Part shown: one piece after another, positions 1 through 64,000 of the stretch
How the letters are laid out: every line of letters starts with the position of its first letter
How positions within the stretch are numbered: position 1 is the first letter of the stretch
Source: Marchantia polymorpha subsp. ruderalis
Lineage: Eukaryota > Streptophyta > Marchantiopsida > Marchantiales > Marchantiaceae
Assembly (NCBI GenBank): GCA_037833965.1
Contig: AP031352.1
Span: forward strand, 24,284,501 to 24,348,500
Direction of reading: 5' to 3'
Length of the DNA: 64,000 nt
The notes under the pieces: generated by a model
What the model saw: the letters and a program-made list of their open reading frames with translations, nothing else
Databases searched by the model: none
What the model was told of the DNA's origin: nothing
Translations under genes and position numbers: made by a program

Positions 1-3000
1 ATTCTTCTCTTGCGTCCGAGTCATGGCGCAAATGCCAGCCGATTCTTCAGCTTGACTGACGCAGTTTTGTAAGACGCTGAGTCTGCGTCCAGATCGATGC
101 TTTGTCATGGCCCTGCGCATGAAGCACAAAATCTATGCGCCCGCTGTGAATCGTCTGGATTGATGCATTGACCATAAGGTGGGCCTCGGTACAAGACGCT
201 TGTTTATTTTCATCTCCAGGAGCTGACCTCAGTTTCTCGTTTTCTGCTTTAAGTCAAAGGAAAAGACTAAAATTCCAATGACTTATTTCAGTCGAAACGT
301 ACCATCGTATGTAGAGCGTGCACCATACTCGAAGGTGCTCCACGCTCATGAGATTACCTTAAAATTACAAGTATTCACCTGAATTGTTGACATGACTCTC
401 ATTATTTGCAAATTCTTCACCGTTAACCTTCAGGATGAAAGTTTTCAATTTCTGTATATCATATCTTACTGTTAAAGAATTGTGTAGGGAGCAGCTAGTT
501 ATCTTTCACTTCCGGCTAATTAAGCGTCACTCTACTCCAGACTCTTCAATCATTGGAAGATGCAGTGTTACAGGTTACTGAAATGAGTAGTATTCAGGGT
601 AAGATGTTGGACCAATCAAAGAATAATGTGTATTAGGGTGAGAGCTAATTAACCCTAAGTGAGATACAATTAACATTCTTCATTTTATTTTATTTTATTC
701 AAGTTTCAATGAAATTTAAATACACTCTAGGTCCATGATACAAGGTATACCATCCAGAATTATGAAATTGATCATCCCCTACAGTTGCACGTAGAGTAAC
801 TCACAAGGGGGGAGAACAACCTCGAAAAGACAAAAACTACGGGGAAGTGCACTAGAAAGCTGGGGCTTGGCCTTAAGGTTTTAGACCCGATTGCATTTTC
901 CTGAGATCTGCATAGAGCAGTGCCGCCGTGCCAGTCGCTTTAAAGTAAACCAGCAGCACATGTGCGCATTAGTGACATCAGGCTAAACGTCACCCGCATA
1001 GATTCCGCACAGGAGCGGAAAGTGGAATTCCGAATGACGGAAACCACAGATTCTGTACGATGATGTGCAAGATGCTTGAGCAGATTCTGTGGTTTACAAT
1101 ATCCTCAGAGCAACGCAGATTCTGGGGAAGTTTTTATTGCTCTAATGGAGAGCCTACGTGGACAATCTCCTGTGCTTACGTATCATGAGCAAATCAGCAA
1201 TCTGACCACTTCCTGACAACAAAATGGTGATATCTCTATACAGTTGTGAGCCTTTCTAGAGACCAATAAAATCCATTATCTCAAAAGAGACAGGAGCCTG
1301 ACATGATAGTACCTTACCGTACTTTCTCTCTCCTCTCTCCCCTTTTCCGTTGACTCGGCAAATTAATAGCTGAGTCAGCCCTCCAGGACAACATTCATCG
1401 GATTTTGTCCACCTTTCAACGAAGGGCACCTGCACTATTGAAGATAGATGCATCTGCACTCGAACCTGTCCATGTGGATTCGCTCTAGAGCCAAATATGT
1501 GGCATTCAAATGGTTTACACTATTCCACAACTGGAAAATTATCCTTCATACAGATTTAACTATAATTAACGCAAAACCCTCGATTGGAATTCGGCCAAGA
1601 TCTCCAAGTATGATGGTTCCACTCTTTGTTACTCCACCTTTGACATTGTATGAAATAGTAGACATCCACTAATACATGTGTGAATGTTACAGCTCTCTTT
1701 ATATATCTATATTATACTAAATACTTCCGTAATGTTAGATAAATAATTAATTGTTATCCTTATGAAGATAATAGCTTTTATGATGTTCAATATGGTACTC
1801 TTGATATTTTTCAGCCCTTTCTCCTCTATATTTTGAATACGGCATTGTTCCCAATGTGATGCTATTAGGATCCAAAGCCTGATTATCTTACTTTTGGTTA
1901 AATCCATGTATGGTAAGATTGAATATGATCATTATCTTGGTGCAACTTCTTTCTTCTACTTGATTATTCATTTAACTGCTCTTGGTCATGATCAAATACT
2001 TTTTCTACTTAAAATCAAACATCCAGAAGTTGAACTTATAAATACGTCCGTCTCTAGTAACCTTCCACTCAGGAAATGTGGAACACTTGACTCCTAGCTG
2101 GGTTGGATGACCAGCTTCCAGTTATATAGAGCCATATCACCTTCCGAGATTTCACTGTTGGACTGTACCTCTATTCTGAACACTTTCTATCTTCATACAT
2201 CGCGGACCCTCTCGAGTCTTGAGTGTGAATCTCAACAAGAAGGCCTCCACGTATAACGGCTCTCTCTCTCTCTCTATCAGGGGCGGATTACCACTATGAT
2301 TTGATATTATGATGATTGGGATCACATGTCATTGAACATTCTATGACATGTTCGCTTGTGGAGTAAAAGATTTTGAGATATTGAATCAATATAAAAGTGC
2401 TGATTTTTTGTTTCTTCCTAGGTTGTGCATCAGCGGCTTACGTGGCTTTGAGTACATTTCAGCACGTCACAAGTGGATACTTCTTTCACCACATGTGCAT
2501 AAACCGAAATATGAAGGTTTTCAAATGCCACATCATCCACTGTATGTTTGTTTGACGAACCACTCTAGATATTTGAAGCAAGCCTTTAGCTCTCAAAGAA
2601 TGTGCAACACGAGTTGGACATTCAAGATTTACTTGGAGGCCTCTGAGAGGAGGTTCGGGTTCGTGCTTGAGAAAATTGTCTGACGAGAAATCTGAACCAC
2701 AAACATCGCACTGCTGGAAAGAGAACCTCCAGAAAGCTAGCTTTCCACATAATCTCTGCTTTATGAGCCACAAAAAAAAGTGAGGTTTTAAGTTTACGAA
2801 ACTCATCTAGCTGGAGGCCAAACAAGTTTCCTTCAGATTGGAGGCTTTAAACACAACAAATGACTTTGTGAGACCTTCGAAGTCAAATTCTACAAACTTT
2901 ACAATCTGTTTTTTTCGCCCTTTTTGCCGAAAGCTGAGTTGGAACGAAATGTGATCTGACCTATGTGAAACAGACATCAACCATAATGTGAAAGGAACCC

Positions 3001-4260
3001 TCAAAGAGCGCTACAGCACTGCTCAATTTGGTAAACAACAAGTCTCATTATCATACCACATATAGGATGTCCTAACCTCTAGGTTACTTGAAGGGAATTG
3101 ATCCTACTTGCTCGAGTGGAAAAATATACCTTGGTCCACCGTCAACAAATGGTCAAAAGTAGAAAAGATTACCTGCAGTTGGATGGAAAGAAGAATATAA
3201 GCAAAGAAAAACCATATGTATAAGCAGGACTCTCTATATAGGGTGGATTCCTTCTGTTTCGTATCTCAACAAAATAAGGATAATTCTCAAATCAAAATAC
3301 GAAATATATGGAACTTGACAGAAATCTTTCATGTTGTCGGGCAAATTTGACTGCAATGTAATACAACTTCGAGAGATGTGGGTGTTATTTTTTATCTCTC
3401 AATATCCTTTTCCCATTTCAACACCAAAAAATCACTCTCCACACCGTTGAAGTGTTTGGAAATGGTCAAACTAATCTTCCAAAAAACTCCATGAGTTGAA
3501 GAAATTTTTTCTTAATACTTTTCAGTCAACAGGTTTTTGTGAACCAAGAACATCGACTTCATAATGTTCTCTATTCACAAAAACCAAAGGCTGTTTGTGT
3601 TCTTTCATTATTTTATCTATGTACTTTTGTTACCAAAAAAGTTTGAGACTATCTTGACGTTTTAGAACTAGTTGAATAAATTCTAGTGTTTTCAAAACTA
3701 CAAGTTACTTAGGTAAGCAAAGTTACTTAGGTAAGCAAGAAGACAAAATACTAAAATTTGCCTGGTTGAAATCATCAGGTGTCGCCGCAAAGTTTTAGTC
3801 AAGTAATTCCGTTAGTTTCTCTAGTAAGGCCACCGAGATGAACAAAGAAATTGTCACAAACGGTCATGGTAAAGTTTTAGGTGAGTATTTCTGTTAGTTT
3901 CTCTAGTAGAACCATCTAGATCAACAAAGATATTGTCACAAACGATCACCCCAAAGTTTTAGTTGAGTGACTCCATTAGTTTCTCTAGTAAAGATTCCTT
4001 GATAAAAAATACTCTTTTGTTGGAATTACGGAACTTTCTGAAAACAAAATACGGCAATCTGACTCTCAAGTTCCGTATTTTCCGTATTTACAGAAGCTGT
4101 ATATACGCGGCACAAAAACTTCTCGGGAAATCTGGAAAGATTAAGATTATGCGAACTTATAAATAAGGCTGTCTAGGTCTCATCATCCAAATTCCCACTA
4201 CTTTATGTGTGGCTCAATCCACATGGGCATAAGACGGATAGAATTATTTTCTTAGACTGT
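1..4260. other. AT-rich stretch, no gene recognised
   Basis: No open frame here resembles a known protein; the longest (about 111 codons near 2,350) overlaps open frames on the opposite strand and has no motif. A short TC microsatellite lies near 2,265. A pair of near-identical phrases containing AGTTTTAG and TTTCTCTAGTA recurs at about 3,790, 3,870 and 3,955, suggesting a decayed short tandem repeat. The stretch is either old, decayed repeat DNA or non-coding spacer. Confidence 0.6.
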
Positions 4261-4267
4261 AAATTGA

Positions 4268-4336
4268 TATCACATATGGAAGCAAAGGATTTGTAATGTC
4301 ATTTGCTTCCATATGTGATAAAGGACATTACAAATC
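4268..4336. repeat. Two interleaved perfect inverted repeats (19 bp and 13 bp)
   Basis: Arm A is TATCACATATGGAAGCAAA at 4268-4286 and its exact reverse complement is at 4302-4320. Arm B is GATTTGTAATGTC at 4288-4300, inside the loop of A, and its exact reverse complement is at 4324-4336, outside it. The order A-B-A'-B' means the two hairpins compete or would form a pseudoknot. Connecting loops of 1, 1 and 3 nt are too short to span full-length stems, so mutually exclusive hairpins are likelier. No protein gene is adjacent. Confidence 0.9.
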
Positions 4337-7059
4337 ATGATTTTGATTGGAGAACAAAACATGGAATAAGTAATATGACATATAGATGCCAATACTCCAT
4401 CAATCGAGGACTAGAATGAGTCTAGGTCCCAAAAGCATCACAGTGATGATATTAGGATTTAACTCAGCTCATAATTCCTCTAGTTAATGGGATCAATAAG
4501 CATATTTGAATATATGATATGCAGTCATAGCTCTCAATGACACAACGTTTAGGATTTCAGCAATATAATTTTGTGTTTCCGTGAAGTAGACTTGCAAAAG
4601 TGAATCACGTAATAAATACATCGACTTTGTGTGTATGTCTGTTTCTTGTTAACGGAGTCTAATGCAGATTACGGTTGTTGACTCTGTGTGATTTTTTTTC
4701 AAACACGATATTCAATCAAATGCACTCTATTATATTGATTTTTTTATTGTGTTCTTTCATTATAATCTTATCAACAATTCTAATTTCAACGAATTTTTTT
4801 TCCGAAGTTTTTTCACTCAAGATGAAAATTTCAATACATATTTTATTTAAAGATTTTAGAATTTGAAACATGAGTCATCTCAATCTAAAATCTATTCAAA
4901 TAAATTTCACTGCAAAAAAGGTGATTCTTTTACCTTGAGCAAAATTGTTTTAAATAATTATTTGAGGTGAGAAGAAATAATAAGAATTTTTTCAATCATA
5001 CAAGCATAAATCTTCTACAAACTAGAGTTCACTCTCGTCTACAGGAAAGTCAATGTTACCAGATTTAAGTTTGAGAAGATTCCTGTCTGTCATTTTAGAT
5101 TTATTAAAATGTTTAGCATACTTAGCATTTTTTAATACATTACTCATAATTACTGAATTGTTCTTGATAATGAAAGTTTGTTACTTGATTTTGTAAGGAT
5201 AAATTTGAAGTTTTCTGCCCATTAATTATGGACAAGCATAATAGAAAAATTTTTAGCTTTGAAATTCATAATTTTAGTAAATCAGTTGAATATTTACAAA
5301 TGATGTGTGGAAATAATAATAATAATATTTTTTCTAAATTTTTTCATATAAATGAATGCTATTTGTTATTTAAGAAATTCTTCAAAAAAATTTTGAATCC
5401 ATTTTTTAACCCAAAATTTTTAAGTCTTTCAATTTTTAAGATTTAAATATTTAAGATGATATCAAAACTTAAGATAAAACATTTACAGACATGTATTGAA
5501 TGAAGTATATTTTAGCAGAGTTTAGAGGTTTTGCAAAGAATAATATATATCATTTTTCGTCTCCAGAGCATTTATACTCCACATAGAACACTATATTTGA
5601 ACCTTTAAACTAAATGTTCTTGATAAAAATGTGTAATATGTTCAGTCAATCTGGACTGAAGTTACTATATTGCAATATATTACATAAGAATTTATACTTC
5701 AAGTGCAAAAATTTTTGTAACAATGTTCAAATTGAATAACAAACATTTGATTAGTCTTAGTCCGCTAAAAATATTTTATACAGCTGATACTTTCATATAT
5801 TGAAAAATTAACATCATATTTCCAAAATTTTGAAAAGTGCTACTTTTCCAATGTGAAAATAGTTAAAAGATTTATAAAATTCAGTGTTTTTGACTATTTT
5901 CAATGTGATTATTATTTTTGAAAAAATTTATTGAATAATTAAAAAAATTCATACCAGCAAAAAATATTTCATCCAAACATGTTATTGAGAAAAAATCGAT
6001 CATTTTCAATTAAATAATGTATCACAAATATTTTTTGTGAAATATAGAATATACTTATGTAAAGAAAAAAGAAAGCAATTATGTGTTTGATGAGACTCAA
6101 AATTGAGCAGATATCTAATAAATAAAGCTTCTGAAAAATTTATAATTCATATGATTCATCCTTTTTTTGAATTATGATAATCAAAAAATGATAATGATTT
6201 TACAATGTGTTGATCTTAGAAAAAGAAGATATTTGCTTGAGTTGATTTTTATGTTGCTTTGAAGATCAAAATGCAATCAATGATTAATACAAAATTTGAA
6301 AGCTACGATCATTTCAAATCTTGATTGATTGATTACAAATTGATTAAAAATATAGAAAAACATAGTTTATTAAAATATATTTTTATGCTTAAAGAGATGT
6401 ACTATTCAAAAATATTATCTTGTATAGCAAAATATATTAGACTTTGATTTCTTTGCGTTCATAACATAAAATTTGATCTAATATTGAATTATATAAATTT
6501 TTATATAATATTAATAGATAAATATAATTTTAAAATATCTACAAAGAAGATAATTTATAACAAACATTTTATTCAAAATATTCAAAAAAGCATTAATGTA
6601 TAGAAAGTTCAAATTTTATATGAATCTAATCAACATCAATAAAAAATTCATTAATATTTATTTATTAAGAAATTTTTTATGAAGATGATTCAAGATGAAA
6701 TATTTGGATAGGTTTTAAAATATGTTTGATTTGAATATTCTTATAATTTTAAAAATTATAAAGATGTGTTAAAATCAAGATGAATACAATATTGTAGATT
6801 TATTAAATTTAACATGACAATTTACTTTGAAAACAAGTATATGTCAATGTAAGCTAAACCTAAAAATCATCAGTGACATTCAAGCTTACAATCAAGTCAT
6901 CAACTCAAGAACAGTAGCCTATAACATGGTTCATACTCAAGGACTATGTCCACGGGAAAAATAACATTGTCATAGTATACTATGCGTACCTGTTTGGTAA
7001 TACGTAGATCCTAGATATATATATACCCAACACTTACAATTAATCTTAGCTATAAATGG
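4337..7059. other. Very AT-rich stretch, no gene recognised
   Basis: Long A/T runs dominate and no open frame longer than about 72 codons occurs. No terminal repeats, RNA gene or known protein motif could be recognised. Best regarded as decayed non-coding DNA. Confidence 0.6.
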
Positions 7060-8690
7060 CTAAACTTGAGGTTACTCCCTAATCAGAGTTAAACTCAACA
7101 ATCTCCCCCTTAACTCATGTTAAGGAATCTCAGTAACCTCTTTAACCTATATTACTACTCCGCGGGAAGTTCTAGATAGAAACCTAACACAAAGCTACTC
7201 TTTATAGGGAGAGTTAACTAGAAGTAAATCGTAGCCATAACTAGAAGTAAGTCGTAGATAACTCTACAATCTTTCCCTTAATTTGTGTTAAAAAATCTCA
7301 CTAACCTCTATAACCTATATCATTACTCCCATAACATGATAGAGTAACAAGATATAGAGTTAACTCTACAAGCTTTCCTTTAATTTGTGTTAAAAAATCT
7401 CACTAACCTCTCTAACCTATATCATTACTCCCATAACATGATAGAGTAACAAGATATAGAGTTAACTCTACAATCTTTCCTTTAATTTGTGTTAAAAAAT
7501 CTCACTAACTTCTCTAACCTATATTATTATTCCCATAACATGATAGAGTAACAAGATATAGAGTTAACTTTACAATCTTTCCCTTAATTTGTGTTAAAAA
7601 ATCTCACTAACCTCTCTAACCTATATTATTATTCCCATAACATGATAGAGTAACAAGATATAGAGTTAACTCTACAATCTTTCCCTTAATTTGTGTTAAA
7701 AAATCTCACTAACCTCTCTAACTTATATTATTACTCCCATAACATGATAGAGAAATAACATACAAAGATAACTATACAAGCTTTCCCTTATCTTGTGTTA
7801 AGGAATCTCATTAACCTCTCTAACTTATATGATTACTCCCATAACATGATAGAGAAATAACATATGGAGGCAACTCTACAAACTCACTCTTAACTTGTGT
7901 TGAAGAATCTCACTAACCTCTCTAACCTAAATCATTACTCCCATAACATGATAAAGTAATGACATACAAAGGTAACTCTACAAACTCACTTTTAACTCGT
8001 GTTAAGGAATCTCATTAATATCTCTAACCTATATTATTATTCCCGTAACATATAAAGTAATGACATACAGAGGTTACTCTACAAACTCACTTTTAACTCG
8101 TGTTAAGGAATCTCATTAATATCTCTAACCTATATTATTATTCCCATAACATGATAAAGTAATGACATACAGAGGTAACTTTACAAACTCACCCTTAACT
8201 CGTGTTAAAGAATCTCATTAAACTTTCTAATCTATATTATTACTACCATAATATGATAAAGTAATAACATACAGAGGTAACTTTACAAACTCACCCTTAA
8301 TTCGTGTTAAAGAATCTAATTAACCTCTTTGATATATATTATTATTCCCATAATATGATAAAGTAATAACATACAGAGGTAACTCTACAATCTCCTCCTT
8401 AACTCGTGTTAAAGAATCTAATTAACCTCTTTGATATATATTATTATTCCCATAACATGATAGAGTAATAACATACAGAGTTAACTTTACAATCTCCCTC
8501 TTAATTTGTGTTAAAGAATCTAATTAACCTCTCTGATCTATATTATATTCCCATAACATTATAGAGTAATAACATACAAAGTAAATTCAACAATCTCTCT
8601 TAACTCGTGTTAAGAAATCTCAATAACCTCTCTAATCTATATTATTTTTTCGCGGGAAGTTCTAGACGGAAATCTAACACAAAGCCTATC
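7060..8690. repeat. Tandem array, about 14 copies of a 102-bp unit
   Basis: The phrase GTGTTAA(A/G)(A/G)AATCT recurs at about 7285, 7387, 7489, 7591, 7693, 7795, 7897, 8000, 8101, 8203, 8305, 8407, 8508 and 8607, a mean spacing of about 102 bp. Most units also contain CTAACCTATAT, CCCATAACATGATA and a palindrome-like GAGTTAACTC. Adjacent units in the first third are nearly identical and later ones diverge, as in an array homogenised locally. A shared phrase beginning CGCGGGAAGTTCTAGA flanks the array at about 7162 and 8650. The units are not open frames. Confidence 0.9.
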
Positions 8691-10709
8691 TTTGAACAAG
8701 AATTAACTAGAACTAAGTTGCAGCCAGAAGATGATTGAGTAATAATATACAAAGATAATTAAACAATCAATTTTTTGTCAATCTTGACAAGTTTAATCAT
8801 GTGTTCAAAATTTCCAACACAACTAGTGCTCCTTCTTGATCATTGATCACATAATGATTAAACTTCTCCATGCTCATATCCGTGAGCGTAGATTTTTTCT
8901 TGTCAGCGCAGAGAGCTTAGAAATTGTCTCACTCTTTCAATGAACAAGACCTCATTGAAAGATTCATATCGACAAAAAATCTCTCAGTTTACTAGATTAC
9001 ATAGCATGTGACACTGCTTTCTCAAAACATGAATGTTGTCGTATCAAATCCTCCATCTATTGCGTTGTCATCTCAGTTCGTCAAAAATCTAGATAGAAAA
9101 GTAATTTTTGAGGCAGTTTTCTCTGTCTATGTCATCTTTCAGTTCCTGAAAATGATCTAGATCCACCATTCACATTGAGATTTTTCCAACGATACCCAAT
9201 CTGTATACATTTTGACTAAGTTTCTTGCGGACAAAATAGGTACAAACAGAATATTTTCATGGATGAATAGAACCTTTAGGACAAAATCTTCCTGACAGAT
9301 CAACAAAATCTTCCATTGTTGCCCACGACTACAATCTTTGGCGACACAGTGTCCGTCACGCGCGACTTCAATCGTCCGTGACCATTGTCGTCTGCGACAA
9401 AATGGCCGTCGTCCGCAACACCATTCGTCATCCACAACTTTCCGTCACCGTTACCCGTCAACCGCAATTACTTTGCCTACCGCAGTTCACACAGTCAATT
9501 GTAATTACCACCAATCATAGTTGGTCATCTTAATGCGGTTATCTTGATTGCAGTTTTTCCGCCTAACGTGGTTATCCGGTTTTTGGTTCGAATCTATAGT
9601 ATTAAATTGTTTCAGTTTGTGTCTGCTGACATTATTTTCATAGATAGTTTTTGCTGACGGTTTTTTGAGATAGAATTTACTGACGGTATTTTGAGACGAA
9701 ATCTCTTGAAGGTTTTCTGACGAAAGTCATGATTTAAGCTTGAAGTGACAAAGTTGTGATTGTGTGATAGTGATTTTGAATGTTCAAAGTGTTTTTTCAG
9801 TTCTCTAGTTCAAAATCTGAATTGATTTTATTTTGGAGTCTATAATAGATCTCTGATTTGTGTGATTGTGTTTTTCTACTTTCAACAGATAAATAACGTG
9901 ATTGGATGTGACAAAATTTTCTGACTGTGACAGAAATTTGAGTATGGCAATGACGGATCATTTTCCAGGGGTTTTGATGATTGTGACTCAAAGTGATTGG
10001 CAACACCTCAAGAGTCATCTTGAGTTGTTATAGTATGAGCATCTATGCGTTGTAAGCCTCGAGACTGATTTAGCAAGCAACGATCTTGAAATTATTTTAA
10101 GTGTAGAGATTTGAATAGAGTAATCTATTCAATTTAGTTCAATTCAATCCTAAACAAGATTCTTGATGAGGATGGAAGCCATTTGGGAAGAGATAATTAA
10201 AGGTTGAATGGACATGCCAATGGTGGTGATGCAGAGCTCTTCATACATTTATTTTGAAATGACCATGAAGAGAAAACGAGTGCAAATGAAGGCTGATGCT
10301 GGTTGTAACTTAGCAAGAAGAGATGATTTAGACAACAACGATAAAGATGAAGTTGATTCGAGTTACGCAATATTTGAAGAAGTATACAAAGATATGCTTT
10401 TTGATCATTATCAAAGGTACAAGGGAGCTCGATTACAAGAAGCTGTGGACGCTCGCTCAAGTGTTGCGGCCGTTCGTCAAATTGAGAATGCGAAGTAGAA
10501 AGCTTAAGGCAACCACCAAACGGATCCTAATGGCTTCGATGGTTCCGATAATCAAACTTCAAAAGTTTCCAAACAGTAGTCTCGAACAAATTGCATGAAG
10601 AAGATCGACCAATATGAAATACCATGAAGGATCTCTATTATGAATAAATGTCTGGTATATCTCCAGGTGAGTCAGTGATGCACACAGGATCGACAATTGA
10701 GGGCATGAC
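8691..10709. other. No confident gene; one weak open frame
   Basis: Mostly AT-rich DNA with no recognised family. A plus-strand frame at about 10,208-10,498 (about 96 codons, acidic middle) overlaps a similar-length opposite-strand frame and has no motif I know, so it is not called. The final part is the target into which gypsy-1 inserted. Confidence 0.5.
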
Positions 10710-10713
10710 GGCC

Positions 10714-11479
10714 TGTAAGACCGGATATTGCATGTGTGAAATAAAACTAGAATTAGCCAAGGAGTTAATCATGGTTAGGATAGTTATGACTAAATCTAGC
10801 TAGGTATGACTAAGTCTAGCTAGTTTAGCTATAATGTCTATACTTGGCGGAATAACTAGAGAAGTTCTAGAAGATTTGAGTGAGCACTTCTATTTTGTCT
10901 TGTACAAAAGTCTAGATTCCAAGAGAAAAAACTTTTGAACTTCATGTTTAGTTTTGATTGGTTTGACTAAAGTAAGGAGTATTCCATTGGTGAGACTAAG
11001 TCTAATGTTGACTTAGTGGAAAGTGGAAGTTCTAGAAGTGGAAAAGGCACAAATGGCATGTTGCCACCTCAATCTAGGGATTAATAAACATTTAGAAGGT
11101 TTAGGGGGCCAATGGCATGTTGCCACATATTGATAACTAGTCAACCTTACTATGGTTTATCTTCGCAAAAGTAAGTTAGATAGAAATTACCATTTGTTAC
11201 TATGGTAAATTCTCAAGTAGTATATATAGAGAGGAAGAGCCTCTCAAGCAAGTTTGGAGAGTTCATATGTAGAGACTTGTTTCATATATGAAAGAGTGAC
11301 GAATTTTCAATACCTTGGAGTGTCGATGAGTGTATGAGTTGGAGTGATACCTTGAGAGATTGTGTGAGAGGGTGTTTAGGTTATGAGTATGATGCGGAAT
11401 CCTAGTCTTCTAGAATCATGATGAGCTACCGAAAAGCCATCTGAGGTAAACCTGAGTGAGAGTCAGCCCGGAAGTTGCA
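10714..11479 (+). repeat. gypsy-1 5' LTR
   Basis: The 766-bp repeat starts TGTAAGACC and ends GAAGTTGCA. By eye it differs from its 3' partner at about five positions, so it is young but older than gypsy-2. It is a shorter relative of the 858-bp gypsy-2 LTR, sharing blocks such as the TGTCTATA..TTGGCGGAATAA phrase. Confidence 0.92.
11221..11228 (+). promoter_or_regulatory. LTR TATA box (gypsy-1)
   Basis: TATATATA lies 507 bp into the LTR, at the same relative place as TATATATA at 27,144 in the 3' LTR, and aligns with TATAAATA in gypsy-2. This is the expected U3 promoter core; transcription start is inferred about 30 bp downstream. Confidence 0.7.
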
Positions 11480-11483
11480 TTTG

Positions 11484-11500
11484 TGATTCCGTTGCCGGGA
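11484..11500 (+). other. Primer-binding site, tRNA-Asp-like
   Basis: Four bases after the 5' LTR lies TGATTCCGTTGCCGGGA. The CCGTTGCCGGG core matches the complement of the plant tRNA-Asp 3' end, as used by Athila-type gypsy elements. The expected TGG is TGA here and TGG in gypsy-2, so this copy has a mutated primer site. Confidence 0.7.
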
Positions 11501-12156
11501 CCTCAATCTAGAAGGCGGAATGTTTAGGATTCGATTTCTAGCTCGAGAGAAAGTATACATGAGGGATCACTTGGTGTTAACATTGGGGAACGAAAGAGTG
11601 GAGAGTGTGCTTGAGAGCAAAATTCCATTTGTTTATCCAATAGTCTCATATGATAGCCTAGAAGTAATTTTGTATGTTTTGTTCACATAAACAGGCCTTT
11701 TTGAGAAAAAAGTGATCTTAGACACCGAAAAAGTATTTTTGAAGGTATTTTTCAAAGTTTTTATTGATTTAAGAGTGGAAGATAGAGAACGTTTACGTTT
11801 TTGTTTTAGGTCCAGATCATGTGTTAACAAAAAGATATGAGAGTTAGAAGTTGAGAGGGTTTTCACAGGTAACAAAAGTTTGCTCTCTAAAAAGTTTGTA
11901 CAGAGTAAATTACTTTTTGTGTATTTCAAGTTAGGCTTGAAACTTCTTACGCGTGTGTATTGGAAGATTAAATACGTGCAAGTCAAAATTTCACTGAGAG
12001 ATCACGGCTAGAGAGTAAATTATGATGATTTGAAGTTTAGGGGGTACAAAATCAGGATAAGAAAGCAAAAGTTTTGGGTTTCTTTATTCGCAGTTTTGGC
12101 CTAGTAGATAACGTTTCTGGGAGATACCTTTTGAGTGGTTTCCTCCTTATGGAAAA

Positions 12157-12600
12157 ATGAGTGATCAAGGGGGCTGGAAGGTTAGGTTATCCAAAGTACC
12201 TCAAGGTTTGGATGTTATAGTGTCTCTAGACTCCAATACAAGAGAATTCAAGGTGGAGTTTGAAGAAAGAGTAGTTAGTCAATCCCCAAGACTAAAACGT
12301 GACACTTGCTTTTATTGTGGAGAGGAGGGACATAAGGTTGTCAATTATTCCCTGCGGAACAAGGATAGAAGATTAAGGAGCAAAAGAACCTTGGGAGATT
12401 TGAAACTTCACTTGGGACCATCATCGCCACGTGAATCCCAAAGTGCAACCTTTTGTGACAATTGCGGAGTGATTGGACTACCGGCGGGACACGAATGCAG
12501 CGGAGTGAAGGCGCTTCTAGAATCACTTGTGGAAGGGTTTGACGGCAAGTTAAGTGCTGAAACGGAGAAAGTGACCTCAGCGGGTTCAAGCTTGAACTGA
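12157..12600 (+). CDS. gypsy-1 ORF1: small zinc-knuckle protein (degraded knuckle)
   Basis: A 147-aa frame between the primer-binding site and gag, colinear and over 90% alike with the gypsy-2 ORF1 at 46,364. The family shows a basic N-terminal half, one CX2CX4HX4C knuckle at about residues 49-62, and a second Cys/His cluster (CDNCG..GHEC) at about residues 101-115. In this copy the last knuckle cysteine is tyrosine (CFYC....H....Y), which should abolish zinc binding. Canonical gypsy elements do not have a separate CCHC frame upstream of gag, so its role (RNA binding or packaging) is inference. Confidence 0.7.
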   Translation: MSDQGGWKVRLSKVPQGLDVIVSLDSNTREFKVEFEERVVSQSPRLKRDTCFYCGEEGHKVVNYSLRNKDRRLRSKRTLGDLKLHLGPSSPRESQSATFCDNCGVIGLPAGHECSGVKALLESLVEGFDGKLSAETEKVTSAGSSLN

Positions 12601-12820
12601 AGATGGAGATCATCATTCGGATGATGGAGAAGATGATGATGAGGGTAAGACTTATTGTATGCCTAGGGGAGGAGAGAGCTTTAGCTATCTTGGAGCAACC
12701 AATTACTTTTGTGTTTCTTTTGATGAATTACTCAAGAATGGAGTTAGTGTTGTTTGTATTGTATTAGGGAGTCCCATATAAATTTCCAATAGAAAAAAAA
12801 AATTATAAAAAAAAAATTAG

Positions 12821-13722
12821 TTGGAAATGGGTAAGCTTCCGGTGTTTTATGGGAGGGAAAATGAGAATGTAGAAGCCTTTGTTAGGGACTTCAAGAGGGC
12901 TTGCATAAGAAACAATGAAAGGAAGAAGGTTGAGTGGGCTATGCTTTTGCCGGATTTCTTGGAGGATTCTGCTCTCAAATGGTACAAGGAGTACAAGAGA
13001 GAACATGTGGAGGAGTACACTTGGGAGACATTGACGGAGAGCCTCATCAAAAACTTTCTTCCCAATGAAAGTTATGAAAAGTTGATGTGTGAGGTCACCT
13101 TCTTGAAACAAGGAGAGAACGAGAAGGTGAGGACCTATGTGGAGAGAACTGAGAAGTTAGAGTCGAGGTTCCACGTGGTGTTGAGGAAGGGTGGAGACGA
13201 AGTGGATGCTACAATGGTGGGGATACGAGCAATGCTCATGAAGAACTTTGTCGGAGGTTTGAGACCCGAGATTCGAAGTAAGGTGAGATTTGAGAAGCTT
13301 TCTTCTAAAGCTGAAGCCATTCGAATTGCTATTAGAATGGAGGAAAGCTTAAAAGATGATGATTCTAGCTTGGTGGCTAGAGAAGTAACTCCACCGGTTG
13401 TAGTAAGATCCATGAGTTCAAATCTTGCTAGTTCATCCACAATGGTGATACCTAATGTAGATTTGCAAAATGAGTTGAAATCTATTATGGAAACTCTAGC
13501 CGAGCTCAAGATCAATGTAGTACAGTTGTGGGAGAAGAGGAATCAAAATGTAGGAGGAAGTTCTAGAGGGTATGGAAATTATACTCCATGAAGAAATCCA
13601 CCTCCAGAAAACTTTGCAGTTTCTTGTTTTACTTGTGGCGGTCCTCATTTTCAGCGAAATTGTCCTAACCCTCGACAACATGATGGAGTTCGGCACAACA
13701 ACAATGCACCGGCCACACAACA
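12821..13722 (+). pseudogene. gypsy-1 gag, stopped and truncated
   Basis: Starts MEMGKLPVFYGRENENVEAF and follows the gypsy-2 Gag through the retrotrans_gag region (about residues 1-175). A TGA at 13,589-13,591 replaces an arginine codon of gypsy-2 and ends the frame at 256 aa. Past the stop, the same frame still encodes the CFTCGGPHFQRNC zinc knuckle. Homology to gypsy-2 ends at 13,722, where the C-family unit begins with its conserved 5' end. The product would lack the knuckle and all enzymatic domains. Confidence 0.88.
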
Positions 13723-13879
13723 TGTGGTAACACACTTTTTGTTTTTTTTGCAGAATTTAAACAATTTTAGAAAAGAAGTACCGAAGCAGTGTCTGTAGTT
13801 AGGAAATGGTACGTTAAATAGAGTGGATTGAGGAGATCGTCACGAGGTCACGAAGAATCGCGGAGTTGGACGTACCAGC

Positions 13880-14760
13880 GCCAAACGCCTTCGGCGCCTT
13901 CGGCAATATCTCCTTTACTGAGGTGTCTCTACCCACGCGCCTCCAGCGCTTAGGGAAGGTACGCTTCCGGCACAGACACCTCCGAAGGAGATGTCGCTGA
14001 AGACGTCAGAAGCCGGCAAGGACCTCTGAAGGCTTCCGACCATGAATGCGCCGTTGGCGCGGGAGAGAAACCTTCATAACGATCAGGATTCACGGTGGTT
14101 CTAGTTGATTGGGGTCTCATTGAAAAGAGCTCGAGACGCTTGTTCTAACGAGCCCAAGAGCGCCGAAGATGGATCAGGGACGAAGAAGTTATGAGCGTCG
14201 GAAAACTCGCATCCGGACATGCGATGTTCGCGCTAGGGTTCACCGTCGGAAAGGACTCCCGTACGCCTTCGGCGGAACCACGCGCTCATAAGAGGAGATC
14301 AACTCAGAGGCGGAAGCGCCTTTGGCGGCTGCGGAGCGGAAGAGAAGCGCCGGCCGGCGGTACGCCTCCGACCAGGCGCGGACAGGCGGGTGTGCTGGCA
14401 TAATTCGCGCCGGCGGAATATGCGCCGTCGTCGATATGCGGGCAGAACGGACAAAACAAGCGGTACGACTACGCGCCGGCGTAATTCGCGCCGACTTGAT
14501 GTGCGCCTCCAGCGAGGCGCCGACGGAGAAGGAATACGCCAGCGGCGATACGCCTCCGGCGATGGGCAGGTTGGGAAAAGACAACATAGTCGACGCATAC
14601 GCTCCGCTGCGGCGAACTCGAGTCCGGAAGACGATGGCAAATTCGAGTCCGGAAGACGATGGCGGCGGAAGAATTCAACGTTCACGCATGCGAATGCGCG
14701 CAGTGCGGAGTCGTGAATTCGAGCATGCGAGGGAGAACCGTTAGGCCGTATAGCCGGTTG
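13880..14760. repeat. GC-rich leader of short palindromic CGCC/GGCG microrepeats
   Basis: Dozens of short motifs such as GCCTTCGGCG, GCGCCGGCGG and CGCCTCCGGCG follow one another, giving strong local hairpins. GC content jumps well above the flanks, which also creates long meaningless open frames on both strands (up to about 330 codons on minus). A near-exact 26-bp tandem copy (TTCGAGTCCGGAAGACGATG) is at about 14,620-14,670. Weaker CCTTCGG-rich versions occupy the same place in C4 (about 53,510-53,720) and C5 (about 42,640-42,870). Confidence 0.7.
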
Positions 14761-15105
14761 CGTAATCAAGTTTGATTGTACCCAGTGAGAGCGTTGGGCG
14801 ATCTTGAATTCGGAGAAGAAAAGTCTGCTCTCCAGTCTCATTCTCTCATTCTTGATTGTGAGTTTTCCAGCTTCAAAGATTACGCGCAAGGGCGGAGAGA
14901 CCTGCAGTGAGAATAGAAAGTGTAGAGACGAGTTGCGCGAGGATCTTGACGGACCTTGTAGAGAGTTTGCGAGCAGCGAAATTGAGCGCGCGAGAGAAGA
15001 GAGAGCGATTTCAGTCAGTGTCTGAGCGGTCGACGCGCAGCGGCGATTGTGAGAGATCGAGCGGAAGGCAAAAACGTCTGTGTGTGTGCAGGAAAAGCAA
15101 GAGAG

Positions 15106-17631
15106 ATGTCGAAGATCCTCATGCTGCGAGTGTCTCCACTTAGAGTGCCGCAGATCGGTCTGCGTGCATTCCAAGATGTGTTGACAAGGTTGAAGCTTGA
15201 TCTCCTCTTGTGGGGATGGAATTGGACGTGTCCGGAGATGGTGCGCGAGTATTTGCAGGAGAAACACAAGCCCTCGCGCGGATTCCGCCCACACCCCGAG
15301 AGGTGGGACATTAGCGATTGGGCGCAGGTGTTAGGAAGGTGTGCAGGCGAGGAAGGGTATCTCCTCTTCGAGGCCGAGAGCGTGAAGGTGTCGAAGGAGG
15401 AACAAGTCTCATACAATGATCTTTTCAAAGTTGCCAAGCATCCCAAGAACGGTTTCCGGACGCGGGATTACAAAGATCGATTGCGGAGAAATGTCGCGAC
15501 TGCATTGCTTCAGATATTGCAGCCGACCAAGACCGCCTACATGCATGGTTGGCAAGTGGGATTTGTGGAGCTAGTGTTGTCAAGAGCTCCGGTTCATTGG
15601 GGACGGCTCCTGTGGAAGGTGACGCGCCAACATGCGCAAGAAGAGAGAGGAGGGACCCTCAATCATCTTTCGCCTTACCTGATCGTGTTTTATCGAGCGA
15701 TGGGATGTTTGACGGCTTCAGAGCGGACACGGTTTCCGCTGCTGACCCGGAGTTATCCGGGTAGATACTTGCGGGAGGCTAAAGTGGACACAGATCCGGA
15801 CGAAGCACCTGTCAGTCCAACTCCAGCTCCGGCTCCAGCAAGAGCAGCAGAAGAGCGTCAAAGTGAGCGCGTACCACGGAAGCGGAAATGGGATGAGAGA
15901 CCTGAAGACAGGCAGCCGGAAGCTCCCGCTGCGCCGACTCGGAGTCGGCCAACCCACGAGCTTCACAGCCGGCCAAAACAAAGGGCACGCAAGATGGTGT
16001 TGCCAACTAGTAGTGAGGAAACCGGGCGTACTCCAGTCCGGCGGAGTATCCTGCCCACGCAGGAGGAGATAATCGCGCAGATTCTGGGGAAGTCGGTGAA
16101 CCCCTCTGCGCAGAAGGCGCGGATGCCTTCAGAAGAAGACAGTCGGCCGACTGCGAGTCGGGCGACTGAAGGACGGCCAACTGAGCAGCGCGTTGAACCG
16201 AACAACAGGCCGGAAGCAGAAAGGAGTTTGGCTGAAGAGCCAACAACTCTCAGAGGGTCGTCTTCGGCAGAAGGCGCTTCTGAGAAAACGCCTCCAGCAA
16301 GTCGGCCAAGTGAAGTAAAGACGTGCAGGCTGGATCCGACTGCCAGTCGGACAACTGCTAATCGGCCGACTGCGAGTCGGTCAACTGAGAGTCGGCCAGA
16401 TTCGCCGACTGCGAATCGGACAAGGCCGGCGACCATTGTGCGGGCGCCTTCGGCGGACACGCCTTCCGCGCAGATCGCGCCGGAAGAGCAGGCAGTAGAA
16501 GCGGGCGGTGCAAGAGTGACAAAAGTAACTGCGGCGCCGACCCCTTCGAGAACCGAAGATCGAGCCGGAACAGGGGCTCAGGCAGTGGGATCCCCCACTG
16601 CCTTGGATATTTTAGCAGGGAGTGGAGCGGCAGTCGTGGCGGAAGCTGCCGCGCGCCACAGTTCCAGGGAGTCGCCAAGAGATTCTGTGGCGACTGAAAT
16701 CCTCGAAACAGAGGATGAGACGAGTTCAGAAGAGCAGGAAGCGGACTCCGTGCGGAAGACGCCAACCGGGGTACTGTGCGAGCAGATCGTGCCACTCCTG
16801 CGATATTTGGATCGCAAGACAGCAAAGTATTCGAGTTGGTCGCCAGGCTCCAGAAAATCGCAGTCTTATGTGGAGATTGTCAAAAGCAAGACGAGGAGCA
16901 AGGTGGCCACTTGGGCCACTAGGTGCCAAACATTGCAGGATAGGTATACTGCCCTCCGACAGCACCTGGCGATCACGCAGAGGCTACACCAAACCCTGCA
17001 ACAACAGCGGGAGGATGTGGCGACGAAAGCCCAGGCGGATGCCGAGCTAATGCGGGCAAAGATCGAGTCGGAATTGCAGGAAAAGCGGAGACAAAACCGC
17101 ATTCTAACAGAGGAGCTTGCGCGCCAGACGCGCGCATTAGAGGAAAGTCAAAGCACGCGCAAGGAGGATGAGGAGTTGTTGCGCAACTTGCAATCCGAGT
17201 GCGCGGAATTGAGGGCGCAGTGCGTAAATGCGGAGATGCAGCTAGCAGAGGTGGAAGGCAGCAGCCGGACGCGAGAGGAGTTGGTGACGCGGGTGACTCA
17301 CTATCTAAAAGGATACGCCCACTGGGAAGTGGCGGCACAAGAGAAGATCACGCTCAGGGAGTTTGAGCTTCGGGCGGCGGCATTGACGGAGGGTGACAGT
17401 CGGAGTCGGCGGCGAGTAGTGAGGAAATTAGAGGCCTTCTTGTCGGGTGCGTGCGACACTATGGCGCACTTAGAGTCGGAAGTGACTGCAGTCCTTCAGC
17501 GGCTGGGGTTGCGCAGCCGGTCGGAAGATTGGCAGGGTAGAGAGAAAGTGCGAGGCAGTCCGGCGCGCAGGAGGCGCAGTACCGGATCTGCAGAGTGCAG
17601 TAGTGTAGCTTGGTTTCGTGCAGGAGTTTAG
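15106..17631 (+). CDS. C-family coiled-coil protein, intact 841-aa frame
   Basis: The start MSKILMLRVSPLRVP was chosen because other copies begin the same way (MARLIKVSALKVP in C1, MAPKKSEKVRKLVPLKVP in C2). An ATG 57 bp upstream is also in frame. Residues 1-about 205 form a conserved globular region (LLLWGWNW, W..VL.RCAG..G.LLFE, GWQVGFVE.VL, YL..FYR.M). Residues about 210-535 are disordered, rich in R, P, T and S, with PTASR/ATE repeats. Near residue 555 is a conserved VPLLRYLD motif, followed by a long coiled coil at about 600-730. The plan recalls plant 'putative gypsy-type transposon' coiled-coil proteins, but I do not recognise the family. Function unknown; it is the only intact copy of several in the window. 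Confidence 0.75.
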   Translation: MSKILMLRVSPLRVPQIGLRAFQDVLTRLKLDLLLWGWNWTCPEMVREYLQEKHKPSRGFRPHPERWDISDWAQVLGRCAGEEGYLLFEAESVKVSKEEQVSYNDLFKVAKHPKNGFRTRDYKDRLRRNVATALLQILQPTKTAYMHGWQVGFVELVLSRAPVHWGRLLWKVTRQHAQEERGGTLNHLSPYLIVFYRAMGCLTASERTRFPLLTRSYPGRYLREAKVDTDPDEAPVSPTPAPAPARAAEERQSERVPRKRKWDERPEDRQPEAPAAPTRSRPTHELHSRPKQRARKMVLPTSSEETGRTPVRRSILPTQEEIIAQILGKSVNPSAQKARMPSEEDSRPTASRATEGRPTEQRVEPNNRPEAERSLAEEPTTLRGSSSAEGASEKTPPASRPSEVKTCRLDPTASRTTANRPTASRSTESRPDSPTANRTRPATIVRAPSADTPSAQIAPEEQAVEAGGARVTKVTAAPTPSRTEDRAGTGAQAVGSPTALDILAGSGAAVVAEAAARHSSRESPRDSVATEILETEDETSSEEQEADSVRKTPTGVLCEQIVPLLRYLDRKTAKYSSWSPGSRKSQSYVEIVKSKTRSKVATWATRCQTLQDRYTALRQHLAITQRLHQTLQQQREDVATKAQADAELMRAKIESELQEKRRQNRILTEELARQTRALEESQSTRKEDEELLRNLQSECAELRAQCVNAEMQLAEVEGSSRTREELVTRVTHYLKGYAHWEVAAQEKITLREFELRAAALTEGDSRSRRRVVRKLEAFLSGACDTMAHLESEVTAVLQRLGLRSRSEDWQGREKVRGSPARRRRSTGSAECSSVAWFRAGV

Positions 17632-17675
17632 AGTAGCAAGTAGTGCAACGTAGTGTTAGTTAGGACCTTAGAGGG

Positions 17676-17705
17676 TATAAAGTAGTTCAAGGCGTTTTGC
17701 CTTGG
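17676..17705 (+). terminator. Poly(A)-signal-like site plus hairpin (C0)
   Basis: TATAAAG at 17,676 (AATAAAG in the other copies) is followed 7 bases later by a stem CAAGGC / GCCTTG around a GTTTT loop. The same module lies at the equivalent place in C1, C2, C4 and C5. It is 45 bp after the stop codon and probably marks the 3' end of the C-family transcript. Confidence 0.6.
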
Positions 17706-18334
17706 GATTCTTCCAGTTTCGGAAATGCAGATCAGGAACTCACTTTCTCGGCGTGTTTGTGCATTTGGTCCTGGCACCACGTAGAGGAGCTGCAGCATAG
17801 TGAAGTTACCGCATGTTGTAGCTGAAGGCCTTCGGCTGAATGTTCAGAGCTAGTACACCAGTTACAGACTTGAGTAGTGCGGATCTGCACCTGCGGGTGA
17901 TTTCTGATGCTCAGAGCCGGTTGCGAGTTAGATACTTGAACAGTTCCCCCTTACTCCTTCAAGTGACAGATCCTGATTGTACTCCTACGGGAAGTTTCCC
18001 CTGAATGCCAAAGTGAAGTTTTGTTACTTCGTGTAAACCTTGGTTATCAATTCAGGTTATGTGTGTGTGTTACTGGATTGTGTCTCAGTTGAGTTCTCAG
18101 TCAGACCTGTACTCTCTGCGCTTAGTGTGAGTCGAGGGTGACGTCCACCGCGTATGAGTGACTTCGTTCCGAAGTAGGAAGTCCAATCCGGGTTCCCTAC
18201 GCTAGCAGAAACTAGCGGGAGGGTTGTAAAAGCCGGAGTGGGAGTCACTTGTCATGTAGTTACGAGTCGGCCCACGCAGTTTAGTCACTTACTATCTTTA
18301 GAGGTGAAGTTAGGGTTCGGTCACGAGGGGTATA

Positions 18335-18500
18335 GAGTCGGGGACGGCTCGAAGAACGTTAGTTCTTCGAGTCGAGCCTAGAAGCGTTGGGAGCGTAGAG
18401 TGACTTTCCCCTTTGCGTCGACCTGGATTCTCCGAGTGTGGAGTGGGTTGGGCTTGACTCATGTTTGTGACGGTGACGGTTTGTTGCCAGTAGGGTAATT
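18335..18500 (+). repeat. Fragment of PHD-gypsy-type LTR
   Basis: About 165 bp matches 38,840-38,985, part of the LTR-like sequence after the integrase-PHD pseudogene. Shared phrases include CTCGAAGAAC, TCGAGC, AGCGTTGGGAG, GTCGACCTG and ATTCTC. The block contains a perfect 10-bp hairpin, CTCGAAGAAC-GTTA-GTTCTTCGAG (18,350-18,373), which is partly kept in the second copy. It links this region to the methyltransferase/PHD gypsy family. Confidence 0.6.
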
Positions 18501-20051
18501 GACCGACAGGAATTCCAGTGGGGAATTTCCCGTATATTTCACTCGAAGAACTCGTTTCTCGTCGGAGGTCGCACGAAGCCGACGAAGTCGATGAGGGTTT
18601 TTTTTCAAAGATTTTGTTCATTGGAACCTGTAGTTTGGTGACAGTTTTAAGAAGGCGCGGATGCATAAGAGCTCGGGAGTGGACGGCGGGACGGCCCACT
18701 CCTCACAAACCCCGTTTGCAAAATCAGATTCGACCGGATTCTCGATGGGGTTTCGACGATCATTCGTTTGTCTGTCCTGATGGATAATGGTCTGATGATT
18801 GTGTCGGAATCTGTAGGATTTTGAAATTCCCGATTTGGTGGAGGAATGCGCTACTCTCTTCGAGTTTCATCTCGTCTCTGCAAGCTTTCTCCGAGCGCAG
18901 AACCTCCGGCGCTCGTCGAATTCGCTTGTCCAATTCCGCGCTTCGACGCTTTAATTGGGTTCAGGAAAGGCCGAAAGAAAGAGTCGGTGGCGACGAGCAG
19001 ACATCAACCGGCCGAGCGTGAGCGTGGAGGGATAGACACATAGCGTATCGGGAGAGTTGTCGCAATTGTTCGTGATCCACACGGGGTCCTGTCGCGTCCG
19101 AGGCTACGAAGTGCGCTTCCCGCATGTCCGCGAGGATTGATTCGTGACCACGGGGGCTCGGATTCCCGTCCGCAGCGCGTGCATCGGGTCCAGGGTTTAG
19201 GGGGCGATGGTGGTGAATTTTTCTGGGGACAGCGCAGCGGTGGTCGGTTCGCGTCGCATCGCATTCATCCTGCCAGTACAGCGTTATATGGTAAATTGCG
19301 AGGGATGATGGATTGAACCCGGTGACATGTTTATTCGGAGGCCATCCTGATCTGCGTGTGCACCGCTCGTCCGTCAGCTGCTTCTTTGGTGCCGGGCTGG
19401 AATAGCAAAGACTGGGCTCAGGGTATGAAATTAGTGCCGGCGAGCTCGCAGCTCGAAATCGTCGGCCCGTGAGAAATTTATCGCGCACCCCATTAGTTGT
19501 TGGCAGCCCGGGCATGGGCCGCGGCGGTGCGGGGAGCGCGTAGAGAAATTACTGCCGAGGCGATCCCTGCGAGTCTTGGCCTGCGAGAGGCGAGGCGAGC
19601 GCGATGACGATCTCGGCGCTGTGAGAATTGCAAGCCCGCGGCAGATTCGTTCGCCTGGACCGACTGAACGAAGCTGCGCGTATGGCAGGGCGGCTCTAGG
19701 TCTAGTGGAAATTGCGGATTTTCGACTCTCGGGCTGTCGAGCGAAGGGACCGGAGCGGGATGTAAATGTTTGTAGCAGTGTAGATTCTGGTGCAGCTTGA
19801 TTTAAGGCAAGGGCCCGGCCGGAGGCGGGATTGATTGATTGCTCGATTCGGATGGTGGCGCACAGCTTAGGCGGATTTGAGTAGTGACTTGACGGTCCGG
19901 CTAGTGAGCACGCCCGGCAGGAAGGGAACCAGCAGGTTGGAAGGACGACCGGGGAGGTCCGTGGATAGGAGAATTGATTCCAGGATTTGAAAGGGATGAT
20001 TACAGAGTTGCGAGTGGCGATGGCGTAGAGCGGAATGCGCACGGGTGAACC
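18501..20051. other. GC-rich segment, possible 5'-UTR of the captured GDAP2 transcript
   Basis: No coding motif is visible, although GC richness opens long frames on both strands (a minus frame of about 256 codons at 19,431-20,201 has no motif). Because a GDAP2-like start codon follows immediately at 20,052, part of this segment may be the parent gene's leader carried along. That is inference. Confidence 0.35.
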
Positions 20052-20696
20052 ATGTACACCAGAGTGAGCACCCGGACTTCTGCCGTGGGAGGGGGCGAGT
20101 TCGTTGTGAAATTGGACCAGGTGCCGCGGTGGAACGAACAGGAGGGCCGTGCGTTCAAAGTTTCCGAGAGCAATAGAAGCCAAACCTCGTCTCCAGACCA
20201 ACTGGTTTGGCGAAAGTCACTAGTGGCTATGACCTGCCTGCAAGGCGTGTCATACACACAGTAGGCCCCAGATATGCACCCAAGTATCAAACAGCCGCAG
20301 AAAACGCCCTGAGTCACTGTTACCGATCTTGCCTCGAGTTGTTGTTAGAACAAGGCCTTTCAAGTATTGCCTTTATCTGTATTTACACTGAATCAAAGGG
20401 ATATCCTCGGGAAGCTACCGCCCATGTAGCAATACGGACTGTTCGCCGATTCCTTGAAAAATATAAGGAGAAGATAACAGCAGTGGTTTTTTTGCACTGT
20501 GACAACAACTGACACCGAGATCTACAAAAGATTACTTCCACTTTATTTCCCCCGAGACAAGCAGGAGGAAGACGTTGCGAGTACAAAATTACCCCCTGAC
20601 GTCGGGGATGAAAATGGAGAGACAGTGATAACTGAACGGAAAATCAGAATATCTGCTCTTCCTGGAACTGCACAGTCACCTCTAGTTTCAGTATAA
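20052..20696 (+). pseudogene. GDAP2-like: GDAP2-like macro-domain protein, cDNA-like fragment with deletion and frameshift
   Basis: Resembles plant GDAP2 (Appr-1-p processing/macro domain plus Sec14). The N-terminus carries VVKLDQVPRW. It is joined directly to the second half of the macro domain (TGLAKVTSGYDLPARR, VIHTVGP, TAAENALSHCYRSCLELL, AHVAIRTVRRFLE), then DTEIYKRLLPLYFPRD and DVGDENGETVI. The first half of the macro domain, which holds the ADP-ribose-binding segment, is missing, as if exons were skipped. A T run at 20,488-20,494 appears one base too long and shifts the frame before DTEIYKRLL. The Sec14 domain is absent. Its position inside gypsy-1 suggests capture of a host transcript. 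Confidence 0.8.
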
Positions 20697-20862
20697 AAAC
20701 AGTACAGTTTCAGTATACTGTTGTACCTCTGTTTTGGTGCTCTTCTAAAACTTTGTGATAGTTTTGGAGTTAAACAATTTTTAGTTTTCCCTTCAGATTT
20801 AGTTTACAGATACTCTGTAAACAATCCTTGTACACAGTGGAGTTTTGACTTGTGAAGAGAAA

Positions 20863-21213
20863 ATGCCGCTTGGTGAGAAAGTGGGAGAAAGTTTACCACA
20901 GATTCAGCCAGTGGAGGTCGTCACCAGCGAGGAACGTGAGCAGGAAGTGACGGTGCAGCCTCAAGTAGAAGAGAATCCGGTAAACACTGTTGTGGCACAG
21001 GAAAAAGATTCCGGGTTAGATTGGGACGAGGCACTAGCCGTAGAGAAACTTCTAGAGGAATCGGGCCTAGAGTATAGGGTATGTGAGGATGAGTTACTAG
21101 ACCTTCCACAGGATATTGCTGACCATTTGAGAGATGTTCAGTATGTTCAAGATTGTCTTTCAGAAGAAATTCTTGTACTAGAGAAATTTCTTGATAGTCT
21201 CCCAAAGGATTGA
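20863..21213 (+). CDS. Unrecognised acidic protein, 116 aa
   Basis: Starts MPLGEKVGE. The first half is rich in E, V, Q and P; the second half is hydrophobic-acidic (LDWDEALAVEKLLEESGLEY, then DLPQDIADHLRDVQYVQDCL) and could be helical. There is no transmembrane segment, zinc site or known motif. It lies between the GDAP2 fragment and the leader of the methyltransferase gypsy. It could be a tail of another captured transcript, an accessory frame of a retroelement, or chance; codon use looks coding-like. Confidence 0.4.
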   Translation: MPLGEKVGESLPQIQPVEVVTSEEREQEVTVQPQVEENPVNTVVAQEKDSGLDWDEALAVEKLLEESGLEYRVCEDELLDLPQDIADHLRDVQYVQDCLSEEILVLEKFLDSLPKD

Positions 21214-21310
21214 TAGCAAATACTTGTAGCGTTTAGATAGGAGTTCCTGAAGGGATCGGGAGTTTGCACCCGGTTTCACTACATGTGACGTGATGATTTG
21301 AAAGCATTGT

Positions 21311-21323
21311 AAATATATATATG
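21311..21323 (+). promoter_or_regulatory. TATA-like element of the methyltransferase gypsy
   Basis: An AAATATATATATG run lies about 540 bp before the primer-site-like motif, as expected for an LTR promoter. A 38-nt purine tract (21,393-21,430) follows it. This is positional inference only. Confidence 0.4.
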
Positions 21324-21579
21324 ACGTAGTCAATATATTGAGCTTTCAGTGTGTAGTGTGTTTGTTGAGGGGCAGTGTGACCCCTGTGTGAAGGAGAAAA
21401 AGAAAAAGAAAAAGAAAAAAAAAGAAGTTTTCAAACAATTTTTGTTTGCAATTTGGTGGAAGAGGGCATTATAGGCACTGGAGGCCCACGTAAATGGAGG
21501 GCGATGGAGATCGAATCGGGATCGCGAAGCGATGCGATGTCTCGTGTGTGTTGTCTTGTTTTGTGCTGTGTTTCCTTTA

Positions 21580-21786
21580 GACTGGAGAGTCGTTGCTAGC
21601 TTGTTGCTTGTGTTTGGGTCCTCTCCAGTCTTGCTTCCTGGTGCGCGCCCGTGTAGGGGTGACGCTGATTTCCGGAGTAGTTTTACTCCTGTGTGCTGGC
21701 GATAGGGGGCTGGACTTGATCACCGGCCGGTCTATCTATGTTTCTCTCACGGTGAGACTGGAGTGATGACCAGTAGACCGTGAGAG
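21580..21786 (+). other. Two perfect stem-loops in the retroelement leader
   Basis: GACTGGAGAG at 21,580-21,589 pairs with CTCTCCAGTC at 21,621-21,630, and CTCTCACGGT at 21,744-21,753 pairs with ACCGTGAGAG at 21,777-21,786. Both 10-bp stems are perfect. They lie in the LTR/leader region of the genomic RNA, where packaging or translation-control structures are common. Function is inferred. Confidence 0.55.
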
Positions 21787-21859
21787 TCTTCTTGCTGTGA
21801 TGACAGGTTAGGTTGCCCATACACCTTAGCTAGTAGGGCTAGAGTAGCTTAGTGCAACA

Positions 21860-21872
21860 CGGCATCAGAGGC
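21860..21872 (+). other. Primer-binding-site-like motif, initiator-Met type
   Basis: CGGCATCAGAGGC resembles the plant initiator tRNA-Met primer site TGGTATCAGAGC, with a few substitutions. It follows a CAACA that could be the LTR end. If correct, this element primes differently from gypsy-1 and gypsy-2. Confidence 0.45.
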
Positions 21873-22101
21873 AAATTGGGTTATTGGGTGGAGATCTGGC
21901 AGTGGTGCCAGTTGAGGTCTCGCCATCACGGAGCTGTCTAGTGGTCTTGTTGAGGACCGCGGGGGATTTACGCGGAGTGGATTGAGGTATCGGCTACCTT
22001 CACCTATTTCGCCAGTTGTTGCGGAGCAGGACCAGAGTGTTGCAGACAGAGAGTCTTTGGTGGTGATATCGTCTAGTGTCCCCACCCCATTGATTTGGGA
22101 C

Positions 22102-24927
22102 ATGGACGGAATGTACGGGGCCGCGAAGGGCCCTCGACGTTACTCTGGTGCAGTGGGCACCATCGAGCTTCATGATTTTATTCAGGAGTTCGACACGTGG
22201 TGTGATATGCAGTTTCTGCGTAACCCCACGTTGTTTACACCCTTCTTTGCATGGAAGGGATTATTCCAGCATTTGGAGGGGCCTCCCATGGACGATTATC
22301 ATGAGTTTGGGAGAGAATATGCTGTAGAGATTGATGCATGGAGACGGCATTGCTCTCCGAACTACTCATCCATTACCCACGGTGGTGTGGGTACCAGTGG
22401 AGCTGCGAGTATCGGCATTAGTGGAGGTGCGAGTAGTAGCATCAGCGAGGGTACCAATGGAGCAGTTGGCGCAACTGGTACTAGTACCAGCAGCGGTACT
22501 GTTAGCATTGCCGGTGGCAGCACGAGGGGAGATGCTGGTGGCGTACCTTCGTTTAGCCCCATTCCTGAGTTCTTCCAGAGATTGAGGAAGAATTATCAAG
22601 GGGTGAAAACGGAGAAGTTGAGGAGCCTCCAGGAGTTTGAGCGGAAGACTGGTGAGAGTCTTCGTGAGGCATACACTCGTATGCGACGGCTCATCTCAGT
22701 TACTCACGGTGTGACTGAGGCACAGGCTGTCCAGTACTGGTATCGGATCCTGGACAGAGAGTTGCGGAGGAGAGTGCGTGATGCTACTCTCATGAGCGAC
22801 TCATCACCCACATTAGCCCATGTGTTTGCTCTTTCTGAGAAGATTGAGCTTAACATGGTGGAGGAGAGGGTGGTGACGTCTACATTTGCGAGGGACACGA
22901 CCACTACCTCGCGTATCCCACATAACCTAGCACAGTCTCGCCCCATAAGTGGGAGTCGTGGAGGTCATACACGACATCCTTCAGGTCACAGAGAGCCTAG
23001 TGCGCGGCCACCACTGCCTTCATTTTCGGGTCAGCCACAGGGACCGTCATGTTGGACATGCGGAGGTAGCCATATGAGGAAGGATTGTCCCCAGGAGCGA
23101 GAGGGACAAACTCCACAGGCTAGGCCACAGCCGGCACAGGTGACTTGTGATCATTGTCATCGACCGGGTCTTTCTCGAGAGCGTTGCTTTGACCTTCATC
23201 CTGAGTTGAGATCTGGAGGTAGAGGTCGTGGAGGTGATGCTCCGCAAAACCGAGGTGGTCAAGGTGGTAGAGGTGGTAGAGGTACTGGGGCCATTGAGCG
23301 TACTGCAGCGATTGCTACTTCCGCCACAGAGAGCGCTATGGCTGCTCGGATTGAGCAGTTGGAGCAGAGGCTTGCTGCTATGGCTGGTCTGGGGGCGAGC
23401 ACTTCCACATCTTACGAAGGAGAGGATTTCTCCTATTTGGCCAATGCAGCACAGGTTGAGGCATCAGTTGCAGTGACCAGAGGTGGTGCTCGCACTTCAG
23501 AGCCACGTGGTGCGACTGTGGAGTTGGACCCTCAGAGGGGTGAGAGTGGACGTCAGTCTAGACTTCCCCAGTCCTTTTTGTTGTCAGAGGTGGGTAGCAG
23601 TTCATCTATGAGACCTGCACCGCCTAGTGACACTAGAGTGAGAACTGAGGTTCTTACATCATTTGTTGTGGACGCAGCCGTGCCATCTAGTGCAGTGATG
23701 CGGATGGTCACTGCAGTCTTGCGATCTCCATTGTTTTCAGCCACGGAGTTGATAGATTCTGGTATTGATTTGGCTCGAGTATTTCGGGTAGCAGCCACGT
23801 CGTGTGAGCATGGGAGAGTCGCTGCTACGAGTGCCGAGATACGTGAGGATATAGTTGAGGACCCATCCTCAACGTCTACATCGTTCGAGGAGACGACTTG
23901 GCAGGCCGCAGCGGCGAGGATGGAGTCCTTACCAGCTCGTCCAGCCATTGATCGCGAGAGTATTGTTCCTGGTGTATGTATGGTGGACAACCGAAGTGGT
24001 CTATTTCGGTTAGTGAGTTCTACTGGACAGGTGTATGTCCCAGCCAGAGTTTTGTTGGATTTTGGTGCACAGCCCTTGATGTTGGGCAAGGCTGCATGCA
24101 TTAGTTTGGGCATTCGGAGGTCAGAGTTGGAACCTTGCCCCTTCCAGATCCAGACATCCCTTGGTGGCGCCAGCAATAGGTCTTACTTTATGACCAAGGA
24201 GAGCATAGCGGTGCAGTTGAGGCATGATCACCCTCATGATAGCTCGCAGTTTGGAGTTCGTGCTGTGGTTACATCAGCAGAGTCATATGATGTGCTTGTT
24301 GGTGGAGTGGTGTTATACCCGATGGGCTTTCGGATGGACTATTGGACGGAGACTGCCGCATATCGTCCTGGTTGGCAGTCCGGAAATGAACGTCTGAGCG
24401 AGCTGCCAGTGAGATTCATTTCTCGGGATCGACCTCTTGGATCTTCATCAGCGGTCTTGGCATCTGTTGCGGGTTTTAGCGGAGTGCTTACTTGGCCCGA
24501 TGACTTGTTGGAGGGGAACATGACTGCCGACGATACCTCACTCTACGAGGATGTGGAGGAGGTTGTGGGTTGCACAGCAGCGGTGACTTCACCCTTAGAT
24601 GTTCCACTGTGGAGTTCGTGCCAAGCACTACAGTTGGAGGCTGATAGGTTGGTGAGAAAGGCTTGGAGTGAAGCCTCTTTACCAGCAGAACCAGACAGGG
24701 CTTCAGCTGATCGGCTCGTTAGTGGTTCTAGCGCATTGTCTCCATTGGTTACTACACCTATTGCATGGGAGTATTCCTCAGAGGCATTTGTTTGCTGGAT
24801 CTTTTTGGTGGAATCAGCACAGGTTTGGCTGCAGTGTTGCAGTCAGGTATTCTCGTACGGAGATACTTATATGTGGAGAAGGACGAGACTGCACGTCGAG
24901 TCTCTTCACGACATGTTGCACAGTTGA
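22102..24927 (+). CDS. Gag-protease polyprotein of the methyltransferase gypsy
   Basis: The first ATG of the open frame gives 941 aa. A capsid-like helical region (FFQRLRKNYQG, LQEFERKTGESLREAYTRM) occupies about residues 150-260. One short CX2CX3HX4C knuckle (CWTCGGSHMRKDC) is near residue 316, a second Cys/His cluster (CDHC..C..H) near 349, and an RGG-rich stretch follows at about 373-395. A retropepsin-like domain has LLDFGA near residue 651 (usual D-S/T-G replaced by D-F-G) and a YDVLVGGV motif. The serine/threonine change at the active site makes catalysis doubtful. The frame overlaps the methyltransferase frame by at least 163 nt, offset by -1. Confidence 0.85.
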   Translation: MDGMYGAAKGPRRYSGAVGTIELHDFIQEFDTWCDMQFLRNPTLFTPFFAWKGLFQHLEGPPMDDYHEFGREYAVEIDAWRRHCSPNYSSITHGGVGTSGAASIGISGGASSSISEGTNGAVGATGTSTSSGTVSIAGGSTRGDAGGVPSFSPIPEFFQRLRKNYQGVKTEKLRSLQEFERKTGESLREAYTRMRRLISVTHGVTEAQAVQYWYRILDRELRRRVRDATLMSDSSPTLAHVFALSEKIELNMVEERVVTSTFARDTTTTSRIPHNLAQSRPISGSRGGHTRHPSGHREPSARPPLPSFSGQPQGPSCWTCGGSHMRKDCPQEREGQTPQARPQPAQVTCDHCHRPGLSRERCFDLHPELRSGGRGRGGDAPQNRGGQGGRGGRGTGAIERTAAIATSATESAMAARIEQLEQRLAAMAGLGASTSTSYEGEDFSYLANAAQVEASVAVTRGGARTSEPRGATVELDPQRGESGRQSRLPQSFLLSEVGSSSSMRPAPPSDTRVRTEVLTSFVVDAAVPSSAVMRMVTAVLRSPLFSATELIDSGIDLARVFRVAATSCEHGRVAATSAEIREDIVEDPSSTSTSFEETTWQAAAARMESLPARPAIDRESIVPGVCMVDNRSGLFRLVSSTGQVYVPARVLLDFGAQPLMLGKAACISLGIRRSELEPCPFQIQTSLGGASNRSYFMTKESIAVQLRHDHPHDSSQFGVRAVVTSAESYDVLVGGVVLYPMGFRMDYWTETAAYRPGWQSGNERLSELPVRFISRDRPLGSSSAVLASVAGFSGVLTWPDDLLEGNMTADDTSLYEDVEEVVGCTAAVTSPLDVPLWSSCQALQLEADRLVRKAWSEASLPAEPDRASADRLVSGSSALSPLVTTPIAWEYSSEAFVCWIFLVESAQVWLQCCSQVFSYGDTYMWRRTRLHVESLHDMLHS

Positions 24928-25982
24928 TGCGGCGTTTTCCTTCGTTGTTGCCGCGATCAGCTGTCCGAGGATTCCAGAAGGCGTTGCCTTCAGACATTTC
25001 GTTGCTGGGGGCGCCAAACCTTGACCGCGTTGGCCATATTGATATGGTGATTGCGGGCTGGCCATGTCAGGGACACACACGCGCTGGACATGGGACAGGG
25101 TTGCATGATCCCAGATCTCGGATGTTTTGGGAGATGATGCGAGTGTTACGTCATCTCCAAGTGCAGCAGACACGTTCTCCAGCATACATTCTGGAGAACG
25201 TACCATTGTTGGGTGACACTCGGGCCCAGTTGATGGCGAGTGTCCATCAAGTCCGAGCATGGATTGGATCAGCAGTACTGTTGGATGCTGCGAGGGTTGG
25301 ATCACGGGCGCATCGTGCACGTTTGTGGCGGACCAACCTTTTGCCACGTGAGATATTGCGTCATGCCTATGATTCGGTGAAGCGTGATACTAAACTCACC
25401 GTTGACAGTATCTTGGATGTTTCCCGGCACTCTCAAGTAGTGAGAGTTGCTGACAGGTCAGCTATGGCATTGGTGAACCGCGTAGGTCAGCCTCGGATGG
25501 CTTTACCTACATTTGTCAGTTATCCGGCATCACACGCATATCGTGATGGAGGACCTGGACTACTATGGGACAGTACCCTACATCAGTTGGTGGAGCCCAA
25601 CGCTGATGAGAGAGAGCGTGCGATGGGGTTTCTTACTGGTGTGACCGCGGCTTCTTCAGTTTCAGAGGCGTCGCGTCGTCAGGTTTTGGGTCAGGCTATG
25701 GACCTGAACTGCTTGACGTGGATTGTGAGCTTGGGTTTGGCCGAGCAACGCCGTTTGCGCGCAGATTTGGTGGTTGTAACACCACTTATTAGCTCATTGC
25801 CTACCGGGACGGTAGTGGCAATGGCTGGGGGCGACAGGCGAGATATTCGTCATCCTTGGAGTTTATGGGACGTGACGAAAGGACTTGCCAGAGTTGCAGC
25901 CCATGCAGTTGGAGAGGATTCTCACGTGGAGGTGGCTACGAAGGAGGGTACGGAGAACCCTTCTTTGCAGTGTGTAGCGTAG
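24765..25982 (+). CDS. Retrotransposon-encoded DNA (cytosine-5) methyltransferase
   Basis: 405 aa. Transfers a methyl group from S-adenosylmethionine to cytosine. Visible motifs: I, LDLFGGISTG at residues 11-20 (SAM binding); II, acidic VEKD near 37-40; IV, AGWPCQGHTRAG with catalytic Cys101; VI, ENVP at 144-147; VIII, SRAHRARLWRTN at 180-191; and a C-terminal LGQAMD at 308-313 matching the region where DNMT3/DRM enzymes have LLGRSW. The AHRAR form of motif VIII resembles DNMT3/DRM, though motif IV has PCQ rather than PCN. All key residues are present. It has no regulatory N-terminal domain, and it lies between protease and RT of a gypsy element. Expression could use its own ATG (24,765) or a -1 shift from Gag-protease. 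Confidence 0.92.
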   Translation: MGVFLRGICLLDLFGGISTGLAAVLQSGILVRRYLYVEKDETARRVSSRHVAQLMRRFPSLLPRSAVRGFQKALPSDISLLGAPNLDRVGHIDMVIAGWPCQGHTRAGHGTGLHDPRSRMFWEMMRVLRHLQVQQTRSPAYILENVPLLGDTRAQLMASVHQVRAWIGSAVLLDAARVGSRAHRARLWRTNLLPREILRHAYDSVKRDTKLTVDSILDVSRHSQVVRVADRSAMALVNRVGQPRMALPTFVSYPASHAYRDGGPGLLWDSTLHQLVEPNADERERAMGFLTGVTAASSVSEASRRQVLGQAMDLNCLTWIVSLGLAEQRRLRADLVVVTPLISSLPTGTVVAMAGGDRRDIRHPWSLWDVTKGLARVAAHAVGEDSHVEVATKEGTENPSLQCVA

Positions 25983-25988
25983 CAACCA
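25980..25988 (+). promoter_or_regulatory. Candidate stop-codon readthrough site UAG-CAA-CCA
   Basis: The methyltransferase frame ends in TAG, directly followed by CAA CCA, and the same frame then continues without interruption into reverse transcriptase. UAG-CAR-YYA is the leaky context known from tobamoviruses, and this site fits it exactly. It could set the ratio of methyltransferase-terminated to RT-containing product. A chance nonsense mutation is the alternative. Confidence 0.55.
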
Positions 25989-26392
25989 TTGACAGTGTCG
26001 CCTCCCTCTAGTGTGCCTATGGAGGAGGAATGGGAGCCATTGATTGGTTCCCAGATCACAGGAGGAGAGAGGCGACGATTGACACAATTTCTACGAGACT
26101 ATAGGAGTTGTTTTGCTTTCAGTATGAAGGAGTTGGGTGCGTTGATTGGACCCGGTATACGGATAGAATTGGCTAGTGATACGCCAATCTTTAGTCGTCC
26201 TTATCGATACAGTGAGATGGAGAGAGATTTGATTCGGAGTAGGACGTTGGACCTACTGGAGGCTGGACTAGTGGAGTTATCGCATGGTGAGTATGCGTCA
26301 GCCACTGTCATGCCGGTGAAGAAGGATGTACATGGCAACTACACGGATAGGCGCATGTGTGGAGACTACCGTCCTATCAATCGGCAGACCAT
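25983..26392 (+). pseudogene. Reverse transcriptase N-terminal fragment
   Basis: In frame with the methyltransferase beyond its TAG. It has the Ty3/gypsy pre-RT and fingers region: ELGALIGPGIRIEL, FSRPYRYS, LLEAGLVE, ATVMPVKK and RMCGDYRPINRQT. It stops just after the DYRPINRQT motif, before the catalytic Asp and the YXDD box, where the gypsy-1 integrase tail takes over. It cannot be enzymatically active in this copy. Confidence 0.88.
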
Positions 26393-26613
26393 TCAAGGAA
26401 GGTGATTGGGTGATGCTCTTTGATGCAATTAGATACAAGAGAGCTAGGAAAAAGTTTCTTCCTAAGTATTTTGGACCTTTCATAGTTGAGAAGGTGTGGG
26501 AAAACATTACTTATGATATCAAGGAGTTAGGAGGACGTCACTTTGATCGAGTCAACCACGACAAGTTGAAATTATTCCATCGAAGATCAGATTCTTTCAT
26601 TTCGAGGGCGTAG
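26393..26613 (+). pseudogene. gypsy-1 integrase C-terminal remnant
   Basis: About 73 codons almost identical to the end of gypsy-2 Pol, starting at FKEGDWVMLFDAIRYK and including the GPY/F-like KFLPKYFGPFIVEKVW. It ends at the same TAG before the polypurine tract. No chromodomain follows. The catalytic core is missing. Confidence 0.9.
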
Positions 26614-26620
26614 TGAAATC

Positions 26621-26636
26621 TTGGTCCGGGGGTAAA
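26621..26636 (+). other. gypsy-1 polypurine tract
   Basis: The CCGGGGGTAAA phrase immediately precedes the 3' LTR and is identical to that of gypsy-2. It would prime plus-strand DNA synthesis. Confidence 0.7.
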
Positions 26637-27402
26637 TGTAAGACCGGATATTGCATGTGTGAAATAAAACTAGAATTAGCCAAGGAGTTAATCATGGTTA
26701 GGATAGTTATGACTAAATCTAGCTAGTTATGACTAAGTCTAGCTAGTTTAGCTATAATGTCTATACTTGGCGGAATAACTAGAGAAGTTCTAGAAGATTT
26801 GAGTGAGCACTTCTATTTTGTCTTGTACAAAAGTCTAGATTCCAAGAGAAAAAACTTTTGAACTTCATGTTTAGTTTTGATTGGTTTGACTAAAGTAAGG
26901 AGTATTCCATTGGTGAGACTAAGTCTAATGTTGACTTAGTGGAAAGTGGAAGTTCTAGAAGTGGGAAAGGCACAAATGGCATGTCGCCACCTCAATCTAG
27001 GGATTAGTAAACATTTAGAAGGTTTAGGGGGCCAATGGCATGTTGCCACATATTGATAACTAGTCAACCTTACTATGGTTTATCTTCGCAAAAGTAAGTT
27101 AGATAGAAATTACCATTTGTTACTATGGTAAATTCTCAAGTAGTATATATAGAGAGGAAGAGCCTCTCAAGCAAGTTTGGAGAGTTCATATGTAGAGACT
27201 TGTTTCATATATGAAAGAGTGACGAATTTTCAATACCTTGGAGTGTCGATGAGTGTATGAGTTGGAGTGATACCTTGAGAGATTGTGTGAGAGGGTGTTT
27301 AGGTTATGAGTATGATGCGGAATCCTAGTCTTCTAGAATCATGATGAGCTACCGAAAAGCCATCTGAGGTAAACCTGAGTGAGAGTCAGCCCGGAGGTTG
27401 CA
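26637..27402 (+). repeat. gypsy-1 3' LTR
   Basis: 766 bp, same length as the 5' LTR with about five substitutions by eye. It is followed by the target duplication GGCC. Confidence 0.92.
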
Positions 27403-27450
27403 GGCCGAAAGTAATCCTTTTTACACTCTGCTTGATATTGGGGGCAAATA

Positions 27451-28147
27451 CTAGTTCAAATACCCCATGCATATGAAAGATTGAGACATTAGATGAGAAC
27501 TTCTACACTGATTTAACGATGAATATTGAGCTTTGTAACCACCTTCTACTCTCTTTTGCACGCAAAGTGCGCAACTATAATCATTAGAAAAATCAATGCC
27601 TAGATATTTATAACTCTTCATCTCTTCTAATTGTAGATCCTTGTAATAGAAGTAGAACTTGGATCTAGTGTTCACTATAATGACTTTAGACTTCTTCAGA
27701 TTTAACTCCATCTGATTCTAAGTACAAAAGCTAGCCAAAGTGTACAACTGTTTGTGTAAACTAATTGCATCACGTGCTAGTAATATGATATCATTTGCAT
27801 ACAAGAGAACTTTGATAACAAAGTTTTCAAGCTTGACAGCTTCACTATCACATGCCTCCAACCACTCTTTGATATCATCTATAAAAATTCCAAATAGAGT
27901 TGGAGAGAGAGAACAATTGTGAATCACTCCAATGGTACTCAAAACCTCTTCAGTTTAAAAAGTGTTGATCTTGGCTCAAATAGAATGGTATAATGTGGCC
28001 ACAGATGCTAGAAGATCTAATGGTACTCCAATGACTTGCAACCTTTCCCATAATGCTCACGAGGTATAGTGTCAAAAGCTTTTTTAAAATCAATGAAGGC
28101 GCAAAACAAAACTTTTCCATTGCCCTTAGACTTCTCTCATAAAACAC
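27451..28147 (-). pseudogene. LINE (non-LTR) reverse transcriptase fragment
   Basis: On the minus strand, broken frames give RT motif A as FCAFIDFKKAFDTIPRE, then CSLSPTLFGIFIDDIKEWLE, then the catalytic box as LLYANDIILLA. They continue with LNLKKSKVIIVNTR and YKYLGIDF. The YADD box has become YAND and the frames are shifted, so the enzyme is dead. This is the plant LINE RT order; endonuclease and tail were not found. Confidence 0.82.
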
Positions 28148-28439
28148 GCAAGTTCAAGATATGATCAAGATGATGTGGAGGCCGACGAGATCATTCGCGT
28201 CAGTGGGACAAACGTGATAGGATCTTTGTTGTGCTGTAGAGAAGCCATTCGATCAATGTTGGACAGACGGACTGTTGAACTCGACAAAGGGACTCTACGG
28301 GTGAAGGGAAAACTTACAGCTTGAGATTTATGGTACTTCTAAACGTCTGGCCAAGACTTTCATCCTATCTGAACACAAATAATATAAGGAGTTGCAGAAA
28401 ATGCTCTTCGATTCAGTCCGGCGGGGAAAACTAAAATTT

Positions 28440-28625
28440 CAGTGCAAGGCTGATGAGACCTATTCAGCCGCATCTCATCTCGTCCGCAAATTACCACTCT
28501 GTCCTTCGGCTCCAAAAAATTTCGGGCTAGGGCGAATCCGAGACCGCTGGTGCCTCCTGTTATGACGATCCCCAATCCCTCGTTTCCTGGAGAGGTCTGC
28601 AGTTTCCACGACCATCAACTGAGGA
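28440..28625 (-). pseudogene. Short-chain dehydrogenase exon, chlorophyll b reductase (NYC1/NOL)-like
   Basis: Minus-strand reading gives GLGIVITGGTSGLGFALARN followed by DRVVICGRDE, the start of a Rossmann fold with the TGxxxGxG NAD(P)-binding motif. Wording is closest to plant NYC1/NOL chlorophyll b reductases. After GRDEMRLN the sequence runs into a possible splice donor (AG/GTCTCA) and similarity stops. No further exon was found, so it is either one exon of a gene extending elsewhere or a captured fragment. Catalytic YxxxK is not present. Confidence 0.55.
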
Positions 28626-29278
28626 CAACATCCCAAGGTCATATTCAGGTCCAAAGGAAACATTCCGAAATGGCCTGAGGAGCAATTCACCGGATCGAGT
28701 TCAAAAACTTTCACTAACTTTTACACTTCTCAACAGATCAGCAATTAGCGCTTTACTCTGCCCTTTAAATTCAGGTTCATAAAGGTCATTTAGAGCGAAG
28801 GAGGAGCCGCACTCCAAATAGTATTGTGAGTGTCAATTATTTTGACTATGACTGAAGAGCTCCATGCGAAGTGTACAATGCTCTGAGAGCTTCGTTCGTC
28901 GGAGATAACCGTATGAAAAGTTTTTACGGTCATATCCGTAGAACTTTCTCAAGCTTGTTTTGCGCTTGGTATAGTTATTATTTGGGATCTTCTTATGCAG
29001 AATCCTCCACACTGTTTCTATCCTACTGAGCTCTCGTGTAAATGAACTAGCCAAAGAGAACTGAACCATTCGAGAGAAGTATCGATGGTGGTCGCTCGAG
29101 AATTGAAAATATTATAGATTCACAACACTTCTCGACTGTGTATCCGCGAGAAGGAGGGAGGAGGGAATCGGACCGAGTGGAAACCCGTTTCTAACATAGT
29201 GTAGGCATATACTTCAAACCAAACCTTAAAATATAAAAGGGGTCCCGACATCTCCTACTGATTGGCTGATTTCAGAGA

Positions 29279-30032
29279 TCAGAGAAGGAGCTTCGACCCG
29301 TTCGGGTCGAGTACTGAATGAGGAAATTTTGAGACGAGGGACATCCCGGATTTCAGTTCCATATCTCTACGCACCGTCATTGGTACTACATTCATTCTCT
29401 GCATCTGGTCTTGATCGTCTTCGACAGGCCTGTGCTTAATCATCAATAGATAACGGACTGTACAGACAAACTTCGGACAGTAGTAGCATGTGGGCTTCAT
29501 GTACCTGGGAAACAACAAAACCAGCACATGAAGAAAACCGTAGGAATTTTAACGCCCGCAGCTGCACGTCTCTTTCGCAGCACTTGAGTCGGGAAGTTGG
29601 CTCCCTTCCACTCATTTCCGCGGGCCAACTCTTGGCCGAGCGGGAATCTGCATAATTGGAGCCCAGAAGAGCAGGCCTGGATGGCCATCGACATTATTCA
29701 GCTCCGCTGGTAGCTGGGCTTTAGCGATAATCTGGTGCAAGCCGGTCCGGTGATGGTCAATGCACAGCACGAATTTCGTGTGCTTTTGGCTACGACGAAC
29801 TTTCTTCATTGGGTCTCCGATTGAATGTCCAAAAATCGAGCAGAATTGTCACTGCGCTGAAATCTTCGTATCCTCTCGCTGCTGGTGGATTCCGGTACCT
29901 CTACCGATTAGGCCGGTTTCCATGGGGCTAGCCCGAGTCCCATCCGGTCACCATTTGAGCTACGTTCGAGTTCAACCCATCGTAACTTTCTTCAAGCTTT
30001 CCTACATCACTAACACGACCTCAGTTATCTGA
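29279..30032. other. Conserved open segments of unknown nature, left arm
   Basis: Minus-strand frames (29,279-29,527 containing PRYMKP, CYYCPKFV, IKHRPVEDDQ, KSGMSL and DPNGSKLLL; 29,497-29,694 containing LCRFPLGQELARGNEWKG) stay open in the right-arm copy. A plus-strand frame of 90 codons at 29,760-30,032 is also open in both. Two open strands prevent assignment. An intron-like TTTCCCAG precedes the PRYMKP segment in the right arm. No family recognised. Confidence 0.4.
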
Positions 30033-31459
30033 GAGTATCTTTTACCCCGTGAGTATTTTTTCCCATGTATCTTTTGGAAACTTTCAAGCTCATATTTATT
30101 AAACGTTTGTAAGAAATCTTCAATCAGTTACTAGAACGTCATTTAGGACATATGAATATATTTAGGTTACATCTTATACAAGTATATATTATGCAGAGCA
30201 TCTACTTCCATTCCTACATCATCCAACAATTATGTCGTGCATGACGTTATGCACCCTAGTTTATGCAATAACATTCCATTCTTTCATTTATAAAAAATGA
30301 ATGTTCAAATATTACAGATGAGCACTTTTCGATTATATGTTCACAAGGTTACCGGTATTGACATTAAGATCATCTCAAATCCCAAACATTTGAATGAAAT
30401 CTACTCTAGAATGTACGTGTATTGGATAAACTATTTGGTACATTCTTGACTTATTATCACACCTCAATCCACTCAGATATGAAACTTATGTTAAGAAATG
30501 GTTTTAAATGAGTTATTATTATTACTTCATCATTTCTCTATCTTACTCTAACTTTCCATATCAACGTACCTAACAATATAGACTAATCAAATATGTTAAA
30601 ACATTGACTATTCAAATATGTAGATTCATACAAATCTATGCATCTGCCAATCATGTCCAATTGATACTTTTAATTTAGCTTATGAGGTTGGTCTTGGAGT
30701 GTCTCTATGCATCTATTTGACCACAATATTTTGAAATTATAACTCAAAAGTCAAACAATTAATTTTGACTTCATATGTGGTATTTTTTGGAGTATGAAAC
30801 TTTGTGATATACATAATATCATAATAATCTAGATATTAATAATCGAACATATCTATTTGAAGCTCGAATACTATTTGAAACTTCAAATTTTCATTATGTG
30901 ATTATGGATGAGATGTGCTTAGGGTATTAAAAGGTAAGAAAATGGAGATATACTTTTTTTCCTTAAAAACTGTATATTTATTGTAAAATATGACGTGAAA
31001 GAAATGTAAATTGACATGATTGTGTATGAAAGCCACAAAATTTTGACCAAGATTAATTTACTGGTTTTACTATCATCCAAAAAATAGATCATGGTGACAT
31101 TGCAATTCACTTCAGCCAATATAGCCACTATATTTGTAACAGTCAACATGATATATTTTCGCTAATGTGATTTGGCCATCCTCACTTTCTGAGCTAACCA
31201 TATGTGCATGTCATGCTTTTGATGCTCTTTAGTTTTCAACCCTTTCAAGTAGCATCTTCAAGAATATTAGCTAACCACACATCTGATGTTGGGCAACATA
31301 AGCACCATATCTTCACTACATGATTCTCAAAGCTACCTTATGGTGCATGAGTTCTCATGGGAATAATTTCTTCTTGGTTTTTCTTTTTCTATTTATAATT
31401 ATTTTTTTTCACGCCTTGTTTTTTTTTTAATGTTCTGATACTTTTTTACTTTCAGTTGT

Positions 31460-31768
31460 CATCCAAATAACACCAATGACTATTTCGGTCACTGGTATTT
31501 CACGTCATGTACTGTCTCTTCAACATTGACACAATGCATAACTAATTGTTGATTAGAAATAGCATCCGAATAACACCAATGACTATTTGGGTCACTGGTA
31601 TTTCACGTCATGTACTGTCTCTTCAACACTGACACAATGCATAGCTAATTGTTGATTAGAAATAGCATCCGAATAACACCAATGACTATTTGGGTCACTG
31701 GTATTTCACGTCATGTACTATCTCTTCAACACTGACACAATGCATAACCAATTGTTGATTAGAAAGAG
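31460..31768. repeat. 103-bp unit repeated three times
   Basis: Units beginning CATCC(A/G)AATAACACCAATGA start at 31,460, 31,563 and 31,666 and are almost identical. The right arm has only one copy (about 44,215-44,330), so this is an expansion after the duplication. Confidence 0.9.
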
Positions 31769-32275
31769 CAGCCTTGCAGTATAGTATCCTTCCATATTCG
31801 TCTCGAGCTATGGCATTCGATTACATGTGGAGTCTAATTTCACACACTCAATGACTTTTTATTGTTTTTGTTCTGGATAATAACTAAATTTGGCTAGCAT
31901 GTTATTCTTATTTATAAGGAGTTCATAGCTTAAAGTCTAAAAAGCAAGATGTACATGAGGTATTTGTGACTCTTTCAAATTTTGTTAGGTCCGTTTTAAC
32001 AGTTATTTTCATTCATCGTATCTATGAATCTACCCTTGTGGTGTTGACGAGGGTCCAACCATAAAATATGCAGATATGATGAATCTCATGATGGATCACA
32101 ATTTTCACTTTGTAGTTACATATTTTCCCCAACAAGCATGTATCTAATGTTCAAATTCAAACCTTATAATGTTGTATCTTGTCAATGTGAAGCCAAGAAA
32201 CGGATCTTGAATTACTCTTTTTGGGATGTCTCATTATAGAACTATCATGTTTAACGGTTTAGCAATGTTATTGTT

Positions 32276-33133
32276 TGTGTTCATTATTTAGTAGAAAATA
32301 TATACATTGCAAACCTTTTTGACTATATTAAACAGACAATTGACTACCTAGTTTCATCAATAAAGTTTGTTAGTCAGGTTATCAAAGTTCAGTTTATGTC
32401 TCTTGATGTATTTTTTGTTTTATCAGCACGGTTTATTATTTTGCTAGTACTTGAAGAAAGTAATTATGTGGGGTAGATTTATATCTCACTTACCATTTTA
32501 AGAACTCCCATGTCTACTACTATGCAACACGATTGCAATGCACAATGCAATTTAATTTGTGTATTGCATTATTTTTTAAAAAAAGAATATTTAATGCCTA
32601 TAACATTTTGATCTCATCAAATGTACATTTAGTTACTCTGACACAAAGTTTCATCCTTGTATATTTAAGAGTGAAGATTACTCTTGTGGTGTTGAAAATC
32701 AATACATCAAATCATAAATCTTGGCAACAATAAAGAAATTGATAAAGGAAATGTGTAGAATGTGAATGATTCACATAGCGATCACCTGGAATCACATTAA
32801 CATGGATTTTTTTCGTTTGACTAATATATTATGGTGTGGCAAGAATTTGGAGAGATGGAGCAAACTACCGTCTAGCTTTCTTTTGATCGTTGTTAGCCTT
32901 GATATGGAGCAAAGCAAATTTTATGGGATATGCACAAGGCATGAAGGACGTGGATGATGGACTCTGAAAACGCTGTGGAAACTTTCTAGCATTAAATCGA
33001 GTGCAATTTTCTTGTTGTCAATCAGTTTATCAACATAAAGATACCCTCATTGGACGGGTTGCGAGAGAATGCAAGAGAAAATCAATACTCAAAACATTTC
33101 CAACTATCTAAAACCTCACAACCTTCAAATGCA
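32276..33133. repeat. LTR-like direct repeat, left copy
   Basis: 858 bp beginning TGTGTTCATTATTTAG and ending CCTTCAAATGCA, repeated in the same direction at 39,172-40,057. TG...CA ends suggest an old LTR pair, but no target duplication, primer site or polypurine tract was found. Confidence 0.55.
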
Positions 33134-33164
33134 TCAGCTAGTTCATAGATTTTAGGTAGGAATG

Positions 33165-33506
33165 CAAAAATTAGTCATTTACAAAAAGTACTTCAAGTTT
33201 TGAGAGACAATCAATTGTATGCCAAAGCTTCAAAATGTGAATTTGGCAAGTTGAAAGTAGATTATTTGGGTCATAGAGTTACAACCGCAGGAATCCAAGT
33301 GATGAGTGAGAAGATAGATGCCATTTAGAAATGGACAGCACCTGAGGATCAAACTCAGTTGAAGAGTTTTCTAGGGCTCACTAGATTCTATCGTAGATTT
33401 GTAAAAGGTTTTGCTCACCTAGCTCACACCTTGACTTTCATGTTAGGGAAAGGTCAAAACTGGAGATGGGAACAACTCAAGAGTTAGCTTTTCAAGCATT
33501 GAAAGA
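33165..33506 (+). pseudogene. Ty3/gypsy RT thumb / RNase H start, fragment
   Basis: Reads [52 protein letters not shown], with an in-frame stop in place of a residue before KWTAPED and another after WEQLKS. Insertion of C1 cuts it at the RNase H border. Upstream RT catalytic residues are missing. Confidence 0.82.
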
Positions 33507-33705
33507 TGTAATGACAGATAAATATCAAAATGGAGCATAATGGTAAAAATCCGATCCCACGAGGACAGAAACAACACAAAGAGTACCCAGTGTCACGTAT
33601 GTAAGAGTTTATTGAAGAGTTTGAATTCTCAGGCCACTGTCACTCCCAGAAGTAATGCAGGTGTTTGACTCAAAGGACACTCAATGCAGCGTAATACACA
33701 CATTC

Positions 33706-33730
33706 AGGGGGAGGGGGAGGGGGGGGGAGG
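33706..33730 (+). repeat. G-run, possible quadruplex
   Basis: Runs of five, five and nine Gs are separated by single As. It sits exactly where other C-family copies have the GGGAAGTTTTCCCCCTGAA-type motif, so it looks like expansion of that motif's C run (sense strand). Confidence 0.6.
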
Positions 33731-33961
33731 AATTTCCAAAGAGTACACTCAGGGATTCTGCACACAGCTACCAATTGCGAACTTGCTTAAATCCTGACTT
33801 TAGCCAATCGCTATTCAAGACATTCAAATTGAGCTACTACCTCGGATGCGGTATCTTCGACAAACCAAAGTACCTCTCACGAGGTGACAAAAGTACTCAA
33901 CTCACAAACGCGCGGAGAATGCAGACTTCAAAACTGAGAAAACTAAATCGAGAAAAGACCC

Positions 33962-33990
33962 CCAAGGCCAATGCCTTGGATTACTTTATT
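33962..33990 (-). terminator. Poly(A) signal plus hairpin (C1)
   Basis: Reading minus: AATAAA (33,990-33,985), then a perfect 7-bp stem CCAAGGC / GCCTTGG with a 4-nt loop (33,979-33,962). Downstream of the C1 coiled-coil gene. Confidence 0.65.
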
Positions 33991-34369
33991 CCTAACTAAC
34001 ACAAAACTTTCACTCGCTCTGATGCGAGCTTCGAACATGTCCTAAACCTGCGGAGTCGGCGGTTGCCGCCCCCTCTAAATCTGATCTAAACCTAATCTTT
34101 GCAAAACGGCCGCTAAATCTAACTCCAAATTCACAACCGCGTCGCACGATCTCGAGAGGAACGCTTCAGGCTTCTTGGCTAACCGGCGCTGCCTTCTAAC
34201 ACTCCATTGCTATTATTTTTGCCGCACGATGCTCAAGTTCTCGTAACCGCAGCCATTTATGCATCTCGATCTGCCATAAAACATACCTGCGCAAGCATTG
34301 ATTCACCCTTGCGATCGAGGCGTGATACGTCTGTTCTGATAACTGCCGATTCTTCTCCCCGGCCTCCGA

Positions 34370-36283
34370 CTATCTTGTCTCCATCTCGCATAACTGCTCC
34401 TCAGTTTGTGTCCGTTGTGACCTCAGCTCGCCGCACTGAGTCTCTAGCTTCTCGATTAACTCTAGATCCGAGATCTTCGCAGCTCCATACTCTGCCAACT
34501 TCTTCGCCTTCGCTGCCAGCTTGGTCTCATACTCTTGCTCCTTCTTTACCGATGCTGCCGTCATCTTGTCCACCCTCAGCGACTCAGTGTTATAGACGGT
34601 CCGACATGCCTCCAACCTACTCAAGAGATCCACGGTCACACACTTGGCATTCTCAACATCCTCAGGAAGACTCTCACAAGCCTTCTCCGAATACCTCCGC
34701 TTCTCGACTTCCTCGGCCAACCTCTTCTGAAGTACCCGGTACTTCGCCTCCGTCGACTGGTTCTGACGTTCTTTCACTGCAACTGCAGAAGCCTCCGTCA
34801 CCTTGATCCGCATCCTATTACGTACTATCTCCACGTAAGATCAGTTGGGGATCGCTTCCACATACTTCTCCTGCTTATGGTCGAGCACCTGAAGTAACAA
34901 AAGTACCTGCACACATAGAACGTCGGCGGCACTGAAGGCTTGTGACTGTGCCTCTTCCGTCGAAGGATCCTCACCCGTCTCCAGTATGACTGTTCCGGTG
35001 GACGTCCGGGGTGATGCCACCTTCTGTGGTCCACACGCGGCTCCACCTACGTCCTTTACGGCCTTCGCAACAACTTTCTCCATCGCCACATGATCTTACT
35101 CAGTGTCTGACGACACTGCCAACACCTCAGCGTATCTCTTCTGAGGGATCTTCAACCTAATAACCGTCAAAGGAACCTCATCGTGTCTCGGAGGTACTTC
35201 CTCCATCAAGACAGCTTTACCCTTGTCTTTCCTTGTAGCCCGGCTTGGCTCTACGGGCGTCAACCTTACCTCAGAAGTCCAAGGTCCCTTCTCCGCCGAT
35301 GCTTCTTTTTCTCTTACTATATTCGCTTCCGCTCCCGCTTCTCAAGTGGGATGCCCTCTGGATGTAGCAGCTCTACTCTCCGTGCTGCTATCCGCTTCCA
35401 ATATTAATCTACTAGCTTTGATCTTTGACTTGGCCCGAGAGTTTGTCAATCGCAATTCAAGGGAAGCTGCTCGGCGCCAACGTTCTTCTGCTACAACGGC
35501 CTCGTCAATCCTCCTTCTCTTTCTTGGCCGTGATTCTTGTTTTCCTTTGGGCCGCTTTCTTCTTTGCTGAGGCAAATTATGTAGCTCACCCTCAGGATCT
35601 GTGTCGACCTCATTGGCACTCACCACCTCTTCTCCTTCCTCTGCCACGTTCCGCAACAGGAACACTCTACTCTCATCAACAGTCAGCAAATCCATACCTC
35701 TATAGAAATTGATCAAAAATGGGGACAAGTAACAAGCGGACCCTTCTTGAATCAGCCCAATGTGTTGCTGAGTAGCCGTCCAGAAGATGCGCACCCATTG
35801 AATGCGATCTCATTGCAGTGTTCTTTTCACGAACTCAACTTGCCAAGTCATCCTGTAAGTGATTCGAGCCAGGCGGAGAATCTGCATCAACGCCATTGCA
35901 AAATTTTGCCTGAGTCGATTGTGGTACCAACTGATGCGATAGCCATTCTTCTCGGTGCGGGGGTGCTTGAACAGAGTCGCATAAGCCTTTTCCTCCTATT
36001 TGATTACCCTTACACTCTCCCTGTCAAAGGTAAAATCGCCATCGTCATCCGCGCAACGTTCGAGGACCTTCTTGCAGTCCCAAATTTGCCCTGTCTCGAG
36101 ATTTCCTCGATAGCTCGGCGGCTTCGGCAAACCATTGTTATACCATTCTTGCACTATCGCCTCACTCGCCCAATTCCAATCCCACAACAGAAAGTTGATC
36201 TTCGCGAGAATCAAATCACGACAATGAGCTTGCAGTCCTACTTTGGGAACCTTTAGAGCGGATACTTTTATTAGACGCGCCAT
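34370..36283 (-). pseudogene. C-family coiled-coil gene, C1 copy, broken
   Basis: Starts MARLIKVSALKVPKVGLQAH with LLWDWNW and CADDDGDFTFD (35,996-36,283). A frame break follows, then YLSPFLINFYRGMDLLTVDE with a basic cluster RPRKRRRIDE (35,342-35,794) that could be a nuclear localisation signal. After further breaks comes a coiled-coil segment (34,370-34,834). The same domain order as the intact C0 protein is visible, in at least four frames. Confidence 0.8.
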
Positions 36284-36949
36284 CGCTGCTTCCTCTTGTT
36301 TGAGCTTCCGCACGCCAATCTCTCGTCAATCGCAAAATGTGTTCGTGAAATGTGGGCACCAAACTCTCAGCCTCCTCGAGTTTATCATACTGTTGCAACG
36401 GTTTTCCATTCGTGTGAATTGAAGGTGCCGCCATTCAAAATTCTTTCCCGGGTATCTATCTAAATTCTATTTTTTACTTCCATGGGTATCCTTCGCCGGT
36501 TGAGTCCTTGCGGGAACTCCGAGGTCTGCATCTGCGAATACCAAATACCCCCGCTTGAATACCCTACTAGGTATTCGGAGGAGATAGGTCTTTGTACCTC
36601 CTACCTCTACTTGACACTTCTCGATCCGCTCCTTTGGATTAGGACCTCGCCGACCTTTGAAGACCAACCGCTTCTACTGAAGTTCCTTCGGGCTTACTAT
36701 TCCTTCTTAACTTCTGGCGTAAAAAGACCTATTCTATTCTAATCTAATTACTTCTACTTTAAAAGTTAAAAACAACATGGATTTTCCGTCCTAACTACTC
36801 TATTTTTGAAAAAACAAAAAAACTGCACTACCACAGGAACCCATGCACTAGCTAGGAGGATGACACTTGAACTAGATGACATGGTGAGGTTGATGAGGAG
36901 ATGGTGCCCGGTTGGCATGCATCTGCCCTCATGTGTTTGTTGCGTGGAG

Positions 36950-38475
36950 ACTCTAGTAGGAAGGACCTCTTGACAACTTACTCTAGTCAAAGAGTGGATG
37001 TTCAATCTTCAGATCCTGAGGTTGAAGATGGTGCTACAAATTAGCGTGATATTCACGATGATGCCTTAGTATTGGAGTTCCTACGGACCACTATGGTGCC
37101 AGGCACAATGGGTGCCATGGAGCGAGATTGTGTTCTCCAACATGTAAAGAAATACCGATTGAAGGAAATACATGTTCTCTGAGTGTGGAAGGAAGGTAGG
37201 GTACAAGTAGTACCGCATCTAGCTCAGAGAGCGTGCATCGTGCGACATGCTCATGAGGAGTTGGGACATTTTGAAGTAAAGCATGCATACTACTTACTAC
37301 TTGATCAGTATTGATGGCGTGATATGCATACTCAAGTACAATAGTTGATATCACGTTGCATGGTTTGTGATCAAGTAAATACATCGTTCAATGCTCTAAC
37401 ACCAGATTACACCCATTGCCTATCATGATGTTGGTTTACCGTTAGAGTTTGGACTTTGCTCGACCATTACCTTTGATTGTACAACATCATCGGTATGTGT
37501 TGGTCATGGTAAAGCATTTCTCCAAGTGGATTGAGTTGGTGGCATTATTTGACAAGGCGAGTGAGCGAACAACGTATGACTTCCTTGACATGATGCTTAG
37601 TCACTTTGATGCATTAGCTGAGGTGTTGACCAATTAGGGTACAAAGTTTCAAGGTGAATTGTGAATCTTGTGTGACAATGCGCTGATTGATCACTGAACC
37701 ACGTCTCGAGATCATCCGAAGGCAGATGGTTTGTTTGAAGGTGTTGTACACACGGTGAAGAAGGCTTTGCGCAACTATGGCCTACAGAAGAGACATTTTG
37801 GAATATGCACTTACCATGGTTGGCTATGGGATATCGGTTCAGTAGTCAAGCATCCTTGGCTTTCTTCTCATCATATTTTTTGTTGTACGGTCAAGATCGA
37901 GACCTGCCGACATCAATTTGTTGTGAGTTTAGCAAGATGATGACATTGATGACTCAAACATGTGGATGAAAGTGTGTTCTCAATGTGTAGAGCTCTTTCG
38001 GAAAGTTATGTCTACAATGTTAGAAAATCTTGCGATTGCTCAACATAGAGATATGTTGCAGTAGGCAACCATTTGAGGAGGAAGTTATCGACCATCGATT
38101 CGTAGGTTTCATGTGGAGAACTACGTCTATCTACTGCAAACTGCACCGACAACATTGGATGTGATGGCAGGACACACTATTTTGCGAATGCGAGAGGTGT
38201 TATCTTCTGGAGTTCTCATGTTGGAGGGTCGTGACGGTGTTGTTTGGAAGTATCATGTGCGCAACTATGAGCTATGCCACCTTTCAAACGTGGATGGTAC
38301 TATGGACCCAAGCTTGGCAATAGTACGTGCTGGCTTGATGTGCATGCTATGTGGGTCAGCTGGTCATGCGACCCGTATGTTGGTGTGTGATAGGTGTTCT
38401 AGAGGATGGCATATGTCGTGTTTGACTCCACTTATCGATGATCTTCCATCTAGACGATGTGTTTGTCCTTGATGT
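36950..38475 (+). pseudogene. Ty3/gypsy integrase with C-terminal PHD finger, broken
   Basis: In several frames: an H2C2 zinc domain (VRHAHEELGHFEVKHAY, then CMVCDQ), the integrase core (RYVLVMVKHFSKWIELVALF; HPKADGLFE carrying the catalytic Glu), a C-terminal module (ILRMREVLSSGVLMLEGRDG, CHLSNVDGTMDPSLA), then a PHD-type finger CMLCGSAG..MLVCDRCSRGWHMSC. The finger's last pair reads CP-stop-C, so a TGA sits between the final two ligands. The usual second Asp region of the core is also destroyed. PHD fingers read histone tails; here one replaces the chromodomain. The wording fits the methyltransferase-gypsy family. Confidence 0.78.
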
Positions 38476-38650
38476 ACTTTGGAGTGATAGTTTATTTGAT
38501 CTTCACATGTAATGAATTGCAGTTGGGCGACTAACGATGGGGAGACATAGCATCTGACTTACTGTTTCGCGCACCCATGAAGATGTATGGCATGTAGTTG
38601 TAGATGTAGGGCTACCTGGGAGCCAAAGGGAACTGATCGACAACTAGGGG

Positions 38651-39110
38651 GGCTGATTGTGATACATTTGAGTGTGTACGCTCTCGTGTCCTATGTGTGT
38701 GTATGTGAGTAGCATGTCAACGATGTAGAGTGTATGACGATACGTATTTGCACGACATCTGTCATGTTTTTTGTGTTTACTATATTTAGCCGTTGACATA
38801 GGATTACGAGTTGAAGAAAGTTAAGGGTGGAGAGACTCGAAGAACATTCAATTCTTCAAGTCGAGCATGTAGCGTTGGGAGTAGTGAGTGCCCGTAAGTG
38901 TCGACCTGAATTCTCTAGTTAATGGGTTGGTCTCGACTTTTGTGTGACGTTCGTGTATTGAGCTAGTGGGGTTAACACGTTTTTATTCAGTTGTGATACA
39001 TTTGAGTGTGTAGCTCTCATGTCCTATGGTGTGTGTGAGTAGCATGTTAGCAATGTAGAGTGTATGGCAATACATATTTGCACGACATTTCAGTAATGTA
39101 ATTTGGTCTT
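38651..39110 (+). repeat. LTR-like sequence of the PHD gypsy, with partial second copy
   Basis: A polypurine-like AACTAGGGGGGC precedes TGATTGTGATACATTTGAGTG. The TGTGATACATTTGAGTGTGT start recurs about 342 bp later at about 38,996, as in LTR-LTR or a truncated second LTR. The interior shares 165 bp with 18,335-18,500, including the CTCGAAGAA hairpin. Confidence 0.55.
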
Positions 39111-39171
39111 AAATATCATAAATAGCCATTATCATTATAAGATACACAATCATTTTTCATTTTTCACAGCA

Positions 39172-40057
39172 TGTGTTCATTATTTAGTAGACAATATGTA
39201 CATTGTGAACCTTTTTGACTATATTAAACAGAAACTTGACTCCCTAGTTTGAGCAAATAAGTTTAATAGTCAATTTATCAAACTTCAGTTTACGTCTCTT
39301 GATTTATATTTTTTTTATCAGCACGGTTTATGAAATAACTAAGTCAACTATCTGTATTATTCTGGTGGTATTCAAGAAAACTACTTATTTGATGTAGATT
39401 TATATCTCATGTCTCACTTGTAGAGTTTCCATGTCTACAACCGCACTGCATGTCCCATGCATTGCATCACGATTGCAATGCACAATACATTCCAAATTGC
39501 GTATTGCATTATTTTTTAAATAGGGGGTGATTTAACACATGTAATCTTTTGATCTCATCAGATTTACGTTTAGTTATTCAGACACAAAGTTTCATCCTTG
39601 TATATTTAAGAGTGAAGATTACTCTTGTGGTGTTGAAAGTCAATACATCAAATCATACCTTTCGGTAACAATAAAGAAATTAATAAAGTAAATGTGTAAA
39701 ATGTGAATGATTCACATCGCAATCAACTGGAATCACATTAATATGGATTTCTTTTCCTTCGATTGATACATTATGGCGTGGCGGGAATTTGCATAGAGGG
39801 GGCAAATTGTCGTCTAGCTTTCTTTTGATCGTTGTTAGTCTCGCTATGGGAGAAGCAGATGTTATGGGATATGCATAAGGCATGAAGAACGTGGATGATG
39901 GACTGTGAAAACGCGTTAGAAACTTTCTAGCATTAAGCCGAGTGCAATTTTCTTGTTGTCAATAAGTTTATCATTATACGGGTTGCGAAAGGATGCAAGA
40001 GAAAATCAATACTCAAAACATTTCTTGCGATCTCAAACCTCACAACCTTCAAATGCA
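39172..40057. repeat. LTR-like direct repeat, right copy
   Basis: 886-bp partner of 32,276-33,133, same orientation, same TGTGTTCATT start and CTTCAAATGCA end, with several small indels, so the pair is old. It encloses the gypsy fragments and C1. Confidence 0.55.
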
Positions 40058-41397
40058 CTTTGACTCAGATATGACCATGCATCGCCAGATAATGCACTGA
40101 TTGCAAAGAAGAGGACCTGGCCTACCATTGTTTTACAGTAGAATGCAGAAACAAAGGTAGAGTTCCGCCAAATCTAGACGATTTTCTTGATATCTTGAAC
40201 TTATTCAATGGTACTCTAGCATTGACGGGGCATGAAGCTTTTGGACAAATCCTTCATTAAACTATAAACATGGTGACTCCAAAATCAGTGGCTATTTGCT
40301 CGATGACCAGTTCAAAAATAATAGTAGCAGCGTCTTCCAAAATGACTGACGATTTTCCAAAGTTTCATGATCCAATGAAACGTCGGTTGATTACAATCAC
40401 TTCAGGAAAGCACCTCGCAACTTCTAGCAACTAGATATTGGATTAGGCGCACCAGTTTGTTCTTGTCGCTTCGTGTACTCTATCGACGTTGCAATCGGTC
40501 CTGTCATGTATCTCCTTCATCTTTGTACCCACTATGTAAATGCTGCTCCAATCCTCCAAATCCAAGTTCAACCATACATAAACTTTTGGATTGTGTATAT
40601 AATATTGTGTATCTGTACATGTTTGCAACCACGAAGTTATTATTGGTTGTTAGTGAACTGCGTTAATTTGTAGCTTACATGAACATATGTGTAGATTCAT
40701 CCTTATGACTGCAAAACCAAGATAAACTTCTTAAGCTACTTTGTATGTTCACAAGTGCAACCATATATGCTCAACATAGCCCAACATTGGGTGCCCATAC
40801 CCATGCCCATGGGTTTTGGGTGACATTTGTTTTCCATGAGTGGGCATGGGTGGCCACAAGTAATGCTAAGGAAAGTGTTTGTCAGGATTCAACCAAGAAT
40901 GGGTTGAAACCACTCATGCTAATTTGAATAGCATGGGTGGGTACATGTAATGTTGTCGATGAGGTTAGGTTGATGCTTATGATTAAGGTCTGGATGCAAA
41001 TTTGAAGTTAAATGTTGGCTTAGTGAAGCGAAAGGTATTACTTATGGTTTAGAGGAAACAATATTTTGAAATCTTTAGAGTACAAGGCTTGAAAAGAAAT
41101 TGATACACTTCAAACATCATAGATTTCAGTGCATAAAGTTGATAATCATTTAATCAAATATTTTAATCTTAATGAAGATTGAACACATATGTCATATTGA
41201 AAATATCATATCTATGAAGATTCAAATGTTTGATGTTAATTTGCGCACATTAAAAAATGACAAATTTATTCTTGACATGATAACAAATTTCATATCTTTT
41301 GACACATTTGATATGTAAGGTCATCAATCACATATAATTGAATATGTATTTCAAGTCATGGTTGAGAAAAAAATCAAAAGATATAGTCATAAAAAAT
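40058..41397. other. No gene recognised; possible small MITE
   Basis: AT-rich DNA without known motifs. Around 40,789-40,945, a GGGTGCCCATACCCATGC start and an imperfect inverse near the end (GCATGGGTGGGTACATGT) hint at a short terminal-inverted-repeat element, but no target duplication was seen. Confidence 0.4.
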
Positions 41398-41559
41398 AAC
41401 ATATAGAGGCCTGCTTATAATAGACGATGGCCTAAACTACCTAAATTAGCTTGATATAGGCGCCGTTTCAAAATTAACTTAGGCGGAAGTCACATTTAGC
41501 CCAGATTGAAGGCCAACAAAAGAGAATGGAAAATTCTATTTGTGCAACAAGATGTGTAT

Positions 41560-41911
41560 TATAGATCAGTAATCAAAATGCGAGATTACTCCTCAATTAT
41601 CACAATACTCAAATGCCTCTATTTGCACATATTGCTTTGTAATGATAGATAAATACCAAAATGGAACATAATGGTAAAGATCCGACCCCACGAGGACAAA
41701 AACAACACAAAGAGTACCAGTTGTCATGTTCTTATTACATATCAGTAAGCAAAATGCGAGATTTCTCCTCAATTATCACAATCCTCAAGTGCCTCAATTT
41801 GCACATATTGCTTTGTAATGACAGATAAATACCAAAATGGAGCATAATGGTAAAGATCCGATCTCACGAGGACAGAAATAACACAAAGAGTACCAATTGT
41901 AACGTTTGTAA
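41560..41911. repeat. 176-bp tandem duplication spanning a C-family 3' end
   Basis: The block holding CTCCTCAATTATCACAATNC, TTTGCACATATTGCTT and the TGTAATGA(T/C)AGATAAATACC end occurs twice, the ends starting at 41,638 and 41,814. Both target sequence and element terminus are duplicated. Confidence 0.8.
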
Positions 41912-43080
41912 CAGTTTATTGAGGAGTTTGAATTCTAAGGCTATTGTCACTCCCAGAAATACTGCAGGCGTTCGACTCAAAGGTCACTTGGAGGACACAC
42001 AATGGAGCGTAAGACACACACACACACACACACACCTGAAACAAGCAATTGCAATAACTCAGAGGTCGATCGCGATCTCAACTTAGGGTTCAAGGGGAAA
42101 ATTTCCCAGGGAGTACACTTAGAGGTTCTACAGGCAGTTGCCAATTGCGAATTTGCTTAAATCTTGTCACTAGCCAATCACTATTTTAGAACATTTGAAT
42201 TGAGGATCCTACTTCGAACGCTGTATCTTCAACAAACCGAAGTACCTCTAACGCGGTGACCAACACACTCAACTCACAAACGCGCAGAGACTACAGAGTT
42301 CCGAAATTGAAAAAGTAAATTGAAAAAAGATCCCCAAGGTCAATGCCTTGGACTACTTTATTCTTAGCTACAAAAACTGTCACCCGCTCCGATGGGAGCT
42401 CCAAACAGGTCCTACACCTGCAAAGTCGGCGGCTGCCTTCCCCTGTAACTTACGACCTAAACCTAACCCTTAATCAAAACATAATCCTAAACTTTAACCC
42501 CAACTCTACTACACTGAGCCGCCAGCTTCTCTATTAGCTCTAGGTCCAAGATCTGAGGCTGAAATTTTGCAAGCATGTGCGGTCGGCTGAGACCAACAAT
42601 GCTATCAAATTTCAGCTCTAGCCGACACTCGAGTGCAAAGATATGGCCCCTGCAAGATCCCTGCTCCAAGGCCAAAATTCTTTCCCCGAAGTCCGAGGTT
42701 CCTTCTGAGGTCCAAAGTCCAAAGTCCGAGGTCTGAGGTCTGAGGTCCCTTTGGACAAAGTCCCGCTCCAAAGTCCAAAGTTTAAAGTACGTCACAGCCA
42801 AAGACCGAAGTACCTCACAGCCGAAGTCCAAGGTTCCTTCCGCCGAAGGCCATTCCGCGCCTTCGCCTGTGCATATCAGCCACTTTCGACACTCATAACT
42901 CAGTAATCCCTTATCCGTTTTAAGAGTTCTTGGGCTCGTTAAAACAAGCGTGCCGAGATTTATCTATCCAAACCCTAAGTAAGTCAAGTTGTTACTGATT
43001 AAAACGTTATGAGATATTTACTTTATTAGATCTCTCAAACTTCTCATTTTGAGAAAGAAAAGAAAAACTAAGTCACCATA
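41638..43080 (-). mobile_element. C-family unit C5, internally deleted
   Basis: Minus-strand unit from 5' TATGGTGAC (43,080) to the 3' end at 41,638. It is flanked by a perfect 5-bp direct repeat TGCTT (41,633-41,637 and 43,081-43,085). It keeps the TTTTAACGAGCCCAAGAACT leader phrase, CTTCGG-rich leader and poly(A)/hairpin module but only scraps of coiled-coil sequence (near 42,487-42,560). A CA microsatellite sits near 42,015. Confidence 0.85.
42334..42362 (-). terminator. Poly(A) signal plus hairpin (C5)
   Basis: Reading minus: AATAAA (42,362-42,357) followed by CCAAGGC / (A/G)CCTTGG stem (42,351-42,334) with one non-Watson-Crick position. Same module as the other C-family units. Confidence 0.6.
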
Positions 43081-43685
43081 TGCTTCATCTGCAACACTTC
43101 TTCAAGTCCAAAGTCTAAAGAACTCTTGCGGTGATCATCTTTCTCCCACTTTGGAACAGACTAATCAGACTCCATTGTACTCGTGCTGAGAAGTGTAGTT
43201 GCAATGCCACCTCAAAACTCTATCAAGTTTGGAAGCCGAGCATTGACTAAGGTCCAAGCATTGTCAAAGGATGTCTTTTGTTTATAACCATCAATGCTCT
43301 CCTCCAGCACATGCTTATTGCAATAAGCTCAAAGAAGAGCTTTATGCTCGTCGGCAATGACGTCTTTTTGTGTCACCGAGTATCAATGGTGTATGCGAAA
43401 GCTCTGTCTACCAGCCTTGCAAATGAAGGTGGCAGCGGAAGCATGAACAAACTCTTATGGTAAAACAGGTGGTAAATGATGCTAAATATGATATTAAGCA
43501 TCATTGGCCTTGACTGAGGAAAAGCTGCGCTTGTTCTTCAACATTGAATTTGGGACGAAAGTAGTTTAATGAGGATATGACCATGGTGCGCAAGGGCCTT
43601 AATTTAGGCGACTCATAAGAATTATTTTAGGTAATTTAGGTGCCAAAAACTCTAAACGCCTATTATAGGCAGGCCTGAACATATA

Positions 43686-44647
43686 CCATAACATTGCTAA
43701 AACATCAAACATGATAATTCTATAATGAGACATCCCAAAAAGAGTAATTCAAGACCCGTTTCTTGGCTTCACATCAAGAAGATACAACTTTACAAGTTTT
43801 TAAATTGAACATCAGATACATGTTTCGTTGAATAAAAAATGTAACTACACAGTGTAAATTTTGAGTTTTCATGAGATTCACCATATTTGCATATTTAATG
43901 GTTGGATCCTCGTCAACACCACAACTGTAGATTCATAGATATGATGAATGGAGATAACTTTTAAATCATATCTAATAAATTTTGAAAGAGTCTTAAATAT
44001 CTCATGTACATCTTGACATTGTGCTTTTTAGAACTTAGGCAATGAACTCCTTATAAATAAGAATGACATGCTAGCCAAATTTTAGTTATTATACAGGATC
44101 AAAACAAAAGTATTATTGAATGTGTAAAATTGAACTCCACATGTAATCTACTCCAATAGCTCAAAACGAAGATAAAAGTATACTATGCTGCAAGACTGTT
44201 ATTTCTAATCATCAATTAGTTATGCTTCGTGTCAGTGTTGAAGAGATAGTACATGATAGTACAATAATATGAGTGACTCAAATAGTCATTGGTGTTATTC
44301 AGATGACAACTCAAAGTGAAAAAGTATCATAACTTCTTAGAGATAAAAAAAGAGTGAAAATAAAAACTATATAAATATAAGAAGAAGAACCAAGAGTAAT
44401 TCAATCCCATGAAAATTCATGCACCAGAAGGTAGCTTTGAGAATCATGAAGTGAACATATGGTGCTTATGTTGCACCAACATGAGATTTATAGTTAGCTA
44501 ATATTTGTGAAGATGTTACTTGAAAGGGTTGAAAACTATAGAGAATCAAAAGCATGACTTGCATATATTGTTAGCTCATAAATTACGGATGGCCAAAATC
44601 ACATTAGAGAAAATATATCATGTTGACAGTTACAAATATAGTGGCTA
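43686..44647 (-). repeat. Right arm of the inverted duplication, inner part
   Basis: Reverse complement of about 31,124-32,262 (for example GAGACATCCCAAAAAGAGTA against TACTCTTTTTGGGATGTCTC). It ends at the TA where the mariner-like element begins. Confidence 0.88.
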
Positions 44648-44828
44648 CAGAGTCAAACCTTCCAATAGTGACGCATATTGATAACTAGTTTTCATGTCAC
44701 TATTGAGAGGTGTCACTTAGAAGAGGTTGGGTAGCAATTAGCGAATCATATAGAAGTATTCTTATTGCACGTTTACAGGATTCGTTAAATATTTAGCGAA
44801 TGATTTGGCGGATAGTATCATTCCGGAC

Positions 44829-45686
44829 TGTAAGACCGGGTGTTGCACATATGTACTAAGTCTTAGAAGTGGTCAAGGGAATAAGGATGATTAGCCAAGG
44901 CATAGCTAAGACTAGCTAGTTATGACTAAACTAGTTAGTTATAACTAAGTTTATCTAGTCATGACTAAGTTTAGCTACAATGTCTATAGTTGGCGGAATA
45001 ATTAGCGGAGTTCTAGAAGAATGGAGTGAGCACTTCTATTTTGTCCTTTACAAGGAGTGAGCACTTCTATTTTGTCTTATACAAAAGTTCTAGATTCCAA
45101 GGGATTAGATATTTGACTAGAAGCTTGGATTTGATTGGTTTGACTAAATGTATGAAAGATGATTGGCTAGACTAAGTCTAATGTTGACTTAGTGGCTAGG
45201 AAGCTTGTAGAAGTTTAAAAGCTTCAAATGGCATGTCGCCACCTCAACCTTGGATTCCAGAAGCTTCTAGAAGGTTTAGGTAGGCCAATGGCATGTTGCC
45301 ACGTAGAGAAGGTTAGTCAAACTTACCTAGGTAAAAGTAAGTTAGGAGAAATTACCACATGTTACTATGGTAACTTCTCAAGTAGTATAAATAGAGAGGT
45401 AGAGTAGCACCTCTCAAGCAAGTTTGGAGAGTCATGTGTGAGGACTTGTTTCAGTAATGAAGGAGTGAAGTTTTTGAGTATCTTGGAGTATCGACGTGTG
45501 TTTGCATTTATGTGAAGAGGGTGATGTGAGGAGAGTTGTGTGTGAGTTGGAGTGATACATGAGAGTTTGTAAGAGAAGGTGTTTGGGACATGAGTGAGAG
45601 TATGAATCTTAGTCTTCTAGAACCATGATGCGCTACCACAAAGCCATCAGAGGTAAACCTGAGTGAGAGTCAGCCCGGAGGTTGCA
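44829..45686 (+). repeat. gypsy-2 5' LTR
   Basis: 858 bp, TGTAAGACCGGG ... GGAGGTTGCA. Contains an internal near-duplicate of GGAGTGAGCACTTCTATTTTGTC (45,004 and 45,053). Single difference from the 3' LTR. Confidence 0.96.
45386..45393 (+). promoter_or_regulatory. gypsy-2 LTR TATA box
   Basis: TATAAATA, 557 bp into the LTR, repeated at 52,386 in the 3' LTR. Expected U3 core promoter. Confidence 0.75.
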
Positions 45687-45690
45687 TTTT

Positions 45691-45707
45691 TGGTTCCGTT
45701 GCCGGGA
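45691..45707 (+). other. gypsy-2 primer-binding site, tRNA-Asp-like
   Basis: TGGTTCCGTTGCCGGGA starts four bases after the LTR. It is close to the complement of plant tRNA-Asp 3' ends, as in Athila elements, with two mismatches after TGG. Confidence 0.75.
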
Positions 45708-46363
45708 CCTCAATCTAGAAGGCGGAATGTTTAGGATTCGATTTCTAGCTCGAGAGAAAGTATCCATGAGGGATCACTTGGTGTTAACATTGGGGAATGA
45801 AAGAGCGGAGAGTGTGCTTGAGAGCGAAATTCCATTTGTTTATCCCATAGTCTCATATGATAGCCTAGAAGTGATTTTGTATGTTTTGTTCACGTAAACA
45901 TGTCTTTTTGAGAGAAAAGTGATCTTAGACACCGAAAAGTATTTTTGAAGGTATTCTTCAAAGTTTTTATTGATTTTAGAGTGAAAGATAGAGAAAATTT
46001 ACGTTTTTGTTTCAGGTCCAGATCATGTGTTAACAGAAAGATATGAGAGTTAGAAGTTGAGTGGGTTTTCACGGGTATCAAAAGTCTGCTCTCTGGAAAG
46101 TTTGTACAGAGTTGATTACTTTTTCTGTATTTCAATTTAGGCTTTGAAACTTCGTACGAGTGTGTATTGGAAGATAAGCTACGTTTGAGTCAAAATTTCA
46201 CTGAGAGATCACGTCTAGAGACGAAGTTATGTTGATTTGAAGTTGAGGGGGTACAAAAGCAAGATAACAAAGCAAAAGTTTTTGATTTCTTTATTCACAG
46301 TTTTCGTCAAGTAGATAGCGTTTCTGGGAGAGGTCTTTTGAGTGGTTTCTACCTTATGGGAAA

Positions 46364-46807
46364 ATGAGTGAACAAGAAGGTTGGAAGGTTAGGTTATCCA
46401 AAGTACCTCAAGGCTTGGATGTTATAGTGTCTTTAGACTCCAATACAAGAGAATTCAAGGTGGAGTTTGAAGAAAGAGTAGTGAGTCAATCTCCAAGAGT
46501 CAAACGTGAAACTTGTTTTTATTGTGGAGAGGAGGGCCATAAGGTTGTCAATTGTTCCCTGCGGAACAAAGATAGAAGATTGAGGAGCAAGAGGAACTTG
46601 GGAGATTTGAAACTTCACTTGGGACCATCATCGCCACATGAATCCCAAAGCGCCACCTTCTGTGACAATTGCGGAGTGATTGGGCTACCAGCGGGACACG
46701 AATGCAGCGGAGTGAAGGCACTTCTGGAATCACTTGTGGAAGGGTTTGACGGCAAGCTAAGTGCTGAAACAGAGAAAGTGACCTCAGCGGGTTCAAGCTC
46801 CAACTGA
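46364..46807 (+). CDS. gypsy-2 ORF1: small zinc-knuckle protein
   Basis: 147 aa, MSEQEGWKVRLSKVPQGLDV. A complete CX2CX4HX4C knuckle (CFYCGEEGHKVVNC) lies at about residues 49-62, followed by a basic stretch (RNKDRRLRSKRN). A second cluster, CDNCGVIGLPAGHEC, is at about 101-115. It ends 225 bp before the gag-pol ATG, in a different frame. Having its own CCHC frame ahead of a Gag that also has a knuckle is unusual. Conservation in gypsy-1 suggests it is functional, perhaps in RNA binding. A GAG/GTAAGA donor-like site follows at about 46,850. Confidence 0.8.
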   Translation: MSEQEGWKVRLSKVPQGLDVIVSLDSNTREFKVEFEERVVSQSPRVKRETCFYCGEEGHKVVNCSLRNKDRRLRSKRNLGDLKLHLGPSSPHESQSATFCDNCGVIGLPAGHECSGVKALLESLVEGFDGKLSAETEKVTSAGSSSN

Positions 46808-47032
46808 AGATGGAGATCATCATTCGAATGATGGAGAAGATGATGATGAGGGTAAGACTCATCGTATGCCTAGGAGAGGAGAGAGCTTTGGCTATCTTGG
46901 AACAACCAATTCCTTTTGTGTTTCCTTTGATGAATTACTCAAGGATGGAGTTAGTGTTGTTTATATTGTATTAGGAAGCCCCATATAAATTTCCAATAGA
47001 AAAGAAAAAAAAAAAAAAAAAAAAAAAATTAG

Positions 47033-50000
47033 TTGGAAATGGGGAAGCTTCCGGTATTTTATGGGAGGGAGAATGAGGATGTAGAAGCTTTTGTTAGGGA
47101 CTTCAAGAGGGCTTGCATAGGAAACAATGAGAGGAAGAAAGACGAGTGGGCTATGCTTTTGCCGGATTTCTTGGAGGATTCTGCTCTCAAGTGGTACAAG
47201 GAGTACAAGAGGGAGCATTCGGAGGACGACACGTGGGAGACATTAACGGAGAACCTGATCGAAAACTTTCTTCCCAGTGAAAGTTATGAAAAGTTGATGT
47301 GTGAGGTCACCTTCTTGAAACAAGGAGAGAACGAGAAGGTGAGGACCTATGTGGAGAGAACCGAGAAGTTGGAATCTAGATTCCACGTGGTGTTGAGGAA
47401 GGGCGGAGACGAAGTGGATGCTACAATGGTGGGGATAAGGGCGATGCTCATGAAGAACTTCGTTGGAGGTTTGAGACCAGAGATTCGAAGTAAGGTGAGA
47501 TACGAGAAGCCCTCTTCTAAGGCTGAAGCCATTCGAATTGCTATTAGAATGGAGGAGAGCTTAGAAGATGATGATTCTAGCTTGGTGGCTAGAGAAGTAG
47601 CTCCACCGGTTGTAGGAAGGTCTATTGTTTCAAACACTTCTACTTCATCCACGATAGCGAATCCTAGTGTGGATTTTCAAAATGAGTTGAAATCTATCAC
47701 GGAGACTCTAGCAGATCTCAAGATCAATGTAGTACAGTTGTGGGAGAAGAGGAATCAGAACGTAGTAGGAGGCTCTAGGGGGTATGGAAATTATCCTCCA
47801 AGAGGAAATCCACCTTCAGGAAACTTTGCGGTTTCTTGCTTTTCTTGTGGAGGTCCTCATTTTCAGAGGAATTGTCCTAACCCTCGACAACATGATGGAG
47901 TTCGGCACAACAACAATGCACCGGCCACGCAACAAGCCAAGGATAAGGGAGTAGCATCCATTGATGTATTCCCTCATCAATGCACTTTTGAGAAAGGGGA
48001 GAGCTCAAAATCGAAAGTGGATATCCTTGCTCATGAGAAGAAGCGGGCCCGATTTGCGGACGAATCGATTTTCATGGAGGACACGCCAAGTCGAAGTACA
48101 CGGTCAAGTGGAGTGAGTCAACCAAGAGTACCAAGGAAGAAGTTGGGCATGGATGACTTTTCCATTTCATCTTCTCAAGCTAAGTATGACGTGGTGGAGG
48201 ATGTAGGAAATCAGAAGGCCAATATAACAGTTGGTCAGCTGATTGCCTTGAATCCAGCCATTCGGAAGGAGTTAAGAGGAGGTCTTATCTCCACAAGGAC
48301 CAAGAAGCGGAAATCTAAGGGGAAGGCTCACATGACCAATGTGGGAGTTGGGGTGGTGGATGCGGCTGCTTCGGAGGTATGTACACATGCTTCAAAGATC
48401 GAAGTGAGGATCAATGGACATGATGTATCAGATGTGTTGGTTGATGGTGGATCGGCTGTGAATGCCATGTCTGAGAGGTTGATGCAGAAGTTGGGTATGC
48501 AACCTTCTAGACCTTCTAGCATAATTGTTGGTATGGCCAACAAACAGAAGGTAAGACCACTGGGGGTGGTAGACAAAGTTGTGGTTAGTGTGAGGGGAGT
48601 GCAAACTTTGCTTTCCTTCCAAATTCTCAAGGAAGCTAGCTACGACTTGCTGTTGGGACGTCCTTGGTTGAGGGCGGTAAGGACTACGGACCGATGGCAC
48701 AAGGGCTATTTGAGGATAGGCCCAAAGAACCATCGAGTTAAGGTTCCTTTGACGAGAGGAGGGGAATCCACCACTGACTCAGATAGACCAACTGACGAGT
48801 ATTGGGAATCTGAGAGTGAAGAGAGTGGTAGCTTTTCAGAAGTTGACACAGACATCTCAACTTCTGATCAAGAAACATCATCGGAGTACTCTTCTGATGA
48901 TAATGTTCAAGTACAAGTCATTGCTGCCATGGAGTTGTTGCCTAGGCCTGGAGTGAAGAAAGATCCTGACAAAGTGGAGATGAGCGAAGAGGAGGTGTGT
49001 CGACGACTGTCCACTCTCAGGTTTGGTCCCAAGGTTACCAAGGAGGAAAAGGCAAAGTTTCTGGATATATTTCGCAAATATATTCATGTTTTTGCCTTTA
49101 GTTACAAGGATCTTAAGCATGTGACGTTGGAGACTCATCGCATCGAGTTGGAGGAGAAAGCTCGTCCTATTCGGCAAAAGCAACGCCGAATAAATCCACC
49201 TACGGCTCTTGTGGTGAAGGAGGAGATCGACAAGCTCAAGGAGGCTGGCTTCATCTACGAGGTAGAAAATTCTGAATGGGTGTCTCCAATTGTGATAGTG
49301 AAGAAGAAGAATGGTAAGCTACGAGTGTGCGTAGATTACAAAAAGTTGAATGCTGTCACAAAGAAAGACTACTATCCCTTGCCTTTCATAGATGAGATTC
49401 TAGAGGAGGTTGCTGGTCATGAGTGGTATAGTTTTGGAGATGGTTATAGTGGCTATAACCAAATCCAAATTGCCTTAGAAGACCAACTCAAAACAACTTT
49501 TACCACTCCATGGGGAACCTTCGCTTTTAGAGTGATGCCGTTTGGTCTATGTAATGCTCCTGCCACTTTTCAAAGGTTCATGAATAGAGTGTTTGAACCT
49601 TTCATTGGAAAGTTTGTAAGGGATTTCATAGATGATTTTTGTGTTTACGGGAGGAAAGCGGATCATTTTGATCATTTGATCAAAATACTTCAACGGCTGG
49701 AGGAAGCTAAGGCTTCACTCAATCCAGAAAAATGCATTTTTGGATGTGAGGAAGGCCTATTGTTGGGGCATATCATCTCCAAGAATGGTATAGCGGTGGA
49801 CCCAGAGAAGGTGACACGGATCATGGAGTTACCTTTTCCGGCGACTTTAACCAAGTTGAGGCAATTCCTTGGTATGGTGGGGTACTATCGACGGTTCATC
49901 TTGTCCTTCTCCAACAAAGCTCATGCCTTGACGAATTACATGAAGAAGGGAGTGGAGTACGAACTCATTTTCAAGGATGAAGCTGCAAAGAAGGCGTTCG

Positions 50001-51805
50001 AAGTTCTCAAGAAGGCGTTGGTGACGGCTCCAATTTTGGCGAAACCGGATTGGGGTAAACCTTTCATTCTCTACACAGATGCATCAAATATTGCTGTAGG
50101 ATGCACCTTGAGTCAATTAGATGATGAAAAGCATGATCATCCAATTGCCTATGCTAGTAGACAAATGGTTCAAGCGGAGAAGAATTACTCAGTGACAGAG
50201 AGAGAGGCCTTAGCTGTAATCTTCTCACTTAAGAAGTTTCGACATTATTTGTTGGGTGGGAGATTCACTATAGTGACTGATCATAAGGCTTTGAAATACA
50301 TTTTCAACAAGCCTAATGCTGAAGGGAGGATAGCTAGATGGAAGCTACTACTAGCAGAGTTTGATTATACCATTGAGGATAGACCTGGAAAGAAGCATGC
50401 TAATGCGGATTTGATGTCGAGAGCATATGATGATGGAGGAGATCAGTCAGTAGATGACACCTTTCCGGATGAGGACTTGCTAGTCATGGACACGGTGACA
50501 ACAGTACCGGAGGAGTACAAGGAAATTTGGGATTTCATCTCTAGAGGAGAGTTTCCTCAAGGAATGCATCAAAGGGAGAAAAATGCATTAGTGAAGAGAT
50601 GTCAACCTTATATGATCATGGAGAAGGTACTTTTTCATCAAGGAGCTGACGGACTTCTACGAATGGCGGTTGGGAGAGGAGAGGCACTACAACTCATGAA
50701 GGAGTTTCATGATGGTGCAGTATGTGGAGGACATTTTGCGGGGAAGGTAACTGCCTTCAAAATTCTTGATGCTGGTTATCATTGGAAGGGTATTTTTAAG
50801 GATTGTGTGGAATATTGCAAAAGTTGTGATGTGTGTCAAGCTTTTGCTAAAAAGTCCATGAAAACCCCTCCTATGATTTCTGTACCAGTGTTAGGTCCTT
50901 TTGAAAAGTGGGGAATAGATTTTGTAGGTCCTTTGAATCTTACTCCTCGAGGGAATAAGTTCATTGTGATAGCTACAGATTATCTTACGAAGTGGGTAGA
51001 GGCAAGACCACTTAAATCTACTAATGAGAAGGAGGTTGGTAGATTTTTATATGAGAGAATCATTACTCGATTTGGTTGTCCATTGGAGTTAGTATCAGAT
51101 AGAGGAGGAGAATTTGTGGGAAGTATGATTCAAGCCATGTTAGAGCACTTTTCCATCAAGGCTCGAGTAACCACTTCCTACAAACCTAACGCTAACGGGT
51201 TGGCGGAGCGGACCAACTACACTTTGTGTATGATGTTGGCCAAGGATGCAGACATGGACGGGAGTAAACACAATTGGGACAAGAGGCTCCATGCTATCTT
51301 ATGGGAGTATCGCACAACATGGAAGACATCTACCGGATACTCACCTTTTCGGATGGTGTATGGAGTTGAGTCAAAACTTCCCATACAGTTTGACTTGACA
51401 ACATTCACAACAATCCAGCAAAGGTTGAAGAAATCAAATGGAGCAGAAGCCATCAAGTCTCGCCAACAACAATTGATGGAGTTGGAGGAAGCTCGAGCAT
51501 TAGCCATGGTACGAGTGGAGCGGGCTCAACAGTTGCAGAAGAAGTATCACGACAAACGAAGTGGAAACCAGAACTTGAAGCCGTTCAAGGAAGGTGATTG
51601 GGTGATGCTCTTTGATGCAATTAGATACAAGAGAGCTAGGAAAAAGTTTCTTCCTAAGTATTTTGGACCTTTCATAGTTGAGAAGGTGTGGGGAAATTTC
51701 ACTTATGACATCAAGGAGTTAGGAGGACGTCACTTCGATCGAGTCAACCACGACAAGTTGAAGTTATTCCATCGAAGATCAGATTCTTTCACTCCGAGGG
51801 CGTAG
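47033..51805 (+). CDS. gypsy-2 Gag-Pol polyprotein (1590 aa)
   Basis: Domains in order: retrotrans_gag about 1-175; zinc knuckle CFSCGGPHFQRNC near 269; retropepsin with VLVDGGSAVN near 471 and YDLLLGRPW; RT with CVDYKKLN, SFGDGYSGYNQI and catalytic FIDD near 865; RNase H with LYTDAS near 1019, TEREALAV, TDHKAL and NADLMSR; integrase H2C2 (HDGAVCGGHF ... CKSCDVCQ); core D-D-E as GIDFVG, SDRGGEF and NGLAERTN; GPY/F-like C-terminus KYFGPFIVEKVW. There is no chromodomain. All catalytic residues are present and the frame is uninterrupted, so it may be active. Gag and Pol share one frame. A run of over 20 As lies just before the start. Confidence 0.96.
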   Translation: MEMGKLPVFYGRENEDVEAFVRDFKRACIGNNERKKDEWAMLLPDFLEDSALKWYKEYKREHSEDDTWETLTENLIENFLPSESYEKLMCEVTFLKQGENEKVRTYVERTEKLESRFHVVLRKGGDEVDATMVGIRAMLMKNFVGGLRPEIRSKVRYEKPSSKAEAIRIAIRMEESLEDDDSSLVAREVAPPVVGRSIVSNTSTSSTIANPSVDFQNELKSITETLADLKINVVQLWEKRNQNVVGGSRGYGNYPPRGNPPSGNFAVSCFSCGGPHFQRNCPNPRQHDGVRHNNNAPATQQAKDKGVASIDVFPHQCTFEKGESSKSKVDILAHEKKRARFADESIFMEDTPSRSTRSSGVSQPRVPRKKLGMDDFSISSSQAKYDVVEDVGNQKANITVGQLIALNPAIRKELRGGLISTRTKKRKSKGKAHMTNVGVGVVDAAASEVCTHASKIEVRINGHDVSDVLVDGGSAVNAMSERLMQKLGMQPSRPSSIIVGMANKQKVRPLGVVDKVVVSVRGVQTLLSFQILKEASYDLLLGRPWLRAVRTTDRWHKGYLRIGPKNHRVKVPLTRGGESTTDSDRPTDEYWESESEESGSFSEVDTDISTSDQETSSEYSSDDNVQVQVIAAMELLPRPGVKKDPDKVEMSEEEVCRRLSTLRFGPKVTKEEKAKFLDIFRKYIHVFAFSYKDLKHVTLETHRIELEEKARPIRQKQRRINPPTALVVKEEIDKLKEAGFIYEVENSEWVSPIVIVKKKNGKLRVCVDYKKLNAVTKKDYYPLPFIDEILEEVAGHEWYSFGDGYSGYNQIQIALEDQLKTTFTTPWGTFAFRVMPFGLCNAPATFQRFMNRVFEPFIGKFVRDFIDDFCVYGRKADHFDHLIKILQRLEEAKASLNPEKCIFGCEEGLLLGHIISKNGIAVDPEKVTRIMELPFPATLTKLRQFLGMVGYYRRFILSFSNKAHALTNYMKKGVEYELIFKDEAAKKAFEVLKKALVTAPILAKPDWGKPFILYTDASNIAVGCTLSQLDDEKHDHPIAYASRQMVQAEKNYSVTEREALAVIFSLKKFRHYLLGGRFTIVTDHKALKYIFNKPNAEGRIARWKLLLAEFDYTIEDRPGKKHANADLMSRAYDDGGDQSVDDTFPDEDLLVMDTVTTVPEEYKEIWDFISRGEFPQGMHQREKNALVKRCQPYMIMEKVLFHQGADGLLRMAVGRGEALQLMKEFHDGAVCGGHFAGKVTAFKILDAGYHWKGIFKDCVEYCKSCDVCQAFAKKSMKTPPMISVPVLGPFEKWGIDFVGPLNLTPRGNKFIVIATDYLTKWVEARPLKSTNEKEVGRFLYERIITRFGCPLELVSDRGGEFVGSMIQAMLEHFSIKARVTTSYKPNANGLAERTNYTLCMMLAKDADMDGSKHNWDKRLHAILWEYRTTWKTSTGYSPFRMVYGVESKLPIQFDLTTFTTIQQRLKKSNGAEAIKSRQQQLMELEEARALAMVRVERAQQLQKKYHDKRSGNQNLKPFKEGDWVMLFDAIRYKRARKKFLPKYFGPFIVEKVWGNFTYDIKELGGRHFDRVNHDKLKLFHRRSDSFTPRA

Positions 51806-51819
51806 TGAAATCTTGGTCC

Positions 51820-51828
51820 GGGGGTAAA
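51820..51828 (+). other. gypsy-2 polypurine tract
   Basis: GGGGGTAAA immediately before the 3' LTR, shared with gypsy-1; second-strand primer. Confidence 0.7.
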
Positions 51829-52686
51829 TGTAAGACCGGGTGTTGCACATATGTACTAAGTCTTAGAAGTGGTCAAGGGAATAAGGATGATTAGCCAAGG
51901 CATAGCTAAGACTAGCTAGTTATGACTAAACTAGTTAGTTATAACTAAGTTTATCTAGTCATGACTAAGTTTAGCTACAATGTCTATAGTTGGCGGAATA
52001 ATTAGCGGAGTTCTAGAAGAATGGAGTGAGCACTTCTATTTTGTCCTTTACAAGGAGTGAGCACTTCTATTTTGTCTTATACAAAAGTTCTAGATTCCAA
52101 GGGATTAGATATTTGACTAGAAGCTTGGATTTGATTGGTTTGACTAAATGTATGAAAGATGATTGGCTAGACTAAGTCTAATGTTGACTTAGTGGCTAGG
52201 AAGCTTGTAGAAGTTTAAAAGCTTCAAATGGCATGTCGCCACCTCAACCTTGGATTCCAGAAGCTTCTAGAAGGTTTAGGTAGGCCAATGGCATGTTGCC
52301 ACGTAGAGAAGGTTAGTCAAACTTACCTAGGTAAAAGTAAGTTAGGAGAAATTACCACATGTTACTATGGTAACTTCTCAAGTAGTATAAATAGAGAGGT
52401 AGAGTAGCACCTCTCAAGCAAGTTTGGAGAGTCATGTGTGAGGACTTGTTTCAGTAATGAAGGAGTGAAGTTTTTGAGTATCTTGGAGTATCGACGTGTG
52501 TTTGCATTTATGTGAAGAGGGTGATGTGAGGAGAGTTGTGTGTGAGTTGGAGTGATACATGAGAGTTTGTAAGAAAAGGTGTTTGGGACATGAGTGAGAG
52601 TATGAATCTTAGTCTTCTAGAACCATGATGCGCTACCACAAAGCCATCAGAGGTAAACCTGAGTGAGAGTCAGCCCGGAGGTTGCA
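51829..52686 (+). repeat. gypsy-2 3' LTR
   Basis: 858 bp, offset exactly 7,000 bp from the 5' LTR; one substitution at 52,574. Followed by GGAC target duplication. Confidence 0.96.
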
Positions 52687-54375
52687 GGACAACTTATCTT
52701 CGGATTCAAATATCGGATTGTCTTTAGTAAATGTAATCTCAGGTCGCCAAGGTAAAACAGAGATATAAATTGTGGAAAGTGAACAAAGAGAGCTAAGTTC
52801 TCTAAGGTAAATCAAAGTTATAAATGGTAAAGAGTGAGCAAGCAGACTAGAGGAAATTTGTTAAGAGATTTGTGTTTTTTCTCAACTATAAAATGGTTTA
52901 AACAACAAAATGAAAGTAACGTAACACAAATAAGAATGGACGAGGTTTTATAATGGGTTTATGTTGACAGATAAATTTTAATAAATTGAGGTTACTAAAC
53001 CATCTATTCGTTGTTTCTCGCCTTTCTCCTAGAGCAGATTGTGGGGGAGGGCAAACATGATGGACGAGCGAGTGGAAGGAAGGCCTCGGGCAGTGAGGGT
53101 GTGGTAACGTAGTTTTTCAATTTTTTTTTGAAAAGATGAAGTTTAAATAGTAGATAATAGAAATTTGCACTTTTAGGATGAGAATAATTAGAATTAGAAT
53201 ATGATTATGTAGATAAAGGATTATGTAGCAGATGACAAGTTAAAAATAGTTGGAATCCATGTTAGATACCCCTCTGTTGGAGTTAGTGTCTTACTTGTAG
53301 TCAATAAAGTTAAATCAGATGGGTTATGATTGGATAGAGTAAATACCTCATAATTTTTTCAATTAGTGGCGACTTGACTTAAAAAGTATTTTGATAGATA
53401 AAGCATGGCATGTTTGTTCTAACGAGCCCAAGAACTCTTGAAACGGATAAGGGCTCATCAAGTTATGAGTGTTTGAAGTGGCGGGTATGGATAGGAAGAA
53501 GACGAAGAAGGGCTTTCGGAATTCACACTTCGGCCTTGACACCTTCGGCTCTGAAGAAGAAGGGCCTTCGACCTTCGACCTTTGACCTTCGGGTCAACCA
53601 AAAGCAACTTCGGGCAAAGATCTTTGATCTTCGGGCGAACGAACTTTGGACGTGCGTGAAGAGATTGGGAGGACTTCGGAGGTTGCTCCTTCATGCAAAG
53701 GGTCTTCGGGTTGAAGTTTGCATAGTTCTGAAGGCGAAGGAGTTACATTGAGACAGATTGAAGGAGTATCTGCCATTTCATTTAGCATAGCATTTCAGAG
53801 AGAACTCAAGCACGTGGAGGAGCTAATTGCAAGAGATCAATCGGAGGCTGCCGAAGTGGCTCACTGCCCGCAAAAATTGACTGATTGCGAAGTTGCCCAA
53901 ACTTCGGAGGTAGAGCGTGAGAAGGAGTTGGACGTAGATTGCAATCTCAATTGTTGCAAGTTGAGGAGCAATTGGTTGTGGCTTGAGAAAAATTGGTGGA
54001 GGCAGATACGACTGTCCAACAACTCGAACAGTAGACGGATGCTGATTTGCGCGCAAGGGCAAAGCGATGTCGTCGCGATTATGTGAATTGGAAGATTTAT
54101 ATCACGAAGTGGACAAATTGAATTGGCTGGAGTGTTGATTGAAGGAATTGAGAGCCAGCGGAGCCGCAGGACATCGGCATATAGATATTTTGGTTGGTTC
54201 TTTCATTTCCGGTTTAGAGTAGAAGAAGGAGAATTTAGAGTAAGAGCTCGCTGTAGTTTTGAGTAGGATAGGTGTAGGAATGAGCTCTACGAATTGTGAC
54301 AACTGCCGCATATGCGGAAGTCACACCTATTGAAGGCTCGCAGCTAGAGAATGATGCCTCAGGGTGTTCGTTGTG

Positions 54376-54403
54376 AATAAAGAGGCTCAAGGTTCTGCCT
54401 TCG
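54376..54403 (+). terminator. Poly(A) signal plus degraded hairpin (C4)
   Basis: AATAAA at 54,376-54,381, then CTCAAGG TTCTG CCTTCGG, a weakened version of the family hairpin. Confidence 0.5.
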
Positions 54404-55321
54404 GGGGGCTTTTCCATGAGTCAAATTTCAATCTTAAGTCCGCATTCCTCCTCACGTTCGTGAATTATGCGTTTTGTCACAGTACGCGAGTTGCTTAAGT
54501 TTTTCGAAGATACCGCAGCTGAAGTAGAGAGTCCAATTCGGATGTTCTGAGTGGTGCATAGTGTAGCTCAAGATTTAAGCAAATTTGTACATTGGAAGCT
54601 CGGTGGAGCCGGATGAGGGCGTAATCTTGGGAAGTTCTCCCCCTAAATATCAATTGCAGAGTCACTTGCGATTTTTGTGGGATCTATTGGAAGAATTTCA
54701 GGATTTGGATGTGATTTCACCGTGCATTTATGTCGTCTTTGGCCTTAGCAATTGCAAATGCTTTTGGGAGTGACATGTGTCTGAGAAGTAAAACTCTTCA
54801 ATAGAATGTTAATTTGTAATGACAGATAAATACCAAAATGGAGCATAATGGTATAGATCCGATCCCACGAGAACAGAAACAAACACAAAAGTCACGATTT
54901 GTCACAAGATAGCATTCTATTTCAAAGTTTTACTTCTTAGACCAATGCTACTTCCAGAAGACACTACTCAACTAGAGCCGAAGACTCACAGGGTAGTGCA
55001 AACCCGTACTCACAACCTGAACCTTTTCCAATCAAAACCTATGAGAATCGCAAGCGATCCCACACTTATATTTCAGGGGGAAAACTTCCCAACACTGTAC
55101 ACATCTCAACACACTTACCCGAATACTCAGACCTGAACTTGCTTAAATCCCGCACTAACCCAGGCTATCCAAGACATCCAAGCTGAATACTCACAACTCC
55201 CAATGCGGTAACTGCGACAAGCAGTAGCGCCTTGTGCTCAATGTCTGGATCACACACCAGCACATAGACACACAGCGAAGACAGAATGACAGTCGAGACA
55301 AGCCAATAGACAGAAAAGCCT

Positions 55322-55351
55322 CCCAAGGAAAGAGCCTTGGGCCTCTTTATT
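55322..55351 (-). terminator. Poly(A) signal plus hairpin (C2)
   Basis: Reading minus: AATAAA (55,351-55,346) followed by a perfect 7-bp stem CCCAAGG / CCTTGGG (55,341-55,322). It is 30 bp beyond the C2 stop codon at 55,381. Confidence 0.65.
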
Positions 55352-55380
55352 CACAATGGCAAATTTGGGCTATCAACCGC

Positions 55381-57906
55381 CTAAAGCGAATCGTTCTCAA
55401 GGGCTGTGCCGTCCGATGTAACGGTTACAGCATCGTTTGAACTACTCTCTACTCCTAATCTAAGCAACACGTTTACAATCTCTACTTCTACATTCTGGTG
55501 CGCCTCCTTCAATTCCTCGGAAAATGAATTAACTAACTCTACAATCTGTTTGTGCCCTGCAGATCCGCTGGTCTTCGTGCTCATCAGCCGTCGCTCACGT
55601 AGATCTAACTTCAACCACTTCACCGAATCCAATCCCCACATCGCGAACCCGTTCAGGCACTTCTCTAACCGCAATCTCAACAAGTCGGTTGAATCCTCCC
55701 GCAGCTGACGGTAGGCATCCTCTGCCTTTTCCATTCTCCTTTGTGACTCTTCCGATCTCATCTCCGTCTTCCCTAACTGCTCCCGTAACCGTCGACAGTC
55801 AGATTCAACCTTTAATCTACATTCGACCTCCGAAGACATGATCAATTCGCAATCTGCCAATTTCTTGGCCCAATCCTTCAACTCGTCTTCATGCTTCTGA
55901 TTTCCCGCCGACAGACTTGCTGATAGCTCCTTCGCACGTCGAAATTCAGTTTCACACTTCGACTCAATCTCTGAAATTTTCCTATGAAGATCTTCCTCCG
56001 TTGTCTTCGTACATGCGAGCTTGCCCCGAAGTTCTTCGGCGATGCAAGCTTCTTCGGCTCTTCGGACCTCCAATGCAGCAAGGTCTTCCATATGCTTCTT
56101 CTCTCGCTTCTCCGCTGTCGAATCAATCGCTCCGCCCTTTTGACTGTTGCATCGTAAGCTTCCCTGGATTTTTCCACCCTCGACATCAAATCCACTGTTA
56201 CCTTCTGGGCATTCTCATTAGAGGTACGAAGTCCTCCGCGGGTCTCTTCCAATTCTGTACAGCGTCCCGATTCCTTCTCTAGGTTTAGCTGGAACACTTC
56301 ACACTCGGTTTCCTTCTCCCGAAGCTGGGCTTCTCGCTCCCGCAATGTTGACTTCACTGCTGCGCACTCGGCTGACAAGGTTGCAGCTCGCTCCCGTGCC
56401 AATGCAGTCGCGGAATCCCACTCCCTCTTTACTGCAACTGCTCTCTTGAGCTTCGTTCTGTTCCTAATCATCTGAACATAGAATCTCGGCTCCTTTGATA
56501 CAACATACTTCTTTCTCTTCCCGTCCAAGTACTTCAACAATGGTACCACAGTATCCTGCAAGAATTCAGGAAATGTAACTTCCAATGTCTTCACTTCTTC
56601 GCCCGAAGTCTTCTGTCCTTCTTCGGGTCTCACCTCTTCCACATGAGACGTCGGCAGTGTAGTGCCCTCGGCTTCCACCACCGTTCCTCCTACTCTTGCA
56701 ACAACATGTTCCAGAATCTCCTCGCTCAAAGTGAACTCCTTCTCCAGGTCCTCGTTCATCTTCATCTGGGGTGTCCCTTCGCCTTGCGCAGACCGTGTCC
56801 GCTCCGAAGACAAAGAAATTGAACTTACCAATTCTGTTCCTTCGTTCAAAGGTTCTGCTGGTAAATCTGCCGGATCTTCAATTGACGCCTCCAAAGGTAC
56901 CCCTAACTCCACAGATCGCATTACCTCGCTATTTGCGACTTCGGATGTGTTCACAATTGGTGCCACCGTCTTCTCCACACTGCTATCTGACACCTCAATT
57001 GTCACCATCCTCCGTTTCGCCCTCTTCTTTGGTCTTGCGCGAGCTCTGTGCTGTCTGGCTCCAGTCACTTCCATATCCACCCTTCTTACCGTGTGGGCCA
57101 ATTCCTCCTCATCATTGCTTACGACCTTCCTCTTCTTTGCCACTCGCCTCTATGGTTGCTCTTGCCTTGGAACCACGTTCACCTGCACTGGTCCTCGAGC
57201 AGTAGTGTGTGTCGGAATTGCGGAAGATGGGTTCTCGTCTTCGGTCCCTTCACTGGACTCCACTGTAAAGCTCTACTGCTCCCTCGGAAATCGACTTTCC
57301 TCCTCCTTCGTAAGCAATCCCATTCCTCGATAGAAATGCACCAGAAAGGAGGTAAGATGGTAGATCATCGATCCCATTCATCGACCAGACGCATTCACCC
57401 AGACAAGATCGTAAAAGATCCTTGCCCAATGTACGCGTTGTCCCTTCAAAATGCGCTCGAAGAATCCCACCTGCCAGGCCGTCACATACGTCATGCGCGC
57501 TGGCCGTAAGATGTGCATGATCCCCAACGCGACCGCCCTTCTCTTTGGATCCTTATAATCGACAGTCTTCCATCTCGAAAAGAGGTCCGTAGGAGAATTC
57601 CTCGACGCGCGTAAGTCCTACGCTATTCTTGTCAAACAGAAGGTCTCCGTCGCTTCCCGCGCACGGTTCCATGACTTTCGTCCAATGCTCGACGGTCCAC
57701 AACATGGGATTACCGCAGAGCTCCTCGCCTTTGGTCGCGCTCTTGTCCATAACCTCCTTCCAGATACTCGCTGAAACGCAATTCCAATTCCATAGAAGGA
57801 ATTCTAACCACAGCTCCCTCAACTCGTGTCTGAAGGGTTTCAATTCCTCATACGGCACCTTCAAGGGAACCAATTTTCTCACCTTCTCACTCTTCTTGGG
57901 CGCCAT
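55381..57906 (-). pseudogene. C-family coiled-coil gene, C2 copy, frameshifted
   Basis: Starts MAPKKSEKVRKLVPLKVPYE with FLLWNWN and CAGSDGDLLFD (57,553-57,906). After a break, 57,143-55,878 has MAKKRKVV, a basic RARARPKKRAKRRM (candidate nuclear localisation signal), acidic disordered sequence, VVPLLKYLDGKRKKYV and a long coiled coil. A further shift near 56,090 moves to the frame ending at 55,381. Total length would be close to the intact C0 protein, with similar domain order. Disabled by at least two frameshifts. Confidence 0.82.
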
Positions 57907-58325
57907 GTGTTCAATTTGCGCTTCGCAGATCGCGGGTTGGCTCGATTGCAATTCCTTTCGCTATCGATCGTTCTTGCTCGATATCGCAATGTCGGCGCGC
58001 AGTCTCCTCTTCCTGCCTTTACCCTTGAAGCCATTGCTGTCTCCTGCGCCTCGTAGAACTCCCGACGCGTGCAAACCTTGTCCGGCCCGTTGCGTGATTT
58101 GAAATTGATTTTGATATCTTCGCCGAAGACGCAGCTCTTCGTGCGTCATAAAAAGGCTGCGCCGAAGACGCGAAGATCCGAAGATCTTCGGACATAGACA
58201 AATTCTAACTAATCCTGTCATAACTTCTATAAATCTACTCTTTCCAGCTTATATAACTATCTTCTACACCCATATGTTTATGTTTTTGTTAATTTTTAAA
58301 GAAAAACAAAAAAGTAGGCCCCACA

Positions 58326-59959
58326 GTCCTCTACGGGCTTCCTCCAACTCTGCACAGCGCCCGGATTCCTTCTCTAGATTATGCTGCAGTACTTTGCACT
58401 GATTTTCCTTCTCCCGAAGCTAGGCTTCTTGCTCTCGCACCAATGCAGTTGCGGACTCCCACTCCCTCTTTATTGCACCTGCTCTCTTGAGCTTCGTCCT
58501 ATTCCTAATCATTGGTACATAGAATCCTGGCTCCTCCGTTACAGCATACTTCACTCTCTTCCCGTCCAAGTACTTCAACAATGGAACTACACTATGCTGC
58601 AAGAATTCAGGAAATGTAATTTCTAATGTCTTCACATCTTCGCCCGAAGTCTTCTTCCCTTCTTCGGGTCTCAACTCTTCCACCAGAGATGTCGGTAGTC
58701 TAATGCCCTCGGCCTCTACCACCGTCCCTCCTACCCGTGCGACAACCTGTTCCAGAATCTCCTCGCTCCTTCTCCATGTCCTTGTTCATCTTCATATGTG
58801 GTGTCCCTTCACCCTGCGCAGACCGTGTTAGCTCCGAAGACAGAGAAATCAAACTTACCAATTCCGTTCCCTCCTTCAAAGGTTCTGTCAGTATGTCTGT
58901 CGGAACTTCGATTGACACCTCCAAAGGTACTCCTATCTCCACAGGTCGCATTACCTCGCTAGTTGCGACTTCGGATGTGTTTACAATTGGTGCCACCGTC
59001 TTCTCCACACTGCTGTCCTACACCTCAACTGTCACCATCCTCCGTTTCGTCCTCTTCTTTGATCTTGCGCGAGCTCTGTGCTGTCTGGCTCCACTTACAT
59101 CCATATCCATCCTTCTTACCTCGTGGGTCAATTCCTCCTCATCATCCCTGACGACCTTCCTTCTCTTTGTCAATCGTCTCTCTGGCTACTCCTGCCTTTG
59201 AACCACGTCCACCTGCACTGGTCCTCGAGCGGTTGTGTGTGTTGGGATTGAGGGGGGTCAGTTCTCGTCTTCAGTCCCTTCACTGGACTCAGCCGTCAGG
59301 ATTTCCCGCTCTTTCGGAAATCGTTTCTCCTCCTCTCTCGTAAGCAATCCCATCCCTCAATAGAAATTCACTAGAAAAAGAGTGATGTGATTGGTCAAAG
59401 GTCCCGTACACCGGGAGCCTGCATTCACCTAGAGAAGATCGTGAAAGATCCTTGCCCAATATACGCGTTGTCCCTTCAAAATGCGTTCGAAGAATCCTAC
59501 TTGCCAGGCCGTCACATAAGTCGTGCGCGTCGGCCGTAAGATGTGCATGATCCCCAACGCGATCGCCCTTCTCTTCGGATCTCTGTAATCGACAGTCTTC
59601 CATCCATTTAGTCCCTGTCTTCCAGACTCGAAGAGAGGCCGGTAAGAGAATTCCTCGCCGTGCGTAAGTCCTACGCTATTCTTCTCAAATAGCAAATCTC
59701 CTTCGCTGCCCGCACAGGGTCCCAGTACCGTCGTTCAATGTTCGATAGTCCACAGCATGGGATTACCGCGGAGCTCCTCGCCTTCGACCGTGCTCTTGTC
59801 CATAACTTTCTTGCAGATACTCGCTGAGACGCAATTCAAATTCCACAAAAAGAATTCAAGCCGCAGTTCTCTCAACTAGTGTCTGAAGGGTTTCAATTCC
59901 TCGTAAGGCACCTTCAAGGGAACCAATTTCCTCACCTTCTCACTCTTCTTGGACGCCAT
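58326..59959 (-). pseudogene. C-family coiled-coil gene, C3 copy, C-terminally truncated
   Basis: Close relative of C2: N-terminal domain pieces (59,289-59,959, for example LLFEKNSVGLTHGEEFSYRP), then METVAPIVNTSEVA-like acidic region (58,700-59,008) and VVPLLKYLDGKRVKYAV (58,420-58,722). It stops at the C2 junction before most of the coiled coil. Several stops and frameshifts. Confidence 0.78.
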
Positions 59960-61605
59960 GTCTTCAATTTGCGTTTCGCTAATCGCAGGTTGGCTCGATT
60001 GCAATTCCTCTCACTCGCTCGTTCTTGCTTGATATCGCAATGTCGGCGCGAAGTCTCCTCGTACTGCCTTTAACTTCGAAGCCCTAACATTGCATTCTCC
60101 CGCGCCTCGTAGATCTCCCGACGCGTGCGAGCATCGTCCGGCCCGTTGCATGATTTGAAATTGATTCCGATGTCTTCGCCGAAGACGCAACTCTTCATAC
60201 GTCCATGAAAGACTGCGCCGAAGACACGAAGATCCGAAGATCTTAAGACGTAGACGAATTCTAACTAATCCTACTATAACTTCCTATAAATCTACTCTTT
60301 CCAACTCATACACCTATCTTCTACACAACTATGTTTATGTTTTGTTAATTTTTTAAAAGAAAACAAAAAAGTTGGCCCCACATAATTTGTGACAGTAATT
60401 GAATATCTGATGTTGTTTATGTCCTCGTGAGATTGGATCTTTACCATTATGCTTCATTCTGGTTTTTATCAGTTATTATAGAGGGGAAGTCAAGGTAGCG
60501 TACGTGATGTGGTCCCACATACCCTGCCTTGATTACTCCTCCCGCCGCGAGCAGAAGGAGAAATCAAAGGTTGAAAATTCAGCAATAAAGAATCAAATTC
60601 AAATTTTTTTTGAAAATTATAGTTAGATAGTCACTTTTAGATAGTATCATGTCATTATTGTCAATAGTGACAGTATTGTTCTTTTGAATAGGTTTACAAC
60701 TTAAAACCTAATGATTCTTGAGTTCTATGTCATTACTCAGAGGATGTCACTAAGAAGAAGATTGTGACACTAATCAAAGGTTTAACTCTGTATACTGGCT
60801 GAAAAGAATTGCAATATCATCATGATCTATTTTTTAGGTGATAGTAAAACCTGTAATTCGATATTTGATCAAAATTTTGTGATTTTTATGCACAATCATA
60901 TCACATTTTACATTTCTTTCACTAAATATTAAATAATAAACTATAGTTTTATAGCAAAAAAGTACATCACAGTCAATTTTCTTACCTTTCAATATCCTTA
61001 AGCACATGTCATACATAATCACATAATAAAGTTTTGTGAAATTTCAAATAATATCTAAGCTTCAAATAAATATCATCAATTATTACTATCTAGATTAATT
61101 TGATGTTTTGTATGGATATCATAAAGTTTTGAACTTCAAAAAATACCACATATGAAGTCAAAATTAATTGTTTGATACTTTTGATGCGTTATAGTTTCAA
61201 AATTGTGTGGTCAATTAAAAGCATGGAGAACAACCTCATAAGCTAAATAAAAATAATTAAAAAATCAAATGGACATGATTGGCAAATACATAGATTTGTA
61301 TCAATCTAGATAATTAAATAAAAAATGTTTTAACATATTTGATTAGTCTATATTGCTAAAGTATGTTGATATGGAAAGTTAGAGTAAGATAGAAAGATGA
61401 TGAAGTAATGCTAATAACTCATTTAAAACCATTTCTTAACATAAGTTTCATATCTGAGTGGATTGAGGTGTGATAATAAGACAAGAATGTACCAAATAGT
61501 TTATCATATACAAGTACATTCTAGAGTAGATGTGATTTCTATTTTTGAAGTAGCTTGATTTGAGATGATTCAAATGTCAATACTCTTGTAAACTTATAAT
61601 CAAAA

Positions 61606-62664
61606 TAGGGCTACGATCGGGTCGGGTTTGACCTTCAACCCAACCCAAAAAACCGGAACGGGTTCGGATCAGGTTTGGGTCGAATCTGGAAACTGAAAGC
61701 ACCTCAAGAATCGGTTGAAAATTCAATCAATTCTTCGTCGATTCTTCCTTTAGGCTGCTTGAGATGTTTTTGTGCGTTATCTTCACACCTAAAGAGACCG
61801 ATGATTGGCCCTAACAAAATGTGCTCATGACTGGCTGCTCACTCATGGACACGCTGCCTTAAACGCTGCTTTCAAAGTCGACACATTTGACAAAAGTAGA
61901 TATTTCAAGTACTGCCCGCGGCCTCTGCTGGGATGCCGATCAGACAGATCCTCTGCCTGATCTGTCTTTGATGCGCATTTGTATAGCTAATTTTGGAATG
62001 GCGATAAGGTAGAGACGGATTTTTTTGTCTAATATTATTCAATCAAAATGTAGTTGATGCTCATCCTTCTCATGCTCATGAATGTTCGTCACAAATTTAA
62101 TGAAGATATAACGACTTTGCACTCAATAACGGCTTAGTGACACTAAGCCGTGTATCAGACTTCGATCGTAAACTTCCAAAGCATTTCGCTTTCAAGAGAA
62201 GAACACGAGGAGTGGTATTGCTTCAGTCTGCTCTATCCAGCCAACGAATTAAAACTGCTATCTCACATTGAGCCTTGTGGTAGAAGCGCTCTGAGCGGCA
62301 GGCAGGTCAGCCACCGATTGACTGATGGACTGCGCTCGTTTGAGAATTTGAAGCTTGTCAGGCGCAGCTCGATCAGTCGATGGAGACACAGCCAGAACCC
62401 TCAATCGGTGCGTGCGTGCATGACTATCAGTAGCAAGCGACAACGGCGCAATAGCCCGCGACCTCGCTCGGAGCTGTGAATTCGATTCGAGGTTGATTTG
62501 AAAGCGTAGGATTCCGATGGTGTTGTGGAGCTCGGCCAACATCGGCTAATCAATTTGCGTGCATTACCACACTTTACCCTCTAGGTTTCGATTGGGTACA
62601 GCCCTCTACCAGAACCCGATCAGACCCGAACTCGGGTTTTCTCCCGAACCCGATCGGAGCCCTA
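61606..62664. mobile_element. hAT-like element hAT1 (1.06 kb, non-autonomous)
   Basis: Left end TAGGGCTACGATCGGGTCGG, right end inverted TAGGGCTCCGATCGGGTTCG, typical of plant hAT MITEs. It is bracketed by AATCAAAA (61,598-61,605) and AATCGAAA (62,665-62,672). The uninterrupted left arm has a single AATCGAAA at the matching place (near 30,330, inverted), which proves the insertion. A 109-codon frame at 62,150-62,479 has no transposase motif. Confidence 0.92.
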
Positions 62665-62966
62665 AATCGAAAAGTGCTTATCTGTAATACTTGAAAATTC
62701 ATTTTTTATAGATGAAAGAATGGAATGTTATTGGATAAACTAGGGTGCAAAATGTCATGCACGACATAATTGTTGGATAATGTAGGAATGAAAGCAGATG
62801 CTCTGCATAATATATACTTGTATGAGATGTAAACTAAATATAGTCAAATGTCCTTATGAAGTTCTAGTAACTGATTGAAGATTTCTTACAACATTTAATA
62901 AATATGAGCTTGAAAGTTTCCAAAAGATACATGGGGAAAAATATACTCTTAGGTTAAAAAACACTC

Positions 62967-63720
62967 TCAGATAACTGAGGTCGTGTAAGTGATGTAGGAA
63001 ATCTTGAAGAAAGTTACGATGGGTTGAACTCGAACGTAGCTCATATGGTGACCGGATGGGACTCGGGTTAGCCCCATGGAAACCGGCCTAATCGGTAGAG
63101 GTACCGGAATCCACCAGCAGCCAGAGGATACGAGGATTTCAGCGCAGTGACAATTCTGCTCGATCAATGGACATTTAATCGGAGACCCAATGAAGAAAGT
63201 TCGTCGTAGCCAAAAGCACACGAAATTTGTGCTGTGCATTGAACATCACCGGGCCGGCTTGCACCAGATTATCGCTAAAGCCCCAGCTACCAGCGTAGCT
63301 GAATAATGTCGATGGCCATCCAGGCCTGCTCTTCTGGGCTCCAATTATGCAGATTCCCTCTCGGGCAAGAGTTGGCCCGTGGAAATGAGTGGAAGGGAGC
63401 CAACTTCCCGACTCAAGTGCTGCGAATGAGACGTGCAGCTGCGGGCGTTGAATTCCTACGGTTTTCTTCATGTGCTGGTTTTGATGTTTCCCAGGTACAT
63501 GAAGCCCATATGCTACTACTGTCCTAAGTTTGTCTATACAGTCCTTTATATATTGATGATTAAGCACAGGCCTGTCGAAGACGATCAAGCCCAGAAGCAG
63601 AAAATGAATGTAGTACCAGTGACGGTGCGTAGAGATATTGAACTGAAATCCGGGATGTCCCTCGCCTCAAAATTTCCTCAATCAGTATTCGACCCGAACG
63701 GGTCGAAGCTCCTTCTCTGA
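62967..63720. other. Conserved open segments of unknown nature, right arm
   Basis: Counterpart of 29,279-30,032. Plus-strand frames at 63,306-63,527 and 63,433-63,720 (PRYMKPICYYCPKFVYTV, RPVEDDQ, DPNGSKLLL) and a 90-codon minus frame (62,967-63,239) stay open. Most differences from the left arm are amino-acid changes rather than stops. No family recognised. Confidence 0.4.
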
Positions 63721-64000
63721 TCTCTGAAATCAGCCAATCAGTAGGAGATGTCGGGGCCTACTTTATTTTTTAAGGTATGGTCTGAAGTATATTCGTACAC
63801 CATGTTAGAAATGGGTTTCCACTCGGTCCGATTCCCTCCTCCTCGCGGATACACAGTCGAGAATTGTTGTGAATTTATAATATTTTCAATTCTCGAGCGA
63901 CCACCATCGATACTTCTCTCGAATGGTTCAGTTCTCTTTGGCTGGTTCATTTACACGAGAGCTCAGTAGGATAGAAACAGTGTGGAGGATTCTGCATAAG

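What the first reader, a model, noticed from the sequence alone, without database searches (positions are those of the whole stretch)
21284..26392. A gypsy retrotransposon carrying its own DNA cytosine methyltransferase between protease and RT
Sequence shows a complete set of C5-methyltransferase motifs (LDLFGG, WPCQ with Cys101, ENVP, SRAHRARLW, LGQAMD) flanked by Gag/retropepsin upstream and gypsy RT downstream in the same orientation. An element that methylates DNA could silence itself or mimic host maintenance methylation after integration. Capture of such enzymes by retrotransposons is known, from memory, in Klebsormidium and Symbiodinium; a land-plant-like example with DNMT3/DRM-style motif VIII but a PCQ motif IV would be notable.
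Basis: partly seen in the sequence, partly recalled or inferred. Interest (0 to 1): 0.87.

Follow-up and report, generated by a model that had tools for sequence, protein, structure and literature searches.

The report
Liverwort retrotransposon carrying DNMT3-type methyltransferase
The stretch is a truncated copy of a many-copy liverwort jumping gene that carries its own DNA-methylating enzyme and a piece of a host messenger RNA; such enzymes were known in algal jumping genes, and here they are abundant in a land plant.

Summary
Window 24765-25982 encodes a DNMT3-class C5-methyltransferase between Gag/protease and Gypsy reverse transcriptase. This copy is dead: Gag-Pro and DNMT lie in different frames, the protease reads DFG where relatives read DSG or DTG, a near-invariant Trp is Arg, and RT is cut at 26388 inside a nest of other transposons. 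The family looks recently active: 103 scored matches (783 candidates) in the same 241-Mb genome, plus Sphagnum, Calypogeia, Riccia and metagenomes.

Three copies read whole have Gag-PR-DNMT, one stop, then RT-RNaseH-integrase-PHD in the same frame. The stop is UAG in 50 of 50 copies read and UAG-CARYYA, the tobamovirus-type readthrough context, in 48 of 50, also in a relative 48% identical. The DNMT is under purifying selection (pN/pS 0.24-0.32, lower than RT). Ends are split direct repeats with 4-bp target duplications, not an LTR pair. The window copy carries spliced host macro-domain-gene cDNA.

Closest known: KnitGypsy-Dnmt3 of Klebsormidium. New here: land plants, Gag-side layout with readthrough context, PHD, host-mRNA cargo, and a green-algal type with DNMT between RNaseH and integrase. 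The enzyme's role is inferred.

The parts
18250..18552 (+). A1 terminal repeat (5' end, TGTC...) of the DNMT-Gypsy copy
   Evidence: about 94% to the A repeats of two copies read with flanks; 40 scored matches of 506 candidates in the genome, 95-98% apart from itself; start position
18553..20834 (+). 5' region that differs between copies (cargo region)
   Evidence: no match between the same region of two other copies; partial matches of the window's region elsewhere
19586..20683 (+). spliced cDNA of a host macro-domain gene (C9:14.490-14.493 Mb), sense orientation
   Evidence: matches six separate host segments with five gaps of 141-1166 nt, GT...AG at the edges within alignment slack; Macro PF01661 in 20207-20509
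21497..26388 (+). body shared by the three 10-kb copies read (leader, Gag, PR, DNMT, RT start)
   Evidence: 96.8% to L033, 97.1% to L035; with L034 the match begins at 20835
21916..24927 (+). Gag (zinc-knuckle-like motifs by eye) and retropepsin open frame
   Evidence: Pfam Retrotrans_gag below its cut-off; 77% to Marchantia P0141
24058..24066 (+). protease active-site triplet reading DFG where relatives read DSG or DTG
24765..25982 (+). DNMT3-class C5 cytosine methyltransferase frame
25980..25988 (+). UAG stop followed by CAACCA (CARYYA), a readthrough-type context
   Evidence: UAG in 50 of 50 copies read, CARYYA in 48 of 50; also in L002
25983..26388 (+). N-terminal part of Gypsy reverse transcriptase, in frame with DNMT, truncated
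   Evidence: 53% to L002 ORF2
10714..11479 (+). 5' LTR of unrelated Gypsy element B that encloses the nest
   Evidence: 99.35% to 26637-27402, GGCC on both outer sides
13723..18249 (+). third, very abundant repeat (coiled-coil ORF 14986-17631) next to which the DNMT-Gypsy starts
   Evidence: 2540 and 1594 first-look candidates for pieces at its two ends
26389..26636 (+). integrase C-terminal end of element B fused to the truncated RT
   Evidence: 26389-26830 is 85.4% to 51581-52053 of the intact relative
26637..27402 (+). 3' LTR of element B
33170..33475 (+). decayed RT piece of a further family copy
36835..39113 (+). decayed RNaseH-integrase-PHD and 3' end of a further family copy
   Evidence: 37957-38484 73% to Marchantia P0069; about 79% DNA identity to L033 and L035

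Best explanation
Shown: the window holds a dead, truncated copy of a multi-copy liverwort retroelement with a Gypsy-type Pol. Copies read whole encode Gag-PR-DNMT in one frame, a single UAG in a tobamovirus-like leaky context, then RT-RNaseH-integrase-PHD; their ends are split direct repeats (A1 ... B1-A2-B2) with TGTC...GACA termini and 4-bp target duplications; the DNMT is DNMT3 class with conserved catalytic residues and is under purifying selection. Inferred: most ribosomes stop at UAG, so the DNMT is made as the C-terminal domain of the abundant Gag-PR product and is packaged at Gag stoichiometry, while readthrough gives the scarcer Pol. Inside the particle the DNMT methylates the new double-stranded cDNA, so that the copy enters the genome already marked; the PHD on the integrase may choose chromatin. 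Host mRNAs packaged with the element are sometimes joined next to the 5' repeat during reverse transcription, giving copy-specific cargo.
For: Copies: 103 scored of 783 candidates, 62 of 103 without a stop inside the DNMT by my count of the table. ORF1 1355-1361 aa, one stop, ORF2 1042 aa in 3 of 3 copies read whole. UAG 50 of 50, CARYYA 48 of 50; L002 same although 48% identical; in-frame CARYYA at 11 of 3686 positions of the two elements; consensus from PMC5382211 passage. pN/pS of DNMT 0.265 (29 copies), 0.315 (20 copies), 0.241 between them; RT 0.424 versus DNMT 0.251 in the same 22 copies, chosen for an open RT stretch. Catalytic Cys in 145 of 148 rows, ENV Glu in 161 of 167. Split repeats in 2 of 2 copies read with flanks; 4-bp TSD in 7 of 9. 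PHD found by Pfam in L002 ORF2 and Marchantia P0069. Spliced cargo, present at 98% at 3 further loci, two of them between an A repeat and a DNMT.
Against: No enzyme activity, particle content, readthrough rate or methylation was measured. The KnitGypsy-Dnmt3 domain gave no methylation in yeast, which its authors call inconclusive because DNMT3B also failed. Selection could act on a non-catalytic role, though catalytic residues are kept. Gag-level expression is not general: in P0144, and in the K. nitens gene model P0116, DNMT and RT appear without a stop, and type B elements carry the DNMT inside Pol. 2 of 50 copies deviate from CARYYA, and in 2 of 9 copies the expected 3' end was not found.
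Confidence: 0.6

Rival explanations
1. The DNMT limits the element: it methylates integrated copies or the host genome so that copies are silenced, a copy-number control that spares the host.
For: Proposed as one option by de Mendoza 2018 (discussion read). Many copies coexist in the genome.
Against: Purifying selection on the DNMT among copies is harder to explain if it harms the copy that carries it. No direct test made here.
Confidence: 0.15
2. The DNMT methylates competing nucleic acid (DNA viruses, other elements) and is kept because it protects the host cell.
For: Hypothesis of Morozov et al. 2019 (PMC6338049 passages read).
Against: The same passage ties it to the absence of such elements in land plants, which this genome contradicts; no data here on targets.
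Confidence: 0.07
3. The DNMT fold is kept as a nucleic-acid-binding or RNA-methylating module, not as a DNA methylase.
For: No yeast activity for the Klebsormidium relative (inconclusive).
Against: Catalytic Cys, ENV Glu and RxR are kept in nearly all rows; the closest folds are DNMT3A/3B, several bound to CpG DNA.
Confidence: 0.12
4. The stop between DNMT and RT is not read through; RT is made by reinitiation or from another RNA.
For: No translation data exist here.
Against: UAG-CARYYA kept in 48 of 50 copies and in a distant relative, with RT in the DNMT's frame.
Confidence: 0.12
5. The chimera in the window arose by template switching during reverse transcription, so that element B mobilised the DNMT piece.
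For: B's LTRs are 99.35% identical with matching GGCC around the whole nest.
Against: The DNMT-Gypsy 5' end lies exactly at its terminal repeat beside a third abundant repeat, and neither junction recurs among the scored matches (1 of 41; 1 of 40): nested insertions followed by one deletion explain it more simply.
Confidence: 0.1

Closest known systems
KnitGypsy-Dnmt3 (Klebsormidium nitens; de Mendoza et al. 2018, PMC5890265)
   Same: Gypsy Pol with a DNMT3-class domain; copies under purifying selection; the Fig. 4 legend says repeats are arranged as in DIRS elements although the domains are Gypsy, which is what the liverwort copies show. The K. nitens protein P0116 aligns to the DNMT and its tail to the RT start (E 2e-6).
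   Different: The paper places the DNMT in the Pol ORF; here it ends Gag-PR before a conserved UAG. Its held main text (no figures) has no hit for PHD, Gag, readthrough, chlorophyte, Marchantia, Sphagnum, moss or liverwort. DNMTs are 33% identical.
SymbioDIRS-Dnmt3 and SymbioLINE-Dnmt (Symbiodinium; same paper)
   Same: Retrotransposons carrying DNMTs; SymbioDIRS enzymes methylate CG de novo in yeast.
   Different: DIRS and LINE classes, no relationship with the Gypsy elements according to the paper.
Mammalian DNMT3A/DNMT3B catalytic domain
   Same: Best sequence and fold match, unrearranged motif order.
   Different: About 20-25% identity over the structure alignments; retroelement rows form their own branch.
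Host DNMT3 and DRMs of the same genome (L082, L083, L084; identified by motif order, by eye)
   Same: Same enzyme class; L082 has unrearranged order, L083 and L084 show the DRM rearrangement.
   Different: 18 retroelement rows split from these three and human DNMT3A with 100/97 support on 155 columns, so not a recent capture of the liverwort's own gene.

Membership tests
DNMT3 class of C5 methyltransferases | closest to DNMT3 rather than DNMT1/CMT, DRM, DNMT2 or bacterial enzymes | tested here: met
   PDB profile scores: DNMT3 up to 87 bits, DRM-type (4onj) 51 and DRM2 47, HhaI 35, DNMT2/TRDMT 31; no DNMT1, CMT or DNMT5 chain among the 57 listed; Foldseek's 50 listed matches all DNMT3A/3B/3C
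DNMT3 class of C5 methyltransferases | unrearranged motif order I-IV-VI-VIII-X | tested here: met
DNMT3 class of C5 methyltransferases | de novo methylation activity | not testable with these tools
   no assay
DRM | rearranged motif order | tested here: not met
   motif I precedes IV, VI, VIII, X; DRM-like genes of this genome show the rearrangement
Ty3/Gypsy | Pol order RT-RNaseH-integrase with retropepsin upstream | tested here: met
   Pfam order in L002 ORF2; liverwort pieces homologous to it and liverwort ORF2 of the same length and end; the liverwort ORF2 itself was not run through Pfam
Ty3/Gypsy | pair of long terminal repeats | tested here: not met
   split direct repeats A1 ... B1-A2-B2 in 2 of 2 copies read with flanks
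DIRS / PAT-like elements | split direct repeats | tested here: met
   definition recalled
DIRS / PAT-like elements | tyrosine recombinase and no target duplication (recalled) | tested here: not met
   rve integrase in L002 ORF2 and 4-bp TSD in 7 of 9 liverwort copies
KnitGypsy-Dnmt3 kind | Gypsy RT plus DNMT3-class domain plus DIRS-like repeats | tested here: met
KnitGypsy-Dnmt3 kind | DNMT in one ORF with Pol | tested here: not met
   UAG at the end of the DNMT in 50 of 50 copies read
KnitGypsy-Dnmt3 kind | DNMT sequences form one clade with the K. nitens copies | tested here: inconclusive
   P0116, the one K. nitens row, sits on a long branch outside both main clades

The most novel reading that the evidence does not exclude
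A green-lineage-wide kind of retroelement (liverworts, mosses, streptophyte and chlorophyte algae) carries a de novo DNA methyltransferase captured once, which later sat at two places in the polyprotein (before RT, or between RNaseH and integrase). The land-plant type loads it into its own particles at Gag stoichiometry through a conserved leaky stop, pre-methylates its cDNA before integration and reads chromatin with an integrase-borne PHD, while picking up spliced host mRNAs at its 5' end.
Probability: 0.35. Interest if true: 0.9.

Novelty: new variant of a known kind. Interest (0 to 1): 0.74.

Why it matters
[quoted passage not shown] Here they are abundant in a liverwort, a land plant though not a tracheophyte, and the best named hits put the genome in or near Marchantia polymorpha, an experimental model. 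That makes an open question testable: why would a retrotransposon carry the kind of enzyme hosts use to silence it? The Gag-side layout gives a concrete prediction (enzyme in the particle, methylated cDNA). It also adds methyltransferases that host methylome studies would have to account for.

Tried and rejected
Programmed frameshift between Gag-Pro and DNMT: rejected; in the copies read whole both lie in one frame, so the offset is damage in this copy. Bacterial contamination: rejected. Own LTR pair of the DNMT-Gypsy: looked for and not found; split repeats found instead. A second copy-specific segment (L036) matches a C2 locus with a 276-nt gap, but the boundaries shown are not clear GT-AG and a sister copy keeps the gap, so splicing is not claimed there. 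Six IMG/VR scans gave one locus, L001, a methylase on a phage-like contig. Plasmids gave four weak bacterial hits. Root of the DNMT tree and one versus two captures stay open: outgroups are few and long-branched; rooted on the window's Gypsy B the integrase tree puts type A inside type B on weak branches, which does not agree with the DNMT tree. Two rows I had labelled A for the DNMT tree, P0079 and P0099, fall in the B clade; P0079 has the DNMT directly before integrase.

Limits: selection used 29 of the 30 best-scoring liverwort copies (the window left out; 103 scored in all) plus 20 that I chose from the ~90% identical group; stop codons were skipped in pN/pS; copies for the RT and upstream comparison were chosen for open frames. 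Pairs of copies are not independent. Counts of copies are lower bounds, as the tool scores only the best candidates. Literature: 10 searches in an open-access library without bioRxiv preprints; 'not reported' is limited to these. Papers seen: PMC5890265 abstract, sections 9-11 and passages; PMC6338049, PMC12344493, PMC6453930, PMC9516144, PMC5784723, PMC10952607 and PMC5382211 passages only; PMC6317226 term search only, no hits; the rest as search listings.

Full report

This copy is dead. Gag-Pro and DNMT are in different frames; the protease triplet reads DFG where relatives have DSG or DTG; Trp at DNMT position 189, present in 169 of 171 rows, is Arg here; RT ends at 26388. From 26389 the sequence is the integrase end and LTR of another Gypsy element, B, whose LTRs (10714-11479, 26637-27402; 99.35%, K2P 0.0066) and GGCC duplications enclose the whole nest. 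Between 13723 and 18249 lies a third, very abundant repeat, and the DNMT-Gypsy begins at 18250 with its own terminal repeat. The 26389 junction is spanned by 1 of 41 matches, the window itself (665 candidates, 40 scored). The simplest history is B, then the third repeat, then the DNMT-Gypsy, then a deletion; this is inference. Decayed pieces of one or two further copies lie at 33170-33475 and 36835-39113.

The family. A protein search gave 123 relatives, 120 listed. Those with an organism name are Marchantia polymorpha, Calypogeia fissa, Riccia sorocarpa, three Sphagnum species, K. nitens and one protein labelled Candidatus Obscuribacterales (probably misbinned); the rest are unnamed. The window's own genome (241 Mb, 9 contigs) has 103 scored matches among 783 candidates; by my count of that table 62 of 103 have no stop inside the DNMT. 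Three copies read over 10 kb have ORF1 of 1355-1361 aa (Gag-PR-DNMT), one stop and ORF2 of 1042 aa ending like the PHD of P0069. A circularly closed 9.3-kb contig in a cyanobacterial bin (L002, probably misbinned) shows the same plan: Pfam finds the DNMT and a sub-threshold aspartyl protease in ORF1, and RVT_1, RNaseH, H2C2, rve and PHD in ORF2.

Leaky stop. The stop is TAG in 50 of 50 liverwort copies read (30 best-scoring, window included; 20 of the ~90% group). The next six bases match CARYYA in 48 of 50; two copies have CAACAA. L002, 48% identical in the DNMT, has TAG CAATCA. In-frame CARYYA occurs at 11 of 3686 positions in the frames of the two elements. UAG-CARYYA is the type I readthrough signal of tobamoviruses and others (PMC5382211, passage). 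So the DNMT should be made at Gag level and RT-IN by readthrough; this is inference, not measured.

Selection. Pooled pN/pS of the DNMT is 0.265 within 29 copies (window left out), 0.315 within 20 of the second group and 0.241 between groups. In the same copies it is lower than for RT (0.251 versus 0.424, 22 copies with open RT) and for the 500 codons upstream (0.252 versus 0.333, 18 copies with an open frame). In 209 of 210 polyprotein pairs the DNMT is more conserved than Gag-Pro (pairs not independent).

Ends and cargo. No LTR pair was found. Two copies read with flanks show A1 (~295 nt) at the 5' end and B1-A2-B2 at the 3' end, with TGTC...GACA termini. Seven more copies, picked because two A repeats lie 11-12 kb apart, were checked at the ends: 5 of 7 have a 4-bp duplication, and in 2 of 7 the expected 3' end was not found; with the first two this makes 7 of 9. 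This is the split-repeat plan that de Mendoza et al. note for K. nitens ('the same as that of a DIRS retrotransposon', Fig. 4 legend), here with an integrase and target duplications. Between A1 and the body the copies differ. In the window that region contains 19586-20683, which matches six separate segments of a host macro-domain gene on C9; the five gaps of 141-1166 nt have GT...AG at their edges within alignment slack: a captured spliced mRNA. It recurs at 98% at three further loci, two of them between an A repeat and a DNMT, so it moved on after capture.

A sister type. A search with P0150 found elements with the DNMT between RNaseH and integrase. Of 216 proteins collected in three searches, 47 read RT-RH-DNMT-IN-PHD, 39 PR-DNMT, and 6 have the DNMT followed by RT; 100 show the DNMT alone, the rest are partial forms. 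Monoraphidium neglectum P0193 is of the RH-DNMT-IN type. In the DNMT tree the bryophyte and soil-crust group (23 rows, 98/94) and the RH-DNMT-IN group (26 rows, 100/100) are separate, with P0144, P0116 and P0148 outside both. RT and integrase also separate the two types, but with only two rows of the first type, and the rooted integrase tree does not agree with the DNMT tree about which is nested. On 155 columns all 18 retroelement rows fall apart from human DNMT3A, the genome's own unrearranged DNMT3 (L082) and two DRM-like genes (100/97). This favours one old capture and speaks against recent capture from the liverwort, but references are few.

Function. Best guess: DNMT packaged with Gag methylates the cDNA. 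Supporting: SymbioDIRS enzymes methylate CG in yeast; against: the Klebsormidium domain did not, an inconclusive result by its authors.

Novelty. DNMT-bearing Gypsy elements are known from K. nitens. I found no report of them in land plants in the ten searches listed; one opinion paper says they are absent there. [quoted passage not shown]

Noticed in passing
P0150, P0154, P0193 and others: Green-algal and unnamed Gypsy elements carry the DNMT between RNaseH and integrase, with PHD (and in P0193 a sub-threshold Tudor) at the integrase end; the name of P0181 looks like a transcriptome accession (recalled), so that element may be transcribed.
   Followed up: partly
motif IV of type B rows: The catalytic Pro-Cys reads Glu-Cys in 33 of 51 and Ser-Cys in 8 of 51 type B rows while the Cys is kept in 51 of 51; unusual for C5 methyltransferases (recalled).
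   Followed up: no
window 44829-52686: Gypsy element, relative of B, with a 1590-aa open frame, LTRs identical at 857 of 858 positions and GGAC on both outer sides: a recent insertion.
   Followed up: partly
window 13723-18249; also about 34.3-35.8 kb and 55.4-60.4 kb: Abundant repeat with a long coiled-coil ORF and no Pfam hit (2540 candidates for one 300-bp piece); ORFs at the other two places look similar by eye, not aligned. Kind unknown.
   Followed up: partly
L002 (CADCWO010000201.1), P0037, P0165: Retroelement sequence labelled as cyanobacterial, Obscuribacterales or Minisyncoccia genomes: probably misbinned eukaryotic DNA.
   Followed up: no
L034 9007-9795: The 3' terminal repeat unit is tandemly multiplied in this copy, so repeat number at the 3' end varies between copies.
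   Followed up: no
L033, L034 and L035, B1-A2 junctions: The junction reads GACA-gc-TGTC, two bases between the two termini, like a two-end circle junction; may bear on how the split-repeat element replicates.
   Followed up: no
L036 2490-4000 against C2:23975300-23976600 and L066: Another copy's 5' region matches a different host locus; one copy keeps a 277-nt stretch that the other lacks.
   Followed up: partly
window 7259-8646: Tandem array of a 102-bp unit, 13.6 copies.
   Followed up: no
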